A stretch of 42,541 nt of DNA from a virus, in the IMG/VR virus record IMGVR_UViG_3300020183_000164, positions 1-42,541 of that record. The stretch is one strand, 5' to 3'. Below, one piece after another: positions 1 to 42,541 of this stretch. The notes under the pieces are model-generated. The model did no database searches. It was not told the DNA's origin and worked only from the letters and a program-made list of their open reading frames with translations. A program made the position numbers and the translations under genes. Within the stretch, counting starts at the first letter, position 1, and each line of letters opens with the position of its first letter.

Positions 1-58
1 GTCGTGACAGCGACTGCCAGTCCATGCAAATACTCTCCGTGATCTCTTTGGTGTCCAT
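1..58 (-). CDS. N-terminal part of junction-spanning ejection-type protein
   Basis: The minus strand opens with ATG at 58-56, preceded by TAAGGAAAGAG, a good ribosome binding site. It reads 19 codons to position 1, where one base is left over. The frame at the right end of the window needs exactly one base to continue, so the two halves join in frame through an Arg codon into a 221-aa protein if the molecule is circular. The C-terminal part is at 41934-42541. The join is inferred; the matching frames and the ribosome binding site are seen directly. Confidence 0.75.
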   Translation of the reverse strand, partial: MDTKEITESICMDWQSLSR

Positions 59-115
59 TTGTAAACTCTTTCCTTACCCAGCATTTAAAGTACGGAATAT
101 TGCTGGTTAAGTACA

Positions 116-367
116 TTAAACAAACCGGCCTTTCGTTTTACCTCTTTGTGCAATACCGTCAATAGACTTCATCATCCCCCCAACCCGCGCCATCACTTTG
201 CCTTTGGGCTTGCGATCTTCCGGGACTATTTTTATAGTGGGCTCCGGCGGTTTTTTCTTTTGCTTTGCTTTTTCTTGATACTTTTTCATTTCAGCATGGG
301 CTTCAGCCTCAGTCATTCCTGAGTCCATGAAGTCGAGCATCATTTGGGTATCAACATCCTGGCTCAC
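116..367 (-). CDS. Small virion-region protein with shared C-terminal tag
   Basis: An 83-aa basic, Lys-rich protein of unknown function. The start is GTG at 367, overlapping the upstream stop as GTGTGA, with GGGAG upstream. The C-terminus (DGIAQRGKTKGRFV) repeats the ending of the next two genes upstream in the operon. The rest shows no recognised domain, only a helical, charged middle (about residues 20-50). It is the last small gene before the ejection-type proteins. It is probably structural by context; the function is unknown. Confidence 0.7.
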   Translation of the reverse strand: MSQDVDTQMMLDFMDSGMTEAEAHAEMKKYQEKAKQKKKPPEPTIKIVPEDRKPKGKVMARVGGMMKSIDGIAQRGKTKGRFV

Positions 368-660
368 ACCATTCTCCCTTTGGTTTTGCCACGCTGGGCA
401 ATACCATCGGCACGTTTAGAGGCAGAACCCCCACCAGCATATTTTTTAACTTTGCCACCTCTTTTCATACCCCCTGCGGCTTGTGCGGTGGCTTCTTCCT
501 CTTTACGACGACGCTCTTCTTCATCGTCTCGGTATTTATCTTTGTACATAAAGCCGGGTATGAGTCCAGCAATAAAGCCGCGATTTTCTTTACCCATAGC
601 CCCAGAGGCTAGTGCAGGAAGCACACCGCCAGCAGCAATAATGTCTCTAATCTTAGGCAT
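364..660 (-). CDS. Small virion-region protein with shared C-terminal tag
   Basis: A 98-aa protein. I start it at ATG 660, one base after the upstream stop and behind GGAAGGATGG, rather than at the longer upstream ATG that would overlap the previous gene by about 100 bases. A Gly/Ala segment near residues 8-30 may be membrane-active. It is followed by an Arg/Glu-rich stretch, a KRGGKVKKYAGGG segment and the tag KRADGIAQRGKTKGRMV. The tag is shared with both neighbouring genes, and part of it is encoded by an identical 26-nt DNA repeat. No function is assigned. Confidence 0.7.
   Translation of the reverse strand: MPKIRDIIAAGGVLPALASGAMGKENRGFIAGLIPGFMYKDKYRDDEEERRRKEEEATAQAAGGMKRGGKVKKYAGGGSASKRADGIAQRGKTKGRMV
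389..414 (-). repeat. 26-nt direct repeat encoding the shared C-terminal tag, copy 1
   Basis: Identical at the DNA level to 687-712. It encodes the tag part around RADGIAQRG in two neighbouring genes, suggesting recent duplication or gene conversion. Confidence 0.85.
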
Positions 661-661
661 T

Positions 662-1096
662 TCAGACCATCCTTCCGCGAGTCTTACCACGCTGGGCAAT
701 ACCATCGGCACGCTTGGAAGCAGAACTAACCATTCCACCTTTTTTAGCGCCAATAACATCAGACATCTGACCTAAAGGCATATTTCTACGTGCGGCGCTT
801 GCTGCTGCACGAGTTGCCCGGGCGGCTTCTTGTTTTGCTGCGCGTTTTTGAAAAGCGGTTTTAGGACCTGCAGGGGCTTTTTTCCCACCGGCCATCTCGG
901 TGGTGTATTTTTTACCCATGTAATCAAAAGTTTTATCCCCACGAGCACGGGCTTCAGCAAAAGCCTCTTTGAAGGAAGCCATTTTTAATGGGGCTCCAAC
1001 ATCGGGCATCTTTGTATCTTCGCGTGTGATGTTGCCCTCTTCATCCCGAACACCGCTAAACGGATCTACATCATCGCCTTGAAATGGATTAGCCAT
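662..1096 (-). CDS. Small virion-region protein with shared C-terminal tag
   Basis: A 144-aa protein with an acidic N-terminus and a strongly basic Ala/Arg/Lys-rich C-terminal half. It ends in SASKRADGIAQRGKTRGRMV, nearly identical to the ending of the next gene. The start at 1096 follows AGGGG. The amino-acid gradient and position suggest a virion-associated or nucleic-acid-contacting protein. I recognise no catalytic domain. Confidence 0.75.
   Translation of the reverse strand: MANPFQGDDVDPFSGVRDEEGNITREDTKMPDVGAPLKMASFKEAFAEARARGDKTFDYMGKKYTTEMAGGKKAPAGPKTAFQKRAAKQEAARATRAAASAARRNMPLGQMSDVIGAKKGGMVSSASKRADGIAQRGKTRGRMV
687..712 (-). repeat. 26-nt direct repeat encoding the shared C-terminal tag, copy 2
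   Basis: It matches 389-414 over all 26 bases. The third tag, in the gene at 116-367, is diverged at the DNA level. Confidence 0.85.
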
Positions 1097-1101
1097 TTTA
1101 T

Positions 1102-1341
1102 TTACCCCTTTTGAATAAGCCCATCAATTTTGCTTTCAAGGCGGTTAAACCTTGAATCAATGTGTTCCACCAACTTGTTAATTTCTGCTTGAGTGACGTT
1201 ATCACGAGCCACCTCCTCGCGTGTTTTGTTTAAAAGGATACTGAGCCTGTTGATCTCTGAAGCCTTTTCATGACCTATGTAGGCTAAGACGCCTAAAAGC
1301 GTGGTCAACACCATATTCCAAAGCATCATTTCCATTAACAT
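1102..1341 (-). CDS. Small protein with one membrane segment and coiled coil
   Basis: About 79 aa. A hydrophobic segment near residues 8-22 (WNMVLTTLLGVLAYIG) is followed by a charged, coiled-coil-like helix to the end. There are several in-frame starts between 1347 (GTG) and 1314. I favour ATG 1341, 5 nt after AAGGTGG, overlapping the previous stop. A single membrane helix plus a coiled coil is compatible with a spanin- or holin-like lysis role or with a structural peptide, but no family signature decides this. Confidence 0.65.
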   Translation of the reverse strand: MLMEMMLWNMVLTTLLGVLAYIGHEKASEINRLSILLNKTREEVARDNVTQAEINKLVEHIDSRFNRLESKIDGLIQKG

Positions 1342-1622
1342 TTCCACCTTCTACGTGCCTGACGAATGCGACTATTTGGATCTGCGGCGGCTTTGGGAAA
1401 CTGCTTCATCTGGCCCAGAGACCTTGCACAATATGATTTCCTGCGCTTGGCTCTTTCGCCAGTGGGCTTATCCTCAGTCACCGCTGTTTTAAGTTTAGAG
1501 CCTGGGTTGGCACGGCGATATGCAGCCACGCCTTTTGCAGTCATGCCAGCACCCTGCTTGGTCGGACGAAAGTTGCCCGACTTCACAGAGGTAGCGATAC
1601 CCATGCCCTTTGACTTAGCCAT
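1335..1622 (-). CDS. Conserved phage protein, DUF6321-like
   Basis: A 95-aa, very basic protein. The segment GAGMTAKGVAAYRRANPGSKLKTAVT, followed by a Lys/Arg-rich part with KRRKSYCARSLGQM and a terminal RRRWKC, follows a pattern I recall from DUF6321-type proteins of aquatic phages. The function of that family is unknown. It overlaps the gene before it by 8 nt and the gene after it by a few bases, so it belongs to the same late operon. The assignment is by remembered family pattern. Confidence 0.7.
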   Translation of the reverse strand: MAKSKGMGIATSVKSGNFRPTKQGAGMTAKGVAAYRRANPGSKLKTAVTEDKPTGERAKRRKSYCARSLGQMKQFPKAAADPNSRIRQARRRWKC

Positions 1623-1929
1623 AAAACAAAGTCACTGAGGCAGTGTTAGTGATCGTGCCGTGCAAAGCGCCTTCCTTTGCAAGCACACCTTCTCCGGCTA
1701 CCGGAATAATCGTATAGCCAGCGTTGCTTGCCGCTGCTGTTTCTATAGTCATGATGATGCTGCCACCAGAACCGCCTTCACGGATAACTACAGATCCAGC
1801 ACTACCACCATTTATACAATAAATAGTTTTTACACGGCAACGAGGAATATTCTCGTTTGCTTGATCCTTAAAGTTACCCGTAGATGCCAGCGGCTTTGTC
1901 GCTAATACATCAGTTTGCATCGATGCCAT
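1615..1929 (-). CDS. Small beta-rich virion protein (putative)
   Basis: A 104-aa protein rich in Gly, Thr, Ser and Val with alternating hydrophobic residues. This is typical of beta-structured virion or decoration proteins. The start at 1929 lies 7 nt after AGGAG; the Met at 1920 is a weaker alternative. It sits between two other structural genes downstream of the capsid gene. No named family is recognised, and the structural role is inferred from context. Confidence 0.7.
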   Translation of the reverse strand: MASMQTDVLATKPLASTGNFKDQANENIPRCRVKTIYCINGGSAGSVVIREGGSGGSIIMTIETAAASNAGYTIIPVAGEGVLAKEGALHGTITNTASVTLFYG

Positions 1930-1943
1930 CTTGGTTCTCCTAA

Positions 1944-2483
1944 TTAGGAGTTAGCAAACGGAGTTGCTACAGTTCCCGATCCAAGTGCTACGCCGGTGAC
2001 CATGTACTTCAATGCGGCTATGGCAAAAATCTGCACCCATGTCCCAGCGATACCGCCGGTTGTGGTTCCGTTGAAGTTAATAAAGTCATTTGAAGCACCT
2101 GAAACAAAGCCACGAGTAGCATCTGTTGAGTCGGTGTCTATTGAAAGCACAGAACCAACATATTTATCCGTGCCATCAGTTCCAATTTTCAACGATGAGG
2201 TTGCAATTGTGGTAGGAATCCAGATGGTGTAGACCACGCCTTGATTGTTCAGCGTATTAGGATCTGGCCCCGGTCCAGCAGAAGCAGCATTGGCCGTAGT
2301 CACAATTGTTGGTAATGTCAAAGTAAGATCTGACGCCAACGTGCCGCCAACGGAAATAATCCGTCCACCGTGACTTTGTGGATTAAGTGTAGTGCTGGAA
2401 GTAATTGCTACAACTGAATCCGCACCTTGTTGATAAACGCCGCCAAGAGACCGCACTGGCCCCTGAAAAGTAGTACGTGCCAT
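1944..2483 (-). CDS. Putative virion structural protein downstream of capsid gene
   Basis: A 179-aa protein. I start at ATG 2483, behind GAGAGGATTATC, rather than at the in-frame Met at 2507, which lacks a binding site. The sequence is Thr/Ser/Gly-rich with repeated beta-strand patterns and contains GTDGTDKYVGSV and FNGTTTGGIAGTWVQ. It resembles capsid-neighbour proteins of environmental phages that I recall without an assigned function. A head or neck decoration or tail-joining protein is possible. No enzyme motif is visible. Confidence 0.75.
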   Translation of the reverse strand: MARTTFQGPVRSLGGVYQQGADSVVAITSSTTLNPQSHGGRIISVGGTLASDLTLTLPTIVTTANAASAGPGPDPNTLNNQGVVYTIWIPTTIATSSLKIGTDGTDKYVGSVLSIDTDSTDATRGFVSGASNDFINFNGTTTGGIAGTWVQIFAIAALKYMVTGVALGSGTVATPFANS

Positions 2484-2573
2484 GATAATCCTCTCGTGTA
2501 GTAGCACATCCCCATACCGTCTCTACTAAGTCTGCTAGGTCAGTCTGTACGGGTAAAAATCCTAGATCCAAAT

Positions 2574-2593
2574 AGGGGGGCCAAAGCCCCCCC
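2574..2593. terminator. Hairpin between capsid gene and downstream structural genes
   Basis: AGGGGGG and CCCCCCT can pair as a 7-bp stem around CCAAAG, just past the capsid gene stop. On the minus strand the stem is followed only by TATTT, so it may attenuate transcription or stabilise capsid mRNA rather than terminate fully. Confidence 0.45.
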
Positions 2594-2599
2594 TTTACA

Positions 2600-3517
2600 T
2601 CAAGACGAACCGGGTGATCCGAACATACCGAGCGGATCAGACCAGCCGAACGAATAACGTTCACGGGCTTTGTAACGAACGTTACCAGTGTCGAAATCTC
2701 CATCCATCGAGGTACCCATCGGGATACGGATGAAGTGCTTCAGACCATTGGGAACGTCTGTCGTCAAGAACCATGCGTTCGTATCCGTCAAGAAGTGGTT
2801 AACGGTGTAACCCTCGGGGATAGAACCCATGAACTTCAGAGCATTGATGTCGTTATCAGCCGTAGAAACACGGAGTTCCGTGTCCAGCAGACGAGTGGCA
2901 ACGAACATCAGTGCGGGCGGCACAATCAACTTCTTGGGCTTGGCTGCGATCAGCAGACCACGCTCATCCGTCCATGCAGCGATCTGAATAACGGCATTCT
3001 CAAGAGAAGTCTCATTCAGGTCTGCACCAGTGGCAGGACGATTTGAGTTAGATCCACCAGAGACTAATGGGTGTGCTGTTGAGAACAGAGGCACGCCATC
3101 ACCGCCGTAATACTGGCTGGAGTCGGTAAAGCCATTGTTCAGAACGGCAGCAGCCTTGGTCTGCTTGGTGTAAGCCATCGAACGAGCCAGCGACTTGGTA
3201 TAGCGAGCCGACAAAGAGTCATAGAGGTTGTCCTCAATTGCCTCTTCAGTAATCGCAAAACCGTAGGCGATAGTCTCGTGCGTATAGCGTGCCGTAAAGG
3301 CTTCCTGCGCGTTGTCATAAGCAATCGCAGCACCTTCCGACTTAACGGGGGCGGCTGAGAAGCCAGACAGTTTGGTTTCTTCTTCAAACGAACGCTCAGA
3401 AGTCTCGGTTGCATAAATCTCTTTATGCTCCTCGCCGTAGCGACCGTACTCCATACCAAACAGAGCGTTAAGTCCGGGCAGGAGTTCTTTTAATAGTTGG
3501 GAACGTGAAATAGCCAT
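2600..3517 (-). CDS. Major capsid protein (HK97 fold, Mu gpT-like)
   Basis: A 305-aa protein of a size and pattern typical of HK97-fold major heads resembling the Mu gpT type. A helical N-terminus with E-loop-like charged residues precedes the segment around THETIAYGFAITEEAIEDNL. The motif PLFSTAHPLVSGG and the block KKLIVPPALMFVATRLLDTE are characteristic of gpT-like capsids. The C-terminus carries the conserved RYKARERYSFGWSDPLGMFG ending. It lies downstream of portal, scaffold candidate and decoration-type genes, the usual head order. The start at 3517 follows AGGAGAT. The identity is well supported; the exact family is from memory. Confidence 0.9.
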   Translation of the reverse strand: MAISRSQLLKELLPGLNALFGMEYGRYGEEHKEIYATETSERSFEEETKLSGFSAAPVKSEGAAIAYDNAQEAFTARYTHETIAYGFAITEEAIEDNLYDSLSARYTKSLARSMAYTKQTKAAAVLNNGFTDSSQYYGGDGVPLFSTAHPLVSGGSNSNRPATGADLNETSLENAVIQIAAWTDERGLLIAAKPKKLIVPPALMFVATRLLDTELRVSTADNDINALKFMGSIPEGYTVNHFLTDTNAWFLTTDVPNGLKHFIRIPMGTSMDGDFDTGNVRYKARERYSFGWSDPLGMFGSPGSS

Positions 3518-3528
3518 TTAGAATCTCC

Positions 3529-4137
3529 TTACGAGCCGCTACCGTCGGCTTGGTAATACGAATGCACGCCGAAGTTAAACTTCACAATGCAGTCCGTAAA
3601 TGCGTCGCCGGGGGTTGAGAAAGTCGGTGCGCCGTCAACGAGGTCAACGATACGTACCGCAAGAGTTGATGTATTAGCAGAAGTAGCCGAAACGTTAACT
3701 TTACTGTTACCGGTAGTGGTAGAACCATTGCTGAAGTTACCCAGCGCAGAATTATTACCGATTTCAGCACGAGTCACAACTCCGTCTGCTTGAACCTGAT
3801 ACAACTGATCCGGGTCATCAATAACGCTGATGAGGATGTTGGTGTATCCAGAGTTCACTGCGTTCGCAGGAAGATACTGTGAAAACTGAGTGTATTTCAG
3901 AGTGGGGTCAGTGTAAGAAACACCAACTGCCACACCTACAACACCTTTGGTTGAAGTAGTGGGGGTAGCGGTCAGAGCAGAAGGTTGTCCGTCTGCAATC
4001 TTAACTACGTCACCGAAGAAAATGCCAGTCGCACTGTTCGTGGTCATTGTATACTTGCGGATGGTACCGCCCGTGAATGATTGACCGCCGATCAGATTGA
4101 TTGGGCGTAGCCCATAAGGGGCCTGAACTGTTGCCAT
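3529..4137 (-). CDS. Putative head decoration protein
   Basis: A 202-aa protein beginning MATVQAPYGLRPINLIGG, a start pattern I associate with decoration-type proteins encoded next to capsid genes in aquatic phages. The body is beta-rich (GIFFGDVVKIADG, GVVGVAVGVSYTDP) with few charged residues and no enzyme motif. It lies 11 nt upstream of the capsid gene in the same operon and has an AGGAG ribosome binding site. The role of stabilising the capsid surface is inferred from position and composition. Confidence 0.75.
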   Translation of the reverse strand: MATVQAPYGLRPINLIGGQSFTGGTIRKYTMTTNSATGIFFGDVVKIADGQPSALTATPTTSTKGVVGVAVGVSYTDPTLKYTQFSQYLPANAVNSGYTNILISVIDDPDQLYQVQADGVVTRAEIGNNSALGNFSNGSTTTGNSKVNVSATSANTSTLAVRIVDLVDGAPTFSTPGDAFTDCIVKFNFGVHSYYQADGSGS

Positions 4138-4154
4138 ATCAATCTCCTAAGAGT

Positions 4155-4595
4155 TTATCGTTTACCAAAACTCACCTCGGTTCGCTTCTCACTAAAGAGA
4201 GGCATCCTCGGATCGTTTTCCCTCATGAAGTTGTTGTCCACAGATTGAATCTGTTTACGGTTCAACTCATCGTAGTAGGCTTGTCGTGCATCTGTCTTCT
4301 CCCGAGGGATCTTACAAAGCATTAAGCCGCCAATCTCGACATTTCCACTTATCTTAGAAGGATCGTCAACGATATATGCCATTTCCGGGTGATCTTCCAG
4401 CCTAACAGGCTCATAACCCTCACGACGCATCATCGCTACATTTCGTGCATCGCTTTGTCCCATGAAATGGGTACGTATCCAACGGAACGTATAACCATCT
4501 TGGGGATCAGGATCTGGTAATTGTTGCGGTGGAGCATACGAATGGGCGCGAGATTCGCGTTCACGAGTTTCCAGAGCACGTTCAATTCGGTCCAT
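4155..4595 (-). CDS. Conserved head-region protein of unknown function
   Basis: A 146-aa hydrophilic protein whose start overlaps the stop of the preceding gene (TAATG), indicating translational coupling. It has an Arg/Glu-rich N-terminal helix, a segment YTFRWIRTHFMGQSDARNV, and a C-terminal half containing IGGLMLCKIPREKTDARQAYY. I recognise the arrangement from other environmental phages, where it sits between scaffold and capsid genes without an assigned role. A scaffold partner or head-completion role is possible but not shown. Confidence 0.7.
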   Translation of the reverse strand: MDRIERALETRERESRAHSYAPPQQLPDPDPQDGYTFRWIRTHFMGQSDARNVAMMRREGYEPVRLEDHPEMAYIVDDPSKISGNVEIGGLMLCKIPREKTDARQAYYDELNRKQIQSVDNNFMRENDPRMPLFSEKRTEVSFGKR

Positions 4596-5650
4596 TATCT
4601 ATTCTCCTGCATAGCAACTTGTTTCGCATAAACTTCTAAGGGGACTCCCAAGCGTCGAGCAATTGCCACCTGTGATTTGGTAAGCGTAACTTTTTTACTT
4701 GAGGTCGTTCGTGTCGCCGGTGCTACCACCGTTGCCTGTTGGCGTTTTTCTACCTTCGTGGGTTCAGGGGCTTCTTCCTTATCAGAATTAGCATCCTCGA
4801 ACTTGTCGGGAAAAACTTGCCGAAGCCGAGCATCAATACGCTCGTAGTATTCATCGCTCTGAGGACTTACCCCAGATTTAACTAATCTTTCATGCTGTGC
4901 ATACGCCAGCGCAGTCATCTCCTCGTCAATGCCAAACCAAGTATTTTTGTTATACCAAGTTATGGCTTTTTCGTCAGGAGGCAACGCTTGCGGTTGCACG
5001 GCCTGTTGATAAGGTACTGAATTATTTTCAGGTTGTAAAGCATCTGCTTGGGCAGCGTACTGAGGCTGGTAGCGTTTCCAATTCTCTTGCTCCATCGTGG
5101 CCCGACTAATCTCGGACATCGCATCGGCAACTTTCTCGGAGTCTCCAGTCTCTTGTGCTTCCTTCAGATTCTTCTTGGCCGCTTGCAGTGCAACATCCGT
5201 GCGAGCCTGTGCTTGAGCAATCAGGACCTTTTCACCTTCTGTTAACCTTGTTTTCAAATGCCGGTTTTCGTCCAGCACCTGCTTGGCGTACGCTATGGCT
5301 TCCGCCTGCTCCCGAGACGCTTTCTCTTTGGCTCTGCGCTCGTCATGCCAAGCCCGTTTAAGTTCATCTAGCCGTTTCTGTACCTTGTCATTGACGGCAT
5401 CAATCTCATCCACCTCCTTGGGAGGCGTTTTCATCGGTTTTCGGTCTTTATCCTCAACCGGGGTGTCGTCCACGATCTCAATCTCAAACTCAGGCTTTTT
5501 ACCTTTTGCCTCTTTTTGAGCCTTGACCTCAGCCACCTGTGCGGAAGCCTCTTCATAACCTAGGTCCACATCGGGGGTGGCCTCTTGGGCTTTCGCCTTG
5601 AGATCCCTATTAATATCCTCTAACGAGGTCACGATTTCTTCATTAGCCAT
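4595..5650 (-). CDS. Putative capsid scaffolding protein
   Basis: A 351-aa, highly charged protein. The first 80 residues are acidic (EFEIEIVDDTPVED). A long Lys/Glu/Ala-rich coiled-coil region follows (about residues 85-200), then a Gln/Pro-rich linker and a basic C-terminal helix (about 300-350). An acidic and coiled-coil body with a basic tail is the usual build of internal scaffolds, which contact capsid subunits through the tail. Its place between portal and capsid genes supports this. No protease motif is visible. The assignment rests on composition and synteny, not sequence identity. Confidence 0.65.
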   Translation of the reverse strand: MANEEIVTSLEDINRDLKAKAQEATPDVDLGYEEASAQVAEVKAQKEAKGKKPEFEIEIVDDTPVEDKDRKPMKTPPKEVDEIDAVNDKVQKRLDELKRAWHDERRAKEKASREQAEAIAYAKQVLDENRHLKTRLTEGEKVLIAQAQARTDVALQAAKKNLKEAQETGDSEKVADAMSEISRATMEQENWKRYQPQYAAQADALQPENNSVPYQQAVQPQALPPDEKAITWYNKNTWFGIDEEMTALAYAQHERLVKSGVSPQSDEYYERIDARLRQVFPDKFEDANSDKEEAPEPTKVEKRQQATVVAPATRTTSSKKVTLTKSQVAIARRLGVPLEVYAKQVAMQENR

Positions 5651-5660
5651 CTACTTCTCC

Positions 5661-6053
5661 TTACGCACGGGTATAACCACGAGGATCGTCCACAACCGCC
5701 TCCACCTGATCATCATTAATCAGCCGAAACTCCTGCCCATCAATCTTAAAGCGGGTGCCCGAGTAATTACGCATGATGATGAAGTCGCCTTCTTTGCACC
5801 AAGGGCCGCTTTCGTCAAACTTCGCACCCCGGTACGCCATTGGTCCCAATTTAAGTACAAACCCTAGGCAAGACGCTGTTTCTTCTACCTTTTTGGTTGA
5901 ATCCGCCAGCACCAGTCCAGTGTCTCCTAGTCGATCAGATACCTTGGGTAAAGTGATGAGGATCTTGTAACCCGAGGGTTCGGGCATCTTTATTGGGTTT
6001 ACTTGGGCTACCGCCTCTTCGGTTGCAGCCCTATCTATCGCGCCTATTGTCAT
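5661..6053 (-). CDS. GroES-like co-chaperonin
   Basis: A 130-aa protein with a GroES-type beta-barrel pattern. It shows GYKILITLPKVSDRLGDTGLVLAD at about residues 28-51, where GLVLAD corresponds to the hydrophobic GroEL-binding tip of the mobile loop. GFVLKLGPMAYRG is at 64-76, and KEGDFIIMRNYSGTRFKIDGQEFRLINDDQVEAVV at 87-121 matches the C-terminal half of the family. It carries an extra N-terminal extension of about 25 residues. Position between scaffold and portal suggests it caps host GroEL to fold the capsid protein, as T4 gp31 does. The fold assignment is strong; the client protein is inferred. Confidence 0.85.
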   Translation of the reverse strand: MTIGAIDRAATEEAVAQVNPIKMPEPSGYKILITLPKVSDRLGDTGLVLADSTKKVEETASCLGFVLKLGPMAYRGAKFDESGPWCKEGDFIIMRNYSGTRFKIDGQEFRLINDDQVEAVVDDPRGYTRA

Positions 6054-6274
6054 AGTCCTTGATCAGCCTTTCTAGCGATTTCGATTAGGTCAAGGATCTC
6101 CCGCTCCGCAATGGCAAGTCCTTGTATTACGCCGACCCGAAATCTGTAGTCAGCATAATCCGTTGCGCCTCCGGTGGCTAGGTCGTCGGCTGAATTGTTT
6201 AAATGATCCCTAAGTCTTTTCCTTATCTGCTCTTCAAAAGACTTAACTTCTCCTATGTTTATGTACTCGGTCAT
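6050..6274 (-). CDS. Small protein between portal and co-chaperonin
   Basis: A 74-aa, largely helical acidic protein of unknown function. Its end overlaps the co-chaperonin start by 4 nt, and it begins 9 nt after the portal stop. It could be a head-completion accessory, but nothing in the sequence shows this. Confidence 0.65.
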   Translation of the reverse strand: MTEYINIGEVKSFEEQIRKRLRDHLNNSADDLATGGATDYADYRFRVGVIQGLAIAEREILDLIEIARKADQGL

Positions 6275-6283
6275 TCACTTCTC

Positions 6284-8752
6284 CTAGGTGGTAGGTGGCT
6301 TTTTAGGCTCCCCGGACTTCTGCTCACCCCGGATCGCTTTGGCTATATCTACCCCTAGTTTTAACCCTTCAGCCTCAAACTTGCCCCGCAACTCTTCTTT
6401 TGCCTTGGCAGCCTCAAGCCCTATGCGTGCACCGTCAATCTCGGCTTGAGCGGCGATGCGTTCTCTCTCGATCTCAACCTGGTCGGCCTTGGCAGCGGCA
6501 TCTGCTATGTCTTTCTTAGACTTGCGCTGGACTTCTGCCTCTTTAATCGCCAGTTCACGCTGCTGAATCTGGGTGATCGGGTCGTTAGCAGCCGCTTGGG
6601 CCTGCTGGGCAGCCACCTGAGTCTTGGATTTACCCAGCACGATCTCCGAGGCTTGTGCGGCAACCCTAGCCAACTCGATCTCAAACTCCTCGGGCATCTT
6701 CATATCCGGCGGCGGCAGCGCCACACCCATCGCGTTCTCCATACGAGCCCGGTACGCAAAGGCTAAGTGCTCGGCAATGTGAGCCTGCATGGATGCGGAA
6801 ATCCTCTGTGCGTTAGGGTTCTGGCCCACCATCTGCTGGATGATCGGGTCCTGCATGGCGCTCGTATGCACCTTGATATGTGCCTCATGGTCCTGATAAA
6901 TAAACGCTTTTAGCGGTTTTAAGTTCAGGGCGTTCATATTCTCTGTGATCGGGTCCTTGGGCACCTCATCGTCCTCTACAGGGATCAGTTTTGCCACGTT
7001 GCGGATGCCCAATATCTCCAACATCTGCCGATGTAACTGCGCCATGTCGTATAACTGGGGGGCCGAAGTGGCAAGTTGTATCGCCGCTTGGTACTGCACC
7101 ACCCGCTGGCTCATCGTTGCTGCGTTTGGATCAGAAACGGGGATGATTTCGGTTACTTCATAGTCATCACGGGTCGCCGGAATGACGTTTTCGTCATTAT
7201 TTGGCTCATATTCGTACTCATCGGGGGCAAATTCGGCAATTATTGAGGCCAAAAGCCCAAATTCCTGCTTCATTGAGGCATGTAGCCGCGCTTGGACGGC
7301 CGACATCACCTTTAAAGATCTTTCCAGAAGGGCCAAAGTGGTCCCAACCGGTGTTTCCTTGTTTACGTCAGTAATCTTTAGTTCAGAAACGGCTGCAAGA
7401 CCGCGTCCCTGCTCAACGATCTTGTCCATAAGCATCAATAGGACTTGCGAAGGCTCTTTGTAGGGCAAAAATGCGATGTTTTCGCTGATTTTTCCGCTTG
7501 CTACGTCCACATCTCGGAACTCTCCCGGGGAAATCGGGGTGTCATCACCCTTAATCCGCAGTCCACGGGTCTTTAGACCCCCGGGGAGGTTCGCCAAAGT
7601 GCCCGCATCGACCAGTTGACGAAGTATTGAGGTGCTGGATTTGGCATGTCCACCGATTAAATGGATCAGTCCATAGCCATAGAAGCCAAAACCGGGGATG
7701 TAAACATAGTGAACAAAGTGCAAACGCTTGGCTTTTAACTTATCGTCCGGGTTCCAGTTGCGCCGAATCGCCAATACAGTCTGGGTCTGCTTCTCGATGG
7801 TTACTACGTAAGGAATGGCAATCTCATTCTCGTCCCGCAGCGGGTCATCCTCGATGTCCAGATCAACGTGCATCTCCAAGATCTGATACCGGTCATCGTG
7901 AACAATGTTTGCTTCGTCACTCTGGGCCTTCAGGTCACTGCGATCTACCGAGCCGTACTCCGGCTCAGGCAGTTCTACGTCCCGATAAAAGCCAGCAATC
8001 TGTAGTTTCTTAACTTCGTTGACGGTTTTACGCATCACGTGCGTATAACGCTCGCAAGTCAGCAGATCTGAGGCCCCATAAGGCACCACGAAGTCTTCAG
8101 CCGGAATAAACACGGAGACTTGACGCTCAAGATTGGGGTCGTAGTAGACCTTTTTAAACGCAGAACCCGCCAACGCTAGGCTCCAGAGCATGCGCTCATG
8201 CTCGGCCCGGTACTCCGGCATCTTTACCGTGAGTTGGTAGTTCATATCCTCACGCACCCGGGCGGCGGCATCTTCCTTATCTTTAGTGATTTTCCCAATA
8301 ATCTGAGTCTTCACAGGGCCGGAGGCAGGAAAAGTCTCCATGATGGACTCAGCCTGAAACCGCACCACCGCCTCTGAGAGGATGGGGTGAAACACCCCGC
8401 AAGCGCCTTCCCACGGCTCCATACGCTCTTGGATGTTTAACCCAAGCAACTCTAACCCATCAAAATAGGTCTTCTCCCAATCTTTGCGGGAGTCTTTATC
8501 TGTCTGAAAGTTATCTAACAAGTCACCTGCGATCTCGTTTAGAGCCCCTTCATCTAGGTGTTCTGCGAGGTTAGCCGTGAACTCGTCAATGCCTTCTCCT
8601 GCCCCGCCTTTGGCGATCTCAATCTCTATGCCACCGGCTTTGATCTCTACCGACTCGGGGTCTTCGATCTCAATCTCAATATCTGGCTCGGAGGTCAGAA
8701 GTTCTTCATCTAACCCCACCGGGGCCTGTGCTATAGCCTTTTCAATCGCCAT
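6284..8752 (-). CDS. Portal protein
   Basis: An 822-aa protein directly after the large terminase, behind AAGGTGTGAG. After an acidic N-terminal extension (about 80 residues), it shows the portal-type core: RKDWEKTYFDGLELLGL, WEGACGVFHPILSEAVVRFQAE, then PEYRAEHERMLWSLALAGSAFKKVYYDP and EDFVVPYGASDLLTCERYTH. This resembles the long P22-type portals of podoviruses. The last 150 residues are an Ala/Gln/Glu-rich helix, suited to a C-terminal barrel inside the head. It forms the 12-fold DNA channel and terminase dock. The length is above the usual 500-730 residues mainly because of the two extensions. Confidence 0.9.
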   Translation of the reverse strand: MAIEKAIAQAPVGLDEELLTSEPDIEIEIEDPESVEIKAGGIEIEIAKGGAGEGIDEFTANLAEHLDEGALNEIAGDLLDNFQTDKDSRKDWEKTYFDGLELLGLNIQERMEPWEGACGVFHPILSEAVVRFQAESIMETFPASGPVKTQIIGKITKDKEDAAARVREDMNYQLTVKMPEYRAEHERMLWSLALAGSAFKKVYYDPNLERQVSVFIPAEDFVVPYGASDLLTCERYTHVMRKTVNEVKKLQIAGFYRDVELPEPEYGSVDRSDLKAQSDEANIVHDDRYQILEMHVDLDIEDDPLRDENEIAIPYVVTIEKQTQTVLAIRRNWNPDDKLKAKRLHFVHYVYIPGFGFYGYGLIHLIGGHAKSSTSILRQLVDAGTLANLPGGLKTRGLRIKGDDTPISPGEFRDVDVASGKISENIAFLPYKEPSQVLLMLMDKIVEQGRGLAAVSELKITDVNKETPVGTTLALLERSLKVMSAVQARLHASMKQEFGLLASIIAEFAPDEYEYEPNNDENVIPATRDDYEVTEIIPVSDPNAATMSQRVVQYQAAIQLATSAPQLYDMAQLHRQMLEILGIRNVAKLIPVEDDEVPKDPITENMNALNLKPLKAFIYQDHEAHIKVHTSAMQDPIIQQMVGQNPNAQRISASMQAHIAEHLAFAYRARMENAMGVALPPPDMKMPEEFEIELARVAAQASEIVLGKSKTQVAAQQAQAAANDPITQIQQRELAIKEAEVQRKSKKDIADAAAKADQVEIERERIAAQAEIDGARIGLEAAKAKEELRGKFEAEGLKLGVDIAKAIRGEQKSGEPKKPPTT

Positions 8753-8764
8753 GTCTCACACCTT

Positions 8765-10279
8765 TTAATAATACCCCTTGGAACGCCGAGATTTAAAGTA
8801 TGCAGGCTCATCCGGCTCATCGGACTGCAAGCGAATTAACCCGCCGTGCCGAAAGCGTATCAGAGCCTGTGTTGTGGCGTCTACTAAGTCGTCGTGCTCA
8901 CCTGCCGGGAAAGAAGCAAACTCTTCTATAACCTCCTCGGCCCACCGTGTCTCAGGTGCATGCACAACCTTTGAGGCAAAAATGTCAGCTACAGAGTTCA
9001 CACGGGTGATCTTGTCATTACCCCGGCTAGGCACATAGTCCTGCACCGGTATGCCCATAGAACGTAGTTCATAGACCAACGGAGCACCGGCTGCTTTTGC
9101 TTCGATAATGCAACAGTCCGGCTCATACTCTTTATATAACTCCAACGCTTTTTCTTTTAGTTCTGGAAACTCAAGCCGCTCTTTATATGCGTCAAGCAAA
9201 ATTATCTGTGGGTTAGGCGAGTCTTCCGGGTGGAATATACCGAGCGTGACACAGGCAGAGAAGTCAGAGCGGTTAGTTTTACTAAACGCAGTATCCCAAG
9301 ACTGAATAATATAGTCACACTTAGGAGGCTTCTCATGCTCCCATACCTGCCACCACTCACGTTTTACTAACGCACCTTCTGCCCCGGTGGGGGCCTGCAT
9401 ATATTGTGCGTTCCACTTGTGTATAGGCAGTTCATCTTTTAGTGCATTTAACTCTTCTAGGCTCCAAAACTGCGGCCATAGCGGATTGCCAGATGGCAAG
9501 ATCGCAGGCAGTTCTATCACTTCCCACTCTTCACCACCACGTTGAATACTTGCCTTGATGACTTGCGCTGTTAAGTCACGCTTACTCCATCTTGTCATCA
9601 CCATTACAATACTGCCGCCGGGCTGCAGACGCTGCCGTGGTCCTGATGAATACCACTCGTATACCTTGTCGTATATGTCTGGGTTTACTTCGGCGAGTAC
9701 GGCTTCTTGTTCTGAGTGCGGGTCATCAATAATAAGTAAGTCTGCACCCTTACCGGTTACGGCACCACCTACACCAATAGCGAAATATGTACCGCCGTGG
9801 CTTGTGTTCCACCGTCCTGCAGCCTTTGAATCTGACTGTAGTGACACGCTGGGGAAGATGGTTTTGTAGTCTGGGTTGTCCACCAAGTTTCGCACTTTAC
9901 GTCCGAAGTCAGTGGCAAGTTCAGCGGTATGTGAGGTCTGAATGACCTTTTTTGTAGGGTATTTTCCGAGAAACCAAGATGGCAGGAGGTATGAGGCAAA
10001 TTCTGATTTTGTATGCCGTGGTGGCATGTTGATGATAAGACGCTTGAGTTCGCCTCGGGCAACACGCTCAAATGCTGCAGCCATAATCTCATGATGCCGT
10101 CCGTGTATGAATGTGGGCCATACATGCCTTACATAATCAAGAAACTTATCTTGCCCCAGTGTCTTCTTTTTTCTTTTTTGTAACTCTTCTAGTATTTGTT
10201 TAGCAGCCGCCTGCTTTTCTACCGGCAGTTTGGGTAAAATTTGCTTAAGCAATTCGGGTGATAGTTCGGCTGCGCCCAC
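8765..10279 (-). CDS. terL: Terminase large subunit
   Basis: A 504-aa packaging motor. The ATPase domain has the Walker A variant MPPRHTKS (85-92) and Walker B LLIIDD with following acidic residues (181-190), and a coupling-type region MVMTRWSKRDL (227-236). The nuclease domain has the RNase H-like Asp in QSWDTAFSK (D329), a middle acidic position near E393, and AGEHDDLVDATTQAL (459-473). It starts with GTG at 10279, overlapping the upstream stop (TAGTG) behind GAGGATAAATA. The protein cuts and pumps DNA into the head through the portal encoded next. All catalytic motifs look intact. Confidence 0.95.
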   Translation of the reverse strand: MGAAELSPELLKQILPKLPVEKQAAAKQILEELQKRKKKTLGQDKFLDYVRHVWPTFIHGRHHEIMAAAFERVARGELKRLIINMPPRHTKSEFASYLLPSWFLGKYPTKKVIQTSHTAELATDFGRKVRNLVDNPDYKTIFPSVSLQSDSKAAGRWNTSHGGTYFAIGVGGAVTGKGADLLIIDDPHSEQEAVLAEVNPDIYDKVYEWYSSGPRQRLQPGGSIVMVMTRWSKRDLTAQVIKASIQRGGEEWEVIELPAILPSGNPLWPQFWSLEELNALKDELPIHKWNAQYMQAPTGAEGALVKREWWQVWEHEKPPKCDYIIQSWDTAFSKTNRSDFSACVTLGIFHPEDSPNPQIILLDAYKERLEFPELKEKALELYKEYEPDCCIIEAKAAGAPLVYELRSMGIPVQDYVPSRGNDKITRVNSVADIFASKVVHAPETRWAEEVIEEFASFPAGEHDDLVDATTQALIRFRHGGLIRLQSDEPDEPAYFKSRRSKGYY

Positions 10280-10923
10280 TATTTATCCTCTATGTCTACT
10301 TCTTCTTTTACTTCTTCATGTTCTACTTCTTGATCGCTTTGGTGTTCTTGTCGTGGCTCTTCTTGGTCTGGCTCTTCTTGACTGTTATCATCTAGCCCTT
10401 CTGCCATTAACTGCTCGACCTTAGTAACTTCTTTAACCTCGACATCTATATAGTCTTTAAACATCCCAACAAGTTCTTTTTCTAACTCTTCGGTTGTCTT
10501 ATTAATAATCGTTATCTCAGTTCTTTCGGCAAAGAGCCCCACATCAGCAATCTTTCCGATCATCTCCACCGACTTTAGACGTACCTTGGGGTCAGGATCA
10601 TCTAACATCTCAATGAGTTTATTTGTCGCAACCGTCCTAAGTTGTGCGGCATCTTTTGCAACTTGTACGTCATACTCCGTGAGGATGGCACCCAGTTTGA
10701 TTGCCACCCCCGGTTTAAATATTTGTTTTGTGGTGGGTTTTACTTCTTGGGTTATAACCTGCTTGGCGAATAAGTCATCTTCCTCTTCCATCTCAATGGG
10801 CATGCCCATCTTGTTCAGAGCAAGTGCAGTCTGACAGGCCACTTTGGCCTTCTCGTAAATATCCCTGTAGTCATAATTCGCTGCCGGAATATCCACATTT
10901 GATTCTGGTTGGATAACTTGCAT
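10279..10923 (-). CDS. Putative terminase small subunit
   Basis: A 214-aa protein directly upstream of, and overlapping, the large terminase; it is the first gene of the minus-strand operon. The middle (about residues 65-150) is helical and regular (AVAIKLGAILTEYDVQVAKD, DDPDPKVRLKSVEMIGKIADVG), with a HEAT-like repeat flavour. The last 45 residues are extremely acidic. Small terminases bind packaging sites and are too diverged for a firm call by eye, so the identity rests on position and helical content. The ribosome binding site before ATG 10923 is poor. Confidence 0.6.
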   Translation of the reverse strand: MQVIQPESNVDIPAANYDYRDIYEKAKVACQTALALNKMGMPIEMEEEDDLFAKQVITQEVKPTTKQIFKPGVAIKLGAILTEYDVQVAKDAAQLRTVATNKLIEMLDDPDPKVRLKSVEMIGKIADVGLFAERTEITIINKTTEELEKELVGMFKDYIDVEVKEVTKVEQLMAEGLDDNSQEEPDQEEPRQEHQSDQEVEHEEVKEEVDIEDK

Positions 10924-10964
10924 GGGCGCCAGTGTAAAGAAGTTATTGTGAAATGTGAAGAAGT

Positions 10965-10980
10965 GGGGTACCCCGGGGTA
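10965..10980. repeat. Overlapping palindromes GGGGTACCCC and TACCCCGGGGTA
   Basis: GGGGTACCCC (10965-10974) overlaps TACCCCGGGGTA (10969-10980). It lies 42 bp before the small terminase candidate in the divergent region, a plausible protein site or switchable hairpin for the leftward operon. Confidence 0.4.
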
Positions 10981-11165
10981 GGGAGGTAAATAAAAAGAAG
11001 GGGGGTGGGTCTGTGGAAAAGATGTTTAGGTATGTCTGGATGAGGGGAACTTTTGGTAACACCGGTGTTTATAAAAATGCTAATCGGGTGCGCGGATTAA
11101 TGTGTCATAGCGGAGTCCCGGCCAGATTGCCAGAGGGGGGGATAGGGGGACGGTGGGGTCCGGCA

Positions 11166-11193
11166 GGAACAAAAGGGTTTTCAGCCGGTCTCA
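11166..11193 (+). promoter_or_regulatory. Sigma-E-like promoter upstream of first early gene
   Basis: GGAACAA (11166-11172), 16 bp, TCTCA (11189-11193). This is a close variant of the GGAACTT-N16-TCTAA form seen at four other early units, about 50 bp before the start at 11242. Confidence 0.55.
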
Positions 11194-11241
11194 GCCTTAC
11201 CAAGCAAATTCGCTTGGCATGCAGTTAACTGGAGAATGACA

Positions 11242-11517
11242 ATGGACGAGAAAAACGAGCCACACTTTACGGTGGCAGTGTTGTTAGAGGCCCTGAAATC
11301 TTATCGGGTTGCACTAGAAAATTCGGGCAATATGATTGTTCAGTATTCCCACGAGATTGTGCGTGCGCACAATAAAGGGGATAAGCCTGAAACAATGCAC
11401 CAATTGGGCTGGATGGAGATGGAGGTCCGTAATCGGGAACGTATATTCCTGAGCATCAGACGGGCTGAAGCCGCGATTCGCCTTTTGAATCGCTTCACTA
11501 AACCATATCGCGACTAA
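11242..11517 (+). CDS. Early small helical protein
   Basis: A 91-aa, mostly helical protein with no recognised domain. ATG 11242 is preferred because GGAG at 11231 lies 7 nt upstream; the in-frame ATG 11236 is too close to it. It is the first plus-strand gene after the divergent region and is followed by a hairpin and a second small gene before a strong terminator, so the two form a short early unit. Confidence 0.7.
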   Translation: MDEKNEPHFTVAVLLEALKSYRVALENSGNMIVQYSHEIVRAHNKGDKPETMHQLGWMEMEVRNRERIFLSIRRAEAAIRLLNRFTKPYRD

Positions 11518-11524
11518 TCGGAGA

Positions 11525-11544
11525 CAGGCCGGGAAACCGGCCTG
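11525..11544 (+). repeat. Perfect 8-bp hairpin with GAAA loop between early genes
   Basis: CAGGCCGG and CCGGCCTG pair around a GAAA tetraloop, ending 8 nt before ATG 11553. There is no T run, so it is more likely an RNA stability or translation-control element than a terminator. Confidence 0.5.
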
Positions 11545-11552
11545 ATAGATAC

Positions 11553-11774
11553 ATGAAAACAATCACCATCGGACCTGCATACGGCAGGGATTACCCAAGC
11601 AAGGCCAAAGCACTAGCAGATTGGGATGCCAACAAAGACTTCATAATCCATGACCTATTTCACAATGGGTATGTATCAAAACTAGAAAAAGACAGGCTAA
11701 TCCAAGACGGCATCACTGCCCTAGTGCTTCGCTACAACATGCTGACTAAAGTGGTCATCATAAAACTACAGTAA
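11553..11774 (+). CDS. Early small protein of unknown function
   Basis: A 73-aa protein beginning MKTITIGPAYGRDYPSKAKALADW, with a basic helical middle and a short beta-like C-terminus (KVVIIKLQ). There is no recognised domain. It starts right after a strong hairpin with only a weak binding site, so translation may depend on that RNA structure. A rho-independent terminator follows 15 nt after the stop. Confidence 0.65.
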   Translation: MKTITIGPAYGRDYPSKAKALADWDANKDFIIHDLFHNGYVSKLEKDRLIQDGITALVLRYNMLTKVVIIKLQ

Positions 11775-11788
11775 AGACTTCCAGTTGG

Positions 11789-11817
11789 CCCGGCAGAACA
11801 CCGCCGGGTTTTTTTTT
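11789..11817 (+). terminator. Rho-independent terminator
   Basis: CCCGGC and GCCGGG form a stem around an 8-nt loop, followed by nine T. It ends the first early unit. Confidence 0.85.
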
Positions 11818-11824
11818 GCCTAGA

Positions 11825-11854
11825 GAACAGGTATCAGTGCGCTCTCTCGCCCAG
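11825..11854 (+). repeat. Copy 1 of 30-nt leader repeat
   Basis: GAACAGGTATCAGTGCGCTC followed by TCTCGCCCAG. It is nearly identical to copy 2 (12614-12643) and related to copy 3 (13419-13448). Each lies just after a terminator and before a palindromic motif. Confidence 0.8.
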
Positions 11855-11870
11855 TCTGCTCTCGCCTGTA

Positions 11871-11885
11871 AATCACACTGTGACA
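11871..11885 (+). promoter_or_regulatory. Dispersed palindromic motif, site 1
   Basis: AATCACACTGTGACA, 6 bp upstream of the -35-like GGAAC at 11892. Confidence 0.55.
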
Positions 11886-11891
11886 TCTTAG

Positions 11892-11920
11892 GGAACAATT
11901 GGAACCGAATGATTGTCAAA
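11892..11920 (+). promoter_or_regulatory. Sigma-E-like promoter of first 172-aa paralog
   Basis: GGAACAA (11892-11898), 17 bp, TCAAA (11916-11920). It also aligns with the promoter at 12692 through GGAAC, ATTG and a downstream TATG. It is 70 bp before the start at 11990. Confidence 0.5.
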
Positions 11921-11989
11921 CCAATATGCAAGGCAATAACGCAGTGCATACCGGGAAACCGGGTAACCCTGTCACTCAGGAGAGTAAAA

Positions 11990-12508
11990 ATGACAGAGCA
12001 AACCGCAGTAGCAGTCGCCGTTGGCGCAACCCAGCCCGTCCCTTTGACGGCCTTTCAAACCGCCTTGGATACATGGCTGGATGTGTCCAAAAAAGAGCAT
12101 GGCGCAGTCAAAAAGGCGGCCATGATGTCCCTTGAGATCTTTGACAAAGACGACGCCGTCAAGCGCCGTTGGATTCTCAAGGCAACCCGTACGGGCAACA
12201 AACCTGCCCAATTGGCCTATGACTGGGTCACTACCCAGGTCAAAGATCGCGCCAAGGCCGCAGGCGAGGTTAACGTCAATATGAAACTGAAACGTTTCCT
12301 TGACGAAGTAAAACAGGCCGCAGGCCTTGCCAAACCCAAGGCCGGGTCTTCAGGCAAGGAGGAAATTAAGTTTGTCGAGGAAGCCGCGCGGATGTTGCAA
12401 AACCACCTCTTCAAAACCTCCGAGGGCCAATGCCATGCCCTCAAAAACCTCTGGGACCGTTTCCAAGAGGCCTGCATCGAGGATGGCGTACTCAAAGAAG
12501 ACGCCTAA
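11990..12508 (+). CDS. Early protein, tandem paralog A (172 aa)
   Basis: A 172-aa, predominantly helical protein of unknown function. The start at 11990 follows CAGGAGAGTAAAA. The longer open frame from 11816 would run through the leader repeat and is rejected. It is a paralog of the next gene, with the same length and 28 of the last 36 residues identical, including QNHLFKT-x-EGQCHA and IEDG-x-LK-x-DA. KATRTGN in the middle is also shared as KMTRTGN. It has its own sigma-E-like promoter and terminator, so it is a discrete, probably strongly expressed early gene. Conserved Cys and His in EGQCHA could bind metal or be structural. Confidence 0.85.
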   Translation: MTEQTAVAVAVGATQPVPLTAFQTALDTWLDVSKKEHGAVKKAAMMSLEIFDKDDAVKRRWILKATRTGNKPAQLAYDWVTTQVKDRAKAAGEVNVNMKLKRFLDEVKQAAGLAKPKAGSSGKEEIKFVEEAARMLQNHLFKTSEGQCHALKNLWDRFQEACIEDGVLKEDA

Positions 12509-12527
12509 GTCTCCCCCCTCTCTTAAC

Positions 12528-12557
12528 ACCCCGGACTAACCCTCCGGGGTTTTTTTG
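12528..12557 (+). terminator. Rho-independent terminator
   Basis: ACCCCGG and CCGGGGT form a 7-bp stem around a 9-nt loop, followed by eight T. It ends paralog A. Confidence 0.85.
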
Positions 12558-12562
12558 CGCCT

Positions 12563-12580
12563 AAAGATAACAATGTGACA
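12563..12580 (+). promoter_or_regulatory. Dispersed palindromic motif, site 2
   Basis: AAAGATAACAATGTGACA, directly after the terminator and before leader repeat copy 2. Confidence 0.5.
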
Positions 12581-12613
12581 GACCAAGTATCATCCGCCCG
12601 ATTTTCCCCCGGG

Positions 12614-12643
12614 GAACGGGTATCAGTGCGCTCTCTCGCCCAG
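12614..12643 (+). repeat. Copy 2 of 30-nt leader repeat
   Basis: GAACGGGTATCAGTGCGCTC followed by TCTCGCCCAG. It differs from copy 1 only near the fifth base and lies in the equivalent place before paralog B. Confidence 0.8.
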
Positions 12644-12659
12644 ACCCTGCCGTCTCGCC

Positions 12660-12680
12660 AAAAGTAACAATGTGATTTTT
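12660..12680 (+). promoter_or_regulatory. Dispersed palindromic motif, site 3
   Basis: AAAAGTAACAATGTGATTTT, 11 bp upstream of the promoter at 12692. Confidence 0.6.
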
Positions 12681-12691
12681 CCCCGGTGCTC

Positions 12692-12719
12692 GGAACTATT
12701 GCTCCGGATCGCACTCTAA
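12692..12719 (+). promoter_or_regulatory. Sigma-E-like promoter of second 172-aa paralog
   Basis: GGAACTA (12692-12698), exactly 16 bp, TCTAA (12715-12719). It matches the classical ECF sigma-E form GAACTT-N16-TCTRA. Its 66-bp leader runs to ATG 12785. Confidence 0.7.
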
Positions 12720-12784
12720 CATCTTATGAAGCAAATAATTGTTTCATCTGCACCGGCAGCCCCGGGTTTTACTTGGAGAGTAAA

Positions 12785-13303
12785 ATGAGTAACGAAGCAA
12801 AAGTCACAAGTGTGACTTCCCCCGAAGCAGTACAAGTGCCGCTCACGCCCTATGAGCAATTGCTTGATCAGTACTTTGAAGCCGATAAAAAGGCTAACGC
12901 CACGGTCTCCGATGTGGCTAAGTTCCTGATCAATATGGCCCATAAAGATCCCACCGTGAAGCACAAGTGGCTATTAAAAATGACCAGAACGGGGAATGAG
13001 CAAGCCACTAATTTCTTTAAGTGGGCCCGTGACACGGCCGTGGAACGTGCCAAGAATCGGGGCGAGAAAAACCCGAATCAAAAGTGGAAGCGTATTCTTG
13101 ATGCGGCTAAAGAAATGGAAGGTATGGTAGTGGCTAACGATGGATCGGCCACAACAGAGATTCAGTTCATGGAGCAATTTGCCCGTGGAATCCAGAATCA
13201 CCTTTTCAAGACCGATGAAGGACAGTGCCACGCCACTAAAGAACTTTGGGAGCGATTGCAGGAAGCCTTTATCGAAGACGGCTTGCTAAAAGCAGACGCC
13301 TAA
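12785..13303 (+). CDS. Early protein, tandem paralog B (172 aa)
   Basis: A 172-aa paralog of the gene at 11990, with equal length and the strongest conservation in the C-terminal third (QNHLFKT-x-EGQCHATKELW). The start at 12785 follows TGGAGAGTAAA, the same leader ending as paralog A. The middle is more basic (RAKNRGEKNPNQKWKRIL), so the copies may have different partners. It lies between its own sigma-E-like promoter and terminator. A palindromic motif copy (12801-12818) lies inside the first codons. The function is unknown; the arrangement indicates duplication of a whole transcription unit. Confidence 0.85.
   Translation: MSNEAKVTSVTSPEAVQVPLTPYEQLLDQYFEADKKANATVSDVAKFLINMAHKDPTVKHKWLLKMTRTGNEQATNFFKWARDTAVERAKNRGEKNPNQKWKRILDAAKEMEGMVVANDGSATTEIQFMEQFARGIQNHLFKTDEGQCHATKELWERLQEAFIEDGLLKADA
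12801..12818 (+). promoter_or_regulatory. Dispersed palindromic motif, site 4 (intragenic)
   Basis: AAGTCACA-AG-TGTGACTT, perfect 8-bp arms, in the first codons of paralog B. Confidence 0.55.
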
Positions 13304-13321
13304 AGAAACAAGCACCACTTC

Positions 13322-13350
13322 AGCCCCGGCTAACCCCCGGGGCTTTTTTT
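13322..13350 (+). terminator. Rho-independent terminator
   Basis: AGCCCCGG and CCGGGGCT form an 8-bp stem around a 7-nt loop, followed by seven T. It ends paralog B. Confidence 0.85.
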
Positions 13351-13368
13351 CGTCTGTCCGCATCCGGC

Positions 13369-13387
13369 AAAAGTAACAATGTGATTC
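13369..13387 (+). promoter_or_regulatory. Dispersed palindromic motif, site 5
   Basis: AAAAGTAACAATGTGATTC, after the paralog B terminator. It is identical to site 3 over 18 bases. Confidence 0.6.
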
Positions 13388-13418
13388 TCCGGCACTGTCC
13401 GGGCATAGGACGCCCCGG

Positions 13419-13448
13419 GAACGGGTCTCTATATGCTCTCTCGCCCAC
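13419..13448 (+). repeat. Copy 3 of leader repeat (diverged)
   Basis: GAACGGGTCTCTATATGCTC followed by TCTCGCCCAC. It shares both ends with copies 1 and 2 but has a different centre, and no gene follows it closely. Bases 13414-13429 recur inverted at 21812-21827. Confidence 0.7.
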
Positions 13449-13470
13449 GCCATCCAGCACGTTGCAGGGG

Positions 13471-13490
13471 AAATAACGATGTGATTTTAT
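13471..13490 (+). promoter_or_regulatory. Dispersed palindromic motif, site 6
   Basis: AAATAACGATGTGATTTTAT, at the left edge of the AT-rich region. Confidence 0.5.
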
Positions 13491-13516
13491 GTGAGCGGCC
13501 ACTCACGGTATTTTTT

Positions 13517-13547
13517 TGTATCTTATTTAAATTTATCTATATATTAT
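13517..13547 (+). repeat. Left arm of 31-bp inverted repeat
   Basis: It begins TGTATCTTAT and ends TTTATCTATATATTAT. It pairs with the right arm at 13764-13794 with two mismatches at the centre. Confidence 0.8.
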
Positions 13548-13763
13548 CTATACTATACTATACTACTACTACTATCTTATTAATTTTAAAAAAAATCTGG
13601 GGGGTCTGTCGGCCGCATTTTTTGGGTCGTATTAAACAATCATTTTGTACGGTTATTATTGATCTGTCATTGTTTAATTCGGGGTCGTTTTTCTTTGCCT
13701 GTTTGTACTTTCAAAATTTTCTTAAATTTAATAAGATACTTATTTTCGAGTCAAACACTTTCA

Positions 13764-13794
13764 ATAATATATAGATAAATTAATATAAGATACA
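13764..13794 (-). repeat. Right arm of 31-bp inverted repeat
   Basis: The reverse complement of the left arm except for two bases. A shorter inverted copy (13721-13739) precedes it. Confidence 0.8.
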
Positions 13795-13823
13795 TAAAAT
13801 TAGGCGCTACTTTGGTGCATTTT

Positions 13824-13851
13824 GGAACTTTTTCAACCCCCAAACCTCTAA
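13824..13851 (+). promoter_or_regulatory. Sigma-E-like promoter of HNH-like gene unit
   Basis: GGAACTT (13824-13830), exactly 16 bp, TCTAA (13847-13851), 31 bp before ATG 13883. The leader is almost free of G. Confidence 0.7.
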
Positions 13852-13882
13852 CAACCACCCCAAACCAAGGACACAACCCACC

Positions 13883-14431
13883 ATGCCCATTACCAAAGAA
13901 CCCAACTACCCCACCGCCAGCGGATTGCCCGAGACTGACGAGCACCTAGAGATGTTTAGGGATTGGATCGAAGAGAACACCGATATGGATTCCGTAACGA
14001 ACTGCTGGAATTGGAAGGGCGCAATCGACAAGAACACCAACGTAGCCCGCTACAAGAACAACAGTGCCGCCACCTACATTTTCAAAATCATCAACCGTAT
14101 CCCTGCCGATAACCCCGGGCGCATATTCAGAACGTGCCGTAATAACTTATGCGTAAACCCCGAACACTCCCGCGTTGCCATAGGCCCAAGAACCAAGGCC
14201 AAGGTCAGGCTAGAGGAAACCCTTGGGGGCGCACTGCTGACCCCCTCGCAGTTTGAGGAGGTCAAAGAACTGCTAAATAAGAACTTAGTAGCGATGGTCG
14301 TTGACGAGATACAGCGGGGCGTAGCGAAAGAGATCCGCATGGTGGAAAAACTAATAGTAGAAGGCGTGGTGGCAGAACTGATACGGGTGAGGTTCGATGA
14401 GATGGTCGCCAAGGCGATAAGGGGAAAATGA
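13883..14431 (+). CDS. Degenerate HNH-endonuclease-like protein
   Basis: A 182-aa protein. The N-terminal half resembles phage HNH nucleases of the CWxWxG type: NCWNWKGAIDKN (about 40-51), then FRTCRNNLCVNPEH (about 80-93), which retains the zinc-ligand and NPEH parts. The usual first catalytic His before the C-x-n-x-x-C motif is Arg/Thr here, so cleavage may be lost. The second half is a helical region with repeated hydrophobic heptads (VAMVVDEIQRGVAKEIRMVEKLI) not usual in homing nucleases. AAGGA lies 12 nt before the start. Loss of activity and a change to a DNA-binding or oligomeric role is inference. Confidence 0.7.
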   Translation: MPITKEPNYPTASGLPETDEHLEMFRDWIEENTDMDSVTNCWNWKGAIDKNTNVARYKNNSAATYIFKIINRIPADNPGRIFRTCRNNLCVNPEHSRVAIGPRTKAKVRLEETLGGALLTPSQFEEVKELLNKNLVAMVVDEIQRGVAKEIRMVEKLIVEGVVAELIRVRFDEMVAKAIRGK

Positions 14432-14742
14432 TGGGACAGGTAAAAAAAGAAATGATGAGTGCGGAGGTCTGGTGGCCTGTGGCCTACCTTTCGGACAAGC
14501 CAGTCGTGACCAAGATGAAGAAAGAAGAACTCATAGCGCGGCTCAGGCTTATGGAGGGGCATCTGAAGATGTATGAGATCTTGGAGAAAACCTTTGGCTA
14601 CTGCCACCCTGATGTTCAAGTGGCCCGGATGGGCAAGGCCGAAGCACTAAGGGTGCATGAGAAGATGGAGAGGGAGAGGATGGAGATGGGGATAGAGAAG
14701 ATACGGGAGAAAAGTCCAAAAAGTCCAAAACCCTTAACGTGA
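14428..14742 (+). CDS. Small early protein with FGYCxPxxQxARM motif
   Basis: A 104-aa, helical, charged protein starting at overlapping ATGATG codons on the previous stop. The segment EKTFGYCHPDVQVARMGKAEA is matched by FGFCRPETQLARMELGEA in the protein at 15714, so the two share a small unnamed domain. A basic tail (KSPKSPKP) ends the protein. No function is known to me. Confidence 0.7.
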   Translation: MMGQVKKEMMSAEVWWPVAYLSDKPVVTKMKKEELIARLRLMEGHLKMYEILEKTFGYCHPDVQVARMGKAEALRVHEKMERERMEMGIEKIREKSPKSPKPLT

Positions 14743-14825
14743 GCCAGGTGAGCCACCCCCAAAAACACCACGCTCTATAACAACCCACCACACCCCCATC
14801 CCGCCCCTAGGATCTCCCCCGCACA
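14743..14825 (+). other. C/A-rich spacer before a promoter
   Basis: No gene or terminator is visible. The stretch is C/A-rich (for example CTCTATAACAACCCACCACA), like the leader after 13851. The promoter at 14826 follows. Confidence 0.4.
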
Positions 14826-14853
14826 GGAACTAACTCTCCCGCCCACTGTCTAA
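14826..14853 (+). promoter_or_regulatory. Sigma-E-like promoter of small-gene cluster
   Basis: GGAACTA (14826-14832), exactly 16 bp, TCTAA (14849-14853), then CTTATATGGG. It aligns without gaps to the promoter at 17148 over 40 bases. Its leader of about 90 bp carries a palindromic motif. Confidence 0.7.
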
Positions 14854-14913
14854 CTTATATGGGCCAAGTTGCGTGCCCTACGAGCCCGGGGAGCAAACAC
14901 TACATCAGCCGGG

Positions 14914-14933
14914 AAATCACAGTCGTTACTTTT
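14914..14933 (-). promoter_or_regulatory. Dispersed palindromic motif, site 7
   Basis: AAATCACAGTCGTTACTTTT, the reverse orientation of AAAAGTAAC-TGTGATTT, in the leader between the promoter and ATG 14946. Confidence 0.5.
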
Positions 14934-14945
14934 CAGGGGTTGGGT

Positions 14946-15161
14946 ATGAGCACCGAGACACAGTGCATTTTTTGTGGTGACTATTTAAGTCAAGGTCGTT
15001 GGGCGTTGGGGTATAGAACGTGCCTATTCTGTGGCGAAGAGCAGGCAAGGCAAGAACGGATGAGTTGGTGCGTGGCCCCCATGCACAAGAGCAATTACAT
15101 GCTCATAACAAACAAGACAGACCTAGCAGGGCTGAACAACAAGGGAGGGTTGGTGAAGTGA
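14946..15161 (+). CDS. Small zinc-ribbon protein
   Basis: A 71-aa protein with two CxxC pairs (CIFCGDYL near 7-14 and CLFCGEEQA near 26-34), forming a likely four-Cys zinc ribbon. A conserved-looking tail follows (APMHKSNYMLITNKTDLAGLNNKGG). I recall this family from many environmental phages as a small protein without assigned function. ATG 14946 is chosen because the longer frame would run through the leader motif. Binding of nucleic acid is possible. The next gene overlaps its stop. Confidence 0.75.
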   Translation: MSTETQCIFCGDYLSQGRWALGYRTCLFCGEEQARQERMSWCVAPMHKSNYMLITNKTDLAGLNNKGGLVK

Positions 15162-15322
15162 ACGGCGAGGAGTTTTTGTGTCAGGACTTGGAGGCCAAGT
15201 TATTTAAGTGGTTTCTGTCCCGGTTCGACGCACCGAGGATCATCGCGGCGCGGCATAAGGAGTTAGTGGAAAGTGGGCTATTGAAGGAGGGCTACGATGA
15301 AGACGAGAAATCACGCAAGTGA
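15158..15322 (+). CDS. Small early protein, GTG start
   Basis: A 54-aa acidic protein starting at GTG 15158, which overlaps the previous stop (GTGA) behind AAGGGAGG. It contains LFKWFLSRFDAPRIIAARHKEL, a likely helix pair. The function is unknown. Confidence 0.55.
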   Translation: MNGEEFLCQDLEAKLFKWFLSRFDAPRIIAARHKELVESGLLKEGYDEDEKSRK

Positions 15323-15470
15323 CTATGCCGTGGGAGAAGTTGTCCGGTGGCTATGGAACAAAGAGGTTGGGGTGATAGTCAAAGTTAGTGAGGTGACTAA
15401 TACTATCGAGGTGATCTTTGATAGCGGCAAGGAGCAGTTGTTATGGTGCGATCAGATAGAGAAGGTGTAG
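15297..15470 (+). CDS. Very small protein, SH3-like repeat family
   Basis: A 57-aa protein starting at ATG 15297 behind GAAGGAGG and overlapping the previous gene by 26 nt. DYAVGEVVRWLWNKEVGVIVKV followed by EVIFDSGKEQLLW resembles YAVGEAVRDKVTSVIGVVLK in the next gene and, more weakly, WGIGEVCWHTFHGRCIVKG in the gene at 16851. The alternating strand pattern suggests a small SH3/KOW-like barrel. Palindromic motif site 8 lies in its first codons. The function is unknown. Confidence 0.6.
   Translation: MKTRNHASDYAVGEVVRWLWNKEVGVIVKVSEVTNTIEVIFDSGKEQLLWCDQIEKV
15308..15326 (+). promoter_or_regulatory. Dispersed palindromic motif, site 8 (intragenic)
   Basis: AAATCAC-GCAA-GTGACTAT, a wider-spaced variant resembling site 15. 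Confidence 0.3.
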
Positions 15471-15724
15471 GGCTAGAGCGGTGGGAGAAGTGGGATGAGG
15501 CAGAGATGAATTATTTGATGCGGTACGAGCAGAAAGATTGGCAAGATTGGGCGGGGGATAACAGTGTCTACGCAGTGGGCGAAGCAGTGCGGGATAAAGT
15601 AACAAGTGTGATAGGCGTTGTGCTAAAGCCTTTTGCCAAGACAGGGTTGTACGTTATGTTCCCTCAGTACGATGTGCCTCAGTTGGTACGTTCAGCAAAC
15701 GTGGAGAAATTAAATGAAGATTAA
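15443..15724 (+). CDS. Small early protein, SH3-like repeat family
   Basis: A 93-aa protein. The start at 15443 lies 8 nt after AAGGAG and overlaps the previous gene by 28 nt; an internal Met at 15506 is less well placed. The C-terminal part (YAVGEAVRDKVTSVIGVVLK, VMFPQYDVPQLV) matches the fold pattern of the 57-aa neighbour, so the two look like tandem paralogs. The function is unknown. Confidence 0.65.
   Translation: MVRSDREGVGLERWEKWDEAEMNYLMRYEQKDWQDWAGDNSVYAVGEAVRDKVTSVIGVVLKPFAKTGLYVMFPQYDVPQLVRSANVEKLNED
15596..15613 (+). promoter_or_regulatory. Dispersed palindromic motif, site 9 (intragenic)
   Basis: AAAGTAACAAGTGTGATA, inside a coding region. Confidence 0.45.
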
Positions 15725-16040
15725 AGGTGTTAGTGGTGCGGAGTACGAAGAATGGAAACCGCCCACTGAAACGGCAAAAGCATGGAAGCCGCCGAAGGAT
15801 TATGAGAATGTGTTAGAACGTCAAAACAAATCACTGCAAGACACAGTGGTGCACTTGACCGCTTTAATTCATACGTTTGGGTTTTGCCGACCCGAAACGC
15901 AGTTAGCCCGCATGGAACTAGGCGAGGCCACTGAGCGGTACGTGCTAAATAAAAGTTATGACGAGAAGAACTACGGAGCGATAGCCAAGCATGTATTGGC
16001 ACAGATGCGAGCCAAGGGGGAGATGCCCGATGAGAATTAA
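15714..16040 (+). CDS. Small early protein with FGFCxPxxQxARM motif
   Basis: A 108-aa helical protein overlapping the previous stop by 11 nt. FGFCRPETQLARMELGEATERY is a paralogous copy of the motif in the protein at 14428. The N-terminal Trp/Pro-rich segment (EWKPPTETAKAWKPPKDYENV) contains a repeated W-K-P-P pattern and could be an extended binding arm. The function is unknown. Confidence 0.7.
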   Translation: MKIKGVSGAEYEEWKPPTETAKAWKPPKDYENVLERQNKSLQDTVVHLTALIHTFGFCRPETQLARMELGEATERYVLNKSYDEKNYGAIAKHVLAQMRAKGEMPDEN

Positions 16041-16308
16041 AACGTTGTTGGGTGAGAGCGAAGATAGGGGTGTGAAATATAGGTTCTCAGCACACATCTT
16101 TTTAGAATACCCGACTATTCCGATTCCCTTAAAAGTAGCAATGGGGATTTTCCGTCAAGCAGATGCGGCAGAAGCATGGGCCAATCAGTGCTTAGAAATT
16201 ATGGGAGAGGATCAGACTTGGGCAGATGCAGGGGATGCTCAAGAGATGGACACGTGGTTGTCCATGCACTTACCCCCTGATGACTTTGAGCGCGAGCACG
16301 CGCAGTAG
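16030..16308 (+). CDS. Small early protein of unknown function
   Basis: A 92-aa protein; ATG 16030 overlaps the previous stop and follows GGGGGAG. Mixed alpha/beta composition with VKYRFSAHIFLEYP and an Asp/Glu-rich C-terminus. No domain is recognised. Confidence 0.65.
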   Translation: MRIKTLLGESEDRGVKYRFSAHIFLEYPTIPIPLKVAMGIFRQADAAEAWANQCLEIMGEDQTWADAGDAQEMDTWLSMHLPPDDFEREHAQ

Positions 16309-16320
16309 AGGAGAAGTGAA

Positions 16321-16551
16321 ATGAAAGTTTATAGAGTGCATTATCAAACTGATGGGGGTTGGGTAAACGAGTGGTTTGCTACAAAAGCAGAAGCCAAGCA
16401 AGCCATAAAAGAAATAAAGAATGAAAGAAAGGATGATGAAATAAATGGTGACGGTTTGCTTGATTCTGAGCCGGAATTGAAAGTTATCCCGACTGATAAG
16501 AAAGGGCTTGTGCGGTGGTTAAACCTTTGGCACGGAGGTGCTCGGCTATGA
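16321..16551 (+). CDS. Small early protein of unknown function
   Basis: A 76-aa protein starting behind GAGGAGAAGTGAA. MKVYRVHYQTDGGWVNEWFATKAEAKQAIKEIK is a pattern I have met in other phages: a beta hairpin followed by a charged helix, often read as a small single-domain protein. No function is assigned. It overlaps the next gene by 4 nt. Confidence 0.65.
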   Translation: MKVYRVHYQTDGGWVNEWFATKAEAKQAIKEIKNERKDDEINGDGLLDSEPELKVIPTDKKGLVRWLNLWHGGARL

Positions 16552-16664
16552 CCCCCCATGAAGCCGCCCAAAGCGTGGCGTGGTTTGCTTTTATAGTTGT
16601 TATTGGTATTGGATTAGTTATGTGGTACGACATTAGAAAGGAGAAGCGTGATGGCAAAAAGTAA
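16548..16664 (+). CDS. 38-aa single-pass membrane protein
   Basis: A very short gene starting at ATG 16548, 9 nt after GGAGG. It encodes one hydrophobic helix (WFAFIVVIGIGLVMWY, about residues 12-27) followed by a basic cytoplasmic-type tail (RKEKRDGKK). The start and stop overlap both neighbours, supporting translation. It could be a holin-like or membrane-modulating peptide; size alone does not decide. Confidence 0.6.
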   Translation: MTPHEAAQSVAWFAFIVVIGIGLVMWYDIRKEKRDGKK

Positions 16665-16851
16665 GAAGTGGGACACCATATATGAGCATGGTAGTCCGAC
16701 ACTCATGGTGGATAAAGAATCATCACAGGATTACATCATAGGTGGTGATGACGTAGGGCGACTGCGGGCAATCGTGGATCACTTAAAAACCGATTGGCCC
16801 GAGCTAGCTGACACTTTGAATGAAGTGTTAAGTAATTTAGTGGAGGTGTGA
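16651..16851 (+). CDS. Small early protein of unknown function
   Basis: A 66-aa protein. ATG 16651 is 7 nt after AGGAG; the GTG just before it is less likely. It is acidic and helical in its second half (GRLRAIVDHLKTDWPELADTL). No domain is recognised. Confidence 0.6.
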   Translation: MAKSKKWDTIYEHGSPTLMVDKESSQDYIIGGDDVGRLRAIVDHLKTDWPELADTLNEVLSNLVEV

Positions 16852-17132
16852 TGAGTAGAGGAGTAAGAGATTGGGGAATCGGAGAAGTTTGTTGGCATAC
16901 TTTTCATGGGCGTTGCATAGTCAAGGGGATTCCTAGGCCTCCGATTGTTGGGTGGTTGGGTAACCTTTCTCCTGACTTGGTTGTCATTCGTGAGAGTGAT
17001 GGCAAAGAATTGGTTTTTAATTCAGATCACGTAACTAACGGTGGAGATCCTTTGTGTAATGTCCATGACCTCATTCCGATTGACGAGTGGGATGCAAGCA
17101 AGGAACTTAAGCGACTAGCGGAGGAGATCTGA
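16851..17132 (+). CDS. Small early protein, possible SH3-like fold
   Basis: A 93-aa protein, last gene of the small-gene unit, starting at ATG 16851 overlapping the previous stop, behind GGAGG. WGIGEVCWHTFHGRCIVKG, VVIRESDGKELVFNSDHV and HDLIPIDEW give a strand-rich pattern similar to the small paralogs at 15297 and 15443. The function is unknown. Confidence 0.65.
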   Translation: MSRGVRDWGIGEVCWHTFHGRCIVKGIPRPPIVGWLGNLSPDLVVIRESDGKELVFNSDHVTNGGDPLCNVHDLIPIDEWDASKELKRLAEEI

Positions 17133-17147
17133 ATATGCCCCCGCATG

Positions 17148-17175
17148 GGAACTTTTTTCCCCATTTGCACTCTAA
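17148..17175 (+). promoter_or_regulatory. Sigma-E-like promoter of the AAA+/VWA cassette
   Basis: GGAACTT (17148-17154), exactly 16 bp, TCTAA (17171-17175), then CTAATATGGG. A leader of about 95 bp holds a perfect palindrome. A second TCTAACATCTTATGGAG element (near 17250), resembling the -10 part of the promoter at 12692, lies closer to the start. Confidence 0.7.
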
Positions 17176-17212
17176 CTAATATGGGCATGATCCATCGCCC
17201 ATGCACCGCCGG

Positions 17213-17232
17213 AAAATCACATGTGTGATTTT
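17213..17232 (+). promoter_or_regulatory. Dispersed palindromic motif, site 10 (best symmetric copy)
   Basis: AAAATCACA-TG-TGTGATTTT, perfect 9-bp arms, in the leader of the AAA+ gene. Confidence 0.65.
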
Positions 17233-17273
17233 TTATTTGAAGTTGTACATCTAACATCTTATGGAGAGATTGT

Positions 17274-18344
17274 ATGAGCCGAGTATCTTTTGGACTATCA
17301 GTAGATTTTGACCAAGCGGTAACGTTGGTCGCAGAACTAGGGGAGGAGGTTTGCTATTTGTTTCAAGGCGAGCCCGGTGTTGGCAAATCAAGCATGCTAA
17401 AACCACTCAGTGCACGTTTTCCTACGCACGAAGTTGCTTACATCGATTGTGCGAATCTTGATCTTGGCGATATTGCCATGCCCTTTATTGATCGAGAGTT
17501 GAACTGCACTAAGTATTACCCAAACGCACACTTCAAGATGCACACAGGCAAGCCCGTCATCATCATGCTAGATGAGTTGACCAAGGCCAGCCAATCAGTG
17601 CAGAACATGCTATTGCCTTTGATCTTAGAGCGCAGGATCGGTGACATCAAGTTGCCAGCGGGATCTCTTGTGTTTGCTACGGGTAATTTGTTTGGCGATA
17701 ACGTGGGTGATCATCTTAAAGCGCATGCTAAGAACCGTATGGATTGCGTACCGTTCCGTAAACCTACCACTAAACAATGGGTCAAGTGGGCGATGAATAA
17801 CAATGTGACAGAAGAGGTGTTGGCGTTCGTTGATCAGTATCCCGAGGTTATGTATTCGTACACGGATGGGGGGCAAGAGAAGAACAAATACATCTACAAC
17901 CCCAAAGAACAACAGTTGGGTTTTGTTTCTCCTCGCTCTCTTGAGAAGGCATCCTTTGTTGTTAAGAAGCGCAAGGCTATTGGTGATGAAGCGATGCTTG
18001 CATCTCTTATCGGCTTACTTGGCGAAGCGGGTGCTCGTGACCTGCATGCCTTTGTGAATCTTGATGATAAGTTGCCAACGTTTGATTCGTTGATCGCAAG
18101 CCCAGACACGGCTCCGATTCCCGATGATCCGATTGCAGTTTGCATCTTGGTCTACAAGGCAGTCGTGCATGTGACTAAAGATCAAATGCCTAAGTGGGTA
18201 ACGTACATGAACCGACTCAAGAAAGAGAACCAAGGTCTTTTTGCAAGATCTTTATTGGAGTCTCCAAACTCCAAGGCCGCCGGTAGCAAGGAGTTTATTG
18301 ATTGGGCCACGCAGAACAATTACATCTTTGCCAAGGCTAACTAA
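17274..18344 (+). CDS. MoxR-type AAA+ ATPase
   Basis: A 356-aa ATPase with Walker A GEPGVGKSS (32-40), Walker B VIIMLDE (95-101), sensor 1 FATGN (134-138) and an arginine-containing SPRSLEKA near 230 as sensor 2. The loop between Walker A and B and the LAD after the ATPase core fit the MoxR family, which works with VWA-domain partners to remodel or activate protein complexes. The next gene encodes such a partner. A sigma-E-like promoter and palindromic motif precede it. The target of the machine in infection is unknown. Confidence 0.85.
   Translation: MSRVSFGLSVDFDQAVTLVAELGEEVCYLFQGEPGVGKSSMLKPLSARFPTHEVAYIDCANLDLGDIAMPFIDRELNCTKYYPNAHFKMHTGKPVIIMLDELTKASQSVQNMLLPLILERRIGDIKLPAGSLVFATGNLFGDNVGDHLKAHAKNRMDCVPFRKPTTKQWVKWAMNNNVTEEVLAFVDQYPEVMYSYTDGGQEKNKYIYNPKEQQLGFVSPRSLEKASFVVKKRKAIGDEAMLASLIGLLGEAGARDLHAFVNLDDKLPTFDSLIASPDTAPIPDDPIAVCILVYKAVVHVTKDQMPKWVTYMNRLKKENQGLFARSLLESPNSKAAGSKEFIDWATQNNYIFAKAN
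17796..17810 (+). promoter_or_regulatory. Dispersed palindromic motif, site 11 (intragenic)
   Basis: AATAACAATGTGACA, within the AAA+ gene. Confidence 0.4.
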
Positions 18345-18363
18345 AGGGTATGCAGCACGCGTT

Positions 18364-18379
18364 AGTCACAATGTTATTT
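18364..18379 (-). promoter_or_regulatory. Dispersed palindromic motif, site 12
   Basis: AGTCACAATGTTATTT, reverse orientation, in the 49-bp gap before the VWA gene. Confidence 0.5.
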
Positions 18380-18393
18380 ATGAGGAGATCTTT

Positions 18394-19584
18394 ATGGACT
18401 TATCTAAACTAACCGCAGAGCAGCGCCTGCAAAGAACCCATGTGGCTCTGATGGCGCATAAGAAGTTTATTCTTATGTCCGGTGTGCTCGTTTCCGGCGA
18501 TGTCGATGTTATTGATTCGCCTACAAAAACGGCTTGCACGGATGGCCTTAATGTTGAGTACGGCCGAGAGTTTGTTAACAAGTTGACCGATAAGGAGTTA
18601 GCGTTCGTGGTCTTGCATGAGAATTGGCACAAGGCGTATAAGCACTTGTTGATCTGGAAAGATCTACATGACATTGACGCTAAAGTTGCCAACATGGCTT
18701 GCGATTATGTGATCAACCTGCAAATCAAGAAGTATGACCCAAACGGTGAGACATGCGTCATGCCCGAAAACGGTCTGCTAGATGAGCGGTTTGATGGCAT
18801 GGACACTCGCCAAGTCTTTGACATTCTGATGAAGGAGAAAGAAGAGAACAGTGAGGGTGGTGGCGAATCCGAGGATGGTGGCTTTGATGAGCATGACTGG
18901 GATGAGGCCAAGAGTTGGGATAAGGATAAGATCAAAGAGGTTGAGCGCAAGATCGATCAGGCTCTCCGCCAAGGCGAAGTGTTGCTTAAGAAGAAAGGCG
19001 ATGCGGGTAGTGGTGGTAGTCGTGCGTTCGGTGAACTCTTGAATCCTATAACTGATCCCTATGAGTTGTTACGGGAATACATGGTATCGACTTGTAGTAA
19101 CAGAAGTGATTCTTCATGGCGCAGGCCAAACCGTAGGTTCATATCGCAAGATATTTACATGCCTACGCAAATTGCCGAGGCTATTGAGAGTATCGTTGTT
19201 GCAATCGATACATCAGGCTCTATCTCTAATCGTGAACTTGAACGGTTCCTGACGGAGGTGGCGCACATGTGCGAAGTGGTGTCGCCACAGAAGGTGCATG
19301 TCATGTATTGGGATACTAGTGTGTGTGCCCATGAGGTGTACGAGCAGGACAGGGTGCTTGAGATTGCTAGTAGTACCAAGCCCTCCGGTGGTGGTGGCAC
19401 TGATCCGACTTGTGTTGCTCAATACATGAGAAGTAACAATGTGACTGCACAGGTGATGATCATGCTGACCGATGGCTACATCGGCAACGTAACTCAAGCC
19501 GATTGGCAGGGCATGCCGCCTACCGTTTGGATGGTGGATGGGTCGAGGTCTGTAAACGTAGTTGGTAAAGTAATTTATCTTTAA
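18394..19584 (+). CDS. Metallopeptidase-like / VWA-domain protein
   Basis: A 396-aa protein starting at ATG 18394 behind TGAGGAGATC. The N-terminal half has HENWH (75-79), an HExxH zinc site, followed by NMACDYVIN (100-108), a pattern of the DUF2201-type putative metallopeptidases. A Gly/Glu/Asp-rich linker spans about 150-180. The C-terminal VWA domain carries MIDAS residues DTSGS (272-276), a Thr in GGGGTDP (333-337) and LTDG (358-361). MoxR plus VWA pairs act as chaperone-like complexes. Whether the peptidase is active is not shown, though the residues are intact. Confidence 0.85.
   Translation: MDLSKLTAEQRLQRTHVALMAHKKFILMSGVLVSGDVDVIDSPTKTACTDGLNVEYGREFVNKLTDKELAFVVLHENWHKAYKHLLIWKDLHDIDAKVANMACDYVINLQIKKYDPNGETCVMPENGLLDERFDGMDTRQVFDILMKEKEENSEGGGESEDGGFDEHDWDEAKSWDKDKIKEVERKIDQALRQGEVLLKKKGDAGSGGSRAFGELLNPITDPYELLREYMVSTCSNRSDSSWRRPNRRFISQDIYMPTQIAEAIESIVVAIDTSGSISNRELERFLTEVAHMCEVVSPQKVHVMYWDTSVCAHEVYEQDRVLEIASSTKPSGGGGTDPTCVAQYMRSNNVTAQVMIMLTDGYIGNVTQADWQGMPPTVWMVDGSRSVNVVGKVIYL
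19431..19446 (+). promoter_or_regulatory. Dispersed palindromic motif, site 13 (intragenic)
   Basis: AAGTAACAATGTGACT, within the VWA gene. A weaker variant lies at 19095-19112. Confidence 0.4.
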
Positions 19585-19598
19585 CTTAGGAGAGCAAA

Positions 19599-20450
19599 AT
19601 GAGTATCTCAAATCAAGCGATGTTGGTAGAACTTAGTATTGGGCATTGGACTGCAAACAAGTTGGATAGGCAAGTGTCCGAAGAAGTTGATGCAAGCAAG
19701 GGCACTAGGGTCAAAGCGGGTAACTATCGTAAGAACTTACTCGCCGGGGCCAAGGAGTTGGAGGACATTAAGAACTTTGTCGGTAACTTTCGCAATTGGC
19801 ATTACAGACAGACCATGCCGTGGGCTGACAGTGGCACTCGACTGCTGACTTTGAAGCGTTATCTTCCGTATGTGGGCGAGGTCAATGCCAAGATACAGGA
19901 GTTTGATGCGCTGAAGCGGCAGTTTATCTCAGTCTATCCTACCCTGATATCTCAGATGGCGTTTCAGTTGGGTAGTCTATTCAACCGTGACGAGTATCCG
20001 AGTGAGGATCAAGTTGAGCGTAAGTTTTATTTCAACGTCAATTACTTCCCTCTGCCCGAGGCGGGTGACTTTCGTGTTGATGTTGGCAACGAGGCATTGG
20101 CTGAACTGCAAACGCAATACTCTAGTCACTACGATAACAAGTTGAAGGAAGCGATGGCCGACGTATGGGGTCGTTTACATACCACACTGCAACATCTTTC
20201 TGAGCGACTGCAATCTTCGGATGACGGCACTAAGAAGGTCTTTCGTGATTCGTTGATTGGCAACGCAACGGAACTCTGCGGCATGCTGACTGACTTCAAT
20301 GTAACTAACGATCCACAGTTGGAGCAGGCTCGGAAGGACTTGGAGCAAGCCCTGCTTGGTGTAACTGCCCAAGATCTCAGAGAGAGTGTGCTTGTGCGGG
20401 AGGACGTTCGGGCCCGTGTCAACGAAATCCTTAATAAATTCGATTTCTAA
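19599..20450 (+). CDS. Third partner of AAA+/VWA cassette (DUF3150-like)
   Basis: A 283-aa protein 14 nt after the VWA gene, behind TAGGAGAGCAAA. It is mostly helical, with MLVELSIGHWTANKLDRQVSEE at the N-terminus, a Trp-containing stretch RNWHYRQTMPWADSG near 65-80, and a long helical C-terminal half (about 165-283). I associate this pattern with DUF3150-like proteins found beside phage MoxR genes, although the match is from memory. It may link substrate to the ATPase. No catalytic motif is visible. Confidence 0.7.
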   Translation: MSISNQAMLVELSIGHWTANKLDRQVSEEVDASKGTRVKAGNYRKNLLAGAKELEDIKNFVGNFRNWHYRQTMPWADSGTRLLTLKRYLPYVGEVNAKIQEFDALKRQFISVYPTLISQMAFQLGSLFNRDEYPSEDQVERKFYFNVNYFPLPEAGDFRVDVGNEALAELQTQYSSHYDNKLKEAMADVWGRLHTTLQHLSERLQSSDDGTKKVFRDSLIGNATELCGMLTDFNVTNDPQLEQARKDLEQALLGVTAQDLRESVLVREDVRARVNEILNKFDF

Positions 20451-20456
20451 ACGGAG

Positions 20457-20474
20457 AATCACAATGTTACAAAT
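20457..20474 (-). promoter_or_regulatory. Dispersed palindromic motif, site 14, over a start codon
   Basis: AATCACAATGTTACAAAT, reverse orientation. It includes ATG 20464, so a bound protein could affect only transcription through it, while the RNA form would overlap the initiation region. Confidence 0.5.
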
Positions 20475-21411
20475 AGGCGATGACAGAATCTGCCGCCCGT
20501 CTGAGGCAATTGGTCTGATTGACCGATCACAGAATCCAGAAACGGGCAGGCTCTTGGCACATGCAGTGGAACATCTTATGTTCTCGCATCCCTACAAGAA
20601 GTTTGATTTGGTCTTTCGTAAACACTTTATGTCTAATGGGTTTCAGGTATATGATTTCGGGCTAGAGGTTTGCAACATTAGGTTTTATAAACCCGATGGT
20701 GAAGAGCGCACTGCGTTGCAGTTGGAGTTTAGGTATAACTACAACGTGCATAGCAAAGCGCCAAAGGATTCCAAGCGTACATCTAATATCAGTAAGATCT
20801 TAGATTTGGTACGGTTGATCAAGCCTGCCAGCACCAAGGATCATGCGTCACGTTTCCATGTAGAAGAATTAATTGAAGAAACCACTAAGTTTGCGGCACA
20901 CAAGCGAGATTTTGATCGGGTGTTTTCAAATATCGCCTATGACAACGTGGAGACCAATATCTCACTGTTTGATGATTTACTCAATAAGCGAAATACGTCT
21001 GCGGTAGAAGCACTGCGTAATAAGTTTTACGAGAAACACAAAGCGTATGTTGCTGCTGCCGAACATAAAACACGAATGTCCCGTAACTCAGCATTGGTCA
21101 CGAAAAATCACAGTGGTGACTATCGGGTGGTGCATAGGGTTGAAACGAGCAAAGATCGAGAGGCAGTAAAAGCGAACTACGTCATGGTTGACTATGCAAG
21201 GAAAGACGATATCCCCCCAAACATCTACGGCAAACTATGCTTGCTTGAGATTGCGGATCAAAATGATGGGAATACGCATGAAGTCGAAGGTGTCGGTCAA
21301 GTGGTAAAGCATGGTACGGTTGGTTCCGTGTATACTATTATTGGTGAGGACTTAGAGGGGCCTCCCATAAGTGGTGACGCCGGAACGCATAGTCAAATCG
21401 AAAGTAACTAA
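20464..21411 (+). CDS. Conserved protein of unknown function after AAA+/VWA cassette
   Basis: A 315-aa protein starting at ATG 20464, 8 nt after GGAG. It has mixed alpha/beta content, with a basic middle (KAPKDSKRTSNISKILDLVRLIKP) and helices to about residue 200, then a strand-rich C-terminal domain. No domain is recognised. It is close to the cassette but separated by a motif-bearing start region, so it may be a fourth component or the first gene of the nuclease unit. The downstream nuclease gene overlaps its end by 41 nt. Confidence 0.75.
   Translation: MLQIGDDRICRPSEAIGLIDRSQNPETGRLLAHAVEHLMFSHPYKKFDLVFRKHFMSNGFQVYDFGLEVCNIRFYKPDGEERTALQLEFRYNYNVHSKAPKDSKRTSNISKILDLVRLIKPASTKDHASRFHVEELIEETTKFAAHKRDFDRVFSNIAYDNVETNISLFDDLLNKRNTSAVEALRNKFYEKHKAYVAAAEHKTRMSRNSALVTKNHSGDYRVVHRVETSKDREAVKANYVMVDYARKDDIPPNIYGKLCLLEIADQNDGNTHEVEGVGQVVKHGTVGSVYTIIGEDLEGPPISGDAGTHSQIESN
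21103..21123 (+). promoter_or_regulatory. Dispersed palindromic motif, site 15 (intragenic)
   Basis: AAAAATCACAGTGGTGACTA, within the unknown gene at 20464. Confidence 0.4.
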
Positions 21412-21667
21412 ACTTCTTACGGAGAGGGGGGCCTATTGGTTCTACCCGGTGGCATCGGGTTATGGGTCAGCAGGCATCCCCGACATCGTTTGTTGTTATA
21501 GAGGGAGGTTCGTTGGCATTGAGTGCAAGGCAGGCAGCGGCAAGACTACTGCATTACAGGAAAATAACTTAGAGCGTATTAGGCAGTGCAGTGGCTTTGC
21601 CCTTGTCGTTCGTGAGGATCTCACGGAACTTATTGCGCTTTTGGAACTCATAGATTCACAGGCATGA
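21371..21667 (+). CDS. VRR-NUC domain nuclease
   Basis: A 98-aa protein with the compact VRR-NUC form of the PD-(D/E)xK fold: a GSAGIPDIV block with the catalytic Asp (D38), GIECKAG with E51 and K53, and a Gln/Asn-containing helix (LQENNLERI, 62-70). Phage versions cut branched DNA such as Holliday junctions and act in recombination or before packaging. The start is GTG at 21371 (or 21374), as no in-frame ATG exists. It overlaps the upstream gene by 41 nt with only a distant GAGGGG, suggesting coupling. Confidence 0.85.
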   Translation: MVTPERIVKSKVTKLLTERGAYWFYPVASGYGSAGIPDIVCCYRGRFVGIECKAGSGKTTALQENNLERIRQCSGFALVVREDLTELIALLELIDSQA

Positions 21668-21677
21668 ACCCCGGGAT

Positions 21678-21693
21678 AATCACATTGTGATTT
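21678..21693 (+). promoter_or_regulatory. Dispersed palindromic motif, site 16
   Basis: AATCACA-T-TGTGATT, perfect 7-bp arms with a 1-base centre, in the gap before the AT-hook gene. Confidence 0.6.
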
Positions 21694-21732
21694 CCCCCCG
21701 CAACCAAATTTGCTCTATCCCTGAAAATACAG

Positions 21733-21760
21733 GGAACTTTTTCTCTCCAAGTTAGTCCCA
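21733..21760 (+). promoter_or_regulatory. Weak sigma-E-like promoter overlapping a terminator
   Basis: GGAACTT (21733-21739), 16 bp, TCCCA (21756-21760). The -10-like part is also the left arm of the following terminator, so initiation would fall within the terminator sequence and skip it. Confidence 0.3.
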
Positions 21761-21781
21761 CCCTAGCGGTGGGATTTTTTT
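21756..21781 (+). terminator. Rho-independent terminator
   Basis: TCCCACC and GGTGGGA form a 7-bp stem around CTAGC, followed by seven T. It ends the unit that includes the VRR-NUC gene. Confidence 0.9.
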
Positions 21782-21792
21782 GCCCACAGGAT

Positions 21793-21827
21793 GCCGGGGT
21801 AGTCCCGGCTTGAGACCCGTTCCCGGG
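21793..21827. repeat. Leader hairpin and inverted copy of the early leader repeat core
   Basis: GCCGGG and CCCGGC form a 6-bp hairpin (21793-21809). GAGACCCGTTCCCGGG (21812-21827) is the exact reverse complement of 13414-13429. Both lie in the leader of the AT-hook gene. Confidence 0.55.
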
Positions 21828-21847
21828 ATTAATATAGGAGAAATGGA

Positions 21848-22129
21848 ATGAATAAAAATATGGATAGGTTGGGCTTAACGGAAAAGTTATTGCATTTTAT
21901 GGTTGAGGAAGTTGATCGTATGCGGGATTCGGTTAACGATTTAAACGATGAGATTGACTACAAGGATCGACTTCTTTTTGAAAAAGCCGAGATCATTAAG
22001 ATGTTAGGCCATCAACTCAAGGGTGCGCCCAAAAAGCGGGGACGACCCAAGAAAGTCACAGATGTGATTTCCCCGGTAAAGCGTGGCCCGGGCCGTCCAA
22101 AGGGTAGTAAAAAAGGGAAATCTGCGTGA
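21848..22129 (+). CDS. AT-hook DNA-binding protein
   Basis: A 93-aa protein with a helical, coiled-coil-like N-terminus (about residues 5-55) and a basic tail holding two AT-hook cores, KKRGRPKK (about 62-69) and RGPGRPKGSKK (about 80-90). AT-hooks grip the minor groove of AT-rich DNA. Its likely target in this genome is the AT-rich stretch at 13.5-13.8 kb, and it may act as an origin or architectural protein. The start follows TAGGAGAAATGGA. It has its own unit after a terminator, and it contains motif site 17 between the hooks. Confidence 0.8.
   Translation: MNKNMDRLGLTEKLLHFMVEEVDRMRDSVNDLNDEIDYKDRLLFEKAEIIKMLGHQLKGAPKKRGRPKKVTDVISPVKRGPGRPKGSKKGKSA
22052..22070 (+). promoter_or_regulatory. 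Dispersed palindromic motif, site 17 (last copy)
   Basis: AAAGTCACAGATGTGATTT, inside the AT-hook gene. I saw no further clear copies to the right. Confidence 0.5.
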
Positions 22130-22165
22130 TAACTCAGATGGGAGCGCATCATTTTTAATCGGGCT

Positions 22166-22624
22166 ATGAACCTAGACACAATCTTCAAAATCTTACCGGA
22201 CGGGGTTTTATGTAGAGAACTAAAACTTCTTTACATAAGCGGCAGGCTTTTTGAATCATTAGAAGGCAGAGACATAAACAAAATGCCCCTCACAAAAATA
22301 GAAAAGATGTTTCTTAAATGGGCTATGAAACAGTGGAAAAAGTCCGAACAAGTAAAACAGTACGTGCAAGACCGAGAGGCCATGAAACTTTGGGCGACTA
22401 GAGTTGCCATAACAGGAGAAGACAATGAGCGAGAAGCAGTTTTTCCAACCTATCCAGCATTTTCAATCCCCGACTCATCCTGCATCCCTCCATCCATCAG
22501 GGCTAACGTGGGAGAGGTGGGAGTGGCCGTTCAAAACTCCACAAGAACGAGAGATTGTGGCGAAGTATTTCAGGCGTACGAAGGGTACAACCGAGAAAAG
22601 AAAAAAGCAGAGAGTGCTGAATAA
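22166..22624 (+). CDS. Small protein of unknown function, long overlap with next gene
   Basis: A 152-aa frame with a weak binding site. The first 86 residues are helical and convincing (KIEKMFLKWAMKQWKKSEQVKQYVQDREAMKLW). The remaining 66 residues lie opposite the better-initiated gene at 22425 in another frame and have a less regular composition. Either the two genes truly overlap by 200 nt or the true end is near 22430 and a base error extends this frame. The function is unknown. Confidence 0.5.
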   Translation: MNLDTIFKILPDGVLCRELKLLYISGRLFESLEGRDINKMPLTKIEKMFLKWAMKQWKKSEQVKQYVQDREAMKLWATRVAITGEDNEREAVFPTYPAFSIPDSSCIPPSIRANVGEVGVAVQNSTRTRDCGEVFQAYEGYNREKKKAESAE

Positions 22625-22646
22625 GGTAGGAAAGGCGCTACTATGA
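22425..22646 (+). CDS. Small protein overlapping upstream gene
   Basis: A 73-aa protein with an excellent start (AGGAG 7 nt before ATG 22425). The N-terminus is rich in Gln, His, Pro and Trp (HPSGLTWERWEWPFKTP) and the C-terminus is basic (RRTKGTTEKRKKQR). It ends within the start of the next gene. The function is unknown. Confidence 0.6.
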   Translation: MSEKQFFQPIQHFQSPTHPASLHPSGLTWERWEWPFKTPQEREIVAKYFRRTKGTTEKRKKQRVLNKVGKALL

Positions 22647-23116
22647 AAACTTTAACCCAAGCACGCAGGGAGTACGCAATAGTACTCAAAAACGATGGGG
22701 GTCGATGCCCCTGTTGTAAACGTTGGGGGAAAATTAATGGTTATCAAGTCACTAGCACACAAACCCGAGGAATGATTTGGATGATAAAACGTTTTCGTAA
22801 AAACGAGTGGATTGATTTAGGCAGGGCTCCAAAATGGATACTCAGAGCGAAAACTATGTCTATACTTCAACATTGGAAGTTGTTAGAACGAAAGGCCAAA
22901 GGTGTTGATGAAGATAAGCGTGGGTCTGGGTTTTGGCGGCTTACAGAAAAGGGGCGCGACTTTGTTCGTAAAAAAACTACCATACCTAAATACGCATTTG
23001 TGTTCGATAACCGTGTAATTAAGTTCTCCTCACAGCGTGTGGACGTTTTAACATCACTGGGTAAGAAGTTTTCTTATAGCGAACTTATGAGTACGAGAAT
23101 GACGAGTCACCAATGA
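22643..23116 (+). CDS. Zinc-finger / winged-helix-like phage protein
   Basis: A 157-aa protein. GGRCPCCKRWGKI (about 19-31) looks like half of a zinc site. The middle (LRAKTMSILQHWKLLER, then GSGFWRLTEKGRDFVRKK) follows a winged-helix pattern in which FWRLTEKGRDFV forms the wing and last helix. IPKYAFVFDNRVIKF and FSYSELM complete a family pattern I recall from many phages without a defined role. DNA binding is inferred. Confidence 0.75.
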   Translation: MKTLTQARREYAIVLKNDGGRCPCCKRWGKINGYQVTSTQTRGMIWMIKRFRKNEWIDLGRAPKWILRAKTMSILQHWKLLERKAKGVDEDKRGSGFWRLTEKGRDFVRKKTTIPKYAFVFDNRVIKFSSQRVDVLTSLGKKFSYSELMSTRMTSHQ

Positions 23117-23316
23117 AAGACTTAATTGACTTCAAAAAAATATGGACATGGTGCGTAGAACGATGGAAAACATCCTTTGGTTGCATCGTGCTTATCCTTG
23201 TGGCTTTTGCGTTGGGTGTTGTATGGGAATCAAAACAAATTACTGAGGACTGCCGATTCATGGGATCGTTTCGTGATGGAACGCAGACCTATAACTGCCA
23301 GCCGAGAGTGAGATGA
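23113..23316 (+). CDS. Small single-pass membrane protein
   Basis: A 67-aa protein overlapping its neighbours by 4 nt at both ends. One hydrophobic helix (CIVLILVAFALGVVW, about residues 24-38) is flanked by a basic N-terminus (inside) and a C-terminal part with two Cys that would lie outside. Together with the next gene it forms a pair of small membrane proteins, a possible lysis or spanin-type pair. No family match is recognised. Confidence 0.65.
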   Translation: MKDLIDFKKIWTWCVERWKTSFGCIVLILVAFALGVVWESKQITEDCRFMGSFRDGTQTYNCQPRVR

Positions 23317-23537
23317 GCGAAAGACTAATAAAATATATCTTGGTGCTTGCAATACTGGGGGTGCTTTACGTGATGCTGCAGGAGTCGTACGAGCGTCAAT
23401 ATCAAACAGGTTTGCGAGAAGGCAGAGCGATGGCACTAAAGACCAACCCGCCAAGCGAAGAACTTGAGATGGTGTGCGCTGGCCTGTGGGTTGGGGAGCA
23501 AAACAAGAAGTATTGGAAGAAAACAAATGCCAATTAA
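23313..23537 (+). CDS. Small membrane-anchored protein
   Basis: A 74-aa protein with an N-terminal anchor (YILVLAILGVLYVML, about residues 8-22) followed by a helical, charged ectodomain with one Cys. It lacks a lipobox, so it is not an outer-membrane spanin. It is coupled to the preceding membrane protein gene by a 4-nt overlap. A role in lysis or membrane change is possible but unproven. Confidence 0.65.
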   Translation: MSERLIKYILVLAILGVLYVMLQESYERQYQTGLREGRAMALKTNPPSEELEMVCAGLWVGEQNKKYWKKTNAN

Positions 23538-23730
23538 TATCACCCCCGAATACAAAAAAATTTGGGAATACTTCATCAAAAGAAAAACTCCGGTGACAGT
23601 TAAACAAGCAATAAAGGCTCTCCGTATAAGCGAAACACATGCAAAACGAGCGTTAGAGTATTTTGTGTTTGCCGAATTAGCAGATAGAATACAGAGCGGA
23701 AGAACTAATTCTTACAGGATAAGAGAATGA
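23527..23730 (+). CDS. Small winged-helix-like protein
   Basis: A 67-aa protein; ATG 23527 is chosen because the longer frame lies within the previous gene. KRKTPVTVKQAIKALRISETHAKRALEYFVFAELADRI followed by a short wing (SGRTNSYRI) fits a minimal winged-helix DNA-binding fold. It may be a regulator. It overlaps the next gene by 4 nt. Confidence 0.65.
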   Translation: MPINITPEYKKIWEYFIKRKTPVTVKQAIKALRISETHAKRALEYFVFAELADRIQSGRTNSYRIRE

Positions 23731-24359
23731 ACGAGACAGAAGAAAAAAGCCCTTACACCTTTACAACCGATTGGTTTTCTTGGGCTCCTCCAGTATGGTC
23801 TCAGATCATTCACCAACTTCCAGACCGTAAAAGATTTTTAGAGATAGGCTCTTTTGAAGGCCGCAGCAGTGTGTGGCTTATTGAAAATGCCATTGACGAA
23901 GGTGGCGATCTTTTTTGCATCGACACATGGGAGGGTGGCGAAGAACATAAAGCGCAAGGCCACGACATGGGGGAGGTAGAGGATCGGTTCCATGCGAACG
24001 TCACAACTGCCTTGGCCCGTGCCTACCCCAAAAAAATAAACGTGCAGTCTTTCCGCGACACGTCACTAAACGCCTTATCCGCACTGCTCTCGACTACCCC
24101 CGACTCTCGGGAGCCTTTTGACTTTATCTATATTGATGGGTCTCATCAAGCCCCCGATGTTATGACCGATGCCTGCCTGTGCTGGCCTTTGCTTAAAGTC
24201 GGAGGGGTTATCGTGTTTGATGACTATGGGTGGGGAGAGCCGATACCGCCAACGCACAAACCCAAACTCGCAATAGATGCTTTTGTTGAGATATACAAAG
24301 AACGCCTGCACCTGATTCACAAATCGTATCAACTTATCATCCAAAAAATGAGGGATTAA
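23727..24359 (+). CDS. Class I SAM-dependent methyltransferase
   Basis: A 210-aa protein with a Methyltransf_24-type Rossmann fold: motif I FLEIGSFEGRSSVW (37-50), motif II acidic end CIDTWEGG (64-71), FDFIYIDGSH (131-140) and GGVIVFDDYGWG (159-170). The family acts mostly on sugars or small molecules rather than DNA bases, and no NPPY/DPPY motif is present. The next gene is a glycosyltransferase, so both may modify one glycan or a modified base. The substrate is unknown. Confidence 0.8.
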   Translation: MNETEEKSPYTFTTDWFSWAPPVWSQIIHQLPDRKRFLEIGSFEGRSSVWLIENAIDEGGDLFCIDTWEGGEEHKAQGHDMGEVEDRFHANVTTALARAYPKKINVQSFRDTSLNALSALLSTTPDSREPFDFIYIDGSHQAPDVMTDACLCWPLLKVGGVIVFDDYGWGEPIPPTHKPKLAIDAFVEIYKERLHLIHKSYQLIIQKMRD

Positions 24360-24360
24360 C

Positions 24361-25176
24361 ATGACTGATTGGGAAGAAAAACCTATGTACCCCGAGGGTG
24401 AAGTTAAAAATATTCAAGTTAAAGACGGAGACAAACGCCCTAGCATAATGATTGCCACTCCGATGTACGGTGGCTTATGCTCGGGTCACTATGTTTCGGG
24501 TCTGTTGGGTACTTTAAACAAGATGCGAAAAGTCGGTGTGCCGGTCTATTGGGCACAGATTACCAACGAGAGTTTGATCACCCGGGGCCGCAACGAGTTA
24601 GTGCGAATCTTCTTGGAGAAAGATTTTGACTATCTGATGTTTATTGACGCTGACATATCCTTTGATGGTATGGCGGTGGCACAACTCATGGCGGCAGATC
24701 GAGACATCGTTTGTGGTATCTACCCTAAGAAAGAAATAGATTGGAAACAAGTCGCCAAGGCTGCAAAAGAAGGTAAAGATAATCTAGCCGATTACGGCGG
24801 AGCGTTTGTTTTTAATATGGAAGGTAAAGTTCAAGAGTCCGATGATGATTACGTCATCGAAGTGCGTCATGGCGGGACAGGGTTTATGTTAATCAAACGT
24901 CACGTGTTTGAAGAACTCATGCCTCACGTGCCGCAGTACCGAGTCTCAAGCACTAAAGACCCAGAGACGGGTGAATACTATAAGCCGTTAACCTATGAGT
25001 TCTTTGCCACAAGCATTGATGATAGCGGGGCTCTGCTGTCTGAGGATTATCACTTTTGTGAGTTATGGAAAAAACATGGCGGCAAGATCTATGCCAATCC
25101 GTTCATTAAGTTAGATCATGTGGGCACTTATGTCTACACAGGCGACATTGTAAAGTCGGGTGGTAATCTTAAGTGA
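24361..25176 (+). CDS. Glycosyltransferase-like protein
   Basis: A 271-aa protein. PSIMIATPMYGGLCSGHYVSGL near the N-terminus (28-49), ITRGRNELVRIFL (73-85) and YLMFIDADISFDG (91-103) with a DxD metal site (D96, D98) give a GT-A type fold. The terminal EDYHFCELWKKHGGKIYANPFIKLDHVG is a typical acceptor-side block. I recall this protein from many phages between small genes and the polymerase. It is coupled to the polymerase gene by a 4-nt overlap. It could glycosylate DNA, a virion protein or host glycans. Confidence 0.8.
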   Translation: MTDWEEKPMYPEGEVKNIQVKDGDKRPSIMIATPMYGGLCSGHYVSGLLGTLNKMRKVGVPVYWAQITNESLITRGRNELVRIFLEKDFDYLMFIDADISFDGMAVAQLMAADRDIVCGIYPKKEIDWKQVAKAAKEGKDNLADYGGAFVFNMEGKVQESDDDYVIEVRHGGTGFMLIKRHVFEELMPHVPQYRVSSTKDPETGEYYKPLTYEFFATSIDDSGALLSEDYHFCELWKKHGGKIYANPFIKLDHVGTYVYTGDIVKSGGNLK

Positions 25177-27011
25177 GCCATGTTCTAACCATAGACTTTG
25201 AGACCTACTACGACAGAGATTTTAGTCTAACTAAATACACCACTGAGGAATACATCCGTCATCCGATGTTTGAGGTGATAGGGGTTGCCGTGCAGATTGA
25301 CAACGGCGACCCTGAGTGGTTTAGCGGATCACACAAAGAGATCCAACAGTTTCTTCTGCAGTTTAATTGGCAGAACTCTTTGGCGCTAGCACACAATGCG
25401 ATGTTTGATGCGGCGATTCTTAATTGGATCTTTGATATAACTCCCAAGGGTTGGCTAGACACTCTTAGCATGGCGCGACCCATTCATGGGGTGGATGCCG
25501 GTGGTTCGTTAAAAGCATTAGCCGAGCGGTACGAGTTAGGTGAAAAAGGCACAGAAGTTGTGAACGCCTTGGGTAAACGGCGGGCATTGTTTGATGCGTA
25601 CGAGTTGGCTAGATACGGCGAGTATTGCAGAAACGATGTGGCCCTTACCTACAAACTGTTTAACTTGCTTAAACAAAAAGGGTTTCCTGTCAAGGAACTC
25701 AAACTAATCGACCTAACGATTAAGATGTTTTCTGAGCCTGTGTTAAGGCTTGACGTGCCGGTTCTGGAGAAACATCTGGTACAAGTGGTACAACGGAAGG
25801 AACAACTACTAAAAGAAGCAGAAGCCAATAAAGAAATTATCATGTCCAATGATAAGTTTGCGGCAGCCTTGACTGCTTTAGGTGTTAATCCTCCTAGAAA
25901 GAAATCACCACGCACTGGAAATATGACGTGGGCTTTCTCAAAGGTAGACGAGGATTTTAAAGCGTTACTTGAACACCCCAAGGAGGAAGTGCAGAACTTG
26001 GTCGCCGCACGGTTAGGTGTCAAGACAACGATTGAAGAAACCCGAACCCAAAGGTTTATTGATATTGGTAAGCGTGGCTCACTTCCGGTTCCCCTTAAAT
26101 ACTATGCCGCCCATACGGGCAGATGGGGTGGGTCGGATAAAGTCAACTTACAAAACTTGCCCTCCCGAGATAGTAAGTCTTTGATTAAAAAGGCAATTGT
26201 TCCGCCGCCCGGCTTTACTTTAATTGACTCTGACTCCTCACAGATTGAGGCACGAACCCTAGCGTGGCTCTCCCAACAGGAAGATTTGATCAAGGCATTT
26301 GCGAACGGCGAGGATGTCTACAAGATTATGGCGGGAAAGATCTATAACAAACCCGTAGAAGAAATAACCAAAGACGAGCGATTCTTTGGCAAGACGGTGA
26401 TTCTTGGTGCTGGCTACGGCATGGGGGCTAAGAAGTTCCATTTGATGCTCCGTTTACAGAACATAAACATTAGTGATTCAGAAGCCGAACGTATAATAAC
26501 AATTTATAGAACGACTTACCCACGTATCTCTAACCTTTGGACGCAAGGCAACGATGCATTAGGCTCCATGCTGACGGGCAGTAAAAGCACTTTTGGTAAA
26601 CAGGGGGTGGTGGACGTAATTAAGGGAGGTTTCACGCTACCAAGCGATTTAAATCTTTTTTATAACAACTTATCAGTACGGACTGAGGGTTTACCCAATG
26701 GTGGCAGTCGCAACGTCTACACGTATGATTCTCGCCGGGAGAAAGGCATTTATATCTACGGCGGCAAGGTCGTGGAGAATGTGGTGCAGGCTCTTGCGCG
26801 GTGCATCATAGGTGAGCAAATGCTATTGATCGCCAAGAAATACAGGGTTGTCCTAACTGTTCACGATGCGATTATGTGTGCCGTTCCCGATGCCCAAGTC
26901 GAGGTTGCTCAATCCTATATTAATTGGTGTATGACCCAAGTGCCTGAGTGGGCGCAGGGCCTGCCCGTAGGTTGCGAAGTTAGATCAGGTAAAAGTTATG
27001 GAGATTGTTGA
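25173..27011 (+). CDS. Family A DNA polymerase with 3'-5' exonuclease
   Basis: A 612-aa replicative polymerase lacking a 5' nuclease. The exonuclease motifs are DFE (8-10), HNAMFDA (74-80) and YCRND (151-155). The polymerase motifs are SDSSQIEARTLAWL (motif A, catalytic D354), GKTVILGAGYG (motif B, K407, Y415) and TVHDA (motif C, H564-D565). Two details stand out. The position equal to E. coli Phe762 / T7 Tyr526 is Leu411, and motif C reads HDA instead of HDE, keeping the catalytic Asp. Polymerases with Leu there are common in aquatic phages and have been linked to temperate or slower lifestyles. Confidence 0.95.
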   Translation: MSHVLTIDFETYYDRDFSLTKYTTEEYIRHPMFEVIGVAVQIDNGDPEWFSGSHKEIQQFLLQFNWQNSLALAHNAMFDAAILNWIFDITPKGWLDTLSMARPIHGVDAGGSLKALAERYELGEKGTEVVNALGKRRALFDAYELARYGEYCRNDVALTYKLFNLLKQKGFPVKELKLIDLTIKMFSEPVLRLDVPVLEKHLVQVVQRKEQLLKEAEANKEIIMSNDKFAAALTALGVNPPRKKSPRTGNMTWAFSKVDEDFKALLEHPKEEVQNLVAARLGVKTTIEETRTQRFIDIGKRGSLPVPLKYYAAHTGRWGGSDKVNLQNLPSRDSKSLIKKAIVPPPGFTLIDSDSSQIEARTLAWLSQQEDLIKAFANGEDVYKIMAGKIYNKPVEEITKDERFFGKTVILGAGYGMGAKKFHLMLRLQNINISDSEAERIITIYRTTYPRISNLWTQGNDALGSMLTGSKSTFGKQGVVDVIKGGFTLPSDLNLFYNNLSVRTEGLPNGGSRNVYTYDSRREKGIYIYGGKVVENVVQALARCIIGEQMLLIAKKYRVVLTVHDAIMCAVPDAQVEVAQSYINWCMTQVPEWAQGLPVGCEVRSGKSYGDC

Positions 27012-27190
27012 TGAAGGTCGATCAGAAATTAGATTATTCAGCCCATGAATTACAGGCAAAACACCTTGTGAAGCAGGCCCACGATTTGCTTTTAAAGGGT
27101 GAATTTTTACTAGCCGCTTCCACTATTGACGTAGCGATTGTAGAATTAAGGCTCATGCGTAACGCGGTCAAAAGCCACATTAAAGAATGA
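27011..27190 (+). CDS. Small helical protein coupled to polymerase gene
   Basis: A 59-aa protein starting at ATG 27011 on the polymerase stop (TGATG), with GGAG 7 nt upstream. It looks like a two-helix protein (HELQAKHLVKQAHDLLLKGEF and STIDVAIVELRLMRNAVKSHI). It may be a polymerase accessory, from coupling only. Confidence 0.6.
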   Translation: MKVDQKLDYSAHELQAKHLVKQAHDLLLKGEFLLAASTIDVAIVELRLMRNAVKSHIKE

Positions 27191-27858
27191 GCAAAACGAT
27201 ACCTTGGTCTTACAGCAGCATCTCCCTTTTCCAACAGTGTCCTAAGAAGTATTACCACTTACGGGTAGCCAAGGACATTACCGAGCCTGAGACTGAGGTA
27301 CTGCTCTATGGCAAGCGAGTCCATGAGGCGGCTGAGAAGCACGTGCGGGATGGTGAGCCGATACCCCCTGAGTTTGAGCAATTTGCCCCGGTCATACAGA
27401 AGTTAGCCGAGATGCCGGGAGAGAAGTATTGCGAACACAAGATGGGCATCACGGAGCGCGGTGACCCGACAGGGTTCTTTAGTCCTGACGTTTGGCTGCG
27501 TGGGGTGGCTGACCTGATCATCGTGAATGGGGACGAGGCACGAATTGTTGACTATAAGACTGGGAAAAGCGCAAAGTACGCTGACACTAAACAACTTGAT
27601 TTGATGGCGTTATGCACCTTTGCCCACTTTCCACAGGTCAACGAGATAAAGGGTGGGCTGCTCTTTCTGGTCTGCCACGATCTCATCAAAAGATCCTATA
27701 CAAGAGAAGATGTTTTTGGAATAATGAGAGACTGGACTTCTAACTATTCTTGGTTATCAAAGACTTTTCAAGAAAACGTTTGGAACCCACGGCCTAATTT
27801 TTCGTGCCGGAGTTACTGTCCAGTATTGAGTTGCGTTCACAACGGTAGAAATGTATAG
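27187..27858 (+). CDS. Cas4/RecB-like PD-(D/E)xK nuclease
   Basis: A 223-aa protein. WSYSSISLFQQCPKKYYH at the N-terminus with C18, GKRVHEAAEKH (42-52, H46), LRGVADLI (104-111, D109) and ARIVDYKTGK (118-127, D122 and K124) are the RecB/Cas4 nuclease motifs. C207, C211 and C216 near the C-terminus together with C18 form a likely four-Cys iron-sulfur site, as in Cas4 and AddB. There is no CRISPR array nearby, so it is a phage recombination or DNA-end-processing nuclease. Confidence 0.85.
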   Translation: MSKTIPWSYSSISLFQQCPKKYYHLRVAKDITEPETEVLLYGKRVHEAAEKHVRDGEPIPPEFEQFAPVIQKLAEMPGEKYCEHKMGITERGDPTGFFSPDVWLRGVADLIIVNGDEARIVDYKTGKSAKYADTKQLDLMALCTFAHFPQVNEIKGGLLFLVCHDLIKRSYTREDVFGIMRDWTSNYSWLSKTFQENVWNPRPNFSCRSYCPVLSCVHNGRNV

Positions 27859-27867
27859 GGACTAGCC

Positions 27868-28182
27868 ATGCCTTACGTAAACAAAACCAGACCGTATAAG
27901 AAAGAATACCAACAACAACTCGCCCGGGGCGAGCACGAGAAACGTATGGAGCGGCAACGAGCCCGGAGGTCTTTAGATAAAAAAGGCACAGACGGAAACG
28001 GCAACGGTAAAGCGGATGCCCGGGAGGGTAAGGATGTTCACCACCGCAAGGCCCTGTCCAAAGGTGGTTCTAATAAAGATGGCGTAGTAGTGGTTTCCCC
28101 TAGTAAGAACCGATCCTTTAAGAGGAACTCCAACCACCAATTGGTGTCTGAAGTAAGTACCAAAGAACGCAAGTCCCGTTAA
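27868..28182 (+). CDS. Small HNH-like protein
   Basis: A 104-aa, very basic protein. VHHRKALSKGGSNKDGVVVVSPSKNRSFKRN in the C-terminal half is a compact HNH-type (beta-beta-alpha) pattern: paired His, an Asn/Asp step, and the terminal Asn. The N-terminal half is Lys/Arg/Gln-rich (MERQRARRSLDKKGTDG). It probably binds or nicks DNA. The family is common in phages near helicases. It lacks the Cys pairs of zinc-bound HNH proteins. Confidence 0.7.
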   Translation: MPYVNKTRPYKKEYQQQLARGEHEKRMERQRARRSLDKKGTDGNGNGKADAREGKDVHHRKALSKGGSNKDGVVVVSPSKNRSFKRNSNHQLVSEVSTKERKSR

Positions 28183-28220
28183 AACAACCCCCTTGGGCGG
28201 GTAGCCCATGCTGAGAGCCT

Positions 28221-29813
28221 ATGCAACTTGTTGAAAACAATCGAGCCTTGCTTCTAAGGCTCAAGAATCCTGACCCCGTTTTAGCCACGATACCCAAGAG
28301 TAAGTTGCTATCCCAAGAGGGAGAGATCAGTCACGTGCTGGTCAAGTGGGGTTTAGAGGAGTCCCAACTCCTAAGCAAACTACGAATCAAGAATGTCCCT
28401 AGCCCAATCCGCAGGGACTACAAATGGCCCGGGTTCCACAAACCCATGATGCACCAAATAAGAACTGCATCTTTCTTAACATTACATAAGAAAGCGTTTT
28501 GTTTTAACGAGCAAGGCACGGGCAAAACGGCCTCCTGTGTATGGGCGGCTGATTACCTGATGAACATTGGGCTGATCAAACGGGTGCTGGTTGTCTGTCC
28601 CCTATCTATCATGGACTCCGCTTGGCGTTCTGACTTGTTTACGTTTGCCATGCACCGCCGGGTAGACATAGCGTACGGCACACCCAAGAAGCGCAAGAAG
28701 ATCATACAGGGCGATGCTGAGTTCGTAGTGATTAACTACGATGGCGTTGAGATTGTTCAAAAGGAGTTACAGGAAGCCGACTTTGACCTAATCATTGTTG
28801 ACGAGGCCAATGCTTACAAAAACAACTCAACCCGTAGGTGGAAGTGCCTCTGGAATCTGGTCATGCCCAAGACTTGGCTATGGATGCTTACCGGAACCCC
28901 GGCGGCACAGTCCCCCGAGGATGCCTTTGGGCTGGCTAAATTAGTCTGCCCCGAGCGTGTGCCTAAGTTCAGGGGGGCTTGGAAAGATCAGGTTATGCTA
29001 AAGATCTCTCAGTTCTCTTGGATACCCCGCAAAAACGCCGTGTCGCTGGTCCACGATGCCCTACAACCGGCTATTCGATTCACCAAGGATCAGTGCCTAG
29101 ACCTACCCGATATGGTCTACACAACCCGAATAATCCCCCTGACCGCCCAGCAGTCCCACTACTACAAACGCATTAAGACTGACATGCTGGTCAAGACCGC
29201 AGACGAGCAGATCACGGCGGTTAACGCTGCCACCGTTATGAACAAACTCCTACAGTTGTCATGCGGCGTGGTGTATTCCGATAGTGGTGAAGCGATTGCC
29301 TTTGATGGCAAGAACCGTTTGGACGTGATGATAGAGGTAGTTAGGGAAACTACTAATAAGGTGTTGATCTTTGTCCCGTTTAGGCACGCCATCGAGGTGG
29401 TGTCGGAGACTCTGACCAAGGAAGGCATCAGCAACGAGATAGTCTCAGGCGCCGTCAGCGCCACCAAAAGAGCAGAGATCTTTAAGAAGTTTCAGCAAGA
29501 GCAAGACCCCCGTGTGTTGGTGATCCAGCCCCAAGCGGTGGCTCACGGGGTGACCCTGACTGCCGCAGATACCGTGATTTGGTTCGGCCCGACCATGAGT
29601 TTGGAGACCTACTTACAGGCAAACGCCCGGGTACACAGACAGGGACAGGTCAATAAGACAACCGTGGTGCATCTCCAAGGATCGGGGGTAGAGGCACAGG
29701 TCTACAACGCTCTGCGAAGAAAAGAAGATATTCATTCAAAAGTCGTGGAACTTTTTTACAATGCTGTTGACAAAGTAAACAACAGTAATGAAAATGGTGA
29801 AACAAATGGATAA
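28221..29813 (+). CDS. SNF2-type superfamily 2 helicase
   Basis: A 530-aa protein with Walker A EQGTGKT (97-103), motif Ia region LVVCPLSIMDSAW (123-135), motif II VDEAN (193-197, DEAN in place of the common DEAH), motif III MLTGTP (222-227) and motif VI QANARVHRQGQ in the C-terminal lobe. Both RecA-like lobes are present with little else, so it is a minimal DNA-dependent ATPase that can move along or remodel DNA. It is typical of podovirus replication modules. The next gene overlaps its stop. Confidence 0.9.
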   Translation: MQLVENNRALLLRLKNPDPVLATIPKSKLLSQEGEISHVLVKWGLEESQLLSKLRIKNVPSPIRRDYKWPGFHKPMMHQIRTASFLTLHKKAFCFNEQGTGKTASCVWAADYLMNIGLIKRVLVVCPLSIMDSAWRSDLFTFAMHRRVDIAYGTPKKRKKIIQGDAEFVVINYDGVEIVQKELQEADFDLIIVDEANAYKNNSTRRWKCLWNLVMPKTWLWMLTGTPAAQSPEDAFGLAKLVCPERVPKFRGAWKDQVMLKISQFSWIPRKNAVSLVHDALQPAIRFTKDQCLDLPDMVYTTRIIPLTAQQSHYYKRIKTDMLVKTADEQITAVNAATVMNKLLQLSCGVVYSDSGEAIAFDGKNRLDVMIEVVRETTNKVLIFVPFRHAIEVVSETLTKEGISNEIVSGAVSATKRAEIFKKFQQEQDPRVLVIQPQAVAHGVTLTAADTVIWFGPTMSLETYLQANARVHRQGQVNKTTVVHLQGSGVEAQVYNALRRKEDIHSKVVELFYNAVDKVNNSNENGETNG

Positions 29814-30201
29814 CATCGCAGCCGACAAACTAGCAAAGACGTACCTCAAGATGAGAGACAAACTGGAAGAGATGCGTCACGAGTTTGAGACCCAAGAAGC
29901 CGATCTCAAAAACAAGATGGAAACGATTGAGAGGGCCATGCTTGAAGTCTGCAAAGTCACGGGCGCAGACAGTATCAAGACCCAGTTTGGCACGATCATC
30001 AAGTCGGTCAAGACCCGCTACTGGACTAACGATTGGGAGTCTATGTATCGGTTTATTGAGGACCACAAAGTACCCGATCTGCTGGAGCGGCGCATCCATC
30101 AAACCAACATGAAGACTTGGATTGAAGATAATCCCGGTCTCTTGCCACAGGGGCTTAACAACGAGTCCCGTTATTCTGCAACCGTAAGGAGAAGCAAATG
30201 A
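29806..30201 (+). CDS. Conserved phage protein of unknown function
   Basis: A 131-aa protein, start 29806 overlapping the helicase stop (ATGGATAA); earlier in-frame Mets at 29788 and 29794 lack a binding site. The first half is a coiled coil (KMRDKLEEMRHEFETQEADLKNKMETIERAML). The second half contains SVKTRYWTNDWESMYRFI and ends in a basic RYSATVRRSK. I recall this family from many phages, always in replication clusters; its helical start resembles host-nuclease inhibitors of the Gam type, but no function is assigned. Confidence 0.7.
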   Translation: MDNIAADKLAKTYLKMRDKLEEMRHEFETQEADLKNKMETIERAMLEVCKVTGADSIKTQFGTIIKSVKTRYWTNDWESMYRFIEDHKVPDLLERRIHQTNMKTWIEDNPGLLPQGLNNESRYSATVRRSK

Positions 30202-31055
30202 GCGGAGAAATGACGCTTTTTAAGGGCAATCTGCCTGAGTATCTCAAGAACCGTAGCCTCTCGGCTACAACCCGTGCGCTTATGGGTACGTCCCAGAATA
30301 AGCGTATCTCCATCCGTGGCGGTGTGTTCCGCATGATGGTCGGTGGTCAAGAGACTGCCAAGTCTGACGAGCGCACAATGCAAGTTGTTATTGTAGCGGC
30401 GGCTGAACATGTTGGTCGTACATACTACGAAGGGCAGTACGAAGAGGGTGAGCAAGTTCCTCCGGCTTGTTGGTCGGCTGACGGGATTCGCCCTGATGCA
30501 AACATTAAAACCCCGCAGTCACAGACCTGTGCAAACTGCCCGCAGAACATCGCTGGCTCTGGTCAGGGTGACTCTCGCGCTTGTCGTTTTTCTCGCCGCC
30601 TTGCCGTTGTGTTGGCTAATGATTTTAACGGTGACGTGTTTCAATTGGTGTTGCCGTCTAAGTCTATCTTTGGTAAAGCCGACAACAATAAGATGCCGCT
30701 TGAAGCCTACGTGAAATATCTGGCTGCACACGGCGTTAACGTGGAAGATGTTGTTACAGAGATGCGTTTTGATACCGACAGCGCAACACCCAAACTTACT
30801 TTCTCTCCGGTGCGTCCTCTGGAAGAGCACGAGCACAATATCTGTTCACTCAAGGCACAGACTCAAGAAGCCAAGAACGCTATCACTATGACCGTAGCGC
30901 AAACTGATGGCGTAGTAGAAAAGCGTCTTGCTGCCCCCAAGGCCGTGGCTAAGACTGAAGAAGTAACAGAACCAACTAAGCGACCTACTAAGAAGCAAGA
31001 GGAAGTGCCCGCCAAAGATGCGGCAGCCCTTGTGGATGAGTGGGACGACAATTAA
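30198..31055 (+). CDS. Putative single-stranded DNA-binding protein
   Basis: A 285-aa protein with a basic N-terminal part, a beta-rich core (RISIRGGVFRMMVGG, QVVIVAAAEHVG), a Cys cluster (CANCPQN and CRFS, about 112-132), a Thr/Lys/Pro-rich linker and an acidic end ALVDEWDDN. An acidic tail ending in aromatic and Asp residues is the hallmark of SSB and T7 gp2.5-type proteins, which use it to contact polymerase and helicase. Its place between the helicase and primase genes fits. The core is not a clear OB match by eye. Confidence 0.6.
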   Translation: MSGEMTLFKGNLPEYLKNRSLSATTRALMGTSQNKRISIRGGVFRMMVGGQETAKSDERTMQVVIVAAAEHVGRTYYEGQYEEGEQVPPACWSADGIRPDANIKTPQSQTCANCPQNIAGSGQGDSRACRFSRRLAVVLANDFNGDVFQLVLPSKSIFGKADNNKMPLEAYVKYLAAHGVNVEDVVTEMRFDTDSATPKLTFSPVRPLEEHEHNICSLKAQTQEAKNAITMTVAQTDGVVEKRLAAPKAVAKTEEVTEPTKRPTKKQEEVPAKDAAALVDEWDDN

Positions 31056-31181
31056 GTTTTGGGGGAAAGCAGAACAACTCGCTTGTGTTATGAGCATGAG
31101 ATTTGGTTGTTGTACACCTGCTAGTACCCCTCCCCCTTCCTACCCCTAGGAACGCCATCCATTAGGTGCGGCTCAACTCGC

Positions 31182-31214
31182 GTCGGGCGAGGTTAGTGGA
31201 ACCCGACACTTTTT
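31182..31214 (+). terminator. Weak terminator-like hairpin before HTH gene
   Basis: GTCGGG (31182-31187) and CCCGAC (31202-31207) pair around a 14-nt loop, then ACTTTTTC. A partial terminator or leader structure of the HTH/primase unit. Confidence 0.4.
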
Positions 31215-31233
31215 CTTTTACTGGGGATATATC

Positions 31234-31464
31234 GTGGTTGGCTATACCTTATCAATTATTAATAAAAATGCTGAGGCTGACCAATCCAAGATTGGTGTTC
31301 AGTTAGGCAGGATTTGCATATCCAAAAACGTACCTGTCCAGATCGTGGCTAGTTACTTTGGTATGACGAGAAGCGGAGTGTATTACTGGTTCAGTGGGGA
31401 ACGAGAACCTAGAAAAGTGGCGGCGCAAGAGATAAAAGACTTCATACAAAATTTAGCCGAGTGA
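31234..31464 (+). CDS. Small helix-turn-helix DNA-binding protein
   Basis: A 76-aa protein starting at GTG 31234 behind GGGGATATATC. The segment VPVQIVASYFGMTRSGVYYWFSGEREP (about 34-60) is a Cro/XRE-like helix-turn-helix in which GMTRSGVYYWFSG is the recognition helix and turn. It is the only compact HTH protein in the genome and so a candidate to bind the dispersed palindrome at 11.9-22.1 kb. The pairing is inference. It precedes the primase-helicase gene by 4 nt. Confidence 0.75.
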   Translation: MVGYTLSIINKNAEADQSKIGVQLGRICISKNVPVQIVASYFGMTRSGVYYWFSGEREPRKVAAQEIKDFIQNLAE

Positions 31465-31468
31465 TGAG

Positions 31469-34312
31469 ATGCAAGAATTTTTACGAGCCATTCTTGCCGG
31501 GGAAGGACACTATTGCATTACGGGTCTGAAGAAGAACGATCCGCATCCAGCAATACAGTCGTTTTTTGACAAGTTAGAAGATACAGACCAAGCAATCAAA
31601 ACCTTTCTCGCAGAACGGAGAGATGTTTACTTTGCGTTGGCTACATTCAAAGATCCTAATGCGGCCAAGCCTCGCGCTCAGGAAAACGTAGTTTGCATAA
31701 AGTCGTTATGGGTTGACCTAGACTGCGGTGAAGAGAAAGCCAGAGCGTTAAAAGGCTACACCGATAAAGAAGCGGCGCTTCTTGCGCTAGAAGAGTTCTT
31801 AGATAAGACCAAGTTGCCAGAACCTGCTTTGGTAGATTCGGGTGGTGGGATACATGCGTACTGGGTGCTGGATCGGGAGTTATCCCGTGAGGAGTGGCAG
31901 CCCCTTGCCGATGGACTAAAAGAGTTATGTGCCAAAGAGGGTTTACTAATTGACCCCGCCTGCACGGCTGATGCGGCACGGATTCTTCGGGTTCCCGACA
32001 CTTACAACTTTAAAGAGGAGACGCCGAGGCAGGTTCGGCTCCTGTCTCCTCCTGACGTAGCGTATAGCGTAGACATACTAAAGTCGGTACTGCCTGAGAT
32101 AGCACCTCGACTGCTTGCGCCTTCTAGCAATAGAAAATCTGTCAGTGCTTTAACTAAGGCGCTAATGGGTAATCAAGTATGTTACTTCAAAAATATCATG
32201 CTGCGTTCAGCCAAAGGCACTGGCTGCCAACAATTAGTTCACATTTATAAAAACCAACATGATCGTTCTCAGGTAGACTACAACATGTGGCGAGCGGCTC
32301 TCTCAATCGCGGAACACTGCGAGGACAGGGATACGGCAATCCATAAGTTATCCAATAAGCATCCAGATTATGATCCTACGGAAACAGAAAACAAGGCATC
32401 TGATACTCGGGGAGAGGGGAAGGGTCCCTATCTTTGTACTACGTTTGCTGAATTTAACCCGAACGGATGCGACAACTGCCCTAACGCCGGAAAAATTAAA
32501 AGCCCTATCATCTTGGCTAGAGAAATTGTCGAGTCAAAAGAAACCGAAGTCGTAGTTAAAGAAGAGTCGTCGGTCGGGGTCGTCAATGAAATAACCTATG
32601 AGATCCCAGAATATCCAGATCCATACTTCCGTGGTCGCAACGGTGGCGTGTACCGCCGAGCCAAAGACGAAGATCAAGTCTTAGTCTACCCGCATGACCT
32701 CTACGTAGTGCAGAGGATCTATGACCCCAACGAGGGCGAGAGTGCGTGGATAAGACTGCACCTACCAAAAGACGGTGTTAAAAACTTCACAGTAAGCATG
32801 GCTGCCTTGTCCGGGTCAGACACTATGCGAACGGAACTTGCCAAGCGTGGGGTTATCTCTATGGCTTGGAAAGAGATTCAAAACTACTTAATAAGATCAG
32901 CGAGTGAACTACAAGTGCAAAAACAAGCGGAAGTTGCACATCATCAATTTGGTTGGACAAAGCGTGGCTCCTTTGTAGTTGGAGACATGGAGTTAGAAGG
33001 GGGCAAGCGAAAGTACGTACCCCCCACAGTCACCACCTCAGACATGGTGGATTGGTATCACGAGAAGGGCAACCTTGAAGAGTGGAAGCGGGTGTTCAAT
33101 GCGTACGGCAGAGAGGGTATGGAGTTACAAGCATTTTCTGCATTAACCGGCTTTGGCGCCCCACTGCTGCAGATTGCTACCGCCCATAAAGGTATTTTGC
33201 TAAACCTGATTCACAAAGACTCCGGTTCTGGCAAGACAACTGTGCTTCGGATGATCAACTCCATTTGGGGTCACCCTGAAGATCCGTTGCGTAGCGCAGA
33301 CGATACTAAGGCTTCTTTGGTTCTGCGGATGGGAGTGCTAAACAATATCCCGTTAACTGTTGACGAGATGACCAACACCAAACCAGAGGAAGTCTCTAAC
33401 TTCTTATACGGCATTACCCAAGGGCGGGGCCGAGACCGCATGCAGGCTAACTCCAATACTCTGCGTATCAACACCACAACATGGCGCACGGTGGGAGTAG
33501 CCACAAGTAATTCATCGTTTCACGACAAACTTTATCTGCTTAAGGATTTGCCAAAAGGCGAGATCTTCCGATGCGTTGAATTTAACATTGGTCTGTCCAA
33601 CATTATCTCTACCAAAGAGGGTGTGGAGTTATTTGACGAGACCCTCATGCAGAACTACGGCCACGCTTGGTATCCGTACATCACGGCAATCCAGTCTCAG
33701 AAAGCCGCAGTCATTGATTTAGTTAAAAAATATACAAACGCAATTACCGATAAACTTAACCTATCACCATCCTACCGTTTTTATTCAGCACTGGGCGCAG
33801 TCAATCTAGCGGGTGGCAAGATTGCTCAAGACTTAGGGCTTATTGACTACCCCCTGCAGCGGCTCTTTGACTTTTACTGCGAGCAGATTGGCGAGATAAC
33901 CGAGACCGCACTAAGCAAGGGTCAGGACTCTCAAGTCTTTATCTCGATGTTTATCCTTAAGTACATGGCTCAAAACTCGCTCATCATTGACGATGCTTGC
34001 GATGCCCGCACTGGCGCAGTTAGTAAGCAGACACCCCGCGCTGAGTTGTTTATCCGCATGGAGCCTGACACGAAGCGCATCTACATAGTGTCATCTAGGC
34101 TCAAAGAGGAATGCGCTAAGAATCAGGTCACTTATAAAGATGTAATAAAAGACTTAGAGTCAAAAGGTTATCTATTGGGAGTCAAGCCCAAGGGTATGTC
34201 TAAAGGGACACTGATCGGCACCCCGCCGGTCAATGCGTTAGTGCTAGATGCGGAAAAGATGGGCTTTGAAATTCCTACTGAGATTCCACAAAATGTGGTC
34301 GGATCGGATTGA
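31469..34312 (+). CDS. Primase-helicase fusion (PrimPol plus DUF927-like helicase)
   Basis: A 947-aa replication protein. The N-terminal primase domain shows SLWVDLDCG (D83, D85), ALVDSGGGIHAYWVLDR (H129) and ADAARILRVPDTYNFK (168-182), the archaeo-eukaryotic primase type. A Cys group (C323, C334, C337) follows. The C-terminal helicase has Walker A HKDSGSGKTT (582-591), Walker B LTVDEMTN (VDE near 632) and a GVATSN sensor, as in DUF927/D5-like helicases. It primes and unwinds at the origin and is probably the main initiator. Catalytic residues look intact. Confidence 0.9.
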   Translation: MQEFLRAILAGEGHYCITGLKKNDPHPAIQSFFDKLEDTDQAIKTFLAERRDVYFALATFKDPNAAKPRAQENVVCIKSLWVDLDCGEEKARALKGYTDKEAALLALEEFLDKTKLPEPALVDSGGGIHAYWVLDRELSREEWQPLADGLKELCAKEGLLIDPACTADAARILRVPDTYNFKEETPRQVRLLSPPDVAYSVDILKSVLPEIAPRLLAPSSNRKSVSALTKALMGNQVCYFKNIMLRSAKGTGCQQLVHIYKNQHDRSQVDYNMWRAALSIAEHCEDRDTAIHKLSNKHPDYDPTETENKASDTRGEGKGPYLCTTFAEFNPNGCDNCPNAGKIKSPIILAREIVESKETEVVVKEESSVGVVNEITYEIPEYPDPYFRGRNGGVYRRAKDEDQVLVYPHDLYVVQRIYDPNEGESAWIRLHLPKDGVKNFTVSMAALSGSDTMRTELAKRGVISMAWKEIQNYLIRSASELQVQKQAEVAHHQFGWTKRGSFVVGDMELEGGKRKYVPPTVTTSDMVDWYHEKGNLEEWKRVFNAYGREGMELQAFSALTGFGAPLLQIATAHKGILLNLIHKDSGSGKTTVLRMINSIWGHPEDPLRSADDTKASLVLRMGVLNNIPLTVDEMTNTKPEEVSNFLYGITQGRGRDRMQANSNTLRINTTTWRTVGVATSNSSFHDKLYLLKDLPKGEIFRCVEFNIGLSNIISTKEGVELFDETLMQNYGHAWYPYITAIQSQKAAVIDLVKKYTNAITDKLNLSPSYRFYSALGAVNLAGGKIAQDLGLIDYPLQRLFDFYCEQIGEITETALSKGQDSQVFISMFILKYMAQNSLIIDDACDARTGAVSKQTPRAELFIRMEPDTKRIYIVSSRLKEECAKNQVTYKDVIKDLESKGYLLGVKPKGMSKGTLIGTPPVNALVLDAEKMGFEIPTEIPQNVVGSD

Positions 34313-34487
34313 GTTTGTCATTCCTTGGGACAACTTCACGACAGGGATGTCTGTCTTTATCCCCACCATGAATCCCTACGATACCCTGAGATCTTTTAAG
34401 AGGGAGGCAGACGAACGATCTATCACCTATGTTTATAGGGTTACCGTAGAAAACGGGGTGCAAGGCTTGCGGGTATGGAGAACGTAG
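34293..34487 (+). CDS. Small conserved phage protein
   Basis: A 64-aa protein; ATG 34293 overlaps the end of the primase gene by 20 nt. RIEFVIPWDNFTTGMSVFIPTMNP and the end VTVENGVQGLRVWRT are a pattern I recall from other phages, where it lies after replication genes without an assigned role. The binding site is weak. Confidence 0.65.
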   Translation: MWSDRIEFVIPWDNFTTGMSVFIPTMNPYDTLRSFKREADERSITYVYRVTVENGVQGLRVWRT

Positions 34488-34509
34488 ACCACAATGAAGG
34501 GGCTTCTCT

Positions 34510-34563
34510 AGCCCGTACTCCTCCGGGCTTTGCCCCGGCTGCTCTCCTTGCTGGGGCTTTTTT
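34510..34563 (+). terminator. Tandem hairpins and terminator at convergence
   Basis: AGCCCG/CGGGCT (34510-34529) is followed by GCCCCGGC/GCTGGGGC (34532-34557, one G-U pair) and six T. It ends the plus-strand block directly against the stop of the last minus-strand gene. Confidence 0.85.
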
Positions 34564-37500
34564 AATCTTCGTCAAATAGGTCTTGTTCGATCAGCAGGTC
34601 TTCAATGTCTTGATAGGGAGCAAACTTAGACCGCAGGCCTTTGGCTATGAAGATGCCTTTCTCGGTCTCTTGGGAGACTGACTCCCGCTTGGCTAAGGAT
34701 CGCTGAATAGTTTTAGAGTCGATTGCCACTCCCTTATAGGGATTAAGTCTACTAAATTCACGGATTTCCTCCATGACTTCTGAGCGAGCCTCTCGGTCTC
34801 GCTCCCGCACTGCCTTGGCATACTGATCAAGCAAACTCATGCGGCGCTGCAATATCTCCTGTTCAATGTCCTTGATCTGGTTATTGATCTTGTATTGGCT
34901 AGAGAGGCGCTGAGGAGTTAGGCCAAGTGCCTGAAAGATAATTTCACGAGTTGTAATGTCCTCGATGATGGGATCACCCCGAGAAGTCAGAACCCCTTCA
35001 GTGCTAAAGCGATAGGCTTTCATGGGGTTTCGGATAAAAGCAGGGGTGGCCGCTTCAATACCACGAAATACTTCTCCTTTTACCATTTGATCATAACCCC
35101 GGAACACCCCATCCACGATGCCAGCACCGGCTCCAAGGGACTCCACCATCGCATTTCGGACAGTTTCTTGAGCATCTTTGCCCTGTTTTATGTCCCGCAG
35201 GCCCATCACACCCCCGATAAACGGCAGTTTCTCTGTGCCGCCAAGAAGGAACGAGGACTCATAGGACACCCGCGAGCCAATATCCGCACCGGCTACGCCC
35301 AAAGAACCCCGGTACATCGCGTTGCCAACCGTGTTGCCGAAGTTATCAATTAAGAAATCTCTAAGTTCTAAGTCAAAACTGTAAGGCTCATCTTCATCAC
35401 CAAAGATTGTGTTCATTACGTCACGGATGATGTAGTAAAACGGCATGCCAATTACGCCCGACATAAGAGCAGATCCGCCCATCATGTAAGTAAACTGCCG
35501 CCGTGCAATAGTCCTAATATTCTTTTGTTGCTCAGGAGTCAAATTTGGATCAAGTTTCCCAAACATCTCTTGGAACATCCTGATGTAGATAGTCGCCATG
35601 TGAGCCGGAAACTTTTTAAACATCAAGATGACCCGAATAGCCGGGTTCATAAAGACACGACCTGCTTGGTCAGAGGCATACGCACCCTGAGACTTCTCTA
35701 CTGCCTGTTCAGCAAACTTAATGGCTTCTTCGTGAGTCATTGGCTTATCTTTGCCAATCATAGGTTTTGATCGTGCAAGACGATAAGCAGCCAATGCTGT
35801 GGTTTCTCGGTTAACTAACTCAGCCTTTTGAAATGCTGTACCCGCATACTTTTGAAATAGATACATGGCGTGAGCAAAAGATCCGGGGTATGCACCGCCA
35901 ATGTTAGCGATACTGCCAATGTCGTAAATCTGCATGCCAGACCGCAGCGCACCAACGTTGTCTAACGCTGTAAGCATTTCAATTTCATCAACAGTTAACG
36001 CCGTGCCTTTTTTAACTGCTTTGTCTCCAAAGAACTTATTGAGTTCTGCTTGGTTTAGCGTCTTTAGTTGATCAAGTCTTTCACTAACAGTGCCTTCTGA
36101 TATATAACTTGTACCAAACTTGCTAAGTGTTCTATAAGCACGGGTAAGTTCCGTAAAGTTGCTAACCTGTCCTGTAAATCTTGCACTTAACCAAGGCAGG
36201 GCTACACCCGGTACCTGCAGCATATTGACCAAAGCCGAGGCTGGATTAAGACCCAGATACCATAAAAATCCTAACTGATTGATATTGTTAGCCAGTTGAT
36301 CGCCCAGTGTGGGCGGCTCTTGTACCCGCATAACACGGCGTGTAAGTTCTGTAGCCAACTCAATGGCTTCGTCTTGCTCATCCCGAGAACGGAAACGTTT
36401 GTCTCCCTTTTCTTCAACGATGTTACGTAGGTTTGTTAGGTCACGGCTTATTGCACCACTATATTGCAGTTGCGAGATTTGATTGGAATAGCGATCCGCC
36501 ATCACGCTATAAACCTTGAGCATGTCCCGCATAAAACCCTCAGTGCCTTTACGCTTGGCTATTAGGTCACGGCGAATCGAGGTTTCTGGGAATAGCAGTA
36601 AAGACGCCTGCTGCACTTTGTCCCGCAGGTTGTCGATCATCTCGACTTCTTGATTATAAGTGCTACTGCCGGGAGTTGAGATTGGCTTGATTGCCGCAAG
36701 CGCAGGCTTGATCTTGTCAAAAAACGCATTGACCGGAGCGCGACCCCCGGGGGTATAGAGGAGTTGTTCTATGTTGGACTTCTTAAATGCCTTAACAAAA
36801 TCTCTACCTAACGTCTTTTCCTGATCTTGAGCGTACCTTCTAGCCTCGGCACGGCTCTCAAAGAACTTAGACTCATTTACAGTAAGTTGTGGCTCACCTG
36901 TATCCGGGTCAGTTCCAGTAACTTCGTAAGTGTTGACCACGTAGCGACCAGAGCGCAGCAACTTGAGGTAGGCATCATTATTTGCTTTGGCAAACTCATC
37001 CTTTGTTTTCTCAATCGTCTCAAATAACTCAGGCGAAACCTGCGAATCTTTTAAGTTGCCTTCACCAGCCCGATCTTTGTAGGCTTGAATGATGCCCCGC
37101 AACAACTGACGGCGGAAGTATTGATAGGAATCAAACAGAGACTTAAGGTTTGCCGAGGGCATGATCTCTGGCGGGATGGGCTTTGCGCCGTTCTGGGCTT
37201 TCCAATCCTTTTCAAAGATGGCATCAGCCTGCTTTAACTCGGCATTAAGTAGATCCCAAGCCTCAGTTTTAGACATCTTGACGTTATCAATCTCGACCTT
37301 ATCAAGATTAAGTTTCCGAAGTTCTTCACTTAGGTCTTTGTTATTTGCTGCGTAACGACTTTTAGAGTTAAACGGGTTGATTTCGGCAATCGTGGCGATA
37401 GCACCAATCTCATCTAACTTAGCCGCAGCCTCTTTACTTACCGAGTGCATACGCACCATCGGACCAATCACGGTCTCGGCGTAGCGCATCATCTTCTCAC

Positions 37501-37759
37501 GATAGGCTCGCTGCTCTTTTAGGTACTCATTGATGCGTCCAGCCTCTGGCACACCCAACTGCTCAAGCCTCTCAACAATGTGCCACGTGAACTTAAGAGC
37601 CTGTAGACTTTCATTCTTAAATTTGTTATAGGCATCCGAGGACATATCCAGAGCAGTCTGGATTGGGCCAGCAAGAAACTCTCCCACCGCCTGACGAGGG
37701 CGGGATACGCTAGGAGTTGAGCCACTTAGAGCGCAGTAGGATTTAGGTATCTTAGCCAC
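34562..37759 (-). CDS. Large internal virion / ejection-type protein
   Basis: A 1065-aa protein, last gene of the virion operon. It is helical, with a positively charged N-terminal region and several amphipathic or hydrophobic stretches in the second half (LGFLWYLGLNPASALVNMLQV near 500-520, MMGGSALMSGVIGMPFYYII near 750-770). Long multi-helical proteins with late hydrophobic segments are typical of podoviral ejection proteins, which build a channel across the envelope. It also resembles the large polyvalent proteins of environmental phages. No lytic catalytic motif was recognised. Its start overlaps the previous gene end. Confidence 0.7.
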   Translation of the reverse strand: MAKIPKSYCALSGSTPSVSRPRQAVGEFLAGPIQTALDMSSDAYNKFKNESLQALKFTWHIVERLEQLGVPEAGRINEYLKEQRAYREKMMRYAETVIGPMVRMHSVSKEAAAKLDEIGAIATIAEINPFNSKSRYAANNKDLSEELRKLNLDKVEIDNVKMSKTEAWDLLNAELKQADAIFEKDWKAQNGAKPIPPEIMPSANLKSLFDSYQYFRRQLLRGIIQAYKDRAGEGNLKDSQVSPELFETIEKTKDEFAKANNDAYLKLLRSGRYVVNTYEVTGTDPDTGEPQLTVNESKFFESRAEARRYAQDQEKTLGRDFVKAFKKSNIEQLLYTPGGRAPVNAFFDKIKPALAAIKPISTPGSSTYNQEVEMIDNLRDKVQQASLLLFPETSIRRDLIAKRKGTEGFMRDMLKVYSVMADRYSNQISQLQYSGAISRDLTNLRNIVEEKGDKRFRSRDEQDEAIELATELTRRVMRVQEPPTLGDQLANNINQLGFLWYLGLNPASALVNMLQVPGVALPWLSARFTGQVSNFTELTRAYRTLSKFGTSYISEGTVSERLDQLKTLNQAELNKFFGDKAVKKGTALTVDEIEMLTALDNVGALRSGMQIYDIGSIANIGGAYPGSFAHAMYLFQKYAGTAFQKAELVNRETTALAAYRLARSKPMIGKDKPMTHEEAIKFAEQAVEKSQGAYASDQAGRVFMNPAIRVILMFKKFPAHMATIYIRMFQEMFGKLDPNLTPEQQKNIRTIARRQFTYMMGGSALMSGVIGMPFYYIIRDVMNTIFGDEDEPYSFDLELRDFLIDNFGNTVGNAMYRGSLGVAGADIGSRVSYESSFLLGGTEKLPFIGGVMGLRDIKQGKDAQETVRNAMVESLGAGAGIVDGVFRGYDQMVKGEVFRGIEAATPAFIRNPMKAYRFSTEGVLTSRGDPIIEDITTREIIFQALGLTPQRLSSQYKINNQIKDIEQEILQRRMSLLDQYAKAVRERDREARSEVMEEIREFSRLNPYKGVAIDSKTIQRSLAKRESVSQETEKGIFIAKGLRSKFAPYQDIEDLLIEQDLFDED

Positions 37760-40481
37760 AAACGTCCTTTGTAACTTTAGCCGCTACTTTATTGCCCGTA
37801 TCAGCGTTGCCTGTTGCATCTTTAGCCGCCTTCATCTCGGCAGCGTTCTTGGGGGTAGCCCGCTCACGCACATCTTTTAAGGTCTCAAATATATTACTAG
37901 CCCGCTGGAGTGCTGAGTCTTGCTCAGTTTGTGACAGTTTAGGATTAGTTGAGTCCTTAGTTGCTTGAGCATAAGCACCTGCTAACTGAGAAAGTTCTTT
38001 TGATATGGTTGTATCTTTAGACTCTTCAGCTAAGTTAATAAATTCGTTTAGATCCTCGGCCAGCCCACTTTCTGGGTCAACCCCCGCCAGCATATCCCGC
38101 ATCTGCGCCGTGTATTTTTCGTACGGTTGACCCGTAGGTGCTTTGCGTGAACGAGGTGCTTTGGGCGGAGGGGCTGGTGTGGGTGCGGCAGCGGTTTTTT
38201 CTGCTTGTATGCGGGCTACTTCTTCTGGGTTATTCTTTATGTATTCAGCCTTAGCCTTGTCAAACTCAAATAGCAAGCCACCAGCCTCTCCGTCAAGCAT
38301 CTGCCGTTTTTCTAACAACTCTTGTTTTCTTTTATAACGAGGCGACCCATATTGCACCCGTTGAAGAGTCATTATTTCTTCTTGGGCTTCAGCAGATTGA
38401 CGCATTAAATCGTCAATTTTATCTTTCATGGCTTTAATAGCCATGTAGGCTTCGCTGCGCTCACCGGCTTTTGGTGTAGCGCTAGACGCTACAGGGGCGG
38501 CGGCAGTTGGTTCAGGGGTTGGGGCAACTTCTGTTGTGGCTTCGGGCGCAGGGGGTTGCGCTTCAGCCTGTTGGGTCTGTAGATAAGTTGTTTCTGCCTG
38601 AGCCAAAGCGTCCGTTGGAGACATAGTGGTCTCCAAGTCTTCAGCAGCCTGCGTAATCTCGGCTACGGCATCGGGGTTATTCGGGTACCGGGCAGCCAAG
38701 TCTTTATAGAGTTGCGTCCGAACATCTTGAGCCTGTTGGGCAGCGACAGTCTCCTTAGCCGGGGGCACGCCTAGTTTCTTATTTATGTATTCCTGTGCCT
38801 CTGCCTCAGTCTTAAACGTTTTTTTGGTGTCGTATTTGCTAGTCTGTTTGTTAAATACGGTAAACACCTCGGGCTTCATTGGGTCAGACTGAATCTCTAA
38901 GTCTTCAGGCATAAGCACTTCTGGACCAGCGTTGCCTCTTTTCTCTTGCTCAAGTTGCCTGTCGATATGCTTTTGAGCGTTCTCGGCACTGGCAAAGTTG
39001 CGATCAACGGCGTTTCTGCCCGTAACAGGATTAAACACCACGAACTTTTTGGGATCGGTGGGGGACTGCTGCACCACAAAATTAGTCGGTGAGTTAACAG
39101 CCTGCTTTGGATTAAAGAACGCCTCGTAAGTTTTTAAAGCAGCCGTTAGCGTTTCGTACTCTTTGATCTTGTTAGCCAGCGTATCTGGCTCCATCAACTT
39201 AGAGTCACGTTTGATCTCTTCGCCTAACTTAAGGCGATCATTCCTAAACATACTAAGAAGCGCCGTGCCAATAGTCTCGTTGCCGGTATCAGCCTCAAGC
39301 ACGTCCTTCATTGGGATACTGACTCGTTGTTTGCCACCAATGTTGATGGACTTGGCCTCTGGGTCAATCCCAAGACGGTCTAACAAGTCAGGTGTGTATT
39401 TTAAAAAGTTGCCTTGGTCGTCTGTCAGGTCAAACGTGGGAGCGTCAATCTGGATCTGTTTACTGTAGTTGTCCCACTCTTGCCCGATGTTTACCGACTT
39501 ACCTTGGACGGCATCAGCAACCTGCTTGATATAGTCTTTGTTGTAAACACCTTTACGTACGTTGCCAGCATAGGTAGAAGCACCGCCAATCGGACCACCA
39601 AGCAGGCCACCGCCTACCGCAGACTCAAAGTATTCTTCTAGCGCATCATCACTTGCCAAGTCTAGGCCAGCACCAAATCTCTCCAACGCTTGCTGCGCGA
39701 CCTCTTGGGCGGCTTCAAACGCAGCACCCGTAGCAACACCAGCGGCAATACTCTTTTTGCCAAGCAGTCTTTTAGCACCTGCTTCTGGCCCTTCCTTAGC
39801 AGTAATCTCAGCAACTTCTTTAGCAACCTTCTCGGCACTCTCCCTGCCAGCCAGACCAATCATCTCGCCCAGTGGGCGGAATAGACGGAATCCAGCCACA
39901 TCCAGTCCAGCCTGCGCCATAGAAGTCAGACCTATCTTGGTGGCATCAGGCAGTTCAGGTGCCTTACCTTCTTTAACTCTAGTCTCTTGTACTCCTGCCT
40001 GACGAGTTGTTGTGTTAGTTAGATATTGAGCACCAGCGGCGGTTAGGAACGCACCTGTGGCAGCAAAGGGTTTTAAGGGTACAGGAGCAAATTTAGCAGC
40101 AGCGGCAGAAGCGGCAACAGGGGCTGCAATAAAGCCAAGCGCAGAACCAGCCTGCTCTTTAACAAATCTACCTAAGCCTCCTAACCCCTCAATATCTTTA
40201 ACACGTTGATATTCGTATTCAGACTCACCAGCCTCGGCAGCAGCCTTGCGGCGCTCTCCAGTTGGTCTAGCAAGATATTGAACGGCTTCAGGCAAACCAC
40301 CTAGAGTCGAAATGCCTTCGCCAAATCCACCAGTAAACCCGGCTTCTTCTTTTGGTATAGGCGGCATCTCTCCGGCGGGAAACAACTTATCCGCCAAGGC
40401 AGCATACATCTCAAAGTCGGGTGTCCCCTTGGGGAACACCAGCGGCTCTTTTAACGCTGGGTGTCTAAGTACCCGAGCCAT
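37752..40481 (-). CDS. Large internal virion protein, polyvalent type
   Basis: A 909-aa protein. The N-terminal part is Gly/Ala-rich with amphipathic stretches (LGFIAAPVAASAAAAKFAPV, about residues 114-133) and AAGVATGAAFEAAQEVAQQALERFG (about 246-270), which resembles large polyvalent proteins. The middle carries a repeated module: FVVFNPVTGRNAVDRNFASAENAQKHIDRQLEQ and FTVFNKQTSKYDTKKTFKTEAEAQEYINKKLG. A Pro/Ala/Thr linker and a helical end follow. It is probably ejected with DNA. The exact role is unknown. Confidence 0.7.
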   Translation of the reverse strand: MARVLRHPALKEPLVFPKGTPDFEMYAALADKLFPAGEMPPIPKEEAGFTGGFGEGISTLGGLPEAVQYLARPTGERRKAAAEAGESEYEYQRVKDIEGLGGLGRFVKEQAGSALGFIAAPVAASAAAAKFAPVPLKPFAATGAFLTAAGAQYLTNTTTRQAGVQETRVKEGKAPELPDATKIGLTSMAQAGLDVAGFRLFRPLGEMIGLAGRESAEKVAKEVAEITAKEGPEAGAKRLLGKKSIAAGVATGAAFEAAQEVAQQALERFGAGLDLASDDALEEYFESAVGGGLLGGPIGGASTYAGNVRKGVYNKDYIKQVADAVQGKSVNIGQEWDNYSKQIQIDAPTFDLTDDQGNFLKYTPDLLDRLGIDPEAKSINIGGKQRVSIPMKDVLEADTGNETIGTALLSMFRNDRLKLGEEIKRDSKLMEPDTLANKIKEYETLTAALKTYEAFFNPKQAVNSPTNFVVQQSPTDPKKFVVFNPVTGRNAVDRNFASAENAQKHIDRQLEQEKRGNAGPEVLMPEDLEIQSDPMKPEVFTVFNKQTSKYDTKKTFKTEAEAQEYINKKLGVPPAKETVAAQQAQDVRTQLYKDLAARYPNNPDAVAEITQAAEDLETTMSPTDALAQAETTYLQTQQAEAQPPAPEATTEVAPTPEPTAAAPVASSATPKAGERSEAYMAIKAMKDKIDDLMRQSAEAQEEIMTLQRVQYGSPRYKRKQELLEKRQMLDGEAGGLLFEFDKAKAEYIKNNPEEVARIQAEKTAAAPTPAPPPKAPRSRKAPTGQPYEKYTAQMRDMLAGVDPESGLAEDLNEFINLAEESKDTTISKELSQLAGAYAQATKDSTNPKLSQTEQDSALQRASNIFETLKDVRERATPKNAAEMKAAKDATGNADTGNKVAAKVTKDVCG

Positions 40482-40483
40482 TT

Positions 40484-41923
40484 TTAGTCTTCAGTATCTT
40501 CTATGCTTGCGCCAGTACCCCGAGCAATAGACATACCTATGAGACCTCTAAGCATTCGGATATTTGTCTGTAGTTCGGCAATTCTGATTTTATTTTTAGG
40601 ATCTTTAGGATCAAGATCACTTAATTGCTGCTGAAAACTATTTAACTCCATAGTAGCCTTTACAGGGTCAATTCTTGGACCGCCACCACCTGCAGCCCTA
40701 GCCCTAGCCGCAAGACCAAGATATTCTATTTGCTTTTCTTTAAGGTCAAGCCCACGCAACTGATTGTTGGCTGTAAATATATCTTTCTTAGCCGCCCTAG
40801 CCTGCGTCTCTGCGTCTTTAATATCACCACGCATGTACTGCTCTTGGGCCAGAGCAAACCGTTCTTCACTTTCAGCCAGTTTATCCAAGGCTTCGGTCTT
40901 TTGACGTTGTACGTTCGAGGCCGCTTTACTCATAGCAGATAACGTGGGCGCTGCAACATCAAGCAATCCCACTAACCCACGGCGTCCAGTTGGTCTGGCC
41001 TTACCAGCGGCTTCAGAGCCAGCCGAAAGAACTTCGCTATCAAGAGCCTTACCAAATGTCTCTTCTAGTTTTTTCTTGCGTGACTCTCTAATTTCTTTTG
41101 CTTTGGCTCCAAACTCACCGAGTCCGGCTTCTTTTTCCAATTCACGGCGTTTTCTTAAAATTGATTCCACGTCAGTGTCTAGATCTAGTCCAGATGTGCC
41201 AGAACGTCTGCCTGCACCTGCTCCTTCGCCACGACCAGCACCACGGGTTATGTCTCTATCTACTTTAGGACGACCTTCTTGTCTGTCTTGGGCTTCGTAT
41301 TGTTTTTGTAATTCTTCTGAACTAAACCCTTCTTCGTCATCACCTAGTGCATCAAGACCAAACGGTATTCCGGCGGCAGTTCCAACACCTGCTGTGATAT
41401 AAGGATGCGCCTTTAATGCGCCAATTCCTCGTTTTCCGGCTTCCATACCAAGTTTTGGAAGAATCCGAGGTCCATACATGGAAAGAGCGCGAGCAGCCAA
41501 AGGAATTAACGCACCAACCGCATACCCCGGCACTTCACCGCCACGATCAAAGGCAATCATTCCACCACCAGCCACCTCGACAGGCTCGCCAAACTCAAGC
41601 GCACCCTGCTCGGCCTGCGCTACAAGGTTGTTAAGACCCATGCGGTCATCTGCGGCTAACTTATCCATAAACTTCTGTTGGGCAAGAGAGGCGAGTTTTT
41701 TATCGGCAATCGTTTCATCCTCTTTACCAGCGGTCATCGCTTGCTTTTTAGCCTCACTCATTAGGCGCATACGCTCGCGCTTAGATATTTCCGTAAGGGC
41801 TAACGATCCAAAAGCGGGAGAGGAAGTCAATGCAGCGAGTTCTCTGTCCCCCATAAACGGGACCTGCCGCAACATGGATATGAAGTCGGCGCTTGGTTGT
41901 ACGGAACGACTAGCCTGTGCCAT
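40484..41923 (-). CDS. Internal virion / ejection-type protein
   Basis: A 479-aa protein with a helical N-terminus, a Gly-rich segment EVAGGGMIAFDRGGEVPGYAVG (about 115-137) of a type often seen in environmental phage virion proteins, a hydrophobic helix (IPLAARALSMYG), an Arg/Glu-rich middle and a long coiled coil (about 325-400). Position between two other large virion proteins and the absence of enzyme motifs suggest an ejected or internal protein. Confidence 0.65.
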   Translation of the reverse strand: MAQASRSVQPSADFISMLRQVPFMGDRELAALTSSPAFGSLALTEISKRERMRLMSEAKKQAMTAGKEDETIADKKLASLAQQKFMDKLAADDRMGLNNLVAQAEQGALEFGEPVEVAGGGMIAFDRGGEVPGYAVGALIPLAARALSMYGPRILPKLGMEAGKRGIGALKAHPYITAGVGTAAGIPFGLDALGDDEEGFSSEELQKQYEAQDRQEGRPKVDRDITRGAGRGEGAGAGRRSGTSGLDLDTDVESILRKRRELEKEAGLGEFGAKAKEIRESRKKKLEETFGKALDSEVLSAGSEAAGKARPTGRRGLVGLLDVAAPTLSAMSKAASNVQRQKTEALDKLAESEERFALAQEQYMRGDIKDAETQARAAKKDIFTANNQLRGLDLKEKQIEYLGLAARARAAGGGGPRIDPVKATMELNSFQQQLSDLDPKDPKNKIRIAELQTNIRMLRGLIGMSIARGTGASIEDTED

Positions 41924-41933
41924 GTTTTACTCC

Positions 41934-42541
41934 TTAACCATATGCTCTGTACAAGTTCAATCCAGCAAGCCCTGACTGTATGGCACTTTGGGCTGTGGAA
42001 GGAGCGGCCTCATAAACTGCTTTACCTCCGGTCCCTGCTAAGTTAGCGGAGCCACGCAAAATATCTGACATGAAACCAAGTTGAGCATACGGATAACGTT
42101 GTTGCTGTAAAAAGTCTTGATAGTCAATATCCAGTTTAGCCTGTTGATCAGCACGGCTAAGACCACCAAAGGCTTCTTGTGCTCTAGCCAAGTTAAGGGC
42201 CTGTTGTTGCTGACCAATACCCAGTTGTCCTAATGTAGCCGCAGCCTGTGTGGCAGCCTGTGCACCTTGTAAACCAAGCCCAGCACCAAACTGACGAGAC
42301 TGCTCACCCATACGTTGAGACTCTAAATTAGCCAACTGATTTAAACGTTGTGCCTCAAGACCTTGTTGAGCACCTAACTGTTGAACACCAAGCCGAGCAG
42401 CCAGATTTTGCGCTCCAGCCTCTTGACCAAGGCGTTGAGTTTGTAATCCAGCCTGTAGCCCCCTGCCTTGTTGCGCTTCAAACATTCTCTGAGCAGCATC
42501 AAACGCAGCCTGTGAACCTGTAGCCTGAATATCAGCAAGGC
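41934..42541 (-). CDS. Ejection-type protein, C-terminal part (continues at 58-1)
   Basis: The frame stays open to the right end and continues in frame at position 1, to a start at 58, for a 221-aa protein. It is rich in Gln, Ala, Leu and Gly with repeated QQLGAQQGLEAQRL and LGQLGIGQQQQALNLA segments, then YPYAQLGFMSDILRGSANLAGTGG. This pattern recalls helical DNA-transfer proteins of podoviruses. The internal Met at 42485 is probably not the true start. The role is inferred from composition and position. Confidence 0.75.
   Translation of the reverse strand, partial: LADIQATGSQAAFDAAQRMFEAQQGRGLQAGLQTQRLGQEAGAQNLAARLGVQQLGAQQGLEAQRLNQLANLESQRMGEQSRQFGAGLGLQGAQAATQAAATLGQLGIGQQQQALNLARAQEAFGGLSRADQQAKLDIDYQDFLQQQRYPYAQLGFMSDILRGSANLAGTGGKAVYEAAPSTAQSAIQSGLAGLNLYRAYG

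Follow-up and report, generated by a model that had tools for sequence, protein, structure and literature searches.

The window analyzed here, a 42.5-kb virus record taken at its full length of 42,541 nt, belongs to a freshwater-type phage in which only 7% of the DNA is noncoding. In the terminase, it shares 60% identity with phage DSL-LC04 and 54% with Pelagibacter phage HTVC027P. Closer relatives are found among viral contigs, with TerL identities of 90-92% for G001, L007, L008, and L112, 82-83% for L009, L111, and L120, and 79% for L010 (G001 is a 62-kb contig of L006, and G050 is an 87-kb contig of L120). A scan of bacterial genomes for TerL in search of a host returned matches in mixed MAG bins only. 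Judged by gene content and position, the plus-strand genes discussed below are probably early genes, and many of the early proteins match no known family.

Along the plus strand lies a series of sites, labeled P1 to P8, that resemble promoters of extracytoplasmic function (ECF) sigma factors. Four match GGAACT(A/T)-N16-TCTAA exactly: P4 (GGAACTA; 12692-12719) ahead of the unit at 12785, P5 (GGAACTT; 13824-13851) ahead of the HNH gene at 13883, P6 (GGAACTA; 14826-14853) ahead of the unit at 14947, and P7 (GGAACTT; 17148-17175) ahead of the gene at 17274 for a MoxR-like AAA ATPase. These are the four exact sites that the original prediction had placed on the plus strand between genes, and their positions, strand, and intergenic location are all correct. 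The two close variants it had named are equally real, namely, P2 (GGAACAA-N16-TCTCA; 11166-11193), for the unit at 11236/11242, and P3 (GGAACAA-N17-TCAAA; 11892-11920), for the unit at 11990, as GGAAC and TC--A are held in register at both in relatives. The series was said to cover the plus-strand units up to 17.3 kb; the sites up to that point are present, but it does not end there, since P8 (GGAACTT-N16-TCCCA; 21733-21760) would feed the unit at 21848. Finally, P1 (GGAACTT-N16-TTATA; 11046-11073) is a weak ECF-like plus-strand site without an obvious gene of its own, and its status as a promoter site is uncertain. When compared with an RpoE-type -35 element, GGAAC(TT) with an invariant AAC, every listed site and its equivalents carry GGAAC, followed at most sites by TT or by TA/AA. 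The -10 elements likewise agree with the RpoE type (TCTAA, TCAAA, or GTC type at 15-17 nt) in having TC--A at 16 or 17 nt, with the TTATA of P1 in the window as the exception.

The strict pattern is absent from the minus strand of the window, and the same pattern read backwards, used as a control, is absent from the window altogether. Given the 7% of noncoding DNA, the finding of all four strict sites outside genes has a binomial p of 2e-5. For the noncoding DNA at 10924-17273, a Markov model puts the expected number of strict sites at 0.0018, where 4 are seen, and that of the looser form, GGAAC-N18/19-TCNNA, at 0.059, where 6 are seen. The looser form also matches within genes, at 15355, 17730 (minus strand), 21625, and 28124, and is not specific by itself, so that conservation or position is needed as support; the matches at 15355, 21625, and 28124, inside genes, were set aside as coding or chance. 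The expectation that such sites would exceed chance and avoid genes is borne out for the strict form. When the window is ranked with a weight matrix written from the sigma-E consensus, independently of these sites, all four strict sites come within the first five places (17.6-19.3 bits) and the other place goes to the end of a coding region, whereas the best site in shuffled sequence averages 16.0 bits and reaches 19.3 bits at most. The strict phage sites follow the pattern of the Escherichia coli rpoE promoter, GGAACTT-N16-TCTAA, which is present as GGAACTTTACAAAAACGAGACACTCTAACCC in the rpoE leader of 5,372 of 5,426 genomes. It could be argued that the series arose by chance or by recent duplication of one intergenic segment, as the intergenic regions are partly repeated. 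This is extremely improbable in view of the number of strict sites expected, the differences from site to site in spacers and flanks, and the persistence of equivalent sites over large divergence; at the level of the pattern, this explanation is refuted.

Such sites are also present in relatives whose TerL is 79-92% identical, for the most part at equivalent places. P1 has an equivalent in G001 and L007, there with GGAACTA-N16-TCAAA and near-identical downstream sequence, and is lost in L008. For P2, GGAAC and TC--A remain in register in G001, L008, L009, L111, and L112 with a diverged spacer; across five sequences of the region, the 16-nt register is constant, with most of the 18 intervening bases altered. 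Equivalents of P3 in G001, L112, L111, and L009 have N16, the 17-nt spacer occurring in the window alone. P4 is kept in L007 and L112, and P6 has an equivalent at L006:953, where the short stem GGGC/GCCC is replaced by GGGA/TCCC. P7 has equivalents in G001 (2988), L120 (11968), L129, and L187, and the ATPase gene is preceded by an equivalent site in relatives whose ATPases are 92%, 71%, and 48% identical; in L129 and L187, at 48%, the site is GGAACTT-N16-TCTAA, about 150 nt upstream of the gene. The 87-kb contig of L120 has five sites in a gene order matching that of the window, including the HNH and ATPase genes, with GGAACTT or GGAACTA, N16 or N17, and TCTTA, TCCAA, or TCGAA, its HNH gene being preceded by GGAACTT-N16-TCGAA where the window has P5.

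When sites are pooled, part of the invariance seen at GGAAC and TC stems from the search criteria. The columns free of this bias are conserved as well, with A at position 7 (16/20), G before TC (14/20), and TA at 5-6 nt past the -10 element. Among 49 TerL relatives, the strict N16 pattern identifies sites essentially only in the closest ones. Several matches found elsewhere, including those of L182, are coding. No convincing series of sites was found in the nearest isolates, DSL-LC04 and HTVC027P.

The placement of the sites is also informative with respect to transcription units. Strong intrinsic terminators on the plus strand lie before P3 (11787-11810), before P4 (12528-12550), and before the P5 region (13322-13344), and the units behind them consequently need promoters of their own. 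Three intergenic regions contain a 30-nt element, GAACnGGTATCnGTGCGCTCTCTCGCCCAG, placed after the terminator and ahead of the promoter (11824-11854, 12613-12643, and 13418-13448); it is also present in L007, L009, L111, and L112, with a diverged copy in L120. P8 presents a different arrangement, in that a plus-strand terminator (21754-21776) overlaps the site and holds its -10 element within the 5' arm, and the same arrangement recurs in G001 (7654) and G050 (61178), that is, in three phages. A transcript starting about 6 nt past the P8 -10 element would be made without the 5' arm of the terminator and should therefore escape termination. In two of the three phages, the escaping transcripts from this region (21733-21787 in the window) could form a new 5' hairpin. 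Separately, the P8 sequence at 21738-21759 and the ribosome-binding leader of the 12785 gene (12764-12785) show 82% complementarity, possibly by chance.

Many sites are followed by a hairpin that starts 4-9 nt past the -10 element, close to where transcription from an ECF promoter is expected to start, about 5-8 nt past that element. The plus-strand hairpin of P2, CCAAGC-N6-GCTTGG (11200-11217), and that of P4, ATGAAGCAA-N4-TTGTTTCAT (12726-12747), which is identical in L007 and L112, both begin 6 nt past the -10 element. P7 is followed on the same strand by TATGGGC...GCCCATG (17180-17203), and P3 by an interrupted hairpin, TATGC...GCATA (11925-11950), which fails a strict test for uninterrupted stems. 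By this strict test, hairpins accompany 14 of 28 sites, a set that includes orthologues and is not independent, compared with 18-25% of control positions; P5 and most L120 sites have no 5' hairpin. The P2 hairpin has stems of CCAAGC/GCTTGG, CCTAGT/ACTAGG, CCGGGA/TCCCGG, CCAAGT/GCTTGG, and CCAAGC/GCTTGG in five phages, with 100% pairing in all five and both sides altered at three of the six pairs. Its covariation score of 0.617 exceeds that of shuffles (0.182), is reached by 0 of 500 of them, and is above all slid versions. As the stems differ between units, they argue against a protein operator common to them and favor a structure formed by the 5' end of the RNA. A search of 10900-22200 against Rfam returned no known RNA family.

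The hairpins also bear on whether GGAAC and TC--A might instead be sites of a regulator that is not a sigma factor, with the true promoters being weak sigma-70 promoters nearby, such as those suggested by TATAT downstream of P6 and P7. An A/T-rich stretch does follow the -10 element at several sites, but P2 and P5 are without any TATAAT-like stretch, and the hairpins start where an ECF promoter would begin transcription. Half-sites of constant sequence set 16-17 nt from each other are, moreover, a typical feature of promoters. Sigma-70-like matches in 10900-22200 are at the level of chance (14, against 13.3 in shuffles), and upstream of the units TTGACA-16/18-TATAAT is not enriched, the best match scoring 9/12 and none reaching 10/12. 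A regulator of this kind is thus an improbable explanation of the series. The statement that an ECF-type promoter heads each plus-strand block is well supported by the statistics, the position after terminators, the conservation, and the 5' hairpins.

Neither Sigma70_r2 nor Sigma70_r4_2 had a match at E<=1 in any of the three genomes searched (window, G001, and G050), with positive controls, and the best 25 of 30 families in a Pfam scan of the 55 window proteins include neither a sigma factor nor an RNA polymerase family. The original prediction, in which no sigma factor gene had been seen, is in this respect upheld for the window and its two longer relatives. A search for a T7-type single-subunit RNA polymerase also gave no match, as did the control genomes. 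An 85-amino-acid protein annotated as sigma-G in DSL-LC04 was rejected as a candidate, as it matches no sigma family in Pfam and does not resemble the small helix-turn-helix protein of the window. It is conceivable that the phages encode a specificity factor of their own, diverged beyond detection, that recognizes an ECF-like motif, as many early proteins lack a family match and the motif persists throughout a phage family with possibly several hosts. We consider this unlikely. No sigma domain was found in three genomes at E<=1, the strict consensus is that of the cellular rpoE promoter, and, if all plus-strand units need such a factor, it would have to be present already for its own gene to be transcribed.

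The absence of a detected sigma domain, combined with strict sites that equal the rpoE pattern, makes a host RpoE-like ECF sigma factor the simplest reader. We think it likely that ECF-class promoters head the early units and are read by the host polymerase with such a factor. The plus-strand early and replication region would be divided into short units, in part by terminators, each opened by an ECF-class promoter (GGAAC, 16-17 nt, TC--A) that acts in vivo and is recognized by the RNA polymerase of the host when bound to one of the host's ECF sigma factors, most probably an RpoE/AlgU-type factor. Many transcripts would then carry a hairpin at the 5' end or no more than a few nucleotides from it, probably serving to protect the mRNA. 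As regards the proposed use of a host envelope-stress ECF sigma factor, the class of the sites and the lack of a sigma domain agree with it, and the equation with RpoE itself would be drawn from promoter resemblance only.

Comparison with known systems places this proposal in context. The strict sites share GGAACTT, the 16-nt spacing, and TCTAA with RpoE/AlgU-type (ECF02) promoters of Gammaproteobacteria, such as E. coli rpoE. They differ from them in driving blocks of phage genes, in the 5' hairpin found at many sites, and in the looser sequence of the set as a whole, which accepts any base after GGAAC and has -10 elements of TCYYA, TCATA, or TCAAA. Transcription of phage genes by the host polymerase, as proposed here, is known from the host sigma-70-dependent promoters of phage T5 (PMC7472727), which are of the sigma-70 rather than the ECF class. 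Phages of Alphaproteobacteria carry host CtrA sites in their promoters (PMC9437464), and there, too, clustered promoter sites wire phage expression to a host regulator; CtrA is a response regulator, whereas the part borrowed here would be the sigma factor itself. The phiEco32-like phage 7-11 (PMC8948821) similarly depends for specificity on a factor that is not the housekeeping sigma, but encodes its own sigma-like protein, and none is detectable in the window phage.

It could further be speculated that, in this phage family, adsorption or DNA entry frees the host envelope-stress ECF sigma factor and so switches on early transcription. We regard this as rather doubtful, and published data point both ways: infection with a variant of filamentous phage Pf4 activates the ECF factors AlgU and SigX in Pseudomonas aeruginosa, and lytic infection of the same species by LUZ19 does not (PMC7693463). 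Were it true, the damage sensing of the cell would serve as the start signal for infection.

Phages are normally taken to start from the housekeeping sigma factor or from a polymerase of their own, and we found no report of ECF-dependent early promoters of phages in the open-license literature. If the reading by a host RpoE-like factor is right, a host stress sigma factor would be a requirement for infection, infectable hosts could be predicted as those with an RpoE-like sigma factor, and phage entry, envelope stress, and early transcription would be connected. The sequence signature may also be used to find such phages in metagenomes. In a wider survey, about 120 viral stretches chosen solely for GGGAACTT-N16-TCTAAC were compared with 120 carrying the reversed pattern; among the matches listed, further strict sites numbered 20 (over 1.08 Mb) in the former and 4 (over 1.09 Mb) in the latter, selected sites fell outside long ORFs more often in the former (44/119 against 22/120; p 0.0014), and relatives of the window phage were commoner there (25/119 against 7/120; p 0.0006). 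The series in L182, an unrelated T7-like phage in which several sites are coding, was not counted as promoters. In L239, whose proteins have no similarity to those of the window, five copies of GGAACTT-N14-CGTCTAA lie on one strand, each 33-81 nt ahead of a plausible small-gene start, and this may represent a second phage lineage doing likewise.

A further repeated feature of the region is the palindrome TCACAn(n)TGTGA, with about 14 copies in a zone at 11873-22067. Allowing up to one mismatch, the window has 16 copies against 5 in one shuffle. In G050 the palindromes are similarly clustered, 21 of 24 within 11.1 kb (50280-61425), and the usual form in L120 is TGTCACAnTGTGACA. Copies occur both inside and between genes, and several adjoin the -35 element of P3, P4, or P8 or lie close to it. 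The palindrome is probably the dispersed operator of a regulator, and the copies beside or close to -35 elements probably allow that regulator to lower or raise promoter activity later. A candidate for the protein that binds it is the 76-amino-acid helix-turn-helix protein encoded at 31234-31464, which has weak HTH_3 and repressor matches. Upstream of P5, the A/T-rich stretch at 13509-13802 contains long nested inverted repeats (39 nt at 90% and 27 nt at 85%) and is a possible replication origin.
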